50,346 nt of DNA from a virus: IMG/VR virus record IMGVR_UViG_3300009126_000009, positions 1 to 50,346 of that record; one strand, written 5' to 3'. The notes beneath the pieces were generated by a model, which was given only the letters and a program-made list of their open reading frames with translations, was not told the origin of the DNA and did not search any database. Position numbers and translations under genes: made by a program. Positions 1-50,346 of the stretch are shown here, in pieces (the stretch's first letter is position 1; the number at the start of each line of letters is the position of its first letter).

Positions 1-15
1 CACCCCCCAAGTTTG

Positions 16-58
16 CGGCCCCGCCGAAGCTTTGGCTTCGTGCTACAGGTATTTTTTC
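16..58. other. Short hairpins in the leader before the terminase genes
   Basis: The first 189 bases hold no gene that I can support. GCGG/CCGC can pair at 15-24. CGAAGC (25-30) pairs with GCTTCG (35-40) around a TTTG loop, and a T-rich run begins at 52. The distance between hairpin and T run is too long for a clean intrinsic terminator. The rest of the segment is AT-rich, with a TATAAT-like hexamer at 182-187 almost touching the first gene. Confidence 0.35.
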
Positions 59-189
59 CAAATTTTATTAGGTTTACCCCGGTGTAAAAGAGATACCCCC
101 CTTGTTTTAAAAGGGCTACCCAAATTTTTTTCAAAAAATTATTTCAATTTATGATATTTTTAAATAAATAATATTATGGTATATAATAT

Positions 190-687
190 ATGAATATGGA
201 TGATCAAAAATTACCTACCAATTTAGTTCCCGCCTCCGAAGTCACAGCTTCCAACCCCTTAAAGAGAGGACGGGGAAGGCCGAAGGGTACGGTCATAAAA
301 TACGAGTACAAGGAAGAAGATAAGGAAAGGGTCATGTTGATGACTGCCACTGGGGTTCCACACACCATTCAGGCAAAGATTATTGGGTGTGGGGTGAATA
401 CTCTCCGTAAATTTTTTATGGAAGAGTTGGACACTGGAAAAACGAAAGCTAACGCTGAAGTTTCAAAAGCTTTGTTCCAAAAAGCAATGGAAGGCAATGT
501 TACTGCACAAATATTTTGGTTGAAGTCCCAAGCGGGTTGGGTGGACACGCAACGACTGGAAGTTAAAGGTGTGACAACAGGCAAGATGAATGAAACTGAA
601 TTGAAACAGAGATTAGCCCATCTTGCTACTGCCGCAAAAATGGGAACTACTATATTGGATAAGCCTTCAATAGATGTGACCAACTGA
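190..687 (+). CDS. Probable terminase small subunit (TerS-like)
   Basis: This 165-residue protein most likely recognises phage DNA for packaging and works with the large terminase encoded 14 bases downstream. The N-terminus is basic (KRGRGRPKG around residues 25-33), which suits DNA contact. A predicted helix-turn-helix-like stretch follows (around residues 55-75), then a segment of the kind '(S/A)LFxKAxxGNxTAQIFWLKxxxGW', typical of small terminase-like proteins of many phages. No clear Shine-Dalgarno precedes the ATG at 190, and ATG 196 is an equally possible start. Position directly before TerL supports the call; the family assignment is from motif memory only. Confidence 0.7.
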   Translation: MNMDDQKLPTNLVPASEVTASNPLKRGRGRPKGTVIKYEYKEEDKERVMLMTATGVPHTIQAKIIGCGVNTLRKFFMEELDTGKTKANAEVSKALFQKAMEGNVTAQIFWLKSQAGWVDTQRLEVKGVTTGKMNETELKQRLAHLATAAKMGTTILDKPSIDVTN

Positions 688-701
688 AAGTTTGAAAGCC
701 T

Positions 702-2291
702 ATGAAGCCAAGCTTGGCTGAATTGGTTGCGAAGTATGACTCGCTTCCAAAGGAACAGAAAGAAGAAATTGACAAGTTGTTGGTTGAAGATGTTAAGGAA
801 AATCCTTGGCGGCCTTTGATTGACATCGAGAACCCTGAAGTTGCTACACCACAACAAATGGCCTATGAAAGTAGAGCCGACATAATGTTGTTCGGTGGAG
901 CGGCGGGTGGCGGTAAGAGCGCATTGCTGATCGGGTTGGCATTAACCCGGCATCAACGTTCAATAATTTATCGGCGGGAGTCCAAGCAGTTGGGACCGAT
1001 TGCCGAGGAAATTATAAGGATTAGGAAGACCCGGGAAGGATACAACGGGCAAGAGAAGAGATTTAATCTGGGTGGGGATAAAAGTATTCGCCTTGGTGGT
1101 ATGCAGTACGATGAAGATAAACAGGCTTACCAAGGTGATCCCCGGGATTTGATTTGTTTTGATGAATTGACTCAGTTTTTGGAAAGTCAGTTCAGGTACG
1201 TTATTACATGGAATCGTTCCGCTGATCCGGATCAGCGGTGCAGGGTAGTGGCGGCAACCAACCCGCCTACGACAGCGGAAGGTCAATGGGTGGTTAAGTA
1301 TTGGGCTCCGTGGTTGGATAAGGAACATCCTCGTCCGGCATTGCCGGGAGAGTTGCGGTGGTTTGTATCAGATGAAGAGGGTAACGACATCGAGGTTGAT
1401 GGACCGGACCCGGTTAAAGTTAAAGGAAAAGAAGTAATTCCCAAAAGCCGTACATTCATACCATCGAGTGTAGAAGACAATCCCTTCCTGATGGTAAGCG
1501 GCTATAAGGCAACACTTCAGGCATTGCCGGAACCTCTTCGTTCCCAGATGTTGTTGGGTGATTTCTCGGCGGGGATGGAAGATGATCCGTGGCAAGTTAT
1601 ACCAACCATGTGGGTGGAAGAAGCCATGGAACGCTGGCTGGAAGAAAGACCTAATGGTTCAAAGATGGATGCGTTGGGTGTTGATCCGGCAAGGGGTGGT
1701 AAGGATAAGACCATACTTACACCGAGGTATGGGAACTGGATAGGAAGACCGATTGTTAAGAAGGGTGAAACAACGATTGACGGGCCTATTATTGCGGCAT
1801 TGTGTACGAGTACAGTGAAGGATGGGGCTCCGATATTTATAGATGTGATAGGTGGAGCGGGTACTTCACCCTATGATCACTTGAAGACAAACGGTTTGAA
1901 CGCAATTGCCGTGGATGGAAGAAAGCAGAGTCATGGCAGGGATGCCAGTGGATCACTTGGGTTTTTTAACAAGCGGTCCGAGATGTGGTGGAAGATGAGG
2001 GAAGCATTAGATCCGGCTTACGGTTCGGGTTTAATGTTGCCGCCGGACAGGGAATTGAAAGCGGATCTTTGCGCTCCCCGTTGGAAGTTGACTAATGCGG
2101 GTATTCAGGTGGAAGGAAAAAGCAGTCACACTAAGGACGGGTTTGGGGATTTAAAGAAAAGACTGGGCCGTAGTCCTGATAAGGGCGATAGTTGTGTTTA
2201 CGCTCTACTGGAGGGGAGAAAGCAGAGTGGAGTTAAATTCTCCGCTCCTCCCAAATCTAATAATAAGTACAACCCACACAAATGGCGATGA
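702..2291 (+). CDS. terL: Terminase large subunit (ATPase-nuclease)
   Basis: This 529-residue protein is the packaging motor that translocates DNA into the prohead through the portal and cuts it. The Walker A motif GGAAGGGKS lies at residues 65-73 and Walker B LICFDE at about 150-155. The C-terminal RNase H-like nuclease shows acidic residues at D328 (GVDPARGGKD), D381 (IFIDVIGG) and D493/D496 (SPDKGDS). All expected catalytic positions are present and the length is normal. The protein ends in YNPHKWR, a tail that recurs at the end of the next small gene. Its last ten bases overlap that gene, which suggests translational coupling. Confidence 0.95.
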   Translation: MKPSLAELVAKYDSLPKEQKEEIDKLLVEDVKENPWRPLIDIENPEVATPQQMAYESRADIMLFGGAAGGGKSALLIGLALTRHQRSIIYRRESKQLGPIAEEIIRIRKTREGYNGQEKRFNLGGDKSIRLGGMQYDEDKQAYQGDPRDLICFDELTQFLESQFRYVITWNRSADPDQRCRVVAATNPPTTAEGQWVVKYWAPWLDKEHPRPALPGELRWFVSDEEGNDIEVDGPDPVKVKGKEVIPKSRTFIPSSVEDNPFLMVSGYKATLQALPEPLRSQMLLGDFSAGMEDDPWQVIPTMWVEEAMERWLEERPNGSKMDALGVDPARGGKDKTILTPRYGNWIGRPIVKKGETTIDGPIIAALCTSTVKDGAPIFIDVIGGAGTSPYDHLKTNGLNAIAVDGRKQSHGRDASGSLGFFNKRSEMWWKMREALDPAYGSGLMLPPDRELKADLCAPRWKLTNAGIQVEGKSSHTKDGFGDLKKRLGRSPDKGDSCVYALLEGRKQSGVKFSAPPKSNNKYNPHKWR

Positions 2292-2473
2292 AAAAAGACA
2301 GGGTTGAATTGACAGAAGAGGATAAGCTGAACGGATGGACAGAGGATACCTTGAGGACTTACTTCAAGGGCAGGGAAGAAGCCCAGATGCGGTTTATCTT
2401 TGACAGGAACAGGAAGTTGAAGAAACCGATGTCACAGAACCATAGATACAATCCTCATAAATGGCACGGATAA
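2282..2473 (+). CDS. Small protein sharing the terminase C-terminal tail
   Basis: This 63-residue highly charged protein starts inside the end of the large terminase gene and in turn overlaps the start of the acetyltransferase gene by 13 bases. It has no domain I recognise. Its C-terminus, RYNPHKWHG, nearly repeats the TerL C-terminus, KYNPHKWR, and both stop regions run into the ATG of the next gene. Tight overlaps on both sides support translation. A role in packaging is only suggested by context. Confidence 0.6.
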   Translation: MAMKKDRVELTEEDKLNGWTEDTLRTYFKGREEAQMRFIFDRNRKLKKPMSQNHRYNPHKWHG

Positions 2474-2931
2474 AAAAAGTAAATATAAGGAAAGCGGTAG
2501 CGGAAGACTTGAACGAGTTGCTTTATTTCGCTGATCGGAGTAATGATGAGAGTAGTTACAATGTTAAGTTTTGTGCCAAGGCATCGAGGGCATTTTTTAA
2601 AACTCATTTGGATCACCCGGTAGCGGATATTATCGTTGCCGAGTATGAGGGGTCTATTGTTGGTGGAACCATGCTGGCTTACAGTCTGGAATTCCATGAA
2701 AAGCCTTTCTGTTATGTGAACAAGTTCTGGGTTTCACCAATGGCCCGGGGCTCTGATGCCGGAAGAAGATTATTACAAGCCGTGTTGATATGGGCTAAGA
2801 GTTACAATTGTTCCCATGTCTTTACGACAGCGACAGCGGGGCTGGATGAAAAGAACCAGCAACTATTTATTAACTTGATGAAAAAGGGCGGGATGAAAGA
2901 AGACGGTCCTGTTTTATACGTTTCAATTTAA
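2461..2931 (+). CDS. GNAT-family N-acetyltransferase
   Basis: This 156-residue protein has the GNAT fold pattern. A central strand FCYVNKFWVSP is followed by the acetyl-CoA pyrophosphate-binding loop ARGSDAGRRLLQAV (near residues 94-107). Members transfer an acetyl group from acetyl-CoA to an amine; the substrate here is unknown. GNAT genes between terminase and portal are a recurrent feature of T7-like and marine podophages, so it probably belongs to the late operon rather than being a random insertion. Start overlap with the upstream small gene supports coupled translation. Confidence 0.85.
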   Translation: MARIKKVNIRKAVAEDLNELLYFADRSNDESSYNVKFCAKASRAFFKTHLDHPVADIIVAEYEGSIVGGTMLAYSLEFHEKPFCYVNKFWVSPMARGSDAGRRLLQAVLIWAKSYNCSHVFTTATAGLDEKNQQLFINLMKKGGMKEDGPVLYVSI

Positions 2932-2943
2932 GGGAGAAATTAA

Positions 2944-3201
2944 ATGGGTAAATTTTTTTCAAAACCAAAACCACCACCAATGCCAGTGATTATAGCCCCA
3001 CCTCCACCTGTGAAGAAAGCCGTGGAGCCTAAAGTTGTGGAAGCTAAGAAAGAAGTTAGGCAAGAACTATCTCAAGAACCATCTATAAAGAAAAAGAAAA
3101 GAGCAAAGACCAAATTGACAGGTCCAAAGGGTGTTACTCGACAGGCTAATGTGTTAAGACCTACTCTCGGTGGTGGAGCCGGGGAAAATACACTGGGATA
3201 A
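2944..3201 (+). CDS. Small proline/lysine-rich head protein
   Basis: This 85-residue basic protein starts MGKFFSKPKPPP, continues as a proline- and lysine-rich linker, and ends with LTGPKGVTRQANVLRPTLGGG. That tail matches a pattern I know from small proteins encoded just before the portal gene in podoviruses ('LTGxxG...A......TLLG'). Its exact role is not established; a structural or assembly role in the head is likely. An AGGGAG ribosome site lies about 7 bases before the ATG. Confidence 0.7.
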   Translation: MGKFFSKPKPPPMPVIIAPPPPVKKAVEPKVVEAKKEVRQELSQEPSIKKKKRAKTKLTGPKGVTRQANVLRPTLGGGAGENTLG

Positions 3202-3214
3202 GGAGATCTAGGGA

Positions 3215-4882
3215 ATGGCTGAATTAAGTAGAGTAGAAAAACACATAAGAAGAAAGTCTCTATTAAGAAATCGGAGAGGCCAGTTTGAACAACTTTGGGA
3301 CGATTTGTCCCGGGTGTTGTTGACCCGCCGTCAGGGTTTTGTAACCAATACCGAGGATGGGGATAGCCGGACGGATGACATCTTTGATGGAACCGGAATT
3401 CAAGCGGCAAGAAGTCTAGCCAATACGGTGGGATCAATGATCAGACCGGAGGGGCAAATCTTCGCCCGTATCCGTGCGGAGGATCATAACCTTGAGCGGG
3501 ATGATGAAAACGCTTTCTGGTTAGCTGATACCACGGAACGATTTAACCGGGCTTTGAAAAATCCAAAAGCAAGATTCAGGCAAGCGACTGGTGAGTGTGA
3601 CATGGATCTGGTTGTTTTTGGAACCGGGATTCTTTATTCCGGATTATCTAATTCAAAAACTAATTTGATTTTCCAGAGTGTTCATCTTAAAGATGCTGTT
3701 GTGATGTATGACGATGAAGGAAACCCGGCGGCATTGTATAGAAGCCGAAGGTTGATGGTGTGGCAGTTGGTGGAGATGTTTGGCAAGGGGAAATTGAGTA
3801 AGAGGGTTCAAGAGCTTATCGAGATGGGTAAGATGGATGATAAGATCGAGGTGTTACAGGTCATTGCCAAGCGGGAAGGTGGAGTGTTTGAAGAACCTTT
3901 GCTTGCTAAGAATATGCCTTTTGAGCATCTATGGATTGAAGTAGCAACCAAGCACCTGATCTCTGAAGACGGGTTCATGGAACTTCCGGTTGTGGCTCCG
4001 AGATGGGATACAAGTTCCGGGGAAGATTATGGTAGATCACCCGGGATGATCAGTCTTCCTGATGTGAATACATTGCAAGCCATGGGTGAAACCATACTGG
4101 TTGCCGGACAGCGGGTAGCTGATCCTCCAATGATGGCTCCGAATGATGGGGTGATGTCAGAGGTCAATACTTTCCCCGGGGGTTTGAGTTATTACGATGT
4201 TGAGACTGCTTCCCAGATGGGTGGGAATCCTTTCTTCCCATTGATCAGTGGAGCCAATCTCCCTGTTACCCGGGAGATGCAGATGGACACCCGGAACCAA
4301 GTGTTGAACGCTTTCTTTAAGAATATCCTGAACCTTCCGATGAATGGTCCACAGATGACAGCAACGGAGATTATCCAAAGAAAGGATGAGTTCATCAGGG
4401 AAGTGGGTCCGGTGTTTGGAAGATTTGAATCTGATTATAACCGCCCGATAGCAGAGAGAACTTTTAATTTATTGTTACGGGCCGGGGCTTTCTTGCCTGT
4501 GCCGGAAGGCTTGGCTGGAACACGGATCAACTTCGAGTTCGAGATGCCAGTTACCAAGATCCGGAAACAGATTGAAGCCGCCGCTGCTAAACAATGGGCT
4601 ATGGAGATGCTGGAGTTGAGTAATGTTAAACCGGAAGCGGCTGATCTGGTTAACATTGATGAGCTTGGAAGGTTCGCCCATGATGCCGCTGGTATTCCGC
4701 ATGAAATCCTGAATGGAAGGCAAGCGGTTGAGGCATTAAGAGAGCAACGTGCCGCCGCCATGCAACAGCAACAACAAGCGGAGATGTTACAGCAAGGGGC
4801 CGGAGTTGCAGAGCAGTTAGCGGGAGCCGCCAATAAGGTGAGTTCCGCTGGTGGGAACTCACCTCAAGCGGCTGAAGGTTAA
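3215..4882 (+). CDS. Portal protein (head-tail connector)
   Basis: This 555-residue protein belongs to the T7 gp8-like head-tail connector family. It forms the ring at the capsid vertex through which TerL pumps DNA and to which the tail attaches. The N-terminal part (SLLRNRRGQFEQLWDDLSRVLLTRR..., DDIFDGTGIQAARSLANTVGSMI) is typical of the family. The last 60 residues are rich in alanine and glutamine (MQQQQQAEM), consistent with the helical barrel or crown. The length is normal for T7-like portals. The stop overlaps by four bases the stop of a minus-strand gene. Confidence 0.93.
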   Translation: MAELSRVEKHIRRKSLLRNRRGQFEQLWDDLSRVLLTRRQGFVTNTEDGDSRTDDIFDGTGIQAARSLANTVGSMIRPEGQIFARIRAEDHNLERDDENAFWLADTTERFNRALKNPKARFRQATGECDMDLVVFGTGILYSGLSNSKTNLIFQSVHLKDAVVMYDDEGNPAALYRSRRLMVWQLVEMFGKGKLSKRVQELIEMGKMDDKIEVLQVIAKREGGVFEEPLLAKNMPFEHLWIEVATKHLISEDGFMELPVVAPRWDTSSGEDYGRSPGMISLPDVNTLQAMGETILVAGQRVADPPMMAPNDGVMSEVNTFPGGLSYYDVETASQMGGNPFFPLISGANLPVTREMQMDTRNQVLNAFFKNILNLPMNGPQMTATEIIQRKDEFIREVGPVFGRFESDYNRPIAERTFNLLLRAGAFLPVPEGLAGTRINFEFEMPVTKIRKQIEAAAAKQWAMEMLELSNVKPEAADLVNIDELGRFAHDAAGIPHEILNGRQAVEALREQRAAAMQQQQQAEMLQQGAGVAEQLAGAANKVSSAGGNSPQAAEG

Positions 4883-5094
4883 TCTTTGATGGAGCAGTAA
4901 TCACCACTATCAGTGGATAACCATTTCATTCCGGCGAACTGTACTAACTTGGAGTGGTGAGTATATTCATCACGGTTTAAACGCCGTACAAAGGCTCCCT
5001 TCTTACCGCACTTCGGGCAGATGGTGATCTTCCCGTGGTTGGTAATTTTGTTCTTTCTCATTTTTGTGTAGTCGATTTTAATTGTTTTGTGCAT
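4879..5094 (-). CDS. Small zinc-ribbon-like protein on the opposite strand
   Basis: This 71-residue basic protein has a CPKC pair (ICPKCGKKGAF) and a single further cysteine near the end, so a complete zinc ribbon is not certain. It is transcribed against the surrounding head genes. Its leader AAATAAGGGGAAACAAAATG is the ribosome-site pattern of the leftward early block at 44-50 kb, which strongly supports that the gene is real and expressed with those genes. The function is unknown. Confidence 0.7.
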   Translation of the reverse strand: MHKTIKIDYTKMRKNKITNHGKITICPKCGKKGAFVRRLNRDEYTHHSKLVQFAGMKWLSTDSGDYCSIKD

Positions 5095-5167
5095 TTTGTT
5101 TCCCCTTATTTATGAAAGGTGATTAATTTCGGAGCGGCCTTGTTAGACCGCTCCGATAAGAAAATGG

Positions 5168-5392
5168 TTACTCGTAAAAGTATGAGTTTTGTTGAAACAT
5201 ATCCTTTATGACTTTAACTTTACTTACTTTCTCACCATAGTCTTTGTAGGCTACAAGTTCCCGCCTACCGGGAGAGCGAGTGACTCTATACTTTCTGACC
5301 ATTGTTCCATTAATATGTAACTCATACATTGGGTTGTCTAAGCCACTTAGCCGCTTATTCCATTTTCTAATGAACTCAATTGGTGGTTTCAT
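5168..5392 (-). CDS. Small hypothetical protein on the opposite strand
   Basis: This 74-residue protein (MKPPIEFIRKWNKRLSG...) with a mixed charged sequence has no domain I recognise. It lies upstream of the zinc-ribbon-like gene in the same leftward pair and has the AAATAAGGGGAAAC leader four bases before its ATG. A TATAAT hexamer on the minus strand at 5440-5445 is placed well to start a transcript for both genes. It is probably an early or lysogenic accessory gene inserted in the late operon. Confidence 0.7.
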   Translation of the reverse strand: MKPPIEFIRKWNKRLSGLDNPMYELHINGTMVRKYRVTRSPGRRELVAYKDYGEKVSKVKVIKDMFQQNSYFYE

Positions 5393-5439
5393 AATGTTTC
5401 CCCTTATTTAAAATGAATAAATTTTTAACTTACATGACT

Positions 5440-5445
5440 ATTATA
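5440..5445 (-). promoter_or_regulatory. Candidate -10 box for the leftward gene pair
   Basis: The minus strand reads TTGTATAATAG here, a perfect TATAAT hexamer about 50 bases upstream of the gene starting at 5392. No good -35 hexamer is present 16-18 bases further upstream, so it would need an activator. Confidence 0.4.
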
Positions 5446-5457
5446 CAAAATGGCTTT

Positions 5458-5665
5458 TTGAGAATGATCGTTTCGCCCAGTATTGAAGCGGGTTTCCGGC
5501 CTTTCACGTTCTCAAATGCAGATAAAAAAAGTTCTTGACAACGGTGGGACGGGAGCAAAAGGGTGTTGAAGTTAGGAAAAGTATTTAACTCAGGCTTTGA
5601 GATGTACGAAAAAAAAATTTAAAAAAGTTTTAAACTGATTTTTAATCTTATTGAGAATGACCATT
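5458..5665. repeat. Three TTGAGAA(T/C)G sites between opposed genes
   Basis: TTGAGAATGATCGTT occurs at 5458-5472 and TTGAGAATGACCATT at 5651-5665 (13 of 15 identical). The inverse CGTTCTCAA lies at 5507-5515. They sit in the 291-bp gene-free interval between the leftward pair and the rightward head genes, where a regulator site would be expected. The rest of this interval shows a TTGACA at 5535 without a -10 partner. Confidence 0.35.
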
Positions 5666-5683
5666 AACTTTTAGGAGAATAAT

Positions 5684-5767
5684 ATGCCAAAAGGAAAACC
5701 GTATGGCGGTGGAAGACCTCCAAGAAAACCCGTGAAAAAACCCAGTAAGCCAAAGCCCTATAAGTAA
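5684..5767 (+). CDS. 27-residue basic Pro/Lys/Gly peptide
   Basis: This very small gene encodes MPKGKPYGGGRPPRKP and then a lysine-proline tail. It is supported by a good ribosome site (TAGGAG at 5672-5677, spacing about 6) and by the TAATG overlap with the next gene. Similar very basic micropeptides occur before head genes in marine phages, but I know no function. Confidence 0.55.
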   Translation: MPKGKPYGGGRPPRKPVKKPSKPKPYK

Positions 5768-6102
5768 TGGCTACTAGAAAACCGAAGGTTGACCCTGATA
5801 CTTTATTTAATGAAATGTTGACTAGCTTTCTTTCCAAGAGAGTTGTTGATCCCAACCAGAAGTATCAGGATTTCAGGCAAGTGTTTTTTGGATCGGAAGC
5901 AGGGCAAAGGGTATTTAATGAAATATTGTCTTGGGGTCATTTCTTTGAGAACAAGGTATTCACGGATAAGAATGGAAAGGTAGATTCTTACAGGGAAGGT
6001 TTTTCAAAAGGGGAGAGGAATATATGTATCAAATTGATTTCGGCAACGCATTTTGAACCGAAATCACAACCCCAGAAAACCAACAAGAAAGGTGATTTAT
6101 GA
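5767..6102 (+). CDS. Bbp19-like structural protein
   Basis: This 111-residue protein carries the pattern FFGSEAGQRVFNEILSWGHFF...SYREGFSKGERNICIKLIS. It matches the Bordetella phage Bbp19-like family, small proteins encoded between portal and scaffold or capsid in many podoviruses. It is presumed to be a minor virion or head-assembly component. It overlaps the previous micro-gene (TAATG) and the next gene (ATGA), so it is part of a translationally coupled set. Confidence 0.7.
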   Translation: MATRKPKVDPDTLFNEMLTSFLSKRVVDPNQKYQDFRQVFFGSEAGQRVFNEILSWGHFFENKVFTDKNGKVDSYREGFSKGERNICIKLISATHFEPKSQPQKTNKKGDL

Positions 6103-6959
6103 GCGAAGAAGTGATGGAAGAAACTGCAACAGAAGAAACTCTGGCTGTTGAGGAAGAAAGCACAACAGAAGAGACTGAAGAAAGTAAAGAAGAATCAACT
6201 AACTGGAGGGAATTGATTCAGGATGAAAAGCTACGGAAACACGCTGAAAGATTCACTACCCCGGATGCTTTGGTTCAAGCTAATGTGGATTTTCGCCAAA
6301 AAGTTTCCAAGGCTGTGGTCTTACCGGGTAAAAACGCTTCTGAAGATGAAGTCTCGGCATTTAGGAAAGCAATAGGTGTTCCTGATTCTGAAGATGGGTA
6401 TGAATTTCCACAAGCTGTAGATGGACAAGAGTTGCCGGAAGAAACGATAGCCGCCCAGAAGGAATGGGGTAAATTGTTTCAGGACAACAATATTTCCAAG
6501 ACAGCGGCGAAGAATATTTTATCTGCTTATGAACAATTCAAGGTTTCTGAAGCTGAAGCGAGATTGAAAGCTGATGAAGAATTTGCGGAAGAAACCCGGG
6601 AATATCTTAAATCCCAGTGGAAGGATGAATATGATAAGAACCTTATTATAGCATCCAAAGCTGGAGAACAGGTATTTGGGGATATGTATGAGGATGTTAA
6701 AAAGATAGAAACCAAGGATGGTAAGTTCATTATGGATCATCCTGCTATTGCCATGGCTTTTGCCAAGATAGGAAGGGAAATGGGTGAAGGTGTTTTAGGA
6801 GAAGCACTTTCAGACGATCAAAAGGATTCTCTGAAAGATCAGGTTGATACTGCTAGAGCCAAGAGAAATGAAGCTCATGCAAAAGGTAATAATAAGGAAG
6901 CAAGAAAATGGGATCAAAGAGAAAGGGAACTTCTGGAAAAATTATATCCGACTGCATAA
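6099..6959 (+). CDS. Scaffolding protein
   Basis: This 286-residue, strongly acidic protein begins with a glutamate/threonine-rich stretch, has predicted coiled-coil helices in the second half, and ends in a basic region (KRNEAHAKGNNKEARKWDQRERELLEKLYP). This layout is standard for podophage scaffolds, which shape the prohead and bind capsid through a basic C-terminus. Its position between the Bbp19-like gene and the capsid gene supports this. It starts by ATGA overlap. Confidence 0.85.
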   Translation: MSEEVMEETATEETLAVEEESTTEETEESKEESTNWRELIQDEKLRKHAERFTTPDALVQANVDFRQKVSKAVVLPGKNASEDEVSAFRKAIGVPDSEDGYEFPQAVDGQELPEETIAAQKEWGKLFQDNNISKTAAKNILSAYEQFKVSEAEARLKADEEFAEETREYLKSQWKDEYDKNLIIASKAGEQVFGDMYEDVKKIETKDGKFIMDHPAIAMAFAKIGREMGEGVLGEALSDDQKDSLKDQVDTARAKRNEAHAKGNNKEARKWDQRERELLEKLYPTA

Positions 6960-6996
6960 AAACGTTTGAAAATAATATAAATTGTTGATAGTTTAA

Positions 6997-7150
6997 TGCT
7001 AGGAGTTGTGTGCATCCGCACACGACTCCTAGCATGGTGGCTACCCGGATTCCCGGCCCCGCCAAAAAGTAGTAAAAAAATCCGCATGACCGATGCCCCA
7101 CTAGACGTATAAACGGCCCCTTCTAGGCTTCCCGTCTACTGAAATAGTGG
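6997..7150 (+). ncRNA. Structured leader between scaffold and capsid
   Basis: The 247-bp gap before the capsid gene holds no reading frame but at least three hairpins. First, a 17-bp stem with one G-U pair, 6997-7013 with 7018-7034, has a four-base ATCC loop. Second, GGTGG (7036-7040) pairs with CCGCC (7059-7063) around an inner CCGG/CCGG pair. Third, CCAC (7098-7101) pairs with GTGG (7147-7150), enclosing TAGACG (7102-7107) with CGTCTA (7133-7138). No T tract follows the first stem, so it is not an ordinary terminator. It could control the scaffold-to-capsid ratio by RNA processing or stability, or be a small RNA. The class is not recognised. Confidence 0.6.
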
Positions 7151-7206
7151 CTTCCAGAGGACTTGCACATTAAAAAGTTCTTTAAATTCACTATGGAGAT
7201 AGACGA

Positions 7207-8112
7207 ATGTCCACTTCAGTAAATAATGCTTTTATCACGCAATATGAGCGTGATGTCCATGATGTGTTCCAGTTAAATGGATCACGCATGAAACCTTCTG
7301 TTCGTTTTAAATCAGGAGTAAATGGTTCTAGCACTACATTCCAGAAAATCGGAAAAGGTACTGCTACAACTAAAGCTCGTCACGGCACAATCACTCCCAT
7401 GAACCAAACCCACACGGCGATCAGTTGTTCGTTGAGTGATTTTTATGCGGGTGATTGGGTTGATAAACTCGATGAAGCGAAGGTCAACATTGATGAGCGC
7501 ATGGCGATTGCCCGAGGTGGTGCAATGGCTCTGGGCCGAAAAGTTGATAGTCAAATTTTTACCACGCTTGATGCGACATCTCAAAGTGCGGTTTCAATTA
7601 CTGTAACTTCTTTTGCCGCTGTTAAGAATGGTCTTCTTCAAATGGTAGGTGATACGATTCGACTGGACTCTTATGAGCCCGGACGAATGTATGGTGTTCT
7701 CTCCCCGGTTGGTTGGGAAAGAGCAATGTCAATAGATTCTTTTGCTAGGGCTGAATATGTTGGTCCGGAAGGAATGGAATATACCAAAGGGGCTCCTATG
7801 GGCGCACCTCGATTCAAGGACTGGATGGGCATCAAATGGATGGTTCATTCTGCCAACCCGGGAGTAGGTACTTCAACTTCCAAGATTTTTGTATGGAATC
7901 AGGATGCGGTTGGATATGCCGCTGGAGATGTCCCTGCCAACCTCGCTGGAACAATGTCCGGTGAATCAAGTGTTGGTGCGGATATTACTTGGCATGGTGA
8001 CAGGGCCGCTTGGTTTATTAATCATGCAATGTCCGGCGGTTCAGCAATGATTGATGATACGGGTGTTATCGAAGGAAACATGGATGACACTGCCGCTCTT
8101 GCAACCTCTTAA
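7207..8112 (+). CDS. Major capsid protein
   Basis: This 301-residue protein is the probable shell subunit. The sequence (MSTSVNNAFITQYERDVHDVFQ, later GRKVDSQIFTTLD and GRMYGVLSPVGWERAM) fits the capsid family of many aquatic podophages. Position after scaffold and before a small beta-rich protein and terminator is the expected one. A GGAGATAGACG ribosome site precedes the ATG. The long structured leader and the downstream terminator suggest separate control for high expression. Confidence 0.9.
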   Translation: MSTSVNNAFITQYERDVHDVFQLNGSRMKPSVRFKSGVNGSSTTFQKIGKGTATTKARHGTITPMNQTHTAISCSLSDFYAGDWVDKLDEAKVNIDERMAIARGGAMALGRKVDSQIFTTLDATSQSAVSITVTSFAAVKNGLLQMVGDTIRLDSYEPGRMYGVLSPVGWERAMSIDSFARAEYVGPEGMEYTKGAPMGAPRFKDWMGIKWMVHSANPGVGTSTSKIFVWNQDAVGYAAGDVPANLAGTMSGESSVGADITWHGDRAAWFINHAMSGGSAMIDDTGVIEGNMDDTAALATS

Positions 8113-8130
8113 TCTTGGAGATTTAATATT

Positions 8131-8421
8131 ATGGCTTATACATCAGGTAATTTGGTTCTTATCGGCGGTGGGAATGGTTATAACCATTACCGATATGACA
8201 CTTTAGACGCACATACGACTGTGGATGGTGCGGGATATTTCAACAATGATGATGATGATCTTAACCTTGCAGTGGGTGACATCATTGATGTTGTTGTTTG
8301 GTCTACTGCCATCCGTACCGGGACTATCAGTACATACGGCTCACACGTTGTAAATGCTGTTTCTTCTGGTTCTGTTGATTGTTCTAATGTCACTGCTGGA
8401 ACTGTTACCGACAGTGACTAA
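8131..8421 (+). CDS. Probable capsid decoration protein
   Basis: This 96-residue beta-rich, acidic protein (MAYTSGNLVLIGGGNGYNHY..., DNDD-type loops, many T/S/V) is encoded 18 bases after the capsid gene and directly before a strong terminator. Small glycine- and valine-rich proteins at this location often decorate or cement the capsid. I make the assignment from position and composition, not from a specific motif. Confidence 0.6.
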   Translation: MAYTSGNLVLIGGGNGYNHYRYDTLDAHTTVDGAGYFNNDDDDLNLAVGDIIDVVVWSTAIRTGTISTYGSHVVNAVSSGSVDCSNVTAGTVTDSD

Positions 8422-8428
8422 CCTTATG

Positions 8429-8457
8429 AGTGGCCCTCTTTATGGGGGCCACTTTTT
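8429..8457 (+). terminator. Intrinsic terminator after the capsid genes
   Basis: A ten-pair stem (8429-8438 with 8444-8453, one T-G pair) encloses a TTTAT loop and runs straight into a T run (8453-8457). It ends the scaffold-capsid-decoration transcript or lowers read-through into the tail genes. Confidence 0.9.
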
Positions 8458-8536
8458 AGTTTTACCCTTCCTGTTCAGGCAAGGCATATATTCTATTTGC
8501 AATGTTTGAATACTGTTCATCTTTAATGGAGTTTTT

Positions 8537-9016
8537 ATGAGCGACCATAGAGCATTAGCACATAAGTTAACACGGAGCGAAGATGGGACTTTTGGCAGTA
8601 GTTGGAATTATACCTGTGATCAACATCCTTTAAATTATTGTTTGGAGCCTAATTATTTTTCGTCTTTGATTGGTAATTTTTTAATTGGAGACACTTTAAG
8701 GCTTACTGAAATCCGTGATGATCGTGTGTATTCAACGTGTCTGGTTATGATTGTGTTTAAGGATACATTAGTGGGCGAAGTGGAAGTGCAAAAGATTTCT
8801 GACATTGTTACTTTTAAACATACAATTCCCGCTAAGAAAGAAGAAAAGGTAGAACCTATTCCAGAATATATCAAGGGTGATGGGCAAGTGGAATGGGACT
8901 ACAAGAAAAGAATTTATCAGATTAAAGAACAGGGCATGGTTATAGCTGAAACCAAGAATAAACAAACGGCCCATGCCATTGCCCGTGGAGATAAACCTAT
9001 TCCGGTAGCTTGCTAA
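8537..9016 (+). CDS. Hypothetical late protein
   Basis: This 159-residue protein has no family that I recognise. It starts MSDHRALAHKLTRSEDGTFGS and contains a hydrophobic beta-rich centre and a lysine/glutamate-rich linker (PAKKEEKVEPIPEY). Its stop is next to the ATG of the tail tubular A-like gene, so a tail or connector role is plausible. A GGAG ribosome site lies 8 bases before the start. Confidence 0.65.
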   Translation: MSDHRALAHKLTRSEDGTFGSSWNYTCDQHPLNYCLEPNYFSSLIGNFLIGDTLRLTEIRDDRVYSTCLVMIVFKDTLVGEVEVQKISDIVTFKHTIPAKKEEKVEPIPEYIKGDGQVEWDYKKRIYQIKEQGMVIAETKNKQTAHAIARGDKPIPVAC

Positions 9017-9610
9017 ATGCCAAGTAAAGTGGATGTTGCAAACAGAGCATTGCGAATGGTTGGTGCGACAAGAATAACTTCTTTCACTCAAGGAACACCA
9101 AGCGCAAATGCTGTGAATGATATTTATGATGAAGTCTTAAAAGAATTACTGGCTTCTGCTGAATGGAAGTTTGCCAAAAAAAGGTCAAATTTGGCTCGGT
9201 CTTCTACGACTCCAGTTTATGAATATGATTACGCTTACGCTCTGCCATCAGACTGGTTGAGAACTGTTGATGTTCACAACAATGATAATGGCATAGGTAA
9301 TTTTAAATATAGGGAAGCACAGGTTGGATCTCAAAATGTTTTAGAGACAAACGAAGAACAGGTTTATTTAACTTATGTTTATTTTGAACAAGATCCAAAC
9401 TTGATGACCCCAACTTTCAGGACTGCTTTATCTACTGCTTTGGGCAGAGATTTAGCAGTACCTTTAAGTGAGTCTGGAACACTTCAGACAAGATTGGAAA
9501 GTCGAGCAACTCGATCCCTGTTTAAAGCAATGTCTGTGGATGCAATTGGATCTACACCAAAAAGCAGACCTCAAGGGTCTTGGGCAACGGCTAGATATGG
9601 GTGGAGATAG
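9017..9610 (+). CDS. Tail tubular protein A-like (gatekeeper)
   Basis: This 197-residue protein has the typical start MPSKVDVANRALRMVGATRITSF and the segments AVNDIYDEVLKELLASAEWKFAKKR and YAYALPSDWLRTVDV of T7 gp11-like tail tubular A proteins. These form the ring between portal and nozzle. C-terminal residues RPQGSWATARYGWR are also typical. It ends one base before the tail tubular B-like gene. Confidence 0.88.
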   Translation: MPSKVDVANRALRMVGATRITSFTQGTPSANAVNDIYDEVLKELLASAEWKFAKKRSNLARSSTTPVYEYDYAYALPSDWLRTVDVHNNDNGIGNFKYREAQVGSQNVLETNEEQVYLTYVYFEQDPNLMTPTFRTALSTALGRDLAVPLSESGTLQTRLESRATRSLFKAMSVDAIGSTPKSRPQGSWATARYGWR

Positions 9611-12097
9611 ATGCCCAAGTTACATGATTTAAAAATTAGTAGTAATACTGGGGAAATAACTCCCCGGTTACACGCAAGAGTGGATTTCAACAAGTATTCT
9701 TCCTCTTGTGAAACGATGGAAAACATGATCCCACTTGCTGAAGGTGGGGCCATGAGAAGAGCGGGAACCCGGTATGTAGCAGAGCTTAAAAGTTCCGCTG
9801 TTAAGGGAAGGTTGAAAAGGTTTGAATATTCAACCACCCAGAGCTACATCATTGAAATGGGAGAACAGGCTTTTCGGTTCTACAGGAACCAAGGCCAGAT
9901 AGTTTCCCAGAACATAACAGCTTCAATAACTAACGGAACTTTTGATTCAAACATAACTGGGTGGACAGATCAATCCGGATCGGGATCATCTATCAGTCAC
10001 GATTCTACCAATAACCGGATGAGTCTGGTTTCAAATGGAACAACTAATGCTCATGCAGAACAACAAGTAACAAATTCTTCAGCAATTGAACATATTTTAA
10101 GGTTCCGGGTTTATGGATGCCCGGGAGATGTTGTTAAATTAAGAATAGGAACTTCTTCAACCGGAGCCCAGATCGTTGATGATTTTGAAGCTTCAGTCGG
10201 TTTTCACACATACGCTTTTACCGCTACGGCGGCTAACTTCTATGTGCAGTTTTTACATTCGACTGGTAAGACACTCGGCATTGATGATGTTTCGTTAATT
10301 GATAATTCCCCGGTGGAGCTAACAACTCCATATACGGAAGCACAGTTATTTAATGTTGGTGGACCCCAAAGTGCAGATGTTCTTTACTTGTTTCACGGGT
10401 TACACCCAACATACAAATTAGAAAGAAGGGGCCACTCAACTTGGTCATTGGTAGAAGTTGCTTGGCAAGACGGCCCTTGGGACGAAGTAAACACTACTTC
10501 AACAACATTAACTCCTTCAGCCACTTCAGGGTTGGGAGTTACCACAACCGCTTCTTCAACTACCGGGATCAATGGAGGAGATGGTTTCAAAAGTACAGAC
10601 GTTGGTAGGTTGGTCCGAATCGACAATCCTTCATCTGGGGTAGATTGGGGATGGGGGATTATAACCGAGTACACATCAACTACTGCTGTGAAGGTAGATA
10701 TTAAAAGGAATTTTTTAAGCACCAATGCGGATACCCGGTGGAGACTGGGATCTTGGTCTGAAACGACAGGTTATCCGGCTGTTGGTGCTTTTTATGAACA
10801 ACGGTTAACAGCGGCAAATACAACGAATCAACCCCAGACGTTTTGGATGTCAAACACGGGGGATTTTGAAAATCATTCCCCGGACAGTGCAAACACATCT
10901 GGAAACTGGGATGGAACGGTACAGGATGATGATTCGATTGATTTTGAAATATCTGCCGATAATGTTAACGCTATTAGATGGTTGTCGGCTGGAGAGGATA
11001 CCCTTTCCATTGGGACTTCTGGGGGTGAGTGGATACCGAAGTCGGACGGGATTGTTTTAACCCCGTCCGACATTTCGGTACGAAGACAGACCACCCATGG
11101 TTCCGCACCGATTGATCCTGTTCGAGTAGACAACATTGTGTTGTTTACGCAAAGAGCAAAAAGAAAGATTCGGGAGTTTGGATTTACTTTTGAAACGGAT
11201 GGTTTCAAAGCGTTTGACATGACCCGGCTGGCCCAACACATTACCCGGGGAGATGTTGTTGAACTTGCTTTTGCGGAAGAACCTGATTCTCAATGTTTTG
11301 TTGTTAGAGGTGATGGACAGCTTCCTACAATGACCTTCAGGAGACAGGAAGATGTTGTTGGTTGGGCAAGACAGATATTGGGCGGGTCTTTTGGGAGTGG
11401 TAACGCTGTGGTGGAAAGTGTTGCATCCATACCGGGTACAAATGGATCAGGGCAAACGCAAGACTCAACAAACAGGGATGAAGTCTGGGTTATTGTTAAA
11501 CGAACCATCAACAGTGCAACCAAAAGATATGTTGAAATGTTTGAAAGGGATTATGAACAAGGCCATGACCAAGAAGATGCCTATTATCTCGATTCGATAC
11601 TGACTTATGACGGTGGATCTACATCAACGATTACGGGGTTATCTCATCTTGAGGGTAAAACTGTGGGGGTGTATGCAGACGGAGCTATTCAGTCGGATAA
11701 AACGGTGTCGAGTGGTTCGATATCTCTTGACTCTGCCGCTTCGGTTGTTCAGGTAGGATTGCGATACGCTCATTTATATAAAACGCTAAAGATTGAAGGT
11801 GGAAACCCGGTAGGAACAGCAATTGGTAAGAAGAAAAGAATTCATGGAATAACGGTAGCTGTGATGGATAGTCTGACTTTAAAGATAGGACCTGATACAG
11901 ATAATTTGCAAAACTTGGATTTTAGAAAGATATCAGATCCTATGGATTCAGTAGCCCCTTTGTTTACAGGGGAAAAATTTATTGAGTTTGAAGGAGACTG
12001 GGAAACAGACACACGGATGGTAATTCAAAGTGATGACCCGGCTCCTTTTGTTTTACTGGCATTGGCTCCAGAAATAGAAATTAATTCAACGGTGTAA
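9611..12097 (+). CDS. Tail tubular protein B-like / stabilisation protein (nozzle)
   Basis: This 828-residue protein matches the T7 gp12-like nozzle or 'phage stabilisation protein' type: near the N-terminus, NTGEITPRLHARVDFNKYSSSCETMENMIPLAEGGAMRRAGTRYV. An inserted beta-sandwich-like segment (about residues 100-215, ITNGTFDSNITGWTDQSGSG...) looks like a carbohydrate-binding module. Its job would be the tail tip through which DNA leaves. The order after the tubular A-like gene agrees with T7-like genomes. Confidence 0.85.
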   Translation: MPKLHDLKISSNTGEITPRLHARVDFNKYSSSCETMENMIPLAEGGAMRRAGTRYVAELKSSAVKGRLKRFEYSTTQSYIIEMGEQAFRFYRNQGQIVSQNITASITNGTFDSNITGWTDQSGSGSSISHDSTNNRMSLVSNGTTNAHAEQQVTNSSAIEHILRFRVYGCPGDVVKLRIGTSSTGAQIVDDFEASVGFHTYAFTATAANFYVQFLHSTGKTLGIDDVSLIDNSPVELTTPYTEAQLFNVGGPQSADVLYLFHGLHPTYKLERRGHSTWSLVEVAWQDGPWDEVNTTSTTLTPSATSGLGVTTTASSTTGINGGDGFKSTDVGRLVRIDNPSSGVDWGWGIITEYTSTTAVKVDIKRNFLSTNADTRWRLGSWSETTGYPAVGAFYEQRLTAANTTNQPQTFWMSNTGDFENHSPDSANTSGNWDGTVQDDDSIDFEISADNVNAIRWLSAGEDTLSIGTSGGEWIPKSDGIVLTPSDISVRRQTTHGSAPIDPVRVDNIVLFTQRAKRKIREFGFTFETDGFKAFDMTRLAQHITRGDVVELAFAEEPDSQCFVVRGDGQLPTMTFRRQEDVVGWARQILGGSFGSGNAVVESVASIPGTNGSGQTQDSTNRDEVWVIVKRTINSATKRYVEMFERDYEQGHDQEDAYYLDSILTYDGGSTSTITGLSHLEGKTVGVYADGAIQSDKTVSSGSISLDSAASVVQVGLRYAHLYKTLKIEGGNPVGTAIGKKKRIHGITVAVMDSLTLKIGPDTDNLQNLDFRKISDPMDSVAPLFTGEKFIEFEGDWETDTRMVIQSDDPAPFVLLALAPEIEINSTV

Positions 12098-12100
12098 TTT

Positions 12101-12844
12101 ATGGCTAAGTGGGGTCCTATATTAATGGGTGCGGCGGTTGGAGCGGGAGTATCTGCCGCTACAGGTGGTGATCCTCTCAAGGGTGCGTTGATGGGAGGAG
12201 TTGGTGGGGCTATTGGGGGTACTGATTTTGGTGCTTTGAGTGGTACGGGTAAAGGAGTGGTTGCGGGTAAAGCTGGTGGAGCTTCTTTAGGCGGCGGTTT
12301 TACTGGTGTTGGGGCTGAATCTGCCGCTGGCTCTATGGTTACTGGTGCAACTGGTGGTGGGACTGGTGGACTTTTCGGAATGAGTACCGGGCAACTTGTA
12401 AGTACGGCTTTTCAAGGGGCCGGGTTGCTATCTTCCGCAAGTGGACAGGCACAAAGCGGTTTGAACACAGAAGCGCAAGCAAAATTTCAAGCGCAACTTG
12501 ATGAACAGCTTGGCACAAGAAAAGAAGATGAATCAGAACAAACTCAACGAGATTATTTAACGGCACGGGCCTATGACATGGGAACTCAACGCTCTTTGCT
12601 TGGGCGAAGCGGTGGGAACCCATACAAAGGGTCTTTGTTAAACGTTCAGGCCGATTATGCCGGGGAAGTTGCTTATCAATCGGCAAAGATTTTAAACCAA
12701 GGGACAGTTACTTCAACCCGATTACAAAATCGAGCCGCTTTAACAAGAATGGCTGGAACAAGTGCAAGAAGAGCCGGGTTCCAAAGAGCGGGTGGAACCG
12801 TTCTATTGGGTGGATCTCAAATGGCTTCTAACTTTTTCGTTTAA
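12101..12844 (+). CDS. Internal virion protein, small (T7 gp14-like position)
   Basis: This 247-residue protein is glycine-, alanine- and threonine-rich over the first 110 residues (MAKWGPILMGAAVGAGVSAATGG...), suggesting a membrane-active N-terminus, and is followed by a charged helical region. In T7-like phages the gene after tail tubular B encodes the small ejected core protein that inserts in the outer membrane. I use position and composition; sequence identity to gp14 is not evident. Confidence 0.6.
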   Translation: MAKWGPILMGAAVGAGVSAATGGDPLKGALMGGVGGAIGGTDFGALSGTGKGVVAGKAGGASLGGGFTGVGAESAAGSMVTGATGGGTGGLFGMSTGQLVSTAFQGAGLLSSASGQAQSGLNTEAQAKFQAQLDEQLGTRKEDESEQTQRDYLTARAYDMGTQRSLLGRSGGNPYKGSLLNVQADYAGEVAYQSAKILNQGTVTSTRLQNRAALTRMAGTSARRAGFQRAGGTVLLGGSQMASNFFV

Positions 12845-12859
12845 ACAACAGGTTTATTT

Positions 12860-15800
12860 ATGGCAAATCCTAAATTACCATCAAGAAGTAATTTTAGAAC
12901 AAGAACCCGGAGAGGAGGAAGTAAAACTTTTGATGCTACGGATGTTCCTCAAGTGAGAACCAGTTCAGATCCGGGTCAATCGGCTCCCCCAAAAGGTGTT
13001 TTTGGGGAATATGAAACAGAAACTCTTGCCAGTATGGGTGAAGGTTTGATGAATTTGGGTACTCAAATTAATACAGTTAGTACCAAGCTAAAACAAAGAG
13101 AAGATGACAGATTTTTGTTGCAAGCGGAGGAAGAAATTGGAACTAGGCTTACAACTTTAAAAGATGAATCTATAGAAGCTTTGGATTTAAGTGATTCAGA
13201 CAACATTAAAGGACTGAATGGCAAAGTAGAGAATTATTTAAAAGAATATGATGGAAAGGCTTCAAAGTTAAATTTAAGCCCTAATTCACTTTATAAATAT
13301 GAATCTTTAAAACATAAACTAAAAAACACCTTTGCTGTAAATATTGCGAAAGAAAAAACAGCGATAAATCATCAAAGAGATCAAGGAAGGGTTTATAGTT
13401 TATCTGATGATATTGGCCTAGATCCAGATAAGGATGTTGACCATATAGCAGACAACTTTTCTGAATTTGATCAAGGGTTTGATTCACAATACGCATCTTT
13501 ATTTGATGAAAAAATTGAGCCTGAACTAAAAAGACAAGGGAAGCAAAGAATTTTTACAAGGAAAATAGACCGCTTGTTAAATGAAGAGACTGAAAAAAAT
13601 CTTTTAAAAGTTAAAAGATATTTGCATGATCCTGATGTTTGGGATCTTCAATATAAACCAGATGGAACTTTTGATAAAGATTTTTCTCAAACACTTAATT
13701 CTTATAAAGAAAGAGTCAAAGGTATAGAGAATGGAAGAAGTGATGTGCAAAAACGATTGTTGGCAGTTCCACAATTACAAAAACAAGGTATTCTTCCAAC
13801 AGAAAAGGACTCTCCTATAGTTAGGGCTTTTGTGATTGAAAACAAATTGCCTGATAAGGAAGAACGAACTGAAATTGATAAACTTGATGATTATAACAAA
13901 GCAATAGGTAAATTACCAAAGGGTGAAGATGGTCAACCTAACCCACAACAAAAAGCTATTGTAGATGAAATATTTGGTGTCACGATAGAACCAAGTGACT
14001 TTGAATTAAAACGAATCTATTTTGAACAATGGAAAAAAGAACATCCAAAAGCGGAAGTTGAAGAAATAAAACAAATGGAAGCCTCAATAAGGGATTTACC
14101 TATGTCTCCCGAGCTTAAAGCCAAATTAAAAGTAAAAGGGGCAAAGGTAATTTCAGAAGCCGCTAAAGGTGCAGATGATACTATGGTTCAAGCTTTGGGT
14201 CTAACACCTAAACCCGATAAGTTAGAAGCAGTGAAACAGCTTCAAGCACAATTTGCTTTTTATGAAGAAAAATTTGGGACAACGATTCCTGATGAAGATA
14301 AAAAACGGGCATTTATGGAGCAGATTGGTTTAACAGAGAAAAAACTTTCTCCGGTTGAGCAATTATATAAAGATGTTTCTGATTTGAAAACAAGAGGAAT
14401 CCCCGTTGATGATACAGAGGTTCAGTTATTAGCTAAACAAAAGGTAGGTTTACCTTTATCTGAAGCACAAAGAAAACAAGCTATAGAAATTGAAACACGA
14501 TTAAATTCATATAAAAAAGTACAAGAAGCAAAAGGAGTAGTTGAAGGGGTTGAAGCGATTGAGGATGAAGACGTTAAAGAAAAGGTAGAACGGTTACTTA
14601 AAATTAATGTTCCACAAGATAAATTAAATTCGGTTGAGCTTTTAGCAAACAAAATCAAGTCGGCTAAAAAATTAGGAGTGGAATTCACTTCAGATCAAGA
14701 AGCAATATTATACAAACAAGCGGTAGGAACAATACCTTTAACTAAGGAAGAAAAAGAAGAAGCCGCAAAACTTAAAGGCAGACTGAGTGCCATAGAAGAA
14801 AAATCAAAAAGTGATACTGAAAAAGAATTAGGAATTTTAAGTGATGCGGGACTGGAAGGTAAAGACAGCAAGAAAATGAATGAGCTTATTGTTCAAACAT
14901 TGGGAGGTGAGGTTAATCTCGATACCGGAACTACATCCTTACCTGCGGAAAAACGAGATTTAGCACTTAATATGCTTGTCAGAGCAGAGCAGCTTTTAAA
15001 AAATAAAAAAGCTAATAGTTTGGGTCAAGCGGTTTCAATGGCAAGAAAAGAAATAAAAATCCCTCAAGCTGTAACTGCTATTAGTATTGCGGATAAAATA
15101 ATTAAAGATGCAGATGCCGAGCCACCGCCATCCAGCAGTCAATTAGAAAATGCTGAAAAAGATTTAGATAAAATCATAAAACTTGAAGATGCTACCGGAT
15201 GGAAATCAGCGGCTATTAATATTTGGAATAGCACTATTGGTCAAATAAGTGAAGGTTTGATTTCTAAAGACGTTGTTAAAGCAAGACAAAAGCTGGCTCT
15301 TTTAGAAGGTGATTTTATAGCCGCTTTCAAGAGAAGTTCAAGACTTCCGGTTTGGGAGCAAAAAAGATTGGCAAGTATATTCTCTGGTCCAGCGACTTGG
15401 ACAGCAGCCGGAGAAGTGCGGGAAGCTATGAAAGAAATGGATAAAATGTTGACCGAAGAGATTACTTTCCAAAGGTCACTTTTAATTGATAAGAAAATGC
15501 CTTTTGACAAAAGGGTAGAAACGTTAAGAAGCATATCAGCACTTGCTAGGTTTAGAAAAAGGGTAAAAGAATTTGAGATTAACCCCATATCTAAGTATCA
15601 AAATGTTAAATCAATTAAAAATGCTTCACAAAAAGAAATTACTAATTTGGTTAATAGTATTACCGAAACAGATCTTCTGAATTGGGGAAATGAACATCCA
15701 GAAGCGTTAAAACTTTTACGGAAAAGAGTTGTACCCAGAGCCCCAAGTGAAAATAAAACAAATATAAAAAAGAAGGAAGTACCTATTAAAACGTCTAAAA

Positions 15801-15979
15801 ATTTAACGCTTAAAGTAGTGCCTGATGAAATGTCTATAGAAGAAATAGATGCAGAGCTTAATACACTTAGTAATCGTATGTTTGAAGAAGAGTTATTTGG
15901 TACACCTGAAGGAAAGAAAATAGAAGAGCGTGAATTAGTTTTAATGGAAATGAAAAAAAAAAAAATCAAAAACCGTTAG
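12860..15979 (+). CDS. Large internal virion protein, frame-0 product
   Basis: This 1039-residue, lysine/glutamate-rich, mostly helical protein follows the small internal virion gene, where T7-like phages encode gp15-like ejection proteins. The C-terminus reads MKKKKIKNR because a 13-A run (15953-15965) leads quickly to a TAG. The -1 frame downstream stays open for 169 codons after the run with similar charged composition and no ATG near its beginning. The natural product may therefore be about 1205 residues after slippage, or the A run may be miscounted. No enzymatic motif is visible. Confidence 0.75.
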   Translation: MANPKLPSRSNFRTRTRRGGSKTFDATDVPQVRTSSDPGQSAPPKGVFGEYETETLASMGEGLMNLGTQINTVSTKLKQREDDRFLLQAEEEIGTRLTTLKDESIEALDLSDSDNIKGLNGKVENYLKEYDGKASKLNLSPNSLYKYESLKHKLKNTFAVNIAKEKTAINHQRDQGRVYSLSDDIGLDPDKDVDHIADNFSEFDQGFDSQYASLFDEKIEPELKRQGKQRIFTRKIDRLLNEETEKNLLKVKRYLHDPDVWDLQYKPDGTFDKDFSQTLNSYKERVKGIENGRSDVQKRLLAVPQLQKQGILPTEKDSPIVRAFVIENKLPDKEERTEIDKLDDYNKAIGKLPKGEDGQPNPQQKAIVDEIFGVTIEPSDFELKRIYFEQWKKEHPKAEVEEIKQMEASIRDLPMSPELKAKLKVKGAKVISEAAKGADDTMVQALGLTPKPDKLEAVKQLQAQFAFYEEKFGTTIPDEDKKRAFMEQIGLTEKKLSPVEQLYKDVSDLKTRGIPVDDTEVQLLAKQKVGLPLSEAQRKQAIEIETRLNSYKKVQEAKGVVEGVEAIEDEDVKEKVERLLKINVPQDKLNSVELLANKIKSAKKLGVEFTSDQEAILYKQAVGTIPLTKEEKEEAAKLKGRLSAIEEKSKSDTEKELGILSDAGLEGKDSKKMNELIVQTLGGEVNLDTGTTSLPAEKRDLALNMLVRAEQLLKNKKANSLGQAVSMARKEIKIPQAVTAISIADKIIKDADAEPPPSSSQLENAEKDLDKIIKLEDATGWKSAAINIWNSTIGQISEGLISKDVVKARQKLALLEGDFIAAFKRSSRLPVWEQKRLASIFSGPATWTAAGEVREAMKEMDKMLTEEITFQRSLLIDKKMPFDKRVETLRSISALARFRKRVKEFEINPISKYQNVKSIKNASQKEITNLVNSITETDLLNWGNEHPEALKLLRKRVVPRAPSENKTNIKKKEVPIKTSKNLTLKVVPDEMSIEEIDAELNTLSNRMFEEELFGTPEGKKIEERELVLMEMKKKKIKNR
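15953..15965 (+). other. 13-A homopolymer, candidate frameshift site
   Basis: In frame 0 the run reads ATG AAA AAA AAA AAA ATC and the frame ends 12 bases after the ATC. A shift to the -1 frame continues without a stop to 16476. Runs of nine or more A are classical sites for polymerase slippage, and A-AAA-AAA is a classical ribosomal -1 slip motif. A sequencing or assembly length error would look the same. Confidence 0.6.
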
Positions 15980-16476
15980 AAGCGTTCAGAAATGAAAATA
16001 ATATTGAAGTTACGGAAGGAAAAGGAGAAGGATTTGCCGAAGTATTGTTCGCTGGCAACGATGGAAAAGGTAGAAACATTATTGAATTTAGAAAAGCGGG
16101 TAACTTTAAAAAACAGGACATAATTGATGCGGAAACTCTTCATTTCATGGGAGGAGCAAAAGAAGATGGAACACCTTACCATGAAGAGTTTTTTGATTTG
16201 AAACAGCAATTTATTAATGCAATGCCAGAAGACAGTAAAAAGTTTGCTGAAAGAAAATTTGCACAGGCAAAGAAAAAGGGAATGACTGGAACAAATTTTT
16301 CAAACTTTGAGAATTATGTTCAAAACGTTTTCTCGGATATGGAGTTAAGAGGGGCAATGTTCCCGCAACTTATGACAGATCCGAAAGAAAGAAAAGATTT
16401 TAAAAGCAGAAAGATTTTTACAACAGAGCAAAAAGCAATACTCAAACAGATGGATAAACTTGTAAAGGGTGAATAG
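15979..16476 (+). CDS. -1-frame continuation of the large internal virion protein
   Basis: The open frame gives LEAFRNENNIEVTEGKGEGFAEV... and then FAGNDGKGRNIIEFRKAG, with no stop back to 15931. The first ATG is far inside (after DAETLH), and TTG 16045 has no ribosome site. The segment AETLHFMGG...HEEFFDLKQQFINAMP looks like a folded C-terminal domain. The simplest reading is that it is translated as the end of the upstream protein by frameshifting. I give the frame from the frame-0 stop region; the true fusion point is the A run. Confidence 0.6.
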   Translation, partial: EAFRNENNIEVTEGKGEGFAEVLFAGNDGKGRNIIEFRKAGNFKKQDIIDAETLHFMGGAKEDGTPYHEEFFDLKQQFINAMPEDSKKFAERKFAQAKKKGMTGTNFSNFENYVQNVFSDMELRGAMFPQLMTDPKERKDFKSRKIFTTEQKAILKQMDKLVKGE

Positions 16477-19334
16477 TGGGAAAAGCGATTAAATCACAAG
16501 TAAAGCAAGATGTGGAGGCAATTTTAAACACCCGGACCTTAACTTCTCCTGAATCAGAAGTTGAGGAAAATGTAAAAGCTATTATGAAAACACAACTTGA
16601 ACCTTATCAATTAGTAACCGCTCCATTTGTTAAAGGTGTTGCCAAAACCTTGGACCTCCCCGGTGATGTGCTTGCGGGTGCAGTTAATTTAGGACTCAAA
16701 ATCCCACCCGGTATGGAGGAATTTGAAATTCCTTCCGGTGGGTTTAATTTAATGGCTGAAGAACTTGGGCTAACTGTTCCGGAAAAACAACTACCAGAAA
16801 CACCTTTAAGGCATGGTATGGAATTTGCCGGAGAATCTTTAACATTTGCGGGACCAATGAGAACGGTTGGAAAAAATATAACCCAAGAAGCAATTGAACA
16901 AGCTCCAAAAATTAAAAAGTTTTTCATGTCTAGCATCAAGAATATTGGTGAAACAGCTAGACAAAGACCCACAAGATTTTTTGCTGCGGAAACATTTTTG
17001 GGAGGTACTTCAGGAGTTGGTTATTATGTAGGTCAGGAGAAATTTCCGGATTCTCCAATCGCTCAATTTTTAACAACTGTAGCTGGAGGAACGCTTCCTC
17101 AATTTACTCCAACTTCTCTTATTTTGCGTAAGGGTGAAGAATATGTAAGGGCATTAGCACATTTTATAAATGCAGATACGACAACGCTTAGAAATTATAC
17201 TCGATTACAGAGATTTGCTGATGATCCAAAAATAGCGGCTGAACAAATTGGGCAAACAAAAGAACTGGCAAAACTCATTCCCGGTCTTTCAGAATTTTTA
17301 GACCCGGTTGATTTGACAAAGGATATAGGTCTTTTTGGTGTTAGGGCCGCTATTTTAAGAAAACTTCCGGAGCTTAGACAGGAGGATCTTAAAAAAATTG
17401 AGGAAATTAATGCTGCTCTCCATAAAGCATTTAAAGAATTAGCGGGTGGAAAATCTGTACGGCAAAATATTGAGTTGACAAGAGAATCACTTGAAGCACA
17501 TATCCAAGTTGTTGATGACATGATGGATCTTTATGTTAAATCCGCAACTAGAAAAGCCGATGATGCAGTTAGGGGAATTCCGGAAACAGATGTATTGAGT
17601 GCGGAAAGGGCTTTCTTTGAAGAACTAAACTTAGCCGAAGATGCCAGCTATAAAATTGTTAGAGGGGAATGGTTAGAAGTTCCCATGGATGAACTTGTTA
17701 GTGCAAGTTCAGTAATGGAAATTTGGAAAAAGGAATTACAACAACAATCACGCTATGGGGCCAATAAGAGCCGGATTCCATCTTTTGTTACAGAACGGTT
17801 TGGAAGATTTGTTAAAAACAAGAAAACTAAAAAATTAGAGTTCAAAAAGGGAACATTTAAAGCAGAAGATCTTACCCTTCAGGATGTTCAGGATGCAAGA
17901 AGTGAAATTCTTCAATTGATCAGAGAAGAAAGAGGAATTACCGGAAATAAGGATAGAAATAAAATAAGATATTTAAATGATTTGCAAAAAGGTCTTTTAA
18001 AAATACTGGAAAATGCTGGAGAAGGATTAAAAGGAGATGCGGCTTTTAAATTTAAAAAAGCTATAGCCGCAACCAAGTTACACAATGAAAAATTCAATCG
18101 AGGAATTGTATCAAAAATACTTGGGGTTGATACCACGGGCCTTGGAAGGATTGATCCTGAAATTTCAATTACTGCTTCCATTGGAACAGGAAGACCGGAA
18201 ATAACTGCTGTTAATTTTAAACAGATAGAAGCTGCATTGGACAAAGTTGAAACCCGGGTTCCTAAAGGAGAGACAGCAGAAACTTTATTTGAAGGACCGA
18301 ATCAAGCAAAGGAATATATAGCAGATTGGATAGCGGCTAAGTTTACCCAATCTCATATAGATGGGGGCCAAGTAAATGTTCAAAGTGCTACAAAATTTAT
18401 ACAGCAAAACGAAAGAATATTAAACAGGCTTCCGGATCTTAAAAAGCAACTTGAAAATGTAGTAGCAACCGGAAACACCGCTCAATTTAGAAAAACAAGA
18501 TTAAAGAATTTTAAATCCAGAATACAAAACCCCAGTGTTGCTAAATCGGCTCTTATTATACAAAAAGACCCGATGGAAGTTTTTGCACAGTTATCTAAAT
18601 CTCGGAAACCTGATACTGAAATCAGTACCATTATTAATCAAATTAATAAAGCTGATCCAAGTGGTGAGGCTTTAGAAGGATTGCAACACGCTTTTATAGA
18701 ATTTTTGAGGAGAAAATCTTCAATAGGGGAAATGGATCAACATGGTCATAAAATGTTATCAGGGTTTAACCTTACTAACATATTGGATGGGGTTGATGAA
18801 AATGAAGGTTTAAAATTAATTTTTGAAAAACTTTTAACAAAACAGCAACAAGAAAGGGTCCATGTAATCGCTGATTTTGCCAGATCGCTTGATGAAAGAA
18901 GAGGAGCAGAAGCGGTATTGGATCATCTGATTGGAGAAAAAACAGATAAAAATTTGGAAGCAATGGTTGGGATTTTTGGAGCAAGATTGGGATCTGTTCT
19001 AAACAGCATGGTAAGCAAAATCCCGGGCATTGGTAGTGGCCCGGGAGCTATTCAAGTTCCGGGGATAGTAGCACAACGGATGCGTGAAACTTTAAGGGAT
19101 TTTACTACAGATCCAGCCGGGAGCATTATTACTAAAGCAATACTTCAGGATGATGAGGAACTTTTCAAAGCTTTAACTACAAAAATAAAAAGCAGAGAAG
19201 ATGTAGTTTTTGTCAGTAAACAGCTTAATGCTTGGTTAATTTCAGCATTACTTGAAAATGAAGGATACTTGGGAGGGGATTCTGGACTTGATCCATCAAA
19301 AATAGCAGATACCCCAGTCCACCTTGTAGATTAA
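16476..19334 (+). CDS. Large internal virion protein (second)
   Basis: This 952-residue protein begins with GTG overlapping the TAG of the preceding frame, with AAAGGG 8 bases upstream. It has an N-terminal amphipathic region (LVTAPFVKGVAKTLDLPGDVLAGAVNLG) and long charged helices. T7-like genomes encode gp16-like ejection proteins in this position before the fibre. I see no transglycosylase motif. The assignment rests on order, size and composition. Confidence 0.65.
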   Translation: MGKAIKSQVKQDVEAILNTRTLTSPESEVEENVKAIMKTQLEPYQLVTAPFVKGVAKTLDLPGDVLAGAVNLGLKIPPGMEEFEIPSGGFNLMAEELGLTVPEKQLPETPLRHGMEFAGESLTFAGPMRTVGKNITQEAIEQAPKIKKFFMSSIKNIGETARQRPTRFFAAETFLGGTSGVGYYVGQEKFPDSPIAQFLTTVAGGTLPQFTPTSLILRKGEEYVRALAHFINADTTTLRNYTRLQRFADDPKIAAEQIGQTKELAKLIPGLSEFLDPVDLTKDIGLFGVRAAILRKLPELRQEDLKKIEEINAALHKAFKELAGGKSVRQNIELTRESLEAHIQVVDDMMDLYVKSATRKADDAVRGIPETDVLSAERAFFEELNLAEDASYKIVRGEWLEVPMDELVSASSVMEIWKKELQQQSRYGANKSRIPSFVTERFGRFVKNKKTKKLEFKKGTFKAEDLTLQDVQDARSEILQLIREERGITGNKDRNKIRYLNDLQKGLLKILENAGEGLKGDAAFKFKKAIAATKLHNEKFNRGIVSKILGVDTTGLGRIDPEISITASIGTGRPEITAVNFKQIEAALDKVETRVPKGETAETLFEGPNQAKEYIADWIAAKFTQSHIDGGQVNVQSATKFIQQNERILNRLPDLKKQLENVVATGNTAQFRKTRLKNFKSRIQNPSVAKSALIIQKDPMEVFAQLSKSRKPDTEISTIINQINKADPSGEALEGLQHAFIEFLRRKSSIGEMDQHGHKMLSGFNLTNILDGVDENEGLKLIFEKLLTKQQQERVHVIADFARSLDERRGAEAVLDHLIGEKTDKNLEAMVGIFGARLGSVLNSMVSKIPGIGSGPGAIQVPGIVAQRMRETLRDFTTDPAGSIITKAILQDDEELFKALTTKIKSREDVVFVSKQLNAWLISALLENEGYLGGDSGLDPSKIADTPVHLVD

Positions 19335-19348
19335 TAAAGGAATAAAGA

Positions 19349-21616
19349 ATGACTCTTACAGCAACCACAAATAAAGTAAGTTACTCCGGAAACGGGTCCA
19401 CCACATCTTTTCCGGTCACATTTATATTCTGGGATAACACAGATGTCAGAGTTATTCTGAAAACCGATGCTACCGGGGCAGAAACGTCATGGACCGAAGG
19501 AACACATTACAGCTTAACAGGTGGTGATGGTGCGACAGGAACTTTAACGGTTAGTACAAGTCCAACCGATTATACCCCGGCATCCGGGGAAACACTGGTT
19601 ATCAAGTCCAACCTTTCTGATTTACAGAATACAAGTTATCCTTTAGGTGGCAATTTTCCATCTACTTCTGCTGAACAACAGCACGATAAGTCTGTAAGAC
19701 TGACTCAACAACAAGCGGAAGAAATCTCCCGGGCTCTCAAGTTTAAAGAATCTTCAGCAATTACAGCAATTCCAATCGCTGATCCGGAAGCATTGAAAAT
19801 GGTCCGATGGAACTCCGGTGCTACTGAAATGGAAAACGTTTCATTAACGGATCTTTCTTTAGGACTCGGAACCGCAACCAAGTGGACATTTGATTCTTCA
19901 ACCTCGATGGCAGACCCCGGGACAGGTGATATTCGGCTTAATCATGCCACGCTTGCATCCGTAAGCCAGATAGCGGTGTCCAATGCTTCGGCTCAATCAG
20001 GTAATCCGGACATTTCAGACTGGGTAGCCGCTTGGGATAATTCCAACAGTGCAGTAAGAGGGTACATCTATATACATGAAGATGGAACCCCATCAAACTT
20101 TTGGGTTGGGTATATCAATTCTGGAATAACAGATAACTCTTCTTGGCTGCAAATTCCTGTTACTCATGTAGATAGTGGTGGGTCTTTCACTGCTTCGGAC
20201 AACTTGGTTGTCGGATTTAGTCAGACCGGGGATGCAGTATCTCCGGGGATATCAATGCTCTGGGATTCTGATACAGCAGACAGCGATAGCGGGGCTGGAA
20301 AAATATGGTTCAACCATGCGACAAAAAGTTCAGTCACCGTAGTTTATATAGATGATGTTGACACTAACTCGGTAAGTATAAATAACTATGTTGATACTTT
20401 TGATGATAGCACTTCTACCAATAAAGGAACGTTAATAGTTAAGAAGAAAACCGATTCTTCTGTTTATGCTCAGTACAGTGTGAATGGGTCTGTAACCAGC
20501 GCATCTACATATTCTAAAGTTGCGGTTAGCCATACGATTTCCAACGGAACTTTTACTGATGGTGATTCTGTTGAAGTTACATTCTTCCCATCAGGCTACA
20601 AGGGGGATACCGGAGCCCGGGGGTCTGATGCCGGATACGATATGTTGTGGGATTCTGACACAGCGGATAGTGATAGCGGAGCCGGAAAAGTTTGGTTCAA
20701 CCATGCGACAAAAAGTTCTGTAACAGTCATCTATGTAGACGATGTTGAAAAAGGCGGGACCGATATTCAAGCAGATTTGGATACATGGGATGATTCAACC
20801 AGTACCATTAACGGACAGATAAGAGTTGTTGATCAAACTGATGAAACGATCTTTGCTATCTACAATGTCACGGGAGCCGTAACCAGTAAAACGGGATATA
20901 GTTCTGTAGCAGTAACTCATGTTGCAAGTGGCGGTTCTTTTTCAGACGGTAACACAGTCACAATGAGTTTCACCCGCACTGGAGATAAAGGCGATACGGG
21001 TGCGACTGGAGCCACGGGTGCGACTGGAGCCACGGGTGCAACAGGTTCGACTGGAGCCACAGGGCAAGCCGGAGCCGATAGTGGACTTAGTTTTAGATTT
21101 AATACATCAACTGCTGATTCTGATAATGATGCCGGAGATTTTTGGTACAACAACGGAAGTGTCGGCAGTGCAACTTTAATATACTTTGACGATGCTGATA
21201 CTAACTCAACCGATGTTCAAACAATAACCGATGCTTTTGATGATTCTACTAATACTTCTCACAAAGGAACAATTAGAATTGTTCAAGAGGCTAATCAAGC
21301 TAATTGGCATCAATTCACGGTTAGCGGGTCTGTAACACAGAAGTCCGGGTATTCCAGTCTTGGAGTTACTTATGTGGCTTCCAATGGGACCATCAGCAAC
21401 AATGATCTTTGTAGAGTTCAATTTACCCGCACTGGAAACCTTGGTGCAACTGGCGCAACTGGAGCTACCGGAGCTACCGGAGCAACTGGTCCACAGGGGC
21501 CAGCGGGTCCAACTGGGGCTACAGGAGCGACAGGAGCGACTGGGCCACAAGGCCCAACAGGTGCTACTGGCCCTCAAGGTGAAGCCTCAATCGGAGATAT
21601 TATTGCACTAGGATAA
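19349..21616 (+). CDS. Tail fibre with T7-like N-terminus and collagen repeats
   Basis: This 755-residue protein starts with a T7 gp17-type attachment domain (about residues 1-140: [17 protein letters not shown]..., [24 protein letters not shown]). Four diverged repeats of about 110-130 residues follow, with signatures such as [16 protein letters not shown] and [11 protein letters not shown]. Two collagen-like Gly-X-Y stretches lie at about residues 546-575 and 696-744 ([20 protein letters not shown]). It ends GDIIALG without an obvious receptor-binding tip, so the downstream cassettes may supply that part. It is the proximal fibre or hub. Confidence 0.88.
20260..20720 (+). repeat. Recent internal duplication in the fibre gene
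   Basis: About 80 bases beginning with 'gggattctga' near 20262 and near 20648 are highly similar, mostly third-position differences. Both encode [14 protein letters not shown](I/V)[11 protein letters not shown]. The spacing is one protein repeat (about 126 codons), so a whole repeat unit was probably duplicated. Confidence 0.7.
20985..21075 (+). repeat. Collagen-coding tandem repeat 1
   Basis: Nine-base Gly-Ala-Thr units (GGTGCGACT, GGAGCCACG) alternate in tandem, encoding [10 protein letters not shown] and so on. Synonymous alternation forms an 18-base higher repeat, prone to length change. Confidence 0.8.
21430..21590 (+). repeat. Collagen-coding tandem repeat 2
   Basis: A second run of Gly-X-Y codons (GGTGCAACT, GGAGCTACC, GGGCCACAAGGC) forms the shaft just before the fibre C-terminus. 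Confidence 0.8.
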
Positions 21617-21634
21617 TTTAACTAAGGAAATATT

Positions 21635-21967
21635 ATGGCTAACACTTTTAAACTTAAAACTGAAACTGGAGGAAGCACAGGGGCTAATACTGATTTAACT
21701 ATATATACAGTACCTTCATCAACCACAACTGTAGTTATCGGATGCACGATTGCTAATACGATTACTAGTTCTATTACGATTGATGCAAAGATAGAAAATG
21801 CTGACGGAGATAATATATACATCGGGAAAGACTTACCTGTTCCTTCTGGTTCGGCATTAGACATCCTCGCTGGTAAAATTGTAATGGAAACCTCAGACGT
21901 TTTAAAAGTACAAAGCGATACTGCTAATTCTTTTGACGTTGCACTCTCAATCATGGAGCAAACCTAA
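21635..21967 (+). CDS. Small beta-rich tail-associated protein
   Basis: This 110-residue protein (MANTFKLKTETGGSTGANTDLTIYTVP...) has alternating beta pattern and no cysteines. Short proteins of this type follow fibres in aquatic phages and are probably structural, but I know no defined function. The ribosome site AAGGAA precedes it, and its TAATG overlap leads into the first fibre cassette. Confidence 0.6.
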   Translation: MANTFKLKTETGGSTGANTDLTIYTVPSSTTTVVIGCTIANTITSSITIDAKIENADGDNIYIGKDLPVPSGSALDILAGKIVMETSDVLKVQSDTANSFDVALSIMEQT

Positions 21968-23097
21968 TGGCTGGTTTTATTGGGAATAAACCCGGAGCAA
22001 AATACGCTACCTTAACGAGACAGACTTTCAGTTCTCCAACTGGAACGAGTCATACGTTATCTCAGACCGTCACCAATAGTGATGATCTTTTGCTCTACAT
22101 AAATAATGTTAAGCAAAATCCTGCGGATTATACAGCGAGTGGTACGACCTTAACTACTGCTAGTTTAGCAGGGGGAACTGAGATGTACTGCCTGTATTAC
22201 GGCAAGACCACAGAGACAGTTGCTCCTCCTGCAAGTTCAGTAGGCGATTCGCATATTGTTGATATGGCTTCAAGTAAGCTGACAGGGGCTTTGCCAGCTT
22301 TGGATGGGTCGGCATTAACTGGTTTATCTCCTAACACTAACTTTATTGGTGGACTGAATACTGCAAATGGAACGGATGCTGCTCACGATATAAATATTGC
22401 TGTTGGTAGTGCAAGAGATTATACAGACACAGCAACAATGACTTTAGCTTCTGCAATAACAAAACAAATTGATGCGTCTTGGGCAGTAGGGACTAATGCT
22501 GGTGGGCTTGATACTGGATCGGTTGGAGCATCAACAGGGTATGGATTATATTTAATTAGACGTACTGATACAGGAGTGGTTGATGTTTTATTTAGTACAG
22601 ATATGTCTGCCTCTGGTGGAAGTGTAACTATGCCCACTAGCTATACCCAAAAAAGATTAATTGGATGGGTTAGGACAGATAGTAGTTCTAATATTTTATC
22701 GTTTCTTCAAAGCGGTGATTATTTTAGGATACAGGGTGACGTTGTCATAGAATTTAGTGATCCAACCATAACCCCAAATACTTTTGAAACTGCCACTCTT
22801 ACTACTCCCCCTTTATGTATTAGTCACGGATATTTGGCTCATAATAACACATCTGAGACTGCACTTAATCAGCATATGTGGATTAAAACCAAAGGGGCTG
22901 CTGATTCGGCTACAGATGGACGAGAGGCTACTTTAAAAATAGGCACATCTGGAACTCAAGATAATATGACAATGCAAGTAGATGTTCTGGCAGATGCTAA
23001 TAAGCAAGTTGAGTATGCTGCATCAGAGGTTGCAGGGGCAGCTGACTTTCAATACAGATTATTTGCTTGCGATATGATAACACGGAGTAACCCATAA
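21967..23097 (+). CDS. Cassette 1: fibre-like protein
   Basis: This 376-residue protein has an N-terminal block (MAGFIGNKPGAKYATLTRQTFSSPTG..., LLLYINNVKQNPADY) common in marine phage fibres. A connector motif SKLTGALPALDGSALTGL (about residues 107-124) recurs in cassettes 2 and 5, and a unique beta-rich C-terminal domain follows that may bind a receptor. Its stop overlaps the ATG of its small partner. Confidence 0.7.
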   Translation: MAGFIGNKPGAKYATLTRQTFSSPTGTSHTLSQTVTNSDDLLLYINNVKQNPADYTASGTTLTTASLAGGTEMYCLYYGKTTETVAPPASSVGDSHIVDMASSKLTGALPALDGSALTGLSPNTNFIGGLNTANGTDAAHDINIAVGSARDYTDTATMTLASAITKQIDASWAVGTNAGGLDTGSVGASTGYGLYLIRRTDTGVVDVLFSTDMSASGGSVTMPTSYTQKRLIGWVRTDSSSNILSFLQSGDYFRIQGDVVIEFSDPTITPNTFETATLTTPPLCISHGYLAHNNTSETALNQHMWIKTKGAADSATDGREATLKIGTSGTQDNMTMQVDVLADANKQVEYAASEVAGAADFQYRLFACDMITRSNP

Positions 23098-23405
23098 TGA
23101 TTAGTACAATTATAAACAGTAATGGTATTCCAGTTTATACTGGTCACGAAAAAAATGATAAGTTTATTGCTATTTTAGCAGAAGCAGGGAATAGTCGAAT
23201 TAATATTTCGCCTACATTTGATGAGTCTAAATGGGATGGGGAAAAATGGATCAACAATGAACAACCTCCTACATACGCAGAGAAGCGTAAATTAGAATAT
23301 CCAACAATAGAAGAATGTGTCCACGCAATATTAGACAATGAACTAGATGCTCTACAGGTGAAACGACAAGCAGTAAAGAAAAAATATCCGAAGGAGAATA
23401 ACTAA
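23097..23405 (+). CDS. Cassette 1: small partner protein
   Basis: This 102-residue protein ends AEKRKLEYPTIEECVHAILDN, then VKKKYPKENN. The C-terminal pattern (Y..KRK.EYP.......VK.KYPK) is shared with the partners at 24625, 25729, 26693 and 27624, while the N-terminal halves differ. Phage proteins with this tail are usually annotated as tail-assembly chaperone-like or structural. Alternation with fibre genes suggests one partner per fibre. Confidence 0.65.
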   Translation: MISTIINSNGIPVYTGHEKNDKFIAILAEAGNSRINISPTFDESKWDGEKWINNEQPPTYAEKRKLEYPTIEECVHAILDNELDALQVKRQAVKKKYPKENN

Positions 23406-24613
23406 TGCCATCTCTATCGAAAGTAGGATCAGAAATGTTGGACGGTGCGTTACCAGCGTTGGATGCGAGTAGCTTGACTAACCTAGACGCTAGGGATTTA
23501 GAAAATGCGTTGCCAGCTATCTCAGGTGCGAGCCTTACTGGTATTGATGGTGGTGCTAAGCAGAATTTTATTATTGACGGAGATTTTACGCAGTGGGTTG
23601 AAGGAACAACTTTTGCTTCCCCTAATAACAATGTTTATAATGCAACATTTTTTAGAACTGTTTATACAGGTACGGGCAATCTTACTATTAATAGGTCAAC
23701 AGACGTACCTACTGTTGCACAATCAGGATATGGTTCATCTTATAGCTTTGAAACTGATGTTACAACAGCAGATGCAACTCCTCACAGCACTGCTCAGTAT
23801 TATCATAACCATCAAATGACAGGTTCTGTTTTTGCTCACTTACATCAACAAGAAGTCACACTTTCCTTTTGGCACAAACACACCAAAACAGGAACTTATT
23901 GTGTTGGCTTTTCAAATGGGGCGCAGGATAGATCATATATTGCTGAATATACGCAGACTACTACAAATACTTGGGAAAAGGCTAGTATTACATTGACAAT
24001 GGACACTAGTGGAACGTGGCTATTGACTGAGGCAGACAAAGGATTGGAGATAAAGTTTGTTATGGCTCAATCATCGGCTTCAACGTGGACAGGTACTGCA
24101 AACACTTGGCAAGCAGGACACAAATATACAACTTCTAATCAAGTACAAAATTTTGATAGCACATCCAACTACTTTAGAATAGCCCAAGTCGGCCTCTATC
24201 TTGGTTCAACAGCACCAACTTTTACATCACCCCCGCTTGCTACGGTGAAAGATCAAGTGGGTTATTATGTGGAAGAATTGCTTGAGCATCAGGGGGCTGG
24301 GGGTGCAACTGCAAGAATGATGGGTTCTGGATTTTTCAATGATACAGATTCCTTTTGGATTTCTATACATTATACCAGCAAGAAACGTAAAGTTCCTATT
24401 ATAACTTATGGTTCTACAATGACACATTATTCGGTTACTTGGGAAAATAGTGCTAACTACGCTGAGGCTTTTAATCAGGTTACGCACATATCTAAAGTAG
24501 CGTGTGCCATTCACGCTGAACTGGACAATACTGGTGCTACTCACGGTGGGTATGGCGCACTTCTACACGCTATTAATACCGCTACTTTTTTTCTCGTAGA
24601 CGCACGACATTAG
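23405..24613 (+). CDS. Cassette 2: fibre-like protein with beta-sandwich
   Basis: This 402-residue protein has two connector motifs near the start (GALPALDASSLTNL and NALPAISGASLTGI) and then NFIIDGDFTQWVEGTTFASP, a start typical of phage carbohydrate-binding-like domains. The strand pattern FWHKHTKTGTYCVGF and NYFRIAQVGLYLGS is typical of such modules. A last region of about 100 residues is of unknown type. It probably is a receptor-binding tip. Confidence 0.72.
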   Translation: MPSLSKVGSEMLDGALPALDASSLTNLDARDLENALPAISGASLTGIDGGAKQNFIIDGDFTQWVEGTTFASPNNNVYNATFFRTVYTGTGNLTINRSTDVPTVAQSGYGSSYSFETDVTTADATPHSTAQYYHNHQMTGSVFAHLHQQEVTLSFWHKHTKTGTYCVGFSNGAQDRSYIAEYTQTTTNTWEKASITLTMDTSGTWLLTEADKGLEIKFVMAQSSASTWTGTANTWQAGHKYTTSNQVQNFDSTSNYFRIAQVGLYLGSTAPTFTSPPLATVKDQVGYYVEELLEHQGAGGATARMMGSGFFNDTDSFWISIHYTSKKRKVPIITYGSTMTHYSVTWENSANYAEAFNQVTHISKVACAIHAELDNTGATHGGYGALLHAINTATFFLVDARH

Positions 24614-24624
24614 GAGTTTAATTA

Positions 24625-24942
24625 ATGAGTATAACAAAAATAACAGATTGTGTGGATGCTGGTAATTATAAAGTAGAAACGGATGAGGGTGCTACACATC
24701 ACGTTCCAAAAACAGATAATGAGGCTCTTGAGCGATTTGGTATTAAACAATGGATTGATGACGGCAAGAGTATAAACGAATATGTACCTCCTAAAAAATC
24801 GTGGGTGAGTAAGCGTTTAGCTAAGATGGCAGACGGTGGATATGGTTCTATTGGAGAACAATTAGAAATGATCGGTGAACAGGGGATGGATGTTTTTCAA
24901 ACTCATATTGCAAAAGTTAAATCAGATATACCAAAGGAGTAA
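24625..24942 (+). CDS. Cassette 2: small partner protein
   Basis: This 105-residue protein is the second member of the partner family. It ends with ...KRLAKMADGGYGSIGEQLEMIGE, then HIAKVKSDIPKE, the most diverged version of the family tail. The N-terminus (MSITKITDCVDAGNYKVETDEGATHHV) is unrelated to the other partners, consistent with matching to its own fibre. Confidence 0.6.
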   Translation: MSITKITDCVDAGNYKVETDEGATHHVPKTDNEALERFGIKQWIDDGKSINEYVPPKKSWVSKRLAKMADGGYGSIGEQLEMIGEQGMDVFQTHIAKVKSDIPKE

Positions 24943-24945
24943 CGA

Positions 24946-25140
24946 ATGGCTTACATAGGTAATAGTCCAGAGAATGACGGCCCTTATGTTGGATCAGGGG
25001 ATGAGTATATTAGGACTAACTCAAATCAGATCAACCAGAATCTAACTATACCGCTTAATATGAACGGCTCAAGTGTTGGCCCAATTACGGTGAGCGACAC
25101 ATATACCATTACAATCAATGGCGTGTGGACTATAATTTAA
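24946..25140 (+). CDS. Short fibre N-terminal-like protein
   Basis: This 64-residue protein starts MAYIGNSPENDGPYVGSGDEY, like the attachment block of marine fibres, and ends ITVSDTYTITINGVWTII, a small beta tip. It lacks the middle domains of the other fibres, so it may be a miniature fibre, a head fibre or a remnant of a cassette that lost its tip. The upstream AAAGGAG ribosome site supports translation. Confidence 0.6.
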   Translation: MAYIGNSPENDGPYVGSGDEYIRTNSNQINQNLTIPLNMNGSSVGPITVSDTYTITINGVWTII

Positions 25141-25149
25141 GGATATAAA

Positions 25150-25722
25150 ATGGCAAGTACAATTAAAGTAGACACGATTGATACTCCTAGTGGTGCAGGG
25201 AATATAACGCTGAATAGACCTATTGCTGGGGATGGCAGTAATCTTACTGGATTAGGTTATACAGAAGTCGGGGTTGCCACTACCACATCAGGTTCAACAA
25301 GCACAATTAGTGGAATACCAGCAGAAGTTAAGACTGTTATGATTGTAGTTAATGCTACTTCAAATACAGGGGCAGCAGAGCTACAGTTACTACTTGGAGA
25401 TTCAGGTGGGATAGAAACATCAGGTTATCTTAGTATGTCACATAAGTCTGACGTTGGGACAGTAACGCATAGTTCTGATACAACATATATACTACTGGCT
25501 AATGGTGGTGGTGGTGCTGACCCTTATTCTGGCATTGGTCATCTGACAAGGTCTGCTAGTGGCGTAAATACTTGGGTGTATACATCAATCATTTACCAAA
25601 GCATCCAAGCCCAAAACTGGACAAGTGCTACCAAGTCCTTATCTGGAGAACTTACTCAAATACAATTAAAGACCAGCGGAACCTTTGATGCTGGTAATTG
25701 GAATATCTACTACCAAAAATAG
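25150..25722 (+). CDS. Cassette 3: fibre-like protein
   Basis: This 190-residue protein starts MASTIKVDTIDTPSGAGNITLNRPIAGDGSNLTGLG, a widespread short-fibre N-terminus in aquatic phages, followed by a beta-rich tip. It is the shortest cassette with a partner. An AAGGATA ribosome site lies upstream. Confidence 0.68.
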   Translation: MASTIKVDTIDTPSGAGNITLNRPIAGDGSNLTGLGYTEVGVATTTSGSTSTISGIPAEVKTVMIVVNATSNTGAAELQLLLGDSGGIETSGYLSMSHKSDVGTVTHSSDTTYILLANGGGGADPYSGIGHLTRSASGVNTWVYTSIIYQSIQAQNWTSATKSLSGELTQIQLKTSGTFDAGNWNIYYQK

Positions 25723-25728
25723 GATATT

Positions 25729-26079
25729 ATGGGATACTTAGCTATAGTTAAACAGACAGGCGGTACGGTAGAAAAGTACCAAGACTTTGCCACGGAAGCA
25801 GAGGCAGATGCTCACGTTGTGACTTATGGTGGTTTTGTCGTTCAACAGCCAACGAATCTTAATTTTGATTATTTAGTTGCTGACAGTTCAAAGAAAACTC
25901 TGACATTTGACCAAGCAAGATACGACAACGATCAAGCACTTATTAATTCAACACAATACCAAAGAGACAGGAAACCTCTCTACGGAACGTGGGAGGAGCA
26001 ATTAGATATGATGTATCACGGCACTTGGAAAGACCACGTTGCAAAGGTTAAAGCCGACATACCGAAAGGAAATAGCTAA
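25729..26079 (+). CDS. Cassette 3: small partner protein
   Basis: This 116-residue protein (MGYLAIVKQTGGTVEKYQDFATEAEADAHV...) ends YQRDRKPLYGTWEEQLDMMYHG, then HVAKVKADIPKGNS. It has the partner-family tail with EEQLDMM as in other phage tail-assembly-like proteins. Its stop overlaps the next fibre start. Confidence 0.62.
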   Translation: MGYLAIVKQTGGTVEKYQDFATEAEADAHVVTYGGFVVQQPTNLNFDYLVADSSKKTLTFDQARYDNDQALINSTQYQRDRKPLYGTWEEQLDMMYHGTWKDHVAKVKADIPKGNS

Positions 26080-26696
26080 TGAGTCCACAAATTGACATTT
26101 CAGGAAGCGACTCCAAACTAAGTTGCGACAAAATTCAGGGCCAGAGTGCGAGTACTATAACAGTTCCCACAGGGCATACAGTTGCAATTACGGATAGTGG
26201 TGGGCTTACTCTGGCTGGTACGGCTGTTAATGCTGGGAGCTTGGGAAAAGTTTTGCAAGTGGTAAATACACAAACTGGTGCTGTAGCTACAGGAACCACA
26301 GTAATGCCAGAGGACGATACCATCCCACAGAACACTGAGGGAGTAGAATTTATGACGTTGGCTATAACTCCAACATCCGCTTCCAGTAAATTATTAATTC
26401 AAGTTCACGCTATGGCTTCACATAGTGATGGAACTGCCAATACCATAGGGATAGCATTATTCCAAGATTCTACAGCCAATGCTCTTGGGGCTATGCACAT
26501 TAGACTTACTGTTTCATTAAGAAAATTATTAAGTTTCAATCATTATATGACGGCTGGAACTACATCCGCTACAACTTTTAAAGTTCGTATAGGTGGTTCA
26601 GATGCAGGGACAACTACATTCAACGGTAATGGAGGTTCACGTTTATTGGGTGGAGCGATGGCATCATCAATTACAATAACGGAGATAGCAGTATGA
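26079..26696 (+). CDS. Cassette 4: fibre-like protein
   Basis: This 205-residue protein opens MSPQIDISGSDSKLSCDKIQGQSAS and contains GKVLQVVNTQTGAVATGTT, matching GKVLQVVQTVTTTQIANTT in cassette 5. The domains after that point align in pattern (MTLAITPTSASSKLLIQV versus MSVSITPSATSSKILIMM), so cassettes 4 and 5 share a tip fold of different sequence. Confidence 0.7.
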   Translation: MSPQIDISGSDSKLSCDKIQGQSASTITVPTGHTVAITDSGGLTLAGTAVNAGSLGKVLQVVNTQTGAVATGTTVMPEDDTIPQNTEGVEFMTLAITPTSASSKLLIQVHAMASHSDGTANTIGIALFQDSTANALGAMHIRLTVSLRKLLSFNHYMTAGTTSATTFKVRIGGSDAGTTTFNGNGGSRLLGGAMASSITITEIAV

Positions 26697-26992
26697 CCGA
26701 CATAGGTGCAGTAATAGGATGGAAATTTAACCATCAAGAAGGTATGACTACCAGAGATGGTGTCATTACAGAGTTTCCCGATAGTATTCCATCACAAGCC
26801 GATCAAGACAAGTGGACAAAGGAATATGAAGAATATGTATCAGCCAATGCTTATAAAGAGAAACGCAAAGCAGAATACCCTCCTATAGTCGACTACCTAG
26901 ACGGCATAGTTAAAGGCGATCAGACTCAAATAGATAAGTACATAGCAGATTGTTTGGCAGTAAAAGAGAAATATCCGAAAGGAGCAAATTAG
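26693..26992 (+). CDS. Cassette 4: small partner protein
   Basis: This 99-residue protein starts by ATGA overlap with its fibre. It ends YKEKRKAEYPPIVDYLDGIVKG, then DCLAVKEKYPKGAN, one of the clearest copies of the partner tail. Confidence 0.64.
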   Translation: MTDIGAVIGWKFNHQEGMTTRDGVITEFPDSIPSQADQDKWTKEYEEYVSANAYKEKRKAEYPPIVDYLDGIVKGDQTQIDKYIADCLAVKEKYPKGAN

Positions 26993-27622
26993 ATGGCTAT
27001 AACTATAAACGGCTCAGGATCGATTACAGGTCTATCGGCTGGTGGACTTCCTGATGCTAGTGTTACCAATGATGATCTGGCAGGGTCAATAGCTGACGGC
27101 AAGATAACAGGGCTGACAGCTTCCAAGTTAACTGGTGCTTTGCCAGCTATCTCAGGTGCTAGTCTTACAGGGATTAGTGGTGGTAAAGTTTTGCAAGTTG
27201 TTCAGACAGTAACGACTACACAAATTGCAAATACAACTGACCCTAGTGATCTTGATTTAATGAGTGTTAGTATCACTCCTTCAGCTACAAGTTCTAAGAT
27301 ACTTATTATGATGACTTGGTTTGAAGGTGCTAGTAATCCAAATGGAGCATATAGGTTATTGAGAGATTCTACTTCAATAGGTGATGCTAGTAGTAGTTTT
27401 GGTGGAGGTACTGGTTTTGCGGCATACGATGATGCCGTGCCAACAAATGATTATATGCTGGAATCAAAGGCTTTTACTTTTTTAGATAGTCCAAGCACAA
27501 CTTCAGCAATCACTTATAAATTAAGCACACATAGTAGTGCGGCAGTTTATTTCAATACGGCTAAATATGCCGCAAATGGTCACGCTACATCTACTATAAC
27601 CGTTATGGAAATAGGAGCATAA
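26993..27622 (+). CDS. Cassette 5: fibre-like protein
   Basis: This 209-residue protein starts MAITINGSGSITGLSAGGLPDASVTNDDLAGSI, carries the connector SKLTGALPAISGASLTGI also seen in cassettes 1 and 2, and then has the GKVLQVV tip domain seen in cassette 4. It looks like a recombinant of the connector of one cassette and the tip family of another. Confidence 0.7.
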   Translation: MAITINGSGSITGLSAGGLPDASVTNDDLAGSIADGKITGLTASKLTGALPAISGASLTGISGGKVLQVVQTVTTTQIANTTDPSDLDLMSVSITPSATSSKILIMMTWFEGASNPNGAYRLLRDSTSIGDASSSFGGGTGFAAYDDAVPTNDYMLESKAFTFLDSPSTTSAITYKLSTHSSAAVYFNTAKYAANGHATSTITVMEIGA

Positions 27623-27623
27623 T

Positions 27624-27917
27624 ATGGCACACATAGTTCAAGCATTACATTCACTTCGCCCTAATGCTCAGTGGACACTACGAGATAGTGAATTAGAATG
27701 GAACGACAAAGTACAAATACAACCAACTGATGCAGAGATACAGGCAGAAATTACCAAACTCCAAGCAGAGTGGGATAGCAAAGACTACGCAAGAAAACGC
27801 AAAGCAGAATACGATCAACTCAACCAGTTTGAAATGATGTTTGACGATCAGCGTGACGGCACGACAACGTGGGTGGATAAAATAAACGAAATTAAAAGTA
27901 GGTATCCGAAAGGTTAG
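27624..27917 (+). CDS. Cassette 5: small partner protein
   Basis: This 97-residue protein has an N-terminus (MAHIVQALHSLRPNAQWTLRDSE) of the type seen in XkdW-like or DUF4376-like tail proteins. The tail is YARKRKAEYDQLNQFEMMFDD, then INEIKSRYPKG. It ends the five-cassette array. Confidence 0.65.
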   Translation: MAHIVQALHSLRPNAQWTLRDSELEWNDKVQIQPTDAEIQAEITKLQAEWDSKDYARKRKAEYDQLNQFEMMFDDQRDGTTTWVDKINEIKSRYPKG

Positions 27918-27919
27918 TC

Positions 27920-28162
27920 GTGGAAAATTTAATTCACGATGCTTGGGTCTTGTTTGTAGCAATGGGTAGTTGGATGGCGAATCAACTAACTCAGAAGATA
28001 GATAACGTGGATAAAAAGTTAGATCAATTACGAGTGACTTCTATTGAGCGAAAAGAATACAAGGCTGATATTAGCCAACTGCATATCAGGTGTAACGAAT
28101 TGGAAAAGAGTAAAGCCTCCGCAGTACAGGCGGTGGAAGTCAAACTAAAAAAGGATGATTAA
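27920..28162 (+). CDS. Small membrane-anchored coiled-coil protein
   Basis: This 80-residue protein starts at GTG two bases after the cassette array. An N-terminal hydrophobic helix (AWVLFVAMGSWMANQL) is followed by a charged coiled-coil. It could be a lysis accessory or tail-associated membrane protein. No defined family is recognised. Confidence 0.55.
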   Translation: MENLIHDAWVLFVAMGSWMANQLTQKIDNVDKKLDQLRVTSIERKEYKADISQLHIRCNELEKSKASAVQAVEVKLKKDD

Positions 28163-28167
28163 GATGA

Positions 28168-28311
28168 ATGGCTAGGTGTCTACTCGTACTATTATTTCTA
28201 TTGCAAATCGGATGCGTGGGCTTTATGGAAAACGTGGCAGCGGGATTTATCGGTAACATTGTTGCAGATCATATCACTAAAGAAATTGAAAAAAATCGGA
28301 AGGAAAACTAG
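28168..28311 (+). CDS. 47-residue putative lipoprotein
   Basis: This short gene (MARCLLVLLFLLQIGCVGFM..., ending KEIEKNRKEN) has a signal-peptide core and a cysteine at residue 16 preceded by LQIG, a weak lipobox. The stop abuts the ATG of the next gene. The AAGGA ribosome site is rather far upstream (about 13 bases). An outer-membrane lysis lipoprotein is possible but it lacks the proline-rich Rz1 pattern. Confidence 0.5.
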   Translation: MARCLLVLLFLLQIGCVGFMENVAAGFIGNIVADHITKEIEKNRKEN

Positions 28312-28509
28312 ATGAGAGAACAACTATTAAATGCTTTACGAGCCTATTACACGGGGCAAATAAGCAAACACAAAGCCAACATCGAAAACCTCATAACGAA
28401 CAGCGTTGGAGTAGCAGACCATCCCGATCACGTTGAAACGGTGAGCAAAGAGGTGGAGTCGCTGGCGAAGTATGATGAGATGTTACAGATGGTTGATAAG
28501 TATTTTTGA
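28312..28509 (+). CDS. Conserved small helical phage protein
   Basis: This 65-residue protein (MREQLLNALRAYYTGQISKHKANIENLITNSVGVADHPDHVETV...) is of a type common in aquatic phages, with two helices around a 'GVxxHPDxVE' turn. I know no function. It begins right at the preceding stop. Confidence 0.65.
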   Translation: MREQLLNALRAYYTGQISKHKANIENLITNSVGVADHPDHVETVSKEVESLAKYDEMLQMVDKYF

Positions 28510-28510
28510 G

Positions 28511-28536
28511 GTTTAAACTCAAATTAAGGGGTAATT
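28511..28536 (+). repeat. Leader repeat, plus-strand copy 1
   Basis: GTTTAAACTC is followed by AAATTAAGGGG and TAATT before a GTG start. It has the same order of palindrome, A/T spacer and AAGGGG as in the leftward early block. Confidence 0.65.
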
Positions 28537-28788
28537 GTGGCTGAAAAGGATGTTCTTGAAAAACTTAATGCAGTACATACAGATGTCTTATTGATCCATA
28601 AGGATTTATCAGAAGTTCAACGTGAAGTTGCCGAACATGAACTAATTTTACGAGGTCAATCCAAAATGAATGGTCTGGTAGGAGAGGTGAGAAACATCAA
28701 GACAGCCCAATCTACAGCGCATAAAATGTGGGTTGCTATGGTTGGAATTGCAAGTACAGTAATAGCATGGTTAGGACTAGAAAAATAA
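28537..28788 (+). CDS. XhlA-like / holin-type coiled-coil membrane protein
   Basis: This 83-residue protein has an amphipathic coiled-coil (LEKLNAVHTDVLLIHKDLSEVQREVAEHE) and one C-terminal membrane helix (MWVAMVGIASTVIAWLGL). This layout resembles haemolysin XhlA-type membrane proteins that assist phage lysis. The start is GTG with AAGGGG 5 bases upstream in the repeated leader. Confidence 0.6.
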   Translation: MAEKDVLEKLNAVHTDVLLIHKDLSEVQREVAEHELILRGQSKMNGLVGEVRNIKTAQSTAHKMWVAMVGIASTVIAWLGLEK

Positions 28789-28974
28789 ATGTGGCTTTTG
28801 CTTTTAATTCAACTTTCCGGAACTCCACAACCTTATGTTGTCCACGCAGAAATAGTAGAATTTTTTGATACTGAAAAAAACTGTCGAAAAAAAATAAAAG
28901 AAATCCCAAAATCCAAAATGCCATTAAACATCAACATGGGATGTGTTCCATTGAACAATGGCAAAAGAACGTAA
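28789..28974 (+). CDS. Small exported protein
   Basis: This 61-residue protein starts immediately after the preceding stop. A short hydrophobic N-terminus (MWLLLLIQLSG) may be a signal peptide. Two later cysteines (NCRKK, GCVPL) could form a disulfide in the periplasm. Proteins of this size and layout are frequent near lysis genes of aquatic phages; the function is unknown. Confidence 0.55.
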   Translation: MWLLLLIQLSGTPQPYVVHAEIVEFFDTEKNCRKKIKEIPKSKMPLNINMGCVPLNNGKRT

Positions 28975-29075
28975 GATAACGTAGTGCTTTTCAAGTTTGA
29001 GAATATTCCTTTTTAAGATGCAAACAATCTTTACTACAGGGGGTTGCTCTTATTCTTTTTGTAATGAAACAAACC

Positions 29076-29098
29076 CGCCACTTGTCTGATGGCGTTTT
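29076..29098 (+). terminator. Weak terminator between convergent operons
   Basis: CGCCA (29076-29080) pairs with TGGCG (29090-29094) and TTTT follows. It lies after the late genes and before the oppositely oriented repressor gene, where a terminator is expected. The stem is short. Confidence 0.45.
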
Positions 29099-29127
29099 CA
29101 TTTGATTTGCAGGGTTGACAGATGCCA

Positions 29128-29535
29128 TCATTTCTCGTTTATCTTTCTGTCGCCCCTCTCTTTTTTTCCCGTTTTAAGCTCGCTGTTTTCCCTTTGCAGT
29201 TGGGACATCTCCTCAAGGAGTGAGATAATCCGCTCTTGCGCTGCCTCGAATTTTTCTCTATACAACATATCATCTTTCTCCTGTTCAAAATCTTTCCTAT
29301 ATGTATCATCAACTAAAAGCTCTGCATTTTTATCTTTTATTAAAAAATCATCTATCAATAACCCTTTTTTTTGACAAAAAGGGGCTAAAAACCTTAAAAA
29401 ACTCCCCACTCTATTTTCTCTTTTCAAAGAAGCAAGGCTCATTGGCTTCATACCCATAACAAATTCAACTTCCTTGTCTTTTGACACTCCAGCGTATTTT
29501 TTTATTAAAGACACCATTTCATTAACTGTTTTCAT
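29128..29535 (-). CDS. CI-like repressor without a peptidase domain
   Basis: This 135-residue protein has an N-terminal segment (about residues 5-66: MVSLIKKYAGVSKDKEVEFVM, then a helix, then KKGLLIDDFLI) that follows the helix-turn-helix pattern of phage CI repressor N-terminal domains. The last 60 residues form a strong coiled-coil (AAQERIISLLEEMSQLQRENSELK), probably for dimerisation. There is no LexA/S24 peptidase, so induction cannot rely on self-cleavage of this protein. The ATG has no Shine-Dalgarno, and the upstream region contains palindromic operators. It faces the replication operon, as expected for a lysogeny switch. Confidence 0.7.
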   Translation of the reverse strand: MKTVNEMVSLIKKYAGVSKDKEVEFVMGMKPMSLASLKRENRVGSFLRFLAPFCQKKGLLIDDFLIKDKNAELLVDDTYRKDFEQEKDDMLYREKFEAAQERIISLLEEMSQLQRENSELKTGKKERGDRKINEK

Positions 29536-29540
29536 TTTTT

Positions 29541-29565
29541 ATATTGCATAAAAAAAGTATTGCAT
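29541..29565. promoter_or_regulatory. Paired TATTGCAT half sites near the repressor gene
   Basis: TATTGCAT occurs at 29542-29549 and again at 29558-29565, one and a half helical turns apart. The core matches the arm of the nearby large palindrome (AATATTGCG). They lie just upstream of the repressor start and could be auto-regulatory operators. Confidence 0.5.
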
Positions 29566-29591
29566 TTAATAATATTATTAAGTAACATTTT

Positions 29592-29617
29592 ATATCGCAA
29601 TATTAATATTGCGATAT
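29592..29617. promoter_or_regulatory. Perfect 26-bp palindrome, probable repressor operator
   Basis: The arm ATATCGCAATATT is followed immediately by its exact reverse complement. It sits in the divergent region between the CI-like gene and the rightward operon. On the minus strand TTGCGA inside it can act as a -35 element with TAATAT 17 bases downstream, so a bound repressor would cover its own promoter. A further partial site (TTTCGCAATGCAAG) lies at 29700-29713. Confidence 0.6.
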
Positions 29618-29630
29618 GAGGTACGGTTAA

Positions 29631-29682
29631 AGTGAGTCGGCTCGGGGGAAAATTTCCCTCCTTGTTTTTCCCCCGGGTCACT
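29631..29682 (+). promoter_or_regulatory. Long leader hairpin before the rightward operon
   Basis: CTCGGGGGAAAA (29641-29652) pairs with TTTTCCCCCGGG (29666-29677), and the outer AGTGA (29631-29635) pairs with TCACT (29678-29682), leaving a GTCGG bulge. It would form in the untranslated leader of the rightward operon. There is no T tract, so it may protect or process RNA or serve as an antitermination or protein-binding element. Confidence 0.5.
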
Positions 29683-29728
29683 TCCTTATATCACCTTAAT
29701 TTCGCAATGCAAGAAAAATATTATAAAA

Positions 29729-29884
29729 ATGCAAATACATTTCAACCATTCTATAGACATCTTCACAACAATCCTGATTGGGATGGGGATATGGGCTGTA
29801 GTAATGGTTCTTTTCATTACATATATATTTATAAACAAACACAAAGCTAATAAACCATTAACAACAAGGAGAAAAAATGATTGA
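29729..29884 (+). CDS. Possible 51-residue single-pass membrane protein
   Basis: The frame encodes MQIHFNHSIDIFTTILIGMG, one clear membrane helix (IWAVVMVLFITYIFI), then a basic tail (NKHKANKPLTTRRKND). Its stop overlaps the ATG of the next gene, which favours coupling, but there is no ribosome site before its own ATG. It could be a superinfection or membrane accessory peptide; chance coding is not excluded. Confidence 0.4.
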   Translation: MQIHFNHSIDIFTTILIGMGIWAVVMVLFITYIFINKHKANKPLTTRRKND

Positions 29885-30257
29885 AGATACAATAAAGGCA
29901 AATACAGAAGCAATTAGAGACATGATTGATATTTTGTGCCAAATAAAAATATCACAGGATAAAATAATTTATAAGGATGAAAGGCAAACTTCATTTGATT
30001 TTAACTCTTCTAATAAAGAAGAAACAAAAAAACCCACGTTACACCCCACCGCTAAATTATTAAATGAAGATCAAAAAACAATTATAAGAAAAAGAGTCAC
30101 TGATCTAAAAATTCATAATGATAAGGTTGACACATCTGAATTCGGTGTCTTCATGGAAAGTTTAGGGTACAAAGGATTATCCTCTGTTCCCCAAGGTCAT
30201 TATCAAAAACTCATAGACTGGATAACCACCAAAGAAAAAAAAATAGGAGTTTCGTAA
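29877..30257 (+). CDS. Hypothetical protein, first gene of the replication operon
   Basis: This 126-residue protein starts with a strong AAGGAG ribosome site. The N-terminus is helical (MIEDTIKANTEAIRDMIDILCQI), followed by a charged linker and a C-terminal helical part (DQKTIIRKRVTDLKIHNDKVDTSEFGVFMESLGYKG). I do not recognise the family. It lies directly before the DUF2800 gene and is probably a replication or recombination accessory protein. Confidence 0.65.
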   Translation: MIEDTIKANTEAIRDMIDILCQIKISQDKIIYKDERQTSFDFNSSNKEETKKPTLHPTAKLLNEDQKTIIRKRVTDLKIHNDKVDTSEFGVFMESLGYKGLSSVPQGHYQKLIDWITTKEKKIGVS

Positions 30258-31409
30258 ATGACCCACGCACTCCTCTCCCCTTCGGGGGCAAGCCGATGGG
30301 CCAGATGTCCCGGGTCCATTGATATGGAAAAAGACATCCCAGATAAAACATCTGTCCATGCCGAATATGGCACGGGAGCCCATGAAATTGCAGAGATATG
30401 TTTAAAATCAAAAGTTCCCGCTGAAAATTTTTTGTGGAAGAAAACCACAAATGGAATCGAAGTTGACGAAGAAATGGTTGAAGGAGTCCAGATGTATTTG
30501 GACTACATTAACAATTTAAATTTTCTTAACTTTTTTATCGAGCAAAGAGTCAACTATTCCAAATGGGTCCCAAAAGGATTTGGAACAGCCGACTATATAG
30601 GTATGCACAACAATGAAATTACCATTGTTGATTTAAAATTTGGTAAAGGGGTTAAGGTTGATGCAGAAAAAAACTATCAAGGGATTCTCTATGCTTTAGG
30701 TGCTTATGAAGAATTTCATAAATTATTTGATTTTACAAAAATTAATATAGTAATAGTTCAACCTCGCTTAGATCATATCTCTGAATGGTCCTTAAATATT
30801 AAAGATTTGATTGAATATGGAAACTTTTTTAAAGAACAAGCAACTTTAGCGTTATCTAATAACCCTCCAATTATTCCGGGTGAACTACAATGCCGATGGT
30901 GTAAAGCCAAAGCTGTATGTAAACCACTCGCCGAGCATAATCTCAACATTGCTACAAAAGAATTTGCTGATGATTTCAGTAAACCTATCAAAGTCAAAAA
31001 CCCCAATAAATTAGATAACGCTGAAGTTGCAACCATCCTTACCCAAATTGATTTGATATCAGATTGGGTCAAGGCACTTCACGGCTATGCCTTTGACCAA
31101 CTTAACACAGGTAACGAAGTACCCGGGTTTAAGTTGGTAGAAGGACGTTCTCTAAGAAAGTGGAAAAACGAAGAAGAAATAGAAAAACATCTTTTGAGTT
31201 TAAACCTCAAGAATGATGATCTTTATACCAAGAAGTTAGTTTCCCCAGCACAAGCAGAAAAGCTAGTAAAACTTATTGGAGTTAAACCTAATGAGCTTGC
31301 TAGTTTTATTAATAAACCCCCCGGGAAACCAACCATAGCACCCGAGTCTGATAAACGTCCAGCGATTAACACGGATGATTTTGATGATGATTTTTCACTC
31401 ACCAACTAA
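30258..31409 (+). CDS. DUF2800 family PD-(D/E)XK nuclease-like protein
   Basis: This 383-residue protein matches DUF2800, a Cas4/AddB-like nuclease family of phages. The N-terminus has [17 protein letters not shown] with C17, the nuclease core shows GTADYI (D112) and IVDLKFGKG (D125, K127), and a C-terminal cluster CRWC...C (C212, C215, C221) probably binds an Fe-S centre with C17. It likely processes DNA ends during replication or recombination, next to the DUF2815 protein. The pairing DUF2800-DUF2815-PolA is a known phage module. Confidence 0.88.
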
Positions 31410-31419
31410 GGAGACAACT

Positions 31420-31974
31420 ATGAGTACAAAAGTAAAAACGGGAGTAGTCCGTATGCACTACTGTCATTTCTTTAAACCCCATGCGCCAAAAGGAAGTAAC
31501 GAAGAAAAGTTTTCCGGAAGGTTTTTTGTTCCTAAAACCGACAAGGAAACAGTCCAGCGATTCCAAGATGCAATCAAGGAAGAGATCAAGGAAAAGTGGG
31601 GTAAAAAAGCACCCGCAAATATCTGGATGCCCTTCAAAGATGGGGATGATGAAGAACAACTTCCAAACAATGTGGAAGCGGGTACAGAGCCCTATGAAGG
31701 TCACTACTACTTCAATGCCAAAAGCGATTCTGCTCCCGGTGTTGTAGATGAGAATCGCCAACCTGTTATTGACCCGAGTGAAGTTAACTGGGGTGACTTT
31801 GGCAGGGTAAGTGTCAGCGTGTATGCCTACGACAACGTAAGCAAAGGGATAGGCATTGGGCTTAACAACGTGCAATGGCTTTACAAGGGTGAATCTCTTG
31901 GAAGCCGCACCCGGGCTGAAGATGAATTCAATGATGATTTTGAAGTTAAAGAAACAGAAGATTTTCTTGCATGA
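31420..31974 (+). CDS. DUF2815 family protein (probable ssDNA-binding)
   Basis: This 184-residue protein begins MSTKVKTGVVRMHYCHFFKP. The ATG at 31420 has TAAGGAGAC 7 bases upstream and is preferred over upstream in-frame codons. Segments such as FSGRFFVPKTDKETVQRF and WGDFGRVSVSVYAYDN fit DUF2815, an OB-fold-like family found between DUF2800 and phage DNA polymerase and thought to bind single-stranded DNA. It overlaps the polymerase start (ATGA). Confidence 0.85.
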   Translation: MSTKVKTGVVRMHYCHFFKPHAPKGSNEEKFSGRFFVPKTDKETVQRFQDAIKEEIKEKWGKKAPANIWMPFKDGDDEEQLPNNVEAGTEPYEGHYYFNAKSDSAPGVVDENRQPVIDPSEVNWGDFGRVSVSVYAYDNVSKGIGIGLNNVQWLYKGESLGSRTRAEDEFNDDFEVKETEDFLA

Positions 31975-33872
31975 AGATTCATTTCGACTTTGAAACCTAC
32001 TCTGAAAGCGACATCCGTAAGACGGGTGCATGGCAGTACGCTATGCACCCAACCACGGAAGTTCAATGTATGGCTTACAGTATAGACGATCAAAAACCTG
32101 TTCTTTGGCTTCCTAAAGAACCTATACCAGACTGGGTTACTGATCCAAAAACAGAACTCCACGCATGGAATTCTTTTTTTGAATGGGTAATCTGGACCCA
32201 CGTTTTAAAGTGGCCTAAAGTTCCAATCGAAAGATGGCATGACACGGCGGCACAAGCAGCGGCTCTCGCTTTACCAAGATCACTCGCAGGATGTGGTGAA
32301 GCTTTAAATATTAGAGAAGATCTTCAAAAAAATAAAAGAGGAAATTATCTAATAACAAAGCTTTGCAAACCCTACCGTGGAAAAAGAGTTAAGGACGAAG
32401 AACTATTTAAAGAGCTTTGTGAATACTGTATTCAGGATGTAGTAGCAGAACGTAAGCTTTCAAGAGTTCTTAAACCATTGAGTGACGATGAAAGAGAAAT
32501 TTGGATACTTGACCAAATTATCAACATCCGGGGTGTTTATGTTGATTTAAAAAATGTCAAACACGCAACAAAGCTGATTGACATAATCACCGAAGAGTTA
32601 AATCAAGAAATTAAAGAAATAACAGACGGTGAATTAGAAGATGTATCTAAAAGACAAAAAGTTCTCGACTATTGTTCTCGGCTAGGCTATCCACTCGCAA
32701 AATATGACAAAAAATATTTGGAAGAACGTTTAGATAATAATGGCATCCCACCAACTATTAAAAGAATTATTCAAATAAGGCAGCAACTTGGTAAAACGTC
32801 TACCAAAAAATACGAATCTTTAGAAACACTAACAGACCCAAACAGCAGAGTTCATGGTCTACTCATGTACCATGGGGCTTCCACCGGACGTTGGGCCGGA
32901 AAACATTTCCAGCCACAAAACCTCCCAAGACCTTCCTTTTCTGACATTGAAACTTGCATCAACTTATTCAGGATGGAAGATCCGGAGATCCTCTCCCTAT
33001 TGTATGACGATCCGATGGAAGCCCTTTCTTCATGTGTGCGTGGAATGATCACCGCACCGCCCGGGAAAACATTGATGGTTGCAGATTACTCAGCGATTGA
33101 AGCCCGAGTTCTCGCATGGTTGGCGGGACAGGATGATGTTACTAAAGTTTTTAAAGGTCATGGAAAAATATATGAGCATACCGCATCCCAAATCTACAAT
33201 AAAGATATCATTGAGATATCTAAAAATGAACGCTTTTTGGGTAAAGTCGCAACTTTGGCTCTAGGTTATCAAGGTGGTAAAAGAGCTTTTCAAGCAATGG
33301 CAAAAAATTATTCAGTTGATATAAACGAAGAAGTAGCAGCCAGAGTTGTTGAAGACTGGAGGTCAGCTAACCAGAAGATCACTTCTTTCTGGAACAACAT
33401 TGAGAGGGCCGCAATCGCCACAGTGCAGAATCCATGCAAACCTCAATTGTACCGAGGTATCCGTTTTAGTTGTCACCATGGTTTTCTTTTTTGTCAACTT
33501 CCATCCAAAAGACAAATTGCTTATTACGATCCTCAACTTTCAGAAGGGATGTATGGAAAAACTCAATTAACTTATATGGGAACTAATTCATTAACTAAAA
33601 AATGGGAAAGAATTGGAACCTACGGTGGAAAATTAACAGAGAATATTGTTCAAGGTGTAGCTAGATGTTTGCTTGCAAATGCAATGCTTAATATTGAGAA
33701 AAAAAATTATGAAATTGTTTTAACTATCCACGATGAAATCATAGCTGAAGTTGACCAAAATTTTGGCAGTATTGAAGAGTTTGAATTTTTAATGGAGCAA
33801 TTACCAGAGTGGGCTCAAGGATTGCCTTTGAAAGCTGAAGGGTATTCATGTGAAAGATACCAAAAAGGATAA
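31971..33872 (+). CDS. DNA polymerase, family A with 3'-5' exonuclease
   Basis: This 633-residue replicative polymerase has a DEDD-type proofreading domain (D6/E8 in HFDFETYSES, N67-E71, D156 in YCIQDVVAE). The polymerase domain carries motif A ADYSAIEARVLAWLAG (catalytic D372), motif B starting near R421 (RFLGKVATLALGYQGG), and motif C HDE at 587-589. All catalytic residues are present and the size fits single-subunit phage polymerases lacking the 5'-nuclease domain. It begins by ATGA overlap with the DUF2815 gene. Confidence 0.95.
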   Translation: MKIHFDFETYSESDIRKTGAWQYAMHPTTEVQCMAYSIDDQKPVLWLPKEPIPDWVTDPKTELHAWNSFFEWVIWTHVLKWPKVPIERWHDTAAQAAALALPRSLAGCGEALNIREDLQKNKRGNYLITKLCKPYRGKRVKDEELFKELCEYCIQDVVAERKLSRVLKPLSDDEREIWILDQIINIRGVYVDLKNVKHATKLIDIITEELNQEIKEITDGELEDVSKRQKVLDYCSRLGYPLAKYDKKYLEERLDNNGIPPTIKRIIQIRQQLGKTSTKKYESLETLTDPNSRVHGLLMYHGASTGRWAGKHFQPQNLPRPSFSDIETCINLFRMEDPEILSLLYDDPMEALSSCVRGMITAPPGKTLMVADYSAIEARVLAWLAGQDDVTKVFKGHGKIYEHTASQIYNKDIIEISKNERFLGKVATLALGYQGGKRAFQAMAKNYSVDINEEVAARVVEDWRSANQKITSFWNNIERAAIATVQNPCKPQLYRGIRFSCHHGFLFCQLPSKRQIAYYDPQLSEGMYGKTQLTYMGTNSLTKKWERIGTYGGKLTENIVQGVARCLLANAMLNIEKKNYEIVLTIHDEIIAEVDQNFGSIEEFEFLMEQLPEWAQGLPLKAEGYSCERYQKG

Positions 33873-34056
33873 TTTTAAAATTATGGAATCAACAGAAAAT
33901 TGTTTTATTTGTGGATATGACGGGCATTTGTATGAAGCGCAAGGTGGAAAAATAATGTGTCCTCAATGCCAAACCATTCAGCCTTTTTCAGATTGTTGTC
34001 AAGGCTCTGAAATAGATTGTAAGCCAGATAAAAAAGAAGATAAAAGTGAAGAATAA
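33850..34056 (+). CDS. Small zinc-ribbon protein
   Basis: This 68-residue protein has two CxxC pairs (CFICG and CPQCQ) that form a zinc ribbon, plus a third cysteine group (CCQGSEIDC), and an acidic-lysine tail. GTG 33850 has GAAGG seven bases upstream inside the polymerase gene and is preferred. ATG 33883 would be an alternative without a ribosome site. It may be a replication or transcription accessory. Confidence 0.6.
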   Translation: MKDTKKDNFKIMESTENCFICGYDGHLYEAQGGKIMCPQCQTIQPFSDCCQGSEIDCKPDKKEDKSEE

Positions 34057-34126
34057 CAATAGTGTGATAGAATCCAATACTGTTACGGGACGGCTCGACC
34101 AAATAATTAGCGGGGAGAGCAAAGTT

Positions 34127-34975
34127 ATGTCCAAAAAATTAAAAACTTTATTGGAGGGATTAAAAAATGAACTGGAACAAAGGAGTATTCGTAAGAATGT
34201 TAAAATTCTTACACTCATTAAACGATACAGACCAAAGGCAAGTGAGCGTGAACGGTCAGCGATCCGTTGTCACATTCTCCCCTCATTAGGTAAGTTGACA
34301 GTGGCTCAGATTAACGTTGATGATTTTGTTAACTCTCACAAAGATAAACCCGTTTCTTCTGCAAAGAAGATTCTGAAATGCTTTGAACGGATCATGCAAC
34401 TACATGAGCCTACGTTCACCTTGCCGAAGATTAAGTACACAAATAAAGGGAAGCAGTGGTCATCCAATCAAATTCTGGAAGAGAGCCAGATTTTAAATGT
34501 GATTCACACCCGGGTAATGCCAGAGTATCGAATTCCTTGTTTGATTTCAGCATACTCAGGATTACGATTAAAAAATGTTTTAGAGTTAAAGAGGTCTGAA
34601 ATTGACTTCACTAATAATTGGGTTAACGTGAAACAAAGTAAGACAAAAAAACCTTTACAGGTTCCAATAAGCGGAAAACTGAAAAAAGTTTTAAAATTTA
34701 TCAAGGTTTGGCCCGTTGGTGAGGACGATTTTTTATTTAATCTAAATGCAAAAAATGTAAGTGTTCAGGTTGGGAGAGCATTTAACCGAGCAGGACTGAG
34801 TGAACACAGTTTCCATTCTTTCCGACATTTCTTTGCGTGTCATGCAATTAATAACGGAGTGGGTCTGGAAACAGTTAGAGATTTAATGGGTCATTCGGAC
34901 TTTCGTAGCACCCTGATTTATGCAAAGGTGAAACGAGAGAAACTACAAGAAGCAGTCAATGAGGCATTTAAGTAG
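34127..34975 (+). CDS. int: Tyrosine integrase 1 (adjacent to attP)
   Basis: This 282-residue tyrosine recombinase has a full catalytic set: R147 (SGLR), a lysine near 172-175, H230-x-x-R233 (HSFRHFF), H256 (MGHS) and Y265 (LIYAK). The N-terminal 100 residues form the core-binding domain. I use ATG 34127 because GGGGAGAG lies seven bases upstream; the earlier GTG 34046 has no such site. It would catalyse integration and excision at the attP-like site 50 bases downstream. Confidence 0.9.
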   Translation: MSKKLKTLLEGLKNELEQRSIRKNVKILTLIKRYRPKASERERSAIRCHILPSLGKLTVAQINVDDFVNSHKDKPVSSAKKILKCFERIMQLHEPTFTLPKIKYTNKGKQWSSNQILEESQILNVIHTRVMPEYRIPCLISAYSGLRLKNVLELKRSEIDFTNNWVNVKQSKTKKPLQVPISGKLKKVLKFIKVWPVGEDDFLFNLNAKNVSVQVGRAFNRAGLSEHSFHSFRHFFACHAINNGVGLETVRDLMGHSDFRSTLIYAKVKREKLQEAVNEAFK

Positions 34976-34992
34976 CCTTTTTTAGCCGTGGG

Positions 34993-35140
34993 TATTTTTG
35001 ACACCCTCATAAGTCGTTGAATTTAAATAGCCCCAAGGGGAATCGAACCCCTGTTTCCGGCGTGAGAGGCCGACAACTTTGGTCTTGCCGTTCCTGTGAC
35101 AAGCTATAAATTCAATGATATGACAATGTTGTCAAAAATA
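34993..35140. other. attP region with nested inverted repeats
   Basis: The integrase gene is followed by a segment symmetrical around a tRNA fragment. TATTTTTGACA (34993-35003) is exactly reversed at 35130-35140, and TCGTTGAATTTA (35014-35025) is reversed with one mismatch at 35107-35118. Such arms are typical of integrase arm-binding sites. The region contains no gene. Confidence 0.7.
35028..35072 (-). other. attP: attP core: 3' part of tRNA-Glu(CTC)
   Basis: The minus strand reads an anticodon stem-loop with CTCTCAC loop (anticodon CTC, Glu), a variable AAAC, a T-arm (AGGGG/CCCCT around TTCGATT) and the acceptor half TGGGGCT plus A. Upstream of the anticodon arm the sequence no longer folds as a tRNA: AGCTTGT cannot pair well with TGGGGCT. 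So this is a fragment that would restore the host gene upon integration, not a functional tRNA. Confidence 0.85.
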
Positions 35141-35171
35141 TGGCGGCCCATTTTAGAAGGTATTTCCTGAT

Positions 35172-35435
35172 ATGAATGAAAGTACAACAATCCTATCAAA
35201 AAGTAAACGTCAATCTGAAGAAATAGAATTTACTGAAAATGAAATTGAATGGGAAATAGAAAGAGGAAAACCCTACGCTTATCATGTTTATCTACATTAT
35301 AAACCTAAAAACATGACAATAATGCAAGTAAGTGAGTGCAGCATTATTGAAGCAAAAAAATTCTGCCTTCAAGAACTTAAATGGAGACTTAAAAACTGGG
35401 ACGAATATAAAAAATCAACGGTAAGAGATGATTAA
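35172..35435 (+). CDS. Hypothetical 87-residue protein beyond attP
   Basis: This acidic protein (MNESTTILSKSKRQSEEIEFTENEIEWEIERGKPY...) has beta and helix segments but no known domain. After integration it would be at the prophage end opposite the integrase, a usual position for accessory genes. An AGAAGG lies 11 bases upstream of the ATG. Confidence 0.6.
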   Translation: MNESTTILSKSKRQSEEIEFTENEIEWEIERGKPYAYHVYLHYKPKNMTIMQVSECSIIEAKKFCLQELKWRLKNWDEYKKSTVRDD

Positions 35436-35458
35436 TAAATTAATAACAAGGAGGAGAC

Positions 35459-35848
35459 ATGAAAAAACATAAAAAATCTAAACTGTTTCTTTTTTTAATT
35501 GTGTTTTTAACCTTTTCATTAGGAACAGAAATAAAAGCACAGATGCACCAAGAAAATGGAAAATGGTTGAATAGTGCAAAAGGAAACCTATTTGGAAATA
35601 GTCAAATTAACCCAATGGCAAATCCTGTGTTCAATCCAGAAGCGAATTCTGTATTCAACCCAATAGCAAACCCCGTGTTCAACCCAGAAGCAAACCCTGT
35701 ATTCAACCCAATGGCAAATCCTGACATTAATCCAATGGGTGACACATATATTAGAAATAACAGATCTATGGGTCTGAAGTCACAAGACTCCTTAAATCCG
35801 CTGTCGCAAGACTCGTTAGATCCGAACTACCAAAAAGTTGAAGAATAA
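35459..35848 (+). CDS. Exported NPxA/NPxF tetrapeptide-repeat protein
   Basis: This 129-residue protein has a signal peptide (MKKHKKSKLFLFLIVFLTFS..., likely cut after KAQ) and then a series of Asn-Pro-x-Ala and Asn-Pro-x-Phe units (NPMANPVF, NPEANSVF, NPIANPVF, NPEANPVF, NPMANPDI, NPMGD), spanning about residues 51-95. The tail has two SQDSL repeats. A strong AAGGAGG site precedes the ATG. It lies near attP and may be expressed by the lysogen as a surface or periplasmic protein. No known domain. Confidence 0.75.
   Translation: MKKHKKSKLFLFLIVFLTFSLGTEIKAQMHQENGKWLNSAKGNLFGNSQINPMANPVFNPEANSVFNPIANPVFNPEANPVFNPMANPDINPMGDTYIRNNRSMGLKSQDSLNPLSQDSLDPNYQKVEE
35606..35743 (+). repeat. 24-bp tandem repeat coding NPxANPxF units
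   Basis: Five and a half 24-base units are present. Units 1/3/5 (NPM or NPI) and 2/4 (NPE) alternate, so a 48-base higher-order repeat is visible. Codons are mostly synonymous variants (aac/aat, cca/cct), which argues for selection on the protein. Confidence 0.75.
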
Positions 35849-35861
35849 TTTAAAAAAAGAA

Positions 35862-36035
35862 ATGATCCTGATTGGGATGTGTCGATCCTGTGTTCACATC
35901 GAATACAAAGATCATAATTACTGCCCAAAAGTTGCCAATTATGTATCCCCAACATGGGGGTGTAGATATTGGGAACTATCTGATGAAGAGTCTTTAAAAA
36001 TAGAAATTCAGAAAGAAAAACACAAGTTAAATTAA
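35862..36035 (+). CDS. Small four-cysteine protein
   Basis: This 57-residue protein (MILIGMCRSCVHIEYKDHNYCPKVANYVSPTWGCRYWE...) has cysteines spaced CxxC...C...C, a likely metal-binding knuckle. Similar small Cys4 proteins are frequent in phage early regions. The start is uncertain: ATG 35862 or ATG 35877, or an upstream TTG at 35838 overlapping the repeat-protein gene. None has a strong ribosome site. Confidence 0.5.
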   Translation: MILIGMCRSCVHIEYKDHNYCPKVANYVSPTWGCRYWELSDEESLKIEIQKEKHKLN

Positions 36036-36036
36036 A

Positions 36037-36255
36037 ATGATTACACTCATTGAACTTGCACTTACTATCTGGGCCGCATTGTCTGTAAAGATGATAAACA
36101 GACAAGTGCGCTGGGGTTTATACTCAGGAACCGCTTGTAATATGTGTTTTCTGACTTACTGGTTTATAAGTGAACAACATGGTTTTTTAATTGGTGATAT
36201 TGTTTTTACACTTATGTACTGGAGAGAAATATGGTGGAGATTTAAGAATGTCTAA
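36037..36255 (+). CDS. Small membrane protein with two or three helices
   Basis: This 72-residue hydrophobic protein (MITLIELALTIWAALSVKMINRQVRWGLYSGTACN..., then FLIGDIVFTLMYWREIWW) starts one base after the preceding stop. The pattern with 'RWGLYSG' between helices resembles small phage inner-membrane proteins; the function is unknown. Confidence 0.55.
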   Translation: MITLIELALTIWAALSVKMINRQVRWGLYSGTACNMCFLTYWFISEQHGFLIGDIVFTLMYWREIWWRFKNV

Positions 36256-36622
36256 AAGAATAACAAAGAAGACATTTGAAGCAATCGCACCCGGATCACT
36301 CATCCGGGTTCGATGGCCTGATGCAAGTGCCGGAGCTACGGATGATGGGTCCATTCAAGAAATACTTGATGAACATGACCCTGTTGTTTATGACACGGTT
36401 GGTTTTTTTATTGGATTAGCTAAAGGGGATGTAGTCCTTACAAGTGATAAAAGAGTTGACCGGGATGAATATAGAGGAACATTAAATATACCAAAAAAAT
36501 GGATTATTGAGATCGAACCCATCAATTTTTCCAACAAGGAGGAGAAAGAGATGAAAATTGTATCTAGCAGACCACCAAATCACCAAATTAGTAAATCTCG
36601 ACAACCTGATAAACAAGGATGA
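36248..36622 (+). CDS. Hypothetical protein overlapping the dCTP deaminase start
   Basis: This 124-residue product starts MSKRITKKTFEAIAPGSLIRVRWPDASAG and looks like a small beta-barrel domain up to about residue 97 (KKWIIEIEPINF). After that the frame runs through a strong ribosome site (AAGGAGGAG at 36536-36544), passes an in-frame ATG at 36551 and continues 23 codons in a sequence unlike protein (SSRPPNHQISKSRQPDKQG). That tail lies over the start of the deaminase gene. Either the tail is tolerated or the frame is disturbed by one base. Confidence 0.5.
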   Translation: MSKRITKKTFEAIAPGSLIRVRWPDASAGATDDGSIQEILDEHDPVVYDTVGFFIGLAKGDVVLTSDKRVDRDEYRGTLNIPKKWIIEIEPINFSNKEEKEMKIVSSRPPNHQISKSRQPDKQG

Positions 36623-37142
36623 TTTTGTATCGGAAAAAACAGGAAACCCATCCTACGGTTTAAGTTCTTTTGGTTATGATGCCCGACTTGGAAAAGAGTT
36701 TGTGTTATTGCGTTTTAGGCCGGGATTTAATGATAACAAACTTTATTACTATAAAACACCACCTGTTTTTGATCCATCTTCTGAATCATTAAAGGAAGGT
36801 ATTGATTACAGTCGGGTTGAATCATCTTATTTTGATATTAACCCCGGGGAATTCATTCTCGCCCACACCCAAGAAACGTTTAACTTGCCTTCCACCATTA
36901 CGGGTGTTGTTAAAGACAAGTCCACCTACGCACGGCTTGGTATTGCTTTACAGAACACCGTACTTGAAGCGGGATGGTCCGGGCAGATCACCATAGAAAT
37001 ATCCAACCATGGTTCCAGAACAATAAGGCTTCATGCCGGAATGGGAATCGCCCAGATTCTTTTTGTCTACAACTCCAAACCCGCCAACAACCCTTACAAC
37101 GGAAAGTATCAGAACCAGAAAGGTGTGGTACTGCCTAAATGA
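36558..37142 (+). CDS. dCTP deaminase / dUTPase-family protein
   Basis: This 194-residue protein has SSFGYDARLG, DINPGEFILAHTQETFNLP, VKDKSTYARLGI, NTVLEAGWSGQITIEISN and HAGMGIAQILF, the usual motifs of the DCD/dUTPase family. It converts dCTP to dUTP, or keeps dUTP low, for phage DNA synthesis. The only in-frame start is TTG 36558, 13 bases from the AAGGAGGAG. An ATG at 36551 with ideal spacing is out of frame; removing one A from 36554-36557 would bring it in frame. Confidence 0.85.
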   Translation: MYLADHQITKLVNLDNLINKDDFVSEKTGNPSYGLSSFGYDARLGKEFVLLRFRPGFNDNKLYYYKTPPVFDPSSESLKEGIDYSRVESSYFDINPGEFILAHTQETFNLPSTITGVVKDKSTYARLGIALQNTVLEAGWSGQITIEISNHGSRTIRLHAGMGIAQILFVYNSKPANNPYNGKYQNQKGVVLPK

Positions 37143-37402
37143 GAGAAGGTTATATCCAGAAAAAAGTAAAGGACTATGCGGAAACTAAAGGATGGCTTGC
37201 TAGAAAATGGTCAAGCCCGGGAAGAAGAAGTGTTCCGGATTACATCTTTTTCAGGAAGGGTAAAGTCAAGATGATCGAATTTAAATCAACTGGAAAAAAG
37301 CCTACCAAGGGGCAAAGGAGAGAACATAGGCGGCTTAACCAGACGGGTTTTCCCGTGGATGTTATAGACAACATTGAAGATGGAAAGAAATTAATGGAAT
37401 GA
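37139..37402 (+). CDS. VRR-NUC domain nuclease
   Basis: This 87-residue protein is a compact VRR-NUC (PD-(D/E)XK superfamily): VPDYIFFRKGKVKMIEFKSTGKKPTKGQ gives the D...ExK core. Stand-alone phage versions of this size sit next to SNF2-type helicases and probably act on branched or replicating DNA. ATGA overlap links it to the deaminase and to the following helicase. Confidence 0.9.
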   Translation: MREGYIQKKVKDYAETKGWLARKWSSPGRRSVPDYIFFRKGKVKMIEFKSTGKKPTKGQRREHRRLNQTGFPVDVIDNIEDGKKLME

Positions 37403-38751
37403 ACATTTCTGATTTCCACAATTACCAACACCGGGCGGTCCGGTTCATCATGGAAAAACCGTCATGCGCCCTATGGCTTTCCATGGGACTGGGCAAAACG
37501 GCGGTGTGTTTGACAGCGATCCATGAGTTGATGCGTGACCAGTTCATCATTGACCAGACGTTGATCATAGCACCGCTTCGCCCTTGCAAGCACACATGGC
37601 CTACAGAAATCAGGAAGTGGGACCACACTCGATACTTGAGTTATTCCTTTATTGGTGGTTCCAAACAGCAAAGGCTGAAGAATGTAGAGGGATCGGAAGA
37701 CATTCATATCATCAACCGGGAGAACGTCACTTGGCTTGTGAATTACTGGATTGAAAGAAAGTATTGGCCTTATTCCATGGTTGTTATTGATGAAGCCAGT
37801 TCTTTCAAATCTCCATCTTCCAAGCGGTTCAAGGCTCTGAAGAAAGTGATTGGGAAGACCAAGAAGGTTGTGGAACTCACCGGAACCCCGGCAAGTAATT
37901 CCTACCTCGATATCTGGAGCCAGATCTATTTACTGGATAAAGGTGAAAGACTTGGAAGAACATTTACAAATTTTAAATCGAACTATTTCTCTTCTGATTA
38001 TATGGGATACACATGGGAGATCTTACCGGGAGCCGATAAACAAATCCAAGACAAGATCGGGGATTTAATTCTTTCCATGAAATCAGAAGATTATATTGAG
38101 CTTCCTGATCAAATCAAGAATACCATCCTTGTAGACATTCCTTCAATTCCAAGGAAGCAATACAAAGAGATGGAGAAACATCTTCTTCTTGAACTGGAAA
38201 ACGAAACAGTAGAAGCCTTAAATGCTGCTGTTTTAACGAACAAGCTTTTGCAGATCACCAACGGCGCAATTTATCTTCCAGATAACCCGGAAGCATGGCA
38301 AGAGATCCACACCCAGAAGATTGATGCGCTTGAAGAGATTATTAATGAACACCCGGGGCAACCTATATTGGTTGCTTATTCTTTTAGATCCGATCTCGCC
38401 CGGATTAAAACCAAATTCCCTTATGCCATTGACATCAAGGAAGAAGGGGCAATTGACAGTTGGAACAATAAAGAAATTAACCTTCTTTTAGCCCACCCTC
38501 AATCAGCGGGTCACGGGCTCAATCTTCAAAGTGGGGGAAACATTATCGTGTGGTTTGGACTCAACTGGTCCCTTGAACTTTATGACCAGTTCAATGCTCG
38601 GCTTCACAGACAAGGGCAGACCGAGCCCGTGATCATCCACCACATCCTAGCCAAAGATACGATAGATGAAACGGTTTTTGAAGTTCTGCAAAAAAAGAGT
38701 TTAAACCAGAAAACGTTACTCAACGCAATAAAAAACAGGGGAAATAATTGA
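37399..38751 (+). CDS. SNF2-type DEAD-box helicase/ATPase
   Basis: This 450-residue superfamily 2 enzyme has Walker A SMGLGKT at 28-34, DEAS at 131-134, TGTPASNS at 161-168 and the motif VI region RLHRQGQ at 401-407. Such short SNF2-like proteins, paired with VRR-NUC, are part of a common phage replication module and likely remodel or unwind DNA at forks. It overlaps the nuclease gene by four bases and its stop overlaps the TTG start of the primase gene. Confidence 0.92.
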   Translation: MNISDFHNYQHRAVRFIMEKPSCALWLSMGLGKTAVCLTAIHELMRDQFIIDQTLIIAPLRPCKHTWPTEIRKWDHTRYLSYSFIGGSKQQRLKNVEGSEDIHIINRENVTWLVNYWIERKYWPYSMVVIDEASSFKSPSSKRFKALKKVIGKTKKVVELTGTPASNSYLDIWSQIYLLDKGERLGRTFTNFKSNYFSSDYMGYTWEILPGADKQIQDKIGDLILSMKSEDYIELPDQIKNTILVDIPSIPRKQYKEMEKHLLLELENETVEALNAAVLTNKLLQITNGAIYLPDNPEAWQEIHTQKIDALEEIINEHPGQPILVAYSFRSDLARIKTKFPYAIDIKEEGAIDSWNNKEINLLLAHPQSAGHGLNLQSGGNIIVWFGLNWSLELYDQFNARLHRQGQTEPVIIHHILAKDTIDETVFEVLQKKSLNQKTLLNAIKNRGNN

Positions 38752-40748
38752 ATTACGCAAGAAAACTTTCAACCATGCTGATTGACAATGGGTATCATCT
38801 AGTTCCTATTCCAATCGGATACAAAGGGCCGAAAGGAGCCGAAGGCAAGAACTGGACCACCCGGGAATACAACAAGTCCTTTTTCCGTACTTGCCAGAGT
38901 CCCGGCCTTGGGATTAAGACAGGTCATATTGTGGCGGTTGATATAGATGTCCGGAATCTGGAGGTCAATCAACAAATTCAGGATTACTGTGACACCCTTT
39001 ATCCCGGCGCATTGAAAAGGATTGGCAATCCACCCAAGATTATCCTGATGTACCGCACCGAGGAGCCTTTCCAAAAACTCAAATCGAATACTTACCTTGA
39101 TCCTGAAGGCAACAAGCATGAGGTTGAGATTTTGGCCCAAGGGCAGCAGTTTGTAGCATTTGCCCAACACCCGGATATCAATGTCCCTTACCAATGGCTC
39201 GATAAAACTTCTCCTTTAGATGTTGCTGCTGACAAGCTTCCAGTCATAACCAAGGGAGATGTTTTAGACATCATTAATTTCTTTGATTCGGTTATTCCTA
39301 CTAACTGGACCTTGGAAAAAAAGCACAAGGAAAACACCGACACTTTCATCATAGATCCTCTGGATATCAAGAAACCTTTAAAAGTTTCCCTTGAAGACAT
39401 TAAAAAGGACCTCTCCCAACTTGACCCAGACAATCATTATGATGACTGGATAGCCGTTGGCATGGCTCTGCACCACCAGTTCAAGGGATCGGATGAAGGT
39501 TTTCACTTCTGGGATGAATGGTCTTCAAGAGGTAAGGACTACGATCAGAATGAAGAAGGCGAGATGTTGATGAAGTGGAAGTCCTTCCGCTCCAATCACC
39601 AGAAAACCTACGCTACGATCAAGTGGATGGTCAAGCAAGTCCTCGATCATTCAAAGACACCTACTAAACCCGAAGTTGAATCGGCCTTGCTCCATATCTC
39701 GGATGTGATCTCCAAGCTCGGGCCGATTGACTGGTTGGTTAAAAACTACGTTGAAAACAACACCACCGGGCTTTTCTTTGGAGATCCCTGTTCCTACAAA
39801 TCTTTCTTAGCCATGGATCTGGCACTCCATGTCGCATCCGGTAAATCTTGGAATGATAACAAGGTCAAACAGGGTTCCGTAATCTATATCGCCGGGGAAG
39901 GACACGGCGGTTTCGCCCGAAGGATGAAGGCATGGGAAATTGAACACCAGATAGATGTCAGGGATCTTCCCATGTATTTCACCAACAAGCCTGTGGATTT
40001 CATGGATCAGGAAAAAGCCGAGGAAATCACCCTCGATATCAAGGAAACAATCAAAAGATCCGGGGTTCCAAACCTTGTTGTTATTGACACTTTAGCCCGA
40101 AATTTTTACGGAGATGAAAACTCCACCGGGGAAATGGGACTGTTTATCAATCATATAAATGATCATTTGCGAGTTCCTTTTGAGTGTGTGGTGTTGATTA
40201 TTCATCATTCAGGTCACAAGGAAAAGGGTCGAGCCCGGGGTTCCACGGCTTTGAGGGGTGGGGTGGATTTCGAGTACCAAGTGGAAAAGTCCAAGGAAAA
40301 TAAGATGTTGGTCAAACTGGACTGTACGAAACTAAAAGATGCCGAGTATCCGGAAGAAACATGGCTTAAAGGTAGAGTGGTCGATCTGGACCCGGGATCT
40401 GAGTTTAAACCCCAAGAAGATCCGGGGGATGATTCGGAAGATCAGGATGAGAGCCAAACCAGTCTGGTTTTCAATAAATGCGAGAAGCCAGACAAGATTG
40501 AGGGAGTTCAAAAACCCGAAGGCTATGTCGGAACCGTTTATGAAATGATTGGACATTTGACCGCCGAGACTGGACAGGTCACTTACGGAAGAATGTTGGA
40601 TGGCATGAAAACCATTGAGGAAGATAATTTTGTACTTAAAAATTTCAACCGGGCTTTGGCCTATTTAAAGAAAAATGGTCGAATTTCGTACCAGAAAAAG
40701 AAGCAAAATTGGTGGAATTCAGACGATATTATCACTTTTCAGGTTTAA
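38748..40748 (+). CDS. Primase-polymerase fused to RepA-like ATPase
   Basis: This 666-residue protein starts at TTG (AGGGGA 6 bases upstream). Residues 1-170 form a bifunctional primase/polymerase-type domain with the catalytic DID (D65, D67). A PriCT-2-like segment (YDDWIAVGMALHHQF, about 231-245) follows. The C-terminal half is a RecA/RepA-like ATPase with a P-loop region GDPCSYKS (345-352) and Walker B VVIDTLA (444-450). It would prime and possibly unwind at the origin. The P-loop lacks the usual glycine before lysine. A repeat-rich region lies immediately downstream. Confidence 0.88.
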   Translation: MNYARKLSTMLIDNGYHLVPIPIGYKGPKGAEGKNWTTREYNKSFFRTCQSPGLGIKTGHIVAVDIDVRNLEVNQQIQDYCDTLYPGALKRIGNPPKIILMYRTEEPFQKLKSNTYLDPEGNKHEVEILAQGQQFVAFAQHPDINVPYQWLDKTSPLDVAADKLPVITKGDVLDIINFFDSVIPTNWTLEKKHKENTDTFIIDPLDIKKPLKVSLEDIKKDLSQLDPDNHYDDWIAVGMALHHQFKGSDEGFHFWDEWSSRGKDYDQNEEGEMLMKWKSFRSNHQKTYATIKWMVKQVLDHSKTPTKPEVESALLHISDVISKLGPIDWLVKNYVENNTTGLFFGDPCSYKSFLAMDLALHVASGKSWNDNKVKQGSVIYIAGEGHGGFARRMKAWEIEHQIDVRDLPMYFTNKPVDFMDQEKAEEITLDIKETIKRSGVPNLVVIDTLARNFYGDENSTGEMGLFINHINDHLRVPFECVVLIIHHSGHKEKGRARGSTALRGGVDFEYQVEKSKENKMLVKLDCTKLKDAEYPEETWLKGRVVDLDPGSEFKPQEDPGDDSEDQDESQTSLVFNKCEKPDKIEGVQKPEGYVGTVYEMIGHLTAETGQVTYGRMLDGMKTIEEDNFVLKNFNRALAYLKKNGRISYQKKKQNWWNSDDIITFQV

Positions 40749-40803
40749 AACACTTTTTTGAACGATTTTTCAGAGATATGCTTTTTAAATCAATACTTTA
40801 TTT

Positions 40804-41034
40804 GAGAAGGAACACAAGGAACACAGAGAAGGAACATAAATGTTCCTTCTCGTAAGTTCAATAAAATCAGAGCTTTGTTCCTTCTTTTTGAAAAGAAGGA
40901 ACACAGGGTTTTTTTGCCATCGGAGAAACCCCTTTAATAACAATATATTACAAGGACAAAAATTTTTGGCGGGCAAATTAGAGAAGGAACACAGGAACAC
41001 ACACCCTTTAGGGTGTGTTCCTGTGTTCCTTCTC
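40804..41034. repeat. GAAGGAACA repeats and hairpins, candidate replication origin
   Basis: The 352-bp gene-free gap after the primase gene carries at least seven GAAGGAACA or TGTTCCTTC copies arranged as hairpins: 40826-40837 with 40840-40851 (12 bp perfect), 40876-40888 with 40891-40903 (13 bp perfect), and 40981-41006 with 41011-41034 (24 paired bases, two-base bulge, TTTA loop). Repeated binding sites beside the initiation genes suggest an origin. A terminator or RNA-processing array is the alternative. Confidence 0.65.
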
Positions 41035-41100
41035 GATGCCTTGGTTTTTTTCATGTTCTTTTGAGTAATTTTAATCTTCAGACTGGAAGGAAAATTGTTG

Positions 41101-41427
41101 ATGAAAAATGAGCGGGTGGAAAAAATTTTTTATGAGTGTATGGAAATTGTGGATGACAAAAATCACGATTATGCGAGTAAGGATGATTTTTATAAAAACT
41201 TCAGAATGGTTGAGGCGATAGGAACCCCGGCATGGATCGGATGCTATATTCGGTTTTTGGATAAAGTATCTCGGATGAATGGGTTTATTGAAAGATTGCA
41301 GAAAGAAGGAAAGGCCGAAGTCCGGAATGAAGCGATTGAGGACACATTTCAGGATGCAATTAATTATATGGCAATTTGTCTGGATCTATACAGACAACAT
41401 AATGAAAGGAGTCAAAACGATGATTAG
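41101..41427 (+). CDS. DUF1599 / MazG-like nucleotide-metabolism protein
   Basis: This 108-residue protein has KNHDYASKDDFYKNFRMVEA, RFLDKVSRMNGFI and AIEDTFQDAINYMAICLDLY, the pattern of the DUF1599-like family related to MazG pyrophosphatases. It may hydrolyse or modify nucleotides during infection. ATG 41101 lies ten bases after GGAAGG; TTG codons at 41095 and 41098 are other possible starts. It ends overlapping the HU-like gene. Confidence 0.75.
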   Translation: MKNERVEKIFYECMEIVDDKNHDYASKDDFYKNFRMVEAIGTPAWIGCYIRFLDKVSRMNGFIERLQKEGKAEVRNEAIEDTFQDAINYMAICLDLYRQHNERSQNDD

Positions 41428-41692
41428 AGCAGAATTAGTGAGGGAAATATCAAAAAAATTGGATACGACTGATGTTCATTCAGATCAGATTTTGGGGATT
41501 GTTTTGGAACAATTTACCGAAGGATTGAAATCTGATGGAGTTGTGAGTATCCGGGGATTTGGGAAATTTTTAGTTCAAAATAAAAAAGAGCGAATGGGAA
41601 GAAATCCGAGAACAGGAGCCTCGGCTTTGATCCCTGCTAGAAAGAGGGTTGGCTTTAAATCCTCTAAGCAATTGAAGGAGTTTTTAAACTGA
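41420..41692 (+). CDS. HU/IHF-family DNA-binding protein
   Basis: This 90-residue protein has the family signature GFGKFLVQNKKERMGRNPRTGASALIPARKRVGFKSSKQLK. These small dimers bend DNA and can help replication, integration or packaging. The ATG at 41420 overlaps the preceding stop. Its location near the origin-like repeats suggests a role in initiation, and it may also serve integration. Confidence 0.92.
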   Translation: MIRAELVREISKKLDTTDVHSDQILGIVLEQFTEGLKSDGVVSIRGFGKFLVQNKKERMGRNPRTGASALIPARKRVGFKSSKQLKEFLN

Positions 41693-41751
41693 TTGCCAAA
41701 TTATCAAAAATATGATGTTTTGTAATTAGGGATATTACGTTTGAGGATGAT

Positions 41752-42129
41752 ATGACTAAAAATTTTAAAAGGAGTGAATTTGAGTGTAAATGTGGATGCG
41801 GTGCAGACGATATTAGTATGGATCTAGTATGTAGGCTTCAGGAAGTGAGGGATATTCTGGGGGAGCCCATGAAAGTTACATCCGGGGTTCGGTGTGAATC
41901 ACATAATGTGAGAGTTGGAGGGATTGCTAGAACTTTGGATAAAATTGGATCTTCTCACCTCACCGGAAATGGAACTGCTGCGGATATTGCTTGTGGTGGT
42001 TCATCTTATAGACAAAGATTACTTAAATCAGCTTTGCAAGTTTTTGACAGGGCGGGAGTGGGGCCTGATTTTTTGCATTTGGATGTAGATCCAAACAAGA
42101 CGGCGGGAGTAGTTTGGTTGTATTCTTAA
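41752..42129 (+). CDS. Peptidase M15-type endolysin
   Basis: This 125-residue protein belongs to the M15_3 group: FKRSEFECKCGCG at the start, VTSGVRCESHN, SSHLTGNGTAADIAC with zinc ligands H and D, and FLHLDVD with the third ligand. It cleaves peptidoglycan peptide cross-links to lyse the cell. There is no signal peptide, so release needs the holin encoded next. GAGGATGAT precedes the ATG. Confidence 0.9.
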   Translation: MTKNFKRSEFECKCGCGADDISMDLVCRLQEVRDILGEPMKVTSGVRCESHNVRVGGIARTLDKIGSSHLTGNGTAADIACGGSSYRQRLLKSALQVFDRAGVGPDFLHLDVDPNKTAGVVWLYS

Positions 42130-42139
42130 CTTTTTTTAA

Positions 42140-42163
42140 TTTAAACCTCAAGAAAGGGAAAAA
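42140..42163 (+). repeat. Leader repeat, plus-strand copy 2
   Basis: TTTAAACCTCAAGAA is followed by AGGGAAAAA before the holin ATG, a variant of the leader of the early block. Fifteen bases (TTTAAACCTCAAGAA) also occur inside the DUF2800 gene near 31199. Confidence 0.5.
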
Positions 42164-42421
42164 ATGGACATTTTAACTAAATTTGCTAATTACATGAATG
42201 GATGGCCTTTGTGGATGCAAGGTGTTGTCGGAGTGGTTTTTATGGCAAAACTTATAACTATGATGACACCTACTAAAATGGATGATGAATGGTTTGGTAA
42301 AGCTACTCCATTTATAAATGGGATTCTTAAAATGTTGAATGTGGGTGGATTAAATGTTTTGAAAGACAAAAATGCAGATGAAGCCCTCCATAATTCAGCT
42401 AAATCCTTCAAAGGTAAGTAG
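42164..42421 (+). CDS. Holin-like protein
   Basis: This 85-residue protein has one hydrophobic helix (WPLWMQGVVGVVFMAKLITMM), the segment TPTKMDDEWFG, another weakly hydrophobic region and an alanine/lysine-rich end (DKNADEALHNSAKSFKGK). The pattern 'TPT..DD...' followed by 'NVLKDKNAD' is known from holin-like proteins of aquatic phages. Location after the endolysin supports the role. Confidence 0.7.
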   Translation: MDILTKFANYMNGWPLWMQGVVGVVFMAKLITMMTPTKMDDEWFGKATPFINGILKMLNVGGLNVLKDKNADEALHNSAKSFKGK

Positions 42422-42423
42422 TT

Positions 42424-42669
42424 ATGATGACATATCTTTTTATTATTGTTGGTGGGATAGGTATTTCTGCTGTTGCGATAACAATTATATTTAGTTTGGG
42501 TAAAAGGTCTGGGCGAATGGAAGAAAAAAAAGCCCATACCGATAAAGTGATCAAGAAACTCCATGAAATTTCTGAATCACATCAAACTATTGATAAAAAA
42601 GGAGATATGTTAAAAAAAAACAAGGTGAAAGGGCCTTGGCTTAGAGGAGATTGGCCTGTAGATTATTAA
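42424..42669 (+). CDS. Inner-membrane spanin-like protein (Rz-type)
   Basis: This 81-residue protein has an N-terminal membrane anchor (YLFIIVGGIGISAVAITIIFSLG) and a charged helical periplasmic part (RMEEKKAHTDKVIKKLHEISESHQT). This matches the topology of an inner-membrane spanin that bridges to an outer-membrane lipoprotein during lysis. Confidence 0.65.
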   Translation: MMTYLFIIVGGIGISAVAITIIFSLGKRSGRMEEKKAHTDKVIKKLHEISESHQTIDKKGDMLKKNKVKGPWLRGDWPVDY

Positions 42670-42713
42670 ATAAGGGTGTTTTGGCCCCGGGGTATACTCC
42701 GGGGTATCCTTAT
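42670..42713. other. GC-rich hairpin between spanin genes
   Basis: ATAAGG (42670-42675) pairs with CCTTAT (42708-42713) and CCCCGG (42685-42690) pairs with CCGGGG (42699-42704) around a central TATA. No T run follows on either strand, so it is not a standard terminator. It may slow RNA decay or tune the lysis genes. Confidence 0.5.
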
Positions 42714-42751
42714 GTAAAAAAGTATCAAAATAAGGCAACTGAGGACTTCTG

Positions 42752-43036
42752 ATGATATTTGTTAGATATTTTATATTGTGTTTTACAATAATTATTGCTT
42801 CATGCAATGGTACTCTTGGTTCCTCAAGCGCAAAATATCCAAATATTTTACCTCCGGCATTTCCAAAGGCGGTTATGCAACCTGAAATTGTATGGTCAAA
42901 ATGTGGGGATGATTATATGTGTTTGTTGATCAAGGATTTTGATGAACTGAAAAAATGGATTCAGGAATATGATCGTAATTACCGGAAAAATTATTGTACG
43001 ATTCAGATCATCAATGGGGAAAAATGCAAAACATAG
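42752..43036 (+). CDS. Outer-membrane spanin-like lipoprotein
   Basis: This 94-residue protein has a signal peptide with lipobox IIASC (cysteine 18), a short proline-containing mature start (YPNILPPAFPKA), and a domain with paired cysteines (WSKCGDDYMC...NYC...KC). It follows the inner-membrane spanin-like gene, as expected for a separate o-spanin. It is longer than classical Rz1 and less proline-rich. Confidence 0.65.
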   Translation: MIFVRYFILCFTIIIASCNGTLGSSSAKYPNILPPAFPKAVMQPEIVWSKCGDDYMCLLIKDFDELKKWIQEYDRNYRKNYCTIQIINGEKCKT

Positions 43037-43365
43037 TATTTATATTAGCGGTTTTGTTTTTTCCCGGGTTGGTTTTTGCTGATCAAAAACCATGGGAAAA
43101 GGAACCTTTGATCCCTCCACCAAAAGAAATCAGATCTATTGAAGCGCAACCCAACCGAATGATAGCGGTAACTTATGCGAATGGAAGGACTTTTATGTTT
43201 GAAATTAAGGACATGAAACCTAGATCTGATTGTAATGAAATTCAGGTTGATCAGGATTCTGGAGAAATCAAAATCATTGCCCGGGCTCAATCTAATACAT
43301 ATCAATATATTTTGGGATCTCCTGTTTTGTTTTCCCGGTGGCTTCCGTTTTTAGGTTCAAAATGA
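43024..43365 (+). CDS. Exported periplasmic protein
   Basis: This 113-residue protein has a clear signal peptide (MQNIVFILAVLFFPGLVFA, cut before DQKP), a proline-rich linker (LIPPPKEIRSIE) and a small beta-rich domain. The ATG at 43024 has GGGGAAA just upstream and overlaps the preceding gene by 13 bases. It may be part of the lysis cassette or a periplasmic defence factor; unrecognised. Confidence 0.65.
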   Translation: MQNIVFILAVLFFPGLVFADQKPWEKEPLIPPPKEIRSIEAQPNRMIAVTYANGRTFMFEIKDMKPRSDCNEIQVDQDSGEIKIIARAQSNTYQYILGSPVLFSRWLPFLGSK

Positions 43366-43422
43366 TGTGGCTGCCTATATTGATTCTTTTTTCCGGGTCA
43401 GAAAAAGTTGAAAGAGAATAAT
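43363..43422 (+). CDS. Possible 19-residue hydrophobic peptide
   Basis: MMWLPILILFSGSEKVERE overlaps the preceding stop (AATGATG) and covers the TTG of the following frame. Its start resembles the 28789 protein (MWLLLLIQLSG), so it may be the truncated remnant of a similar gene. Low support. Confidence 0.25.
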
Positions 43423-43623
43423 GAAATCGAGGAAATTAGTTTTTCTGTGCCAAAAGATGATGACATTATGATCCATGAAGTGAAGATTTTTGATGGCAAT
43501 GGTGCTTTGAAAAAAATAATTCCATCAATCACTTATGGCGAGTGGAAAAAAAGGAAAATTACCTCAAAGACTCCTCGCCAATGGGCATATTGGTCTCCCT
43601 TTGAGAAAGAACAAATTTCCTGA
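43408..43623 (+). CDS. Hypothetical protein convergent with the RHH gene
   Basis: This 71-residue frame begins at TTG (MKENNEIEEISFSVPKDDD...IMIHEVKIFDGNGALKKIIPSITYGEW). The content looks protein-like, but the start is weak and the last 65 bases overlap the end of the opposite-strand RHH gene. One of the two overlapping ends may be spurious. Confidence 0.4.
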   Translation: MKENNEIEEISFSVPKDDDIMIHEVKIFDGNGALKKIIPSITYGEWKKRKITSKTPRQWAYWSPFEKEQIS

Positions 43624-43747
43624 TCAATTGGAACACCCGGGAGCCCGGAGCGATTTTTTCTTCTTCACATAAATATTCAAATTCATCCCAAGTTTCTTTG
43701 TCGATACAATATGTTTTAGTTAGGTTTTTCGGATTTTTCTTCGGCAT
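43559..43747 (-). CDS. Ribbon-helix-helix-like small protein
   Basis: This 62-residue protein (KNLTKTYCIDKETWDEFEYLCEEEKIAPGSRVFQLIRKFVLSQRE) fits a ribbon-helix-helix or CopG-like DNA-binding pattern. Its ATG directly follows the stop of integrase 2, so the two form a unit; it may regulate that recombinase, act as a directionality factor or repress early genes. Confidence 0.6.
   Translation of the reverse strand: MPKKNPKNLTKTYCIDKETWDEFEYLCEEEKIAPGSRVFQLIRKFVLSQRETNMPIGEESLR
43637..43659 (+). terminator. Weak plus-strand terminator candidate
   Basis: CCGG (43637-43640) can pair with CCGG (43645-43648) and six T follow at 43654-43659. It would stop the rightward transcripts of the lysis region where they meet the leftward block. 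The stem is very short. Confidence 0.3.
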
Positions 43748-44587
43748 TTATTTATTCCTTTCCAGAGTTTCTAAAGCCTTTTTCTTGTTTTCAGTTAATA
43801 AGTGAGAATATCTTCTGGTTGTTTGGATGTTGGTATGTCCAGCTAACTCCGCAATTTCCACCAATGGAATATTTTCCATAGCAAGCCGGGAACAAAAGGT
43901 ATGTCGCAAATCGTGGAACCTTAACTTTTTAATCTTTGATTTTTCTACACATCTTTTGAAGGCCATTGATACGGCATTTCTGGAAAGCGAAGGAAAAAGG
44001 TATTGATGATCCATTTCCAGATTATTTATTTCTTCCCGGGCTGGTCCAATAATCGGTTGATTTAATTCAATTCCGGTCTTCTTGTTGACGATATTTATTA
44101 CCCAATTTTCCCTGTCAATCATAGACCATTTCAAGGATAATATATCAGAAACCCTTAGTCCAGTACAGAGCGCAATTGTGATAATTGGCTTGATGAAGGC
44201 CGGGGCATATTGGAAGATTAGAGCTTCTTCCTCTTTTGATAGCACCCGGGTTTTTGGCTTTTTATCTTGAGCGAGGGTGATTTCATCGAATGGATTTTTA
44301 TCGAGCCAATCACTGATTGAGATCCATTTCTTCTTTTTGATGGATACAAGCAAAGCTGTATTTAGATTGTTCAGGTTTTGCCGGATGGTACTGGTTTTTC
44401 CGTTGGCATGGTTTTTGAATCGGTTTAAATCTTTACCTGATAAATCCTTAATTTTGTATTCCGGTCCAAAGAAATTCTTGAATTTCTCAAGTGTTGAATA
44501 GTAAGTGTCAATTGTTCCGGCTGCCAGTTCCTTGTCGGCTCCATATTCAAAGCAATACCAATGCTGCAAATCTTCTAATGTTTCCAT
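43748..44587 (-). CDS. Tyrosine recombinase 2
   Basis: This 279-residue integrase-family protein has all catalytic residues: R145 (CTGLR), lysine near 169-170 (NKKTG), H225-x-x-R228 (FHDLRHTF), H251 (AGHT) and Y260 (RRYSHL). The N-terminal 100 residues form a SAM-like core-binding domain. It has the leader AACAAGGGGAAACAAAATG and lies last but one in the leftward early block, 9 kb from attP. The role is uncertain: dimer resolution, inversion or a second integration specificity. Confidence 0.9.
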   Translation of the reverse strand: METLEDLQHWYCFEYGADKELAAGTIDTYYSTLEKFKNFFGPEYKIKDLSGKDLNRFKNHANGKTSTIRQNLNNLNTALLVSIKKKKWISISDWLDKNPFDEITLAQDKKPKTRVLSKEEEALIFQYAPAFIKPIITIALCTGLRVSDILSLKWSMIDRENWVINIVNKKTGIELNQPIIGPAREEINNLEMDHQYLFPSLSRNAVSMAFKRCVEKSKIKKLRFHDLRHTFCSRLAMENIPLVEIAELAGHTNIQTTRRYSHLLTENKKKALETLERNK

Positions 44588-44615
44588 TTTGTTTCCCCTT
44601 GTTTTGAGTTTAAAC
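44588..44615 (-). repeat. Leader repeat before integrase 2
   Basis: On the minus strand GTTTAAAC directly follows the TAA of the previous gene, then TCAAAACAAGGGGAAAC and three A before the ATG. Confidence 0.8.
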
Positions 44616-44930
44616 TTATGTATATGAAGTTACGTTGTCGATTGATGTAAAATATTTATCAGCTTCCTTTTGTTGCAGCTTACATTTTTTTATCCAATAC
44701 AAATATGATTCACCTCTACTATCCCAAAATGTTCCATCTGGTTTAGTTGCATCTCCAAAAATATATATGTCGTGAGTAATTTCAAAAAACTTATTTATCT
44801 TATCCTGATAAGTAGTCATTGAATGTTTACCCCCAAGCTTTAGGTATTCTGCATACCAAGTGTGTAGTTGGAACGCATTATATTCAAAATCCATTGTGGC
44901 TGTTTTAATTTTGAAAGACTTTTCTTCCAT
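44616..44930 (-). CDS. Hypothetical early protein (104 aa)
   Basis: MEEKSFKIKTATMDFEYNAF then an aromatic-rich body (WYAEYLKLGGKHSMTTYQDKINKFFEITHDIYIFGDATKPDGTFWDSRG). No known family. The leader AACAAGGGGAATAAAA precedes the ATG, preceded by TTTAAACTC. Confidence 0.7.
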   Translation of the reverse strand: MEEKSFKIKTATMDFEYNAFQLHTWYAEYLKLGGKHSMTTYQDKINKFFEITHDIYIFGDATKPDGTFWDSRGESYLYWIKKCKLQQKEADKYFTSIDNVTSYT

Positions 44931-44959
44931 TTTTATTCCCCTTGTTTTGATTTTTGAGT

Positions 44960-45334
44960 TTAAATATTGTTTTCGTAATACAGTTTTTTAGGCTCGGCCT
45001 TTTTTAGTTCTTCATATACAATTTTTGAGAATTCTTTAGTTGTTGCCATTCTCCATAATGGGTTTTTTTTGGCTAAGGCTTCAAATTTCTTTTTATGTTT
45101 AGCATAGTATTGTTTTTTTGTGTAGGCCATATCATCTCGGTTAACTTGATACCAAACTGTAAAAGGCATGATGGTTTTCTTTGGGTATGTTTTCTTTTTC
45201 CGTGGCTTGGCTAATTTAGCCACCTTTGGGGCGGCGGCTTCAATGAAGTTATCTGCTAGTTTTTCAACTTGTGCCTTGGTTAATCCCGGTGCATCAAAAA
45301 TAATTTTTCCGTTTGCTCTTTTTGTTGTTGCCAT
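44960..45334 (-). CDS. Lysine/alanine-rich basic protein, possible DNA-binding
   Basis: This 124-residue protein starts MATTKRANGKIIFDAPG; the ATG at 45334 follows AACAAGGGGAAAT and is preferred over codons further upstream. The middle is PKVAKLAKPRKKKTYPKKT, histone-tail-like, followed by an aromatic helical domain (MPFTVWYQVNRDDMAYTKKQYYAKHKKKFEALAKKNPLWRMATTKEFSK) that faintly recalls an HMG-box. This is only an impression. Confidence 0.65.
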   Translation of the reverse strand: MATTKRANGKIIFDAPGLTKAQVEKLADNFIEAAAPKVAKLAKPRKKKTYPKKTIMPFTVWYQVNRDDMAYTKKQYYAKHKKKFEALAKKNPLWRMATTKEFSKIVYEELKKAEPKKLYYENNI

Positions 45335-45369
45335 TTTTATTTCCCCTTGTTTTAAGTTGTGGTTTAAAC
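45335..45369 (-). repeat. Leader repeat before the basic protein
   Basis: The minus strand carries GTTTAAAC at 45362-45369, then CACAACTTAAAACAAGGGGAA. It is nearly identical to the copy at 45842-45875. Confidence 0.8.
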
Positions 45370-45395
45370 TAAATTTTATTTTTTTTATTTTCCTC

Positions 45396-45647
45396 TTAGC
45401 AAATTGTGAATTCGGAAATCCAAACAATAGTTTTATATTTTTCAGCCCAGAATTGATCGTTATGTTTTACCCACGGGCCAAAATCTTTTAGGGCTCCATC
45501 TTTGTTAGGGTCTTTATTTCCGGCGCATAAATAATTATCCCCTACTAAATAAACAGCCCGGGATGTTCCTTCTATATAATATCTATACTCTTTTAATTCG
45601 TTGTACTCAAAACCAATGGCTCCAGCGATTGCAGCTATTGAACTCAT
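45396..45647 (-). CDS. Hypothetical early protein (83 aa)
   Basis: MSSIAAIAGAIGFEYNELKE followed by YRYYIEGTSRAVYLVGDNYLC and a tryptophan-containing end. Unlike its neighbours it uses GGAGGAT as ribosome site and starts by ATGA overlap with the upstream gene, so it is translated as the second gene of a pair. Family unknown. Confidence 0.65.
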   Translation of the reverse strand: MSSIAAIAGAIGFEYNELKEYRYYIEGTSRAVYLVGDNYLCAGNKDPNKDGALKDFGPWVKHNDQFWAEKYKTIVWISEFTIC

Positions 45648-45841
45648 TGTTTATCCTCCGGATCAAAAGTTTTAAAAGTTACATTTCGCAATTCTTTAAC
45701 ACAAAACTTATCCATCAACGCATAGCATAAATTAACAGCCCATTCCGCTTTTTCACCGTACTTCATTGCATCACCCGCATACGTTACAAGACAACGGTGA
45801 ACCCATTCGGATTGTTTGTCTGTTAATGTTACGGTTCTCAT
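45644..45841 (-). CDS. Hypothetical early protein (65 aa)
   Basis: MRTVTLTDKQSEWVHRCLVTYAGDAMKYGEKAEWAVNLCYALMDKF suggests a compact helical protein. The repeated leader precedes its ATG and it couples to the following gene by a four-base overlap. No known family. Confidence 0.65.
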   Translation of the reverse strand: MRTVTLTDKQSEWVHRCLVTYAGDAMKYGEKAEWAVNLCYALMDKFCVKELRNVTFKTFDPEDKQ

Positions 45842-45875
45842 TTTTATTCCCCTTGTTTTAAGTTGTGGTTTAAAC
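45842..45875 (-). repeat. Leader repeat before the 65-residue gene
   Basis: GTTTAAAC (45868-45875) is followed on the minus strand by CACAACTTAAAACAAGGGG and then the start codon region. Confidence 0.8.
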
Positions 45876-45883
45876 TAAAGTTT

Positions 45884-45964
45884 TTATAAACATAATCCGA
45901 GGACTATTATTAGTCCCAAAAGCGCAAAAAGGATTAAGTCAATTATTAATTCTTTTAAATCCAT
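45884..45964 (-). CDS. 26-residue membrane micropeptide
   Basis: MDLKELIIDLILFALLGLIIVLGLCL is almost one membrane helix. TGAGGA lies seven bases before the ATG. Upstream the AACAAGGGGAAAC leader meets a TTG that would give a seven-codon peptide ending at that TGAGGA. Too short for any family; the ribosome site is the main support. Confidence 0.5.
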   Translation of the reverse strand: MDLKELIIDLILFALLGLIIVLGLCL

Positions 45965-46044
45965 GTTATAATCCTCAAAGTAAATGGGCGGTTTTCAAGT
46001 TTCCCCTTGTTTCCGCTCGTTTATAAAAATCTATTCGGTTTTTG

Positions 46045-46081
46045 ATCCGGCTTTCATTTCCACATGGGGCCGGATTTTTTT
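46045..46081 (+). terminator. Hairpin with T run, plus-strand polarity
   Basis: ATCCGGC (46045-46051) pairs with GCCGGAT (46069-46075), then seven T. In plus-strand direction this is a standard terminator form, although no plus-strand gene precedes it. For the leftward genes it is only a hairpin after the 29-residue gene. Confidence 0.5.
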
Positions 46082-46169
46082 ATATTTTGCCTTTAATGAT
46101 TAAAATGGCTGTACCTATGCCAAAAATCAATATTAAATGGATTGCTAAAATAAATTTAAATATATTCAT
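46080..46169 (-). CDS. 29-residue membrane micropeptide
   Basis: MNIFKFILAIHLILIFGIGT then AILIIKGKI forms a single membrane helix. AAAGGGG is eight to ten bases upstream and the ATG overlaps the TGA of the preceding gene (ATGA). It is followed by a hairpin. Its placement strongly suggests translation; the function is unknown. Confidence 0.55.
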   Translation of the reverse strand: MNIFKFILAIHLILIFGIGTAILIIKGKI

Positions 46170-46366
46170 TTCATTTCCCCTTTTTCTTTTTCAAATTTTT
46201 TCAAACAATATTCACTGCAAAAACATTCTTCTTTGTTGATTGAATTTCGATTGAAGTAATAATGTTTATCAGCGTATATTTGAACGTTGCAATCGTACTG
46301 GTAACACGTATCAAATAGCGCATTATGATTATTCATTAATTCTGTTCCGATATCTTTAATTTTCAT
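46166..46366 (-). CDS. Hypothetical early protein with cysteine cluster (66 aa)
   Basis: The protein (MKIKDIGTELMNNHNALFDT, CYQYDCNVQIYADKHYYFNR, INKEECFCSEYCLKKFEKEK) has five cysteines, the last three as CFCSEYC, and may bind zinc in a 'treble-clef' or MYND-like knuckle. The leader repeat precedes its ATG. Confidence 0.65.
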   Translation of the reverse strand: MKIKDIGTELMNNHNALFDTCYQYDCNVQIYADKHYYFNRNSINKEECFCSEYCLKKFEKEKGEMK

Positions 46367-46404
46367 TTCATTTCCCCTTGTTAGATTAAAAGTTGAGTTT
46401 AAAC
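46367..46404 (-). repeat. Leader repeat before the cysteine-cluster gene
   Basis: GTTTAAACTCAAC, TTTTAATCT and AACAAGGGGAAATGAA precede the ATG on the minus strand. This form, with TGAA before ATG, recurs in several later copies. Confidence 0.85.
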
Positions 46405-46415
46405 TACATTATTTT

Positions 46416-46760
46416 TTAAATAAAATACTCGCAAGAAGTTATTGGATAGTGCTTTTCATATTCATATAAGTATTTATAAAGATCATTTGTTTCTTCCGGC
46501 GAAAATATTTTTTTCCCAACTCCAACTTCCCCTAAATAATAGGGGTTTTTTTTCCCTATTTTCGCTGCCTTAAAAGCTTGTTCTACTGTTTCATAATCTT
46601 TGCGCCCGAATTTAGTAAAGGTAAAAACAAAACCGTCTTTAGTTTGTTTCCAACTCTTATATCGATATACATCTCCATATTTTTTTTCCACTAACACAAC
46701 TTTATAATATTCATTTCCCCCATGACTGTTTTTAGAATATTTAATTTTGCAGAATTTCAT
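46416..46760 (-). CDS. Hypothetical early protein (114 aa)
   Basis: MKFCKIKYSKNSHGGNEYYKVVLVEKKYGDVYRYKSW is a basic, tyrosine-rich, probably beta-rich protein with no known family. The leader repeat precedes the ATG. Confidence 0.68.
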   Translation of the reverse strand: MKFCKIKYSKNSHGGNEYYKVVLVEKKYGDVYRYKSWKQTKDGFVFTFTKFGRKDYETVEQAFKAAKIGKKNPYYLGEVGVGKKIFSPEETNDLYKYLYEYEKHYPITSCEYFI

Positions 46761-46797
46761 TTTATTTCCCCTTGTTAAGTTAAAGTTGAGTTTAAAA
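46761..46797 (-). repeat. Leader repeat before the 114-residue gene
   Basis: This variant reads GTTTAAAA at 46790-46797. The TAA stop of the upstream gene (46792-46794) lies inside it, so element and stop codon overlap. Confidence 0.75.
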
Positions 46798-47088
46798 TTT
46801 ACCTCTTATTTTTAGATAATATTGTTTATGTGTTTCTGGAAATTCTTTTTTAAATCGTTTAATACATTTTGATATATAACCTTTAAAAATTGGATATGAA
46901 TCAATTGGGTTGGAATTATATCCTTTTTCCTCAATATAATTTCTTAGTTCGGTATGGGTGCATCTTTGCACCGGGTCCACGTTTTGAACATTTTCTTCAA
47001 TATGTAAAGTTCTATATTTAAATTTTTGATAAACCTTTTCCATTATTTCTTTTTTGTCTTTTGCAGTAAGTTTTGACAAAGATTTCAT
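46792..47088 (-). CDS. Hypothetical early protein (98 aa)
   Basis: MKSLSKLTAKDKKEIMEKVYQKFKYRTLHIEENVQNVDPVQRCTHTELRNYIEEKGY is basic and helical. The segment CTHTELRNYIEEKGYN might be a DNA-binding helix pair, but the family is not recognised. The leader is shortened (AACAAGGGGAAAA). Confidence 0.65.
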   Translation of the reverse strand: MKSLSKLTAKDKKEIMEKVYQKFKYRTLHIEENVQNVDPVQRCTHTELRNYIEEKGYNSNPIDSYPIFKGYISKCIKRFKKEFPETHKQYYLKIRGKF

Positions 47089-47124
47089 TTTTCCCCTTGT
47101 TTTTTTGTTGTTTGAACTAAAATT

Positions 47125-47472
47125 TTAACCTCCCGGCAATAAGAACTTTATTTTATTTAAGTGCTTATAGTACGGATTAATATTTTTATACATCCATTCA
47201 TTATGTTTAAAATTTAAATGTCCGTTTTTATTTCTATGTTTCAATATGGTTTTAACGGCCTTGACTTCTTGTGTTGTTCCATACAACTCCGCTAATAGTA
47301 AATAGTTTTCCGTATGTGCATTTATGTCCTCATTTTCTTCATACTTTTTTAATGCTTCTTCCCGTATTCGATGATATGGGGTTAATGTGTTGGTGTATTT
47401 ATAAAATTTCACGTTTTCTTTTTTCCAGTATTCTAGCCTTCTCTTTTCTTCAACTTTTTGTTTTAAATCCAT
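47125..47472 (-). CDS. Hypothetical early protein (115 aa)
   Basis: MDLKQKVEEKRRLEYWKKEN and a body rich in lysine, asparagine and tyrosine (HRIREEALKKYEENEDINAH, LLLAELYGTTQEVKAVKTIL). Mostly helical; no known family. The leader AACAAGGGGAAATGAA is present, but GTTTAAAC is not. Confidence 0.65.
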   Translation of the reverse strand: MDLKQKVEEKRRLEYWKKENVKFYKYTNTLTPYHRIREEALKKYEENEDINAHTENYLLLAELYGTTQEVKAVKTILKHRNKNGHLNFKHNEWMYKNINPYYKHLNKIKFLLPGG

Positions 47473-47553
47473 TTCATTTCCCCTTGTTTAAGTTTTTTTA
47501 CATTTAAGCATATATATTATATTCTGTCAATAAAATATTACAATATATTATAT

Positions 47554-47715
47554 TTAAAATAAATGTTTTTCTTCCCATTCCCGTTGTTCCTGTTTTTCTT
47601 GATCCCTTTTAACCTTGTCTTCATAAGTAACAATTTCCCTATGGTCAAAAGCATAAGCTAACATTTCTAAAAATGTATATTGCTTTTCCGGTGCTTTTTT
47701 TTCTTTGCGCTTCAT
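47554..47715 (-). CDS. Small charged early protein (53 aa)
   Basis: MKRKEKKAPEKQYTFLEMLA, then AYAFDHREIVTYEDKVKRDQ and a charged helical end (EKQEQREWEEKHLF). The full leader repeat before its ATG is the main support. Function unknown. Confidence 0.65.
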   Translation of the reverse strand: MKRKEKKAPEKQYTFLEMLAYAFDHREIVTYEDKVKRDQEKQEQREWEEKHLF

Positions 47716-47753
47716 TTTATTTCCCCTTGTTAAGTTAAAAGTTGAGTTTAAAC
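47716..47753 (-). repeat. Leader repeat before the 53-residue gene
   Basis: GTTTAAAC (47746-47753), TCAACTTTTAACTTAAC and AAGGGGAAATAAA run to the ATG. Confidence 0.85.
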
Positions 47754-47758
47754 TTCAA

Positions 47759-48106
47759 TTAATAATTTGGTGAATAAGAAACTGTCGCAATATATTCATT
47801 ATTTTTTCTGTTTGTCGGTTTTTTTAGATCGACTAATCCACCAAAAAAACATCCACAGCAATCATGCTGACAGGAACAACTTCTTTCAAAATAATCCCTC
47901 AAAACCTTAAACAATGTTTTTTTGCTCGTTCTCATATTGGTTTTAATTCTTAAAATATTTATATATGAATCGTATTCTGTATTTTGTTTTTCTTTTTCGG
48001 ATAAAATCCTAAAACTCCAATTAAAATATTCCCAATCATCCAAATAGGCATAATCATGATTATATTTATTTGAAATATTACATCGAGCCTCAATCCACTT
48101 TTTCAT
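47759..48106 (-). CDS. Cysteine-rich early protein (115 aa)
   Basis: MKKWIEARCNISNKYNHDYA, a tyrosine/tryptophan-rich middle, and a compact cluster SCSCQHDCCGCFFGGL near residue 85 with five cysteines and one histidine that probably binds metal. I recall similar 'CxHDCCGCxxGG' clusters in phage hypothetical proteins, but no function. The leader repeat is present. Confidence 0.68.
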   Translation of the reverse strand: MKKWIEARCNISNKYNHDYAYLDDWEYFNWSFRILSEKEKQNTEYDSYINILRIKTNMRTSKKTLFKVLRDYFERSCSCQHDCCGCFFGGLVDLKKPTNRKNNEYIATVSYSPNY

Positions 48107-48144
48107 ATTATTTCCCCTTGTTAAGTTAAAAGTTGAGTTTAAAC
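48107..48144 (-). repeat. Leader repeat before the cysteine-rich gene
   Basis: GTTTAAAC lies at 48137-48144; the remainder is identical in order to the copy at 47716. Confidence 0.85.
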
Positions 48145-48149
48145 TTCAA

Positions 48150-48629
48150 TTAAAATGTCCCGGTTATCCATTCCCCGGTTGGTGTTTCTGGCATTTCATT
48201 ATGTCGGGCCTTGAAAATAGAAACCCTATGTTCTTGGCACATTTCAACTCTTTCAGAAATAGAAGCATTTCCCCAATACTCATAAGCTTCATTAAATTCC
48301 AATTCTGATAAATGTTCCTCATTAACTACCGGATAATCCATTAAATCTTTTTCTATTTTTTCGGCTTCTTTAAATTCCTTTGTTCCTTTTTTAACCGCTA
48401 TAATTTCCCACCACCCACAGCCCCAATGTCCAAACCTATGAACCTGAACGTTTTCAGATTCGCCGCCTAACATTTCCAAACCTGATATAAAATTGGATCG
48501 AGTAACTACGTTACAATCCCGGGTTTGTGTTAGGAACCCATAAAGATCCTTAAAATCAGTTGAGCCCATGTAATTAGATAATGAATCAAACCCGCTCGGG
48601 TTTTTTACTGTTTCGATTAATGGCTTCAT
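48150..48629 (-). CDS. Conserved phage protein of unknown function (159 aa)
   Basis: MKPLIETVKNPSGFDSLSNY, TRDCNVVTRSNFISGLEMLG, GESENVQVHRFGHWGCGWWE and YPVVNEEHLSELEFNEAYEYW form a pattern I know from uncharacterised proteins in many unrelated phages ('TRSNF...LGGES..V.V....HW..GW.E'). Usually early, never assigned. The full leader repeat precedes its ATG. Confidence 0.75.
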   Translation of the reverse strand: MKPLIETVKNPSGFDSLSNYMGSTDFKDLYGFLTQTRDCNVVTRSNFISGLEMLGGESENVQVHRFGHWGCGWWEIIAVKKGTKEFKEAEKIEKDLMDYPVVNEEHLSELEFNEAYEYWGNASISERVEMCQEHRVSIFKARHNEMPETPTGEWITGTF

Positions 48630-48666
48630 TTCATTTCCCCTTGTTAAGTTAAAGTTGAGTTTAAAC
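48630..48666 (-). repeat. Leader repeat before the conserved 159-residue gene
   Basis: GTTTAAAC lies at 48659-48666, then TCAACTTTAACTTAAC and AAGGGGAAATGAA to the ATG. Confidence 0.85.
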
Positions 48667-48673
48667 TAAAATT

Positions 48674-48916
48674 TTATTTTTTCCAGATTGCACCCATTTC
48701 CTCATAAGTTCTAAAACTTAAAAGATACCCCCGCTTGTTTCTTGGCTTGTTGCAGCAAATATTTATATATTTCATTTCAGATCTTGATCGAGCATTGCGT
48801 TCTATCGTTTCGGCTTGTTCAAAATTTTCACATTCAATAATAAATTTATTAATTTTATCTTTTGCATACCCCCAACCGCTCATAAATTTATCAGTCATAG
48901 AAACGTAATATTTCAT
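48674..48916 (-). CDS. Hypothetical early protein (80 aa)
   Basis: MKYYVSMTDKFMSGWGYAKD, KINKFIIECENFEQAETIER, NARSRSEMKYINICCNKPRN looks like a small alpha-beta protein, seen in phages as 'MKYYVTMTDKFMSGWG'. No activity is known. The leader repeat is present. Confidence 0.7.
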   Translation of the reverse strand: MKYYVSMTDKFMSGWGYAKDKINKFIIECENFEQAETIERNARSRSEMKYINICCNKPRNKRGYLLSFRTYEEMGAIWKK

Positions 48917-48953
48917 TTCATTTCCCCTTGTTAAGTTAAAGTTGAGTTTAAAC
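48917..48953 (-). repeat. Leader repeat before the 80-residue gene
   Basis: The upstream gene's TAG shares its G with GTTTAAAC (48946-48953). The rest is the standard form. Confidence 0.85.
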
Positions 48954-49234
48954 TATTCTTTAGGCCAGTTATCTTTGTTGGAAAGTTCTTCGGAATAAAT
49001 CTTTAATGTTTTTGGCAGCCATTCTTGAAACCTTTTTAATGTGTTTGGTACTACTAAATATTTATAACGTGATATTCCGGAATATGGATCGCTACTCATA
49101 AAACTAAGTGGTTTTCTTCTTATATAAACTTTAGCCATTAACCATGTTGCACCTTCTACACATTCAATATTATGTTCCTTTAAAACTGTTTCCATGTAAT
49201 CCATTAATATTTGTTTTTCTGTTTTAAGCTTCAT
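48953..49234 (-). CDS. Hypothetical early protein (93 aa)
   Basis: MKLKTEKQILMDYMETVLKE, then HNIECVEGATWLMAKVYIRR and a C-terminal SEELSNKDNWPKE. The ATG at 49234 follows AACAAGGGGAAATAAT, so upstream in-frame codons are not the start. Unrecognised. Confidence 0.68.
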   Translation of the reverse strand: MKLKTEKQILMDYMETVLKEHNIECVEGATWLMAKVYIRRKPLSFMSSDPYSGISRYKYLVVPNTLKRFQEWLPKTLKIYSEELSNKDNWPKE

Positions 49235-49320
49235 ATTATTTCCCCTTGTTAAGTTAAAAAAAACTACCATTAAAACCTTAATCAGATTGCCGGGTTAACC
49301 CCGGCAACCTTGTTAAAGTT

Positions 49321-50040
49321 TTAAGCCGGGATAAAATCATTTCCACAGTTGTTACAGGTTGCATTGAAGCTAGAAACCGCAACCCTTACATTAGTGCAGC
49401 CACAGGACCATTTTTTCATCTTGCTACCATTTCCGGAACCCCGGCCTTTTTTGCCAGAATTAGGGGCCATTTTTCCGGTTGGGGTTTTTGGTATATCTTC
49501 GGGATCAGGAATAAAATTTCCACGTTGAAATTCAAATTCTGATTCGCTTACCTTTTCGGCTAAAGCTTGCAAGGCAAAATGTGATTTTCCAAAAGGTGCG
49601 ATTGCAGTTCCGGACCAACCGTCTTTTCTTTCCCAATTATCGAGCCCGATTTTTTCACATTCTTTCCCAAACGTTTTTTTCTGGTGATAACCATTGGATG
49701 GGGTTACATCTAAAATTCCATTTTGTAAGTTTTTAAGATGAACCATTTCATGCAACAACGTGGCCCATCTTTCAAAACGGTTTCTCTTTAAATAATTTGC
49801 AGTCAAGTTTAATTCTCTTTTTGCATTTTGCTTTTCACCGTTAACCCAAACTGGTAAAACAGAAACCCAACCGTATGTTCCGGCATCGGCTTGAATAGTG
49901 ATTGCGGGCCTTTTCAATTTTCCTCCAAACAATTCAACGTTGAAATGATCGAAAGCAATCTCTGTTAATTCTGTTAATCTTGAAACGTTACATTTTTTTA
50001 TTTCAGGTTCCGGAATTGAAAATTTACCTTTTAATTTCAT
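49321..50040 (-). CDS. SprT-like zinc metalloprotease
   Basis: This 239-residue protein has a SprT-type domain with HEMVH (97-101) and a probable third ligand H119 (NGYHQKKTFG), then a basic glycine-rich linker, and a C-terminal zinc ribbon (CGC...CNNC). In cells the SprT/SPRTN family degrades DNA-bound or cross-linked proteins; phage members may clear host proteins or assist replication. It is the first gene of the leftward block after the promoter and has AACAAGGGGAAACAAA before its ATG. Confidence 0.85.
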   Translation of the reverse strand: MKLKGKFSIPEPEIKKCNVSRLTELTEIAFDHFNVELFGGKLKRPAITIQADAGTYGWVSVLPVWVNGEKQNAKRELNLTANYLKRNRFERWATLLHEMVHLKNLQNGILDVTPSNGYHQKKTFGKECEKIGLDNWERKDGWSGTAIAPFGKSHFALQALAEKVSESEFEFQRGNFIPDPEDIPKTPTGKMAPNSGKKGRGSGNGSKMKKWSCGCTNVRVAVSSFNATCNNCGNDFIPA

Positions 50041-50084
50041 TTTGTTTCCCCTTGTTTATAAAAAAATAATTATTCATATATTAG

Positions 50085-50113
50085 AATATAATGGAATATA
50101 TTATAATTGTCAA
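50085..50113 (-). promoter_or_regulatory. Strong sigma70-like promoter for the leftward early block
   Basis: On the minus strand TTGACA (50108-50113) and TATATT (50085-50090) are separated by exactly 17 AT-rich bases. The start would be near 50078, about 37 bases before the SprT-like ATG. No other consensus-like promoter was found in the 6 kb block. Confidence 0.8.
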
Positions 50114-50300
50114 TACCCAAAAGGAAAAAAAGCACATTTTGCAAAAAAAATATTTTGGCCTTTTTTGGATTTATTTAGGAATTGGAATATTTCCCGGGGA
50201 AAATACAAAACAGGAAATGGGCCTTTTAAATGAATATATGAAAATCAGGAAATGCTATAAAATAGATACAGGGATGCACATTGTCTCTTTCTGGAATTGA
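50091..50300 (+). CDS. Possible small plus-strand protein overlapping the early promoter
   Basis: This 69-residue frame (MEYIIIVNTQKEKKHILQKKYFG, one hydrophobic stretch FWIYLGIGIF, and a basic end) starts inside the spacer of the leftward promoter and has no ribosome site. Its TGA is directly followed by GTTTAAAC (50301-50308), as for genes of the leftward block, which supports it slightly. Confidence 0.4.
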   Translation: MEYIIIVNTQKEKKHILQKKYFGLFWIYLGIGIFPGENTKQEMGLLNEYMKIRKCYKIDTGMHIVSFWN

Positions 50301-50346
50301 GTTTAAACCTTAAAAACCTTTTTCCGGGCTCAAATATCCCGGGCTC

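What the first reader, a model, noticed from the sequence alone, without database searches (positions are those of the whole stretch)
21967..27917. Five tandem fibre-plus-partner cassettes
Five fibre-like genes (21967, 23405, 25150, 26079, 26993) alternate with five small genes (23097, 24625, 25729, 26693, 27624) whose C-termini share Y..KRK..Y and VK.KYPK or VK.DIPK, while N-termini differ. Fibre genes share connector motifs (GALPAISGASLTGI) and two tip types (GKVLQVV). A multi-tip adhesin set with dedicated partners could broaden host range or allow switching by recombination in the connectors. The small 24946 gene may be a remnant or an extra miniature fibre.
Basis: partly seen in the sequence, partly recalled or inferred. 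Interest (0 to 1): 0.75.

Follow-up and report, generated by a model that had tools for sequence, protein, structure and literature searches.

The report
Five fibre-tip and matched-helper gene cassettes
A marine virus of bacteria carries five short receptor-binding fibre genes in a row, each followed by a small helper gene whose front half matches that fibre's tip; comparison with many related viruses shows tip and helper front half being swapped together, which suggests that a widespread family of unknown function consists of dedicated fibre-folding helpers.

Summary
Five fibre-like genes alternate with five small genes of one family (PHROG 9114, 'unknown function', with intermediates reaching Pfam XkdW). 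Such cassettes are widespread in marine phages: 205 distinct ones in 178 fetched loci, with the small gene starting within 27 bases of the preceding gene in all 189 cases with a neighbour. Two other contigs carry five and six copies.

The main new result is where the parts recombine. Across 167 cassettes the fibre tip co-varies with the N-part of the small protein (Mantel r 0.59). It barely co-varies with that protein's own C-part (0.14) or with the fibre's own base (0.17). The exchanged unit therefore crosses the gene boundary (tip + small-protein N-part) and sits in a constant frame (fibre base + small-protein C-part). One relative joins the window's S4 N-part and F4-type tip to the S3 C-part and F3-type base. 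Sampling by the F2 tip recovers the same N-part type downstream with an XkdW-like C-part, other C-parts or none.

Best reading: dedicated two-module fibre chaperones that work like Mu Tfa or Pam3 gp25 but show no detectable homology to Tfa. Binding was not tested. Switching within one genome is not supported. The 24946 gene is conserved, not a remnant.

The parts
19349..21616 (+). F0: main tail fibre / shaft, tail-protein N-terminus and collagen-like C-terminal region, no distinct tip
   Evidence: phrog_13893 and phrog_1640 tail protein over residues 1-131 and beyond; Pfam Collagen 3.7e-11
21635..21967 (+). 110-aa conserved phage protein between shaft and array
   Evidence: phrog_26609, phrog_1276, unknown function; homologous stretch in L032-L034
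21967..23097 (+). F1: fibre, base type 1 (MAGFIGNKPG)
   Evidence: phrog_19294 tail fiber 1.2e-5; base shared with L130 (FN 0.87), tip not (0.05)
23097..23405 (+). S1: small partner protein of F1
   Evidence: phrog_9114 7e-9
23405..24613 (+). F2: fibre, base type 2 with F2-type tip
   Evidence: phrog_4492 tail fiber 1.3e-30; tip relatives L276-L321
24625..24942 (+). S2: small partner of F2; N-part of the type that follows F2-type tips elsewhere
   Evidence: phrog_9114 6e-6; N-part profile built from other phages hits it at E 4e-12
24946..25140 (+). m: free-standing 64-aa mini fibre/tip gene without a small partner
   Evidence: matches the extreme C-terminus of a 3319-residue tail fiber family, phrog_5342 2.3e-6; conserved with few non-synonymous changes; 0 of 24 tip-sampled relatives followed by an S gene
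25150..25722 (+). F3: short fibre, base type 3 (MASTIK..TP)
   Evidence: base type recurs ahead of type 4 in L020, L024, L067
25729..26079 (+). S3: small partner of F3
   Evidence: phrog_9114 6e-13
26079..26696 (+). F4: short fibre, base type 4; TNF-like tip from about 26244
   Evidence: Pfam PF05475 Pgp3 C-terminal domain 31.7 bits against cut-off 25; AlphaFold2 tip pLDDT mostly above 90; Foldseek to Pgp3 4jdo/6gjt E 2.8e-10
26693..26992 (+). S4: small partner of F4
   Evidence: phrog_9114 1e-9; N-part 86% identical in L024, where it follows an F4-type tip in another slot
26993..27622 (+). F5: short fibre, base type 5; tip of the F4 family from about 27182
   Evidence: phrog_6942 tail fiber 2e-14; F4-F5 alignment z 9.2
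27624..27917 (+). S5: small partner of F5
   Evidence: phrog_9114 2e-24 over the whole length; AlphaFold2 pLDDT 93, helix-hairpin-long helix then a helical C-part

Best explanation
The array encodes five short receptor-binding fibres, each with its own small folding/assembly chaperone. Each small protein has two modules: the variable N-part (about residues 1-55) recognises one fibre-tip type, and the conserved helical C-part serves a common step such as oligomerising or aligning the fibre C-termini. Tip and N-part are inherited and exchanged as one unit across the gene boundary, between the constant fibre base and the constant small-protein C-part, by recombination between related phages. Shown: family membership, strict gene order, tip/N-part co-variation, breakpoints, and N-part-only or alternative C-part partners after F2-type tips. 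Inferred: that the proteins touch, that they are chaperones rather than virion components, that the fibres are trimeric, and that different tips serve different receptors.
For: Gene order: in 189 of 189 cassettes with an upstream gene the small gene starts within 27 bases of its end, median 1, a 4-base overlap being commonest. Co-variation over 167 cassettes: tip~N-part Mantel r 0.586 (largest of 500 permutations 0.042), tip~C-part 0.141, N-part~C-part 0.192, base~tip 0.172; partial correlation tip~N-part 0.564 with base, C-part and next gene held. It holds for pairs with unrelated base and C-part: r 0.497, 41 pairs against 5.2 expected, maximum 14 in 1000 permutations. Chimeras: L120 and L029 share tip and N-part (1.00, 1.00) but not C-part or base (0.28, 0.14); L029, L031 and L110 carry identical or near-identical N-parts with three different C-parts; L024 = F3-type base, F4-type tip, S4 N-part (86%), S3 C-part (86%). 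Tip-based sampling independent of the small family: 20 small genes after F2-type tips share one N-part type (all leave-one-out E at or below 1e-5) with XkdW-like, other or no C-part; that profile finds all four F2-tip cassettes among 167, including window S2, and only one other below 1e-3. The position after an F4-type tip is elsewhere occupied by a Pfam tail-assembly-chaperone protein (L229, PF16778 2e-11). Known precedent: Pam3 gp25 has a non-conserved N-domain binding a TNF-like tip and a conserved helical C-domain (PMC9608196).
Against: No binding, co-folding or virion data. Tip and N-part are neighbours in the DNA, so joint transfer alone could couple them, although equally adjacent segments are not coupled. 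Among loci sampled by an F4-type tip only 5 of 40 are followed by this family and most have no small partner, so such tips do not always need one. About half of distantly related tip pairs show no detectable N-part similarity. The earlier count of 79 of 88 F4-family tips followed by S is inflated because those loci were fetched through S. The S5 fold match to XkdW is weak (E 1.1), and XkdW itself has no known function.
Confidence: 0.72

Rival explanations
1. The small proteins are permanent virion parts that cap the fibre tip or themselves touch the receptor (adhesin-like), not transient chaperones.
For: The same coupling of N-part and tip would be expected; Mu Tfa stays on the fibre tip in the virion and the A5/V22 chaperones may act as caps (PMC10579305; PMC9608196).
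Against: N-part identity among same-tip pairs is as high as that of the rest of the protein, so it is not diverging faster than its fibre; the C-part is conserved and helical; Pam3 gp25 was not detected in virions by mass spectrometry. No virion proteomics of this family was found.
Confidence: 0.15
2. Tip and N-part travel together only because they are adjacent; the small gene is an unrelated passenger whose conserved 3' end acts as a recombination anchor.
For: Conserved blocks at the 3' ends of small genes plus the next fibre's 5' end are natural anchors for homologous recombination.
Against: Adjacency alone does not couple base~tip (0.17), N-part~C-part (0.19) or C-part~next base (0.24); F2-type tips are followed by the same N-part type even when the C-part anchor is absent or different.
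Confidence: 0.1
3. Within-genome tip switching: recombination between connectors of the array lets one phage lineage change which tip it displays.
For: A tip/N-part unit occurs in different slots in different phages (L024); connector blocks of 49 nt at 86% and 32 nt at 78% exist inside the window.
Against: C-parts of the five window slots are only 26-41% identical and bases differ; the best inverted repeats are 19 nt at 84% and look like chance; all five fibre frames are open and co-oriented with no silent copies.
Confidence: 0.05

Closest known systems
Pam3 gp24/gp25 tail fibre and chaperone (PMC9608196; PDB 7YPX)
   Same: Fibre gene with a two-domain partner; variable N-domain matched to a TNF-like tip; conserved helical C-domain
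   Different: gp25 is a Tfa-type protein of 162 aa serving one fibre; here about 100 aa, another family, five cassettes, crossover inside the partner gene
Phage Mu / P2 / lambda Tfa (gpU, gpG), PDB 5YVQ
   Same: Encoded right after the fibre; variable N-part and conserved C-part
   Different: No detectable profile homology (hhalign probability 0.1%); Mu exchanges its two fibre/chaperone modules by an invertase, not seen here
Alteromonas phage V22 gp27 and A5 gp9 (DUF4376) chaperones (PMC10579305)
   Same: Fibre partner co-inherited with its fibre in marine phages and shared across distant phages
   Different: Window proteins do not match DUF4376; they are about half the size
XkdW (PBSX; PF09636; PDB 2HG7) and PHROG 9114
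   Same: 12 of 44 family members match PF09636, best 2.7e-13; top fold hit of S5 is 2HG7, weak; all five window proteins are in PHROG 9114
   Different: Window members themselves miss PF09636; no function is assigned to either family
Marine metaviromic islands (PMC3909814)
   Same: Hypervariable host-recognition regions of marine phages; its table lists 4 XkdW and 4 tail fiber assembly genes
   Different: The passages read did not link XkdW to tips or describe the frame/insert exchange

Membership tests
PHROG 9114 | profile match | tested here: met
   All five, E 2e-24 to 6e-6
Pfam XkdW (PF09636) | profile score above the curated cut-off | tested here: not met
   No window protein matches; relatives do, e.g. 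L115 45.4 bits against 24.6 and 12 of 44 members of the family
Pfam XkdW (PF09636) | same fold as 2HG7 | tested here: inconclusive
   2HG7 is rank 1 but E 1.1, TM 0.54 by target length
Tfa tail fibre assembly proteins | sequence/profile homology | tested here: not met
   hhalign of A2 against 9 Tfa proteins, probability 0.1%; only S1 touches phrog_105, E 0.023
Tfa tail fibre assembly proteins | gene directly after its fibre; variable N-part, conserved C-part | tested here: met
Tfa tail fibre assembly proteins | binds the fibre C-terminus and is needed for folding | not testable with these tools
   needs co-expression or a complex model
DUF4376 (PF14301) and Phage_tail_APC (PF16778) chaperones | profile match | tested here: not met
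   No hit for the window proteins; L229 at the equivalent position matches PF16778 at 2e-11, L203 DUF4376 only weakly
Pgp3 C-terminal / TNF-like tip domain (PF05475) | profile above cut-off and fold (F4) | tested here: met
   31.7 bits against 25; Foldseek E 2.8e-10 to Pgp3, then TNF-like lectins PLTL and BC2L-C
Invertible tail-fibre switch (Mu G segment type) | inverted repeats flanking alternative tips plus an invertase beside them | tested here: not met
   Only chance-like inverted repeats; no recombinase in the array; two tyrosine recombinases lie about 6 and 16 kb away

The most novel reading that the evidence does not exclude
PHROG 9114/XkdW-like proteins are a Tfa-unrelated family of fibre chaperones with interchangeable modules. 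The N-part is a tip-specific clamp that works with several unrelated C-parts or alone. The C-part is matched to the fibre base of its slot, so that it helps direct each tip to its own attachment site, letting one virion display five different tips in fixed positions.
Probability: 0.3. Interest if true: 0.75.

Novelty: new variant of a known kind. Interest (0 to 1): 0.58.

Why it matters
Proteins of this family sit next to fibre genes in marine phages, including the pelagiphage HTVC010P, where they are annotated as hypothetical, and no function was found in the papers held. The tip/N-part linkage gives a direct, cheap test of their role. If right, the N-part type predicts the tip type, marks natural boundaries of receptor-binding modules, and allows fibre tips to be recognised and expressed correctly from metagenomes. 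It also gives a concrete molecular shape to the hypervariable host-recognition islands of marine phages.

Tried and rejected
Megablast of the region against annotated phages found nothing. The 952-aa virion protein found one relative only, a near-identical contig that ends at the array, so whole-array comparison of close kin was not possible. Homology to Tfa was tested and rejected. PDB sequence search with the small family gave nothing credible. The hypothesis that F4-family tips always need this partner was raised from S-fetched loci (79 of 88) and rejected on tip-fetched loci (5 of 40). 'Remnant' for the 24946 gene was rejected. Five copies as a record was rejected: one contig has five and another six (L060). 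An inversion switch was rejected. A genome-contig scan gave two MAG contigs only. Own promoters for each cassette: hits do not exceed shuffles.
Full report
WHAT IS THERE. The window is a virus record of 50,346 bases with a podovirus-type structural module: terminase, head-tail adaptor, major head protein and tail tubular proteins. Tail tubular B is closest to pelagiphages of the HTVC010P kind, at 42-47% identity. The host is unknown. Downstream of a collagen-containing shaft fibre (19349-21616) and a 110-aa protein come five fibre-like genes F1-F5, each followed within a few bases, or overlapping, by a small gene S1-S5 of 97-116 aa. A 64-aa gene m (24946) lies between S2 and F3.

THE SMALL GENES ARE ONE FAMILY. 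All five match phrog_9114 (function unknown), mainly through the C-terminal half. Seven of ten pairs exceed shuffles at z 5-13. None matches Pfam credibly, but 12 of 44 relatives match XkdW, best 2.7e-13. AlphaFold2 of S5 is confident (pLDDT 93): helix, beta-hairpin and long helix in the N-part, short helices in the C-part. Its best fold match is XkdW 2HG7, but weak at E 1.1. There is no profile homology to Tfa proteins.

THE FIBRES. F1, F2, F4 and F5 match tail-fibre PHROGs; F3 matches none. The F4 tip is a TNF-like/Pgp3 C-terminal domain by Pfam and by model and Foldseek (E 2.8e-10; next TNF-like sugar-binding lectins). F5 has a related tip. F1, F2 and F3 tips are different. The m gene is a free-standing version of another fibre C-terminus and is under purifying selection.

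HOW GENERAL IT IS. Four scans of IMG/VR with small proteins, plus one with a virion protein, gave the loci of the main data set. They hold 205 distinct cassettes. In all 189 with an upstream gene the gap is at most 27 bases, median 1; upstream genes are rich in G, S and T like fibres, and none is itself an S gene. Tandem cassettes are common: 46 cases. Thirty records searched whole carry 1 to 5 copies, and one contig carries 6 by gene order (L060). Five is high but not unique. In cultured phages the gene is mostly annotated as hypothetical.

THE EXCHANGE UNIT. DNA comparison with relatives shows conserved blocks made of the 3' end of one small gene plus the 5' end of the next fibre, with unrelated DNA between. 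Each cassette was split into fibre base (FN), tip (FT), small N-part (SN) and small C-part (SC). Tip and N-part are strongly coupled (Mantel r 0.586) and every other combination is weak, 0.14-0.21. With the next gene's start included, the partial correlation of FT with SN is 0.56; the next largest is FN with the next base, 0.33, that is, slot order. The coupling survives when base and C-part are unrelated (r 0.50; 41 pairs against 5.2 expected). Individual chimeras make it visible. L029, L031 and L110 have identical or near-identical first ~62 residues followed by three different C-parts, with the change near the Y.R.R motif. L024 carries an F3-type base, an F4-type tip, an S4 N-part (86% identical) and an S3 C-part (86%). 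Base types keep their order: type 3, then 4, then 5 recurs in L024, L067 and the window. So each slot is a constant frame into which a tip/N-part unit is inserted.

A CHECK WITHOUT THE SMALL FAMILY. Those loci were fetched through the small gene, so tips were also used as queries. After F2-type tips, 20 small genes share one N-part type, each recovered by a leave-one-out profile at E at or below 1e-5. Their C-part is XkdW-like in 8, of other kinds in several, and absent in seven (51-74 aa). That profile, made without the window, finds window S2 at 4e-12 and the three other F2-tip cassettes among 167, with one other hit below 1e-3. After m-type tips no S gene follows, 0 of 24. After F4-type tips only 5 of 40 have this family; at the same place one has a PF16778 tail-assembly-chaperone protein (L229) and one an S4-type N-part with another C-part (L217), and most have no small partner. 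So dependence on a partner varies with context, and the strong count was biased.

INTERPRETATION. The pattern is that of a tip-specific N-part with a shared C-part, as established for Mu Tfa and for Pam3 gp25, whose variable N-domain holds a TNF-like tip while the helical C-domain trimerises (PMC9608196), and it resembles the co-inherited DUF4376 chaperones of marine Alteromonas phages (PMC10579305). Metaviromic-island work already listed XkdW among genes of hypervariable islands, function unknown (PMC3909814). Spontaneous clear-plaque mutants of Bacillus phages Sam46 and Sam112 map to the C-terminal helix of an XkdW-like protein, for which the authors suggest a role in tail assembly (PMC8190038). 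I conclude these are dedicated fibre chaperones: the linkage is shown, the mechanism is inferred. They work like Tfa; they are not shown to be Tfa.

LIMITS. Loci are a sample shaped by seed patterns. Cassettes are not independent; permutation keeps composition but not phylogeny. Gene calls in relatives are mechanical. No complex could be modelled here.

Noticed in passing
22010 (end of L037 match): A contig 99.99% identical over 15.5 kb (IMGVR_UViG_3300009104_000100) stops at window 22010, just inside the start of the fibre array, as an assembly break at a hypervariable region would.
   Followed up: partly
34046-34975 (+) and 43748-44587 (-): Two tyrosine recombinases (Pfam Phage_integrase 2e-23 and 6e-29) in one podovirus genome, far from the fibre array.
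   Followed up: no
20255-20361 and 20642-20748: A 107-nt direct repeat at 83% inside the shaft fibre gene.
   Followed up: no
31971-33872: DNA polymerase I closest to Firmicute prophages (38%) while tail tubular B is closest to pelagiphages: mosaic genome.
   Followed up: partly
12860-15979 and 16476-19334: Proteins of 1039 and 952 aa in the internal-virion position: the first has no PHROG or Pfam match, the second no Pfam match and only one IMG/VR relative.
   Followed up: partly
L207, L202, L212 after the F4-type tip: In several phages an acetyltransferase-like gene, not a chaperone, directly follows the F4-type tip (judged by eye, not by a profile).
   Followed up: no
L023:7077 onwards, L096, L297, L306-L308, L315, L316: Small genes consisting of the N-part alone (51-74 aa) after fibre tips, suggesting the N-part can act without a C-part.
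   Followed up: partly
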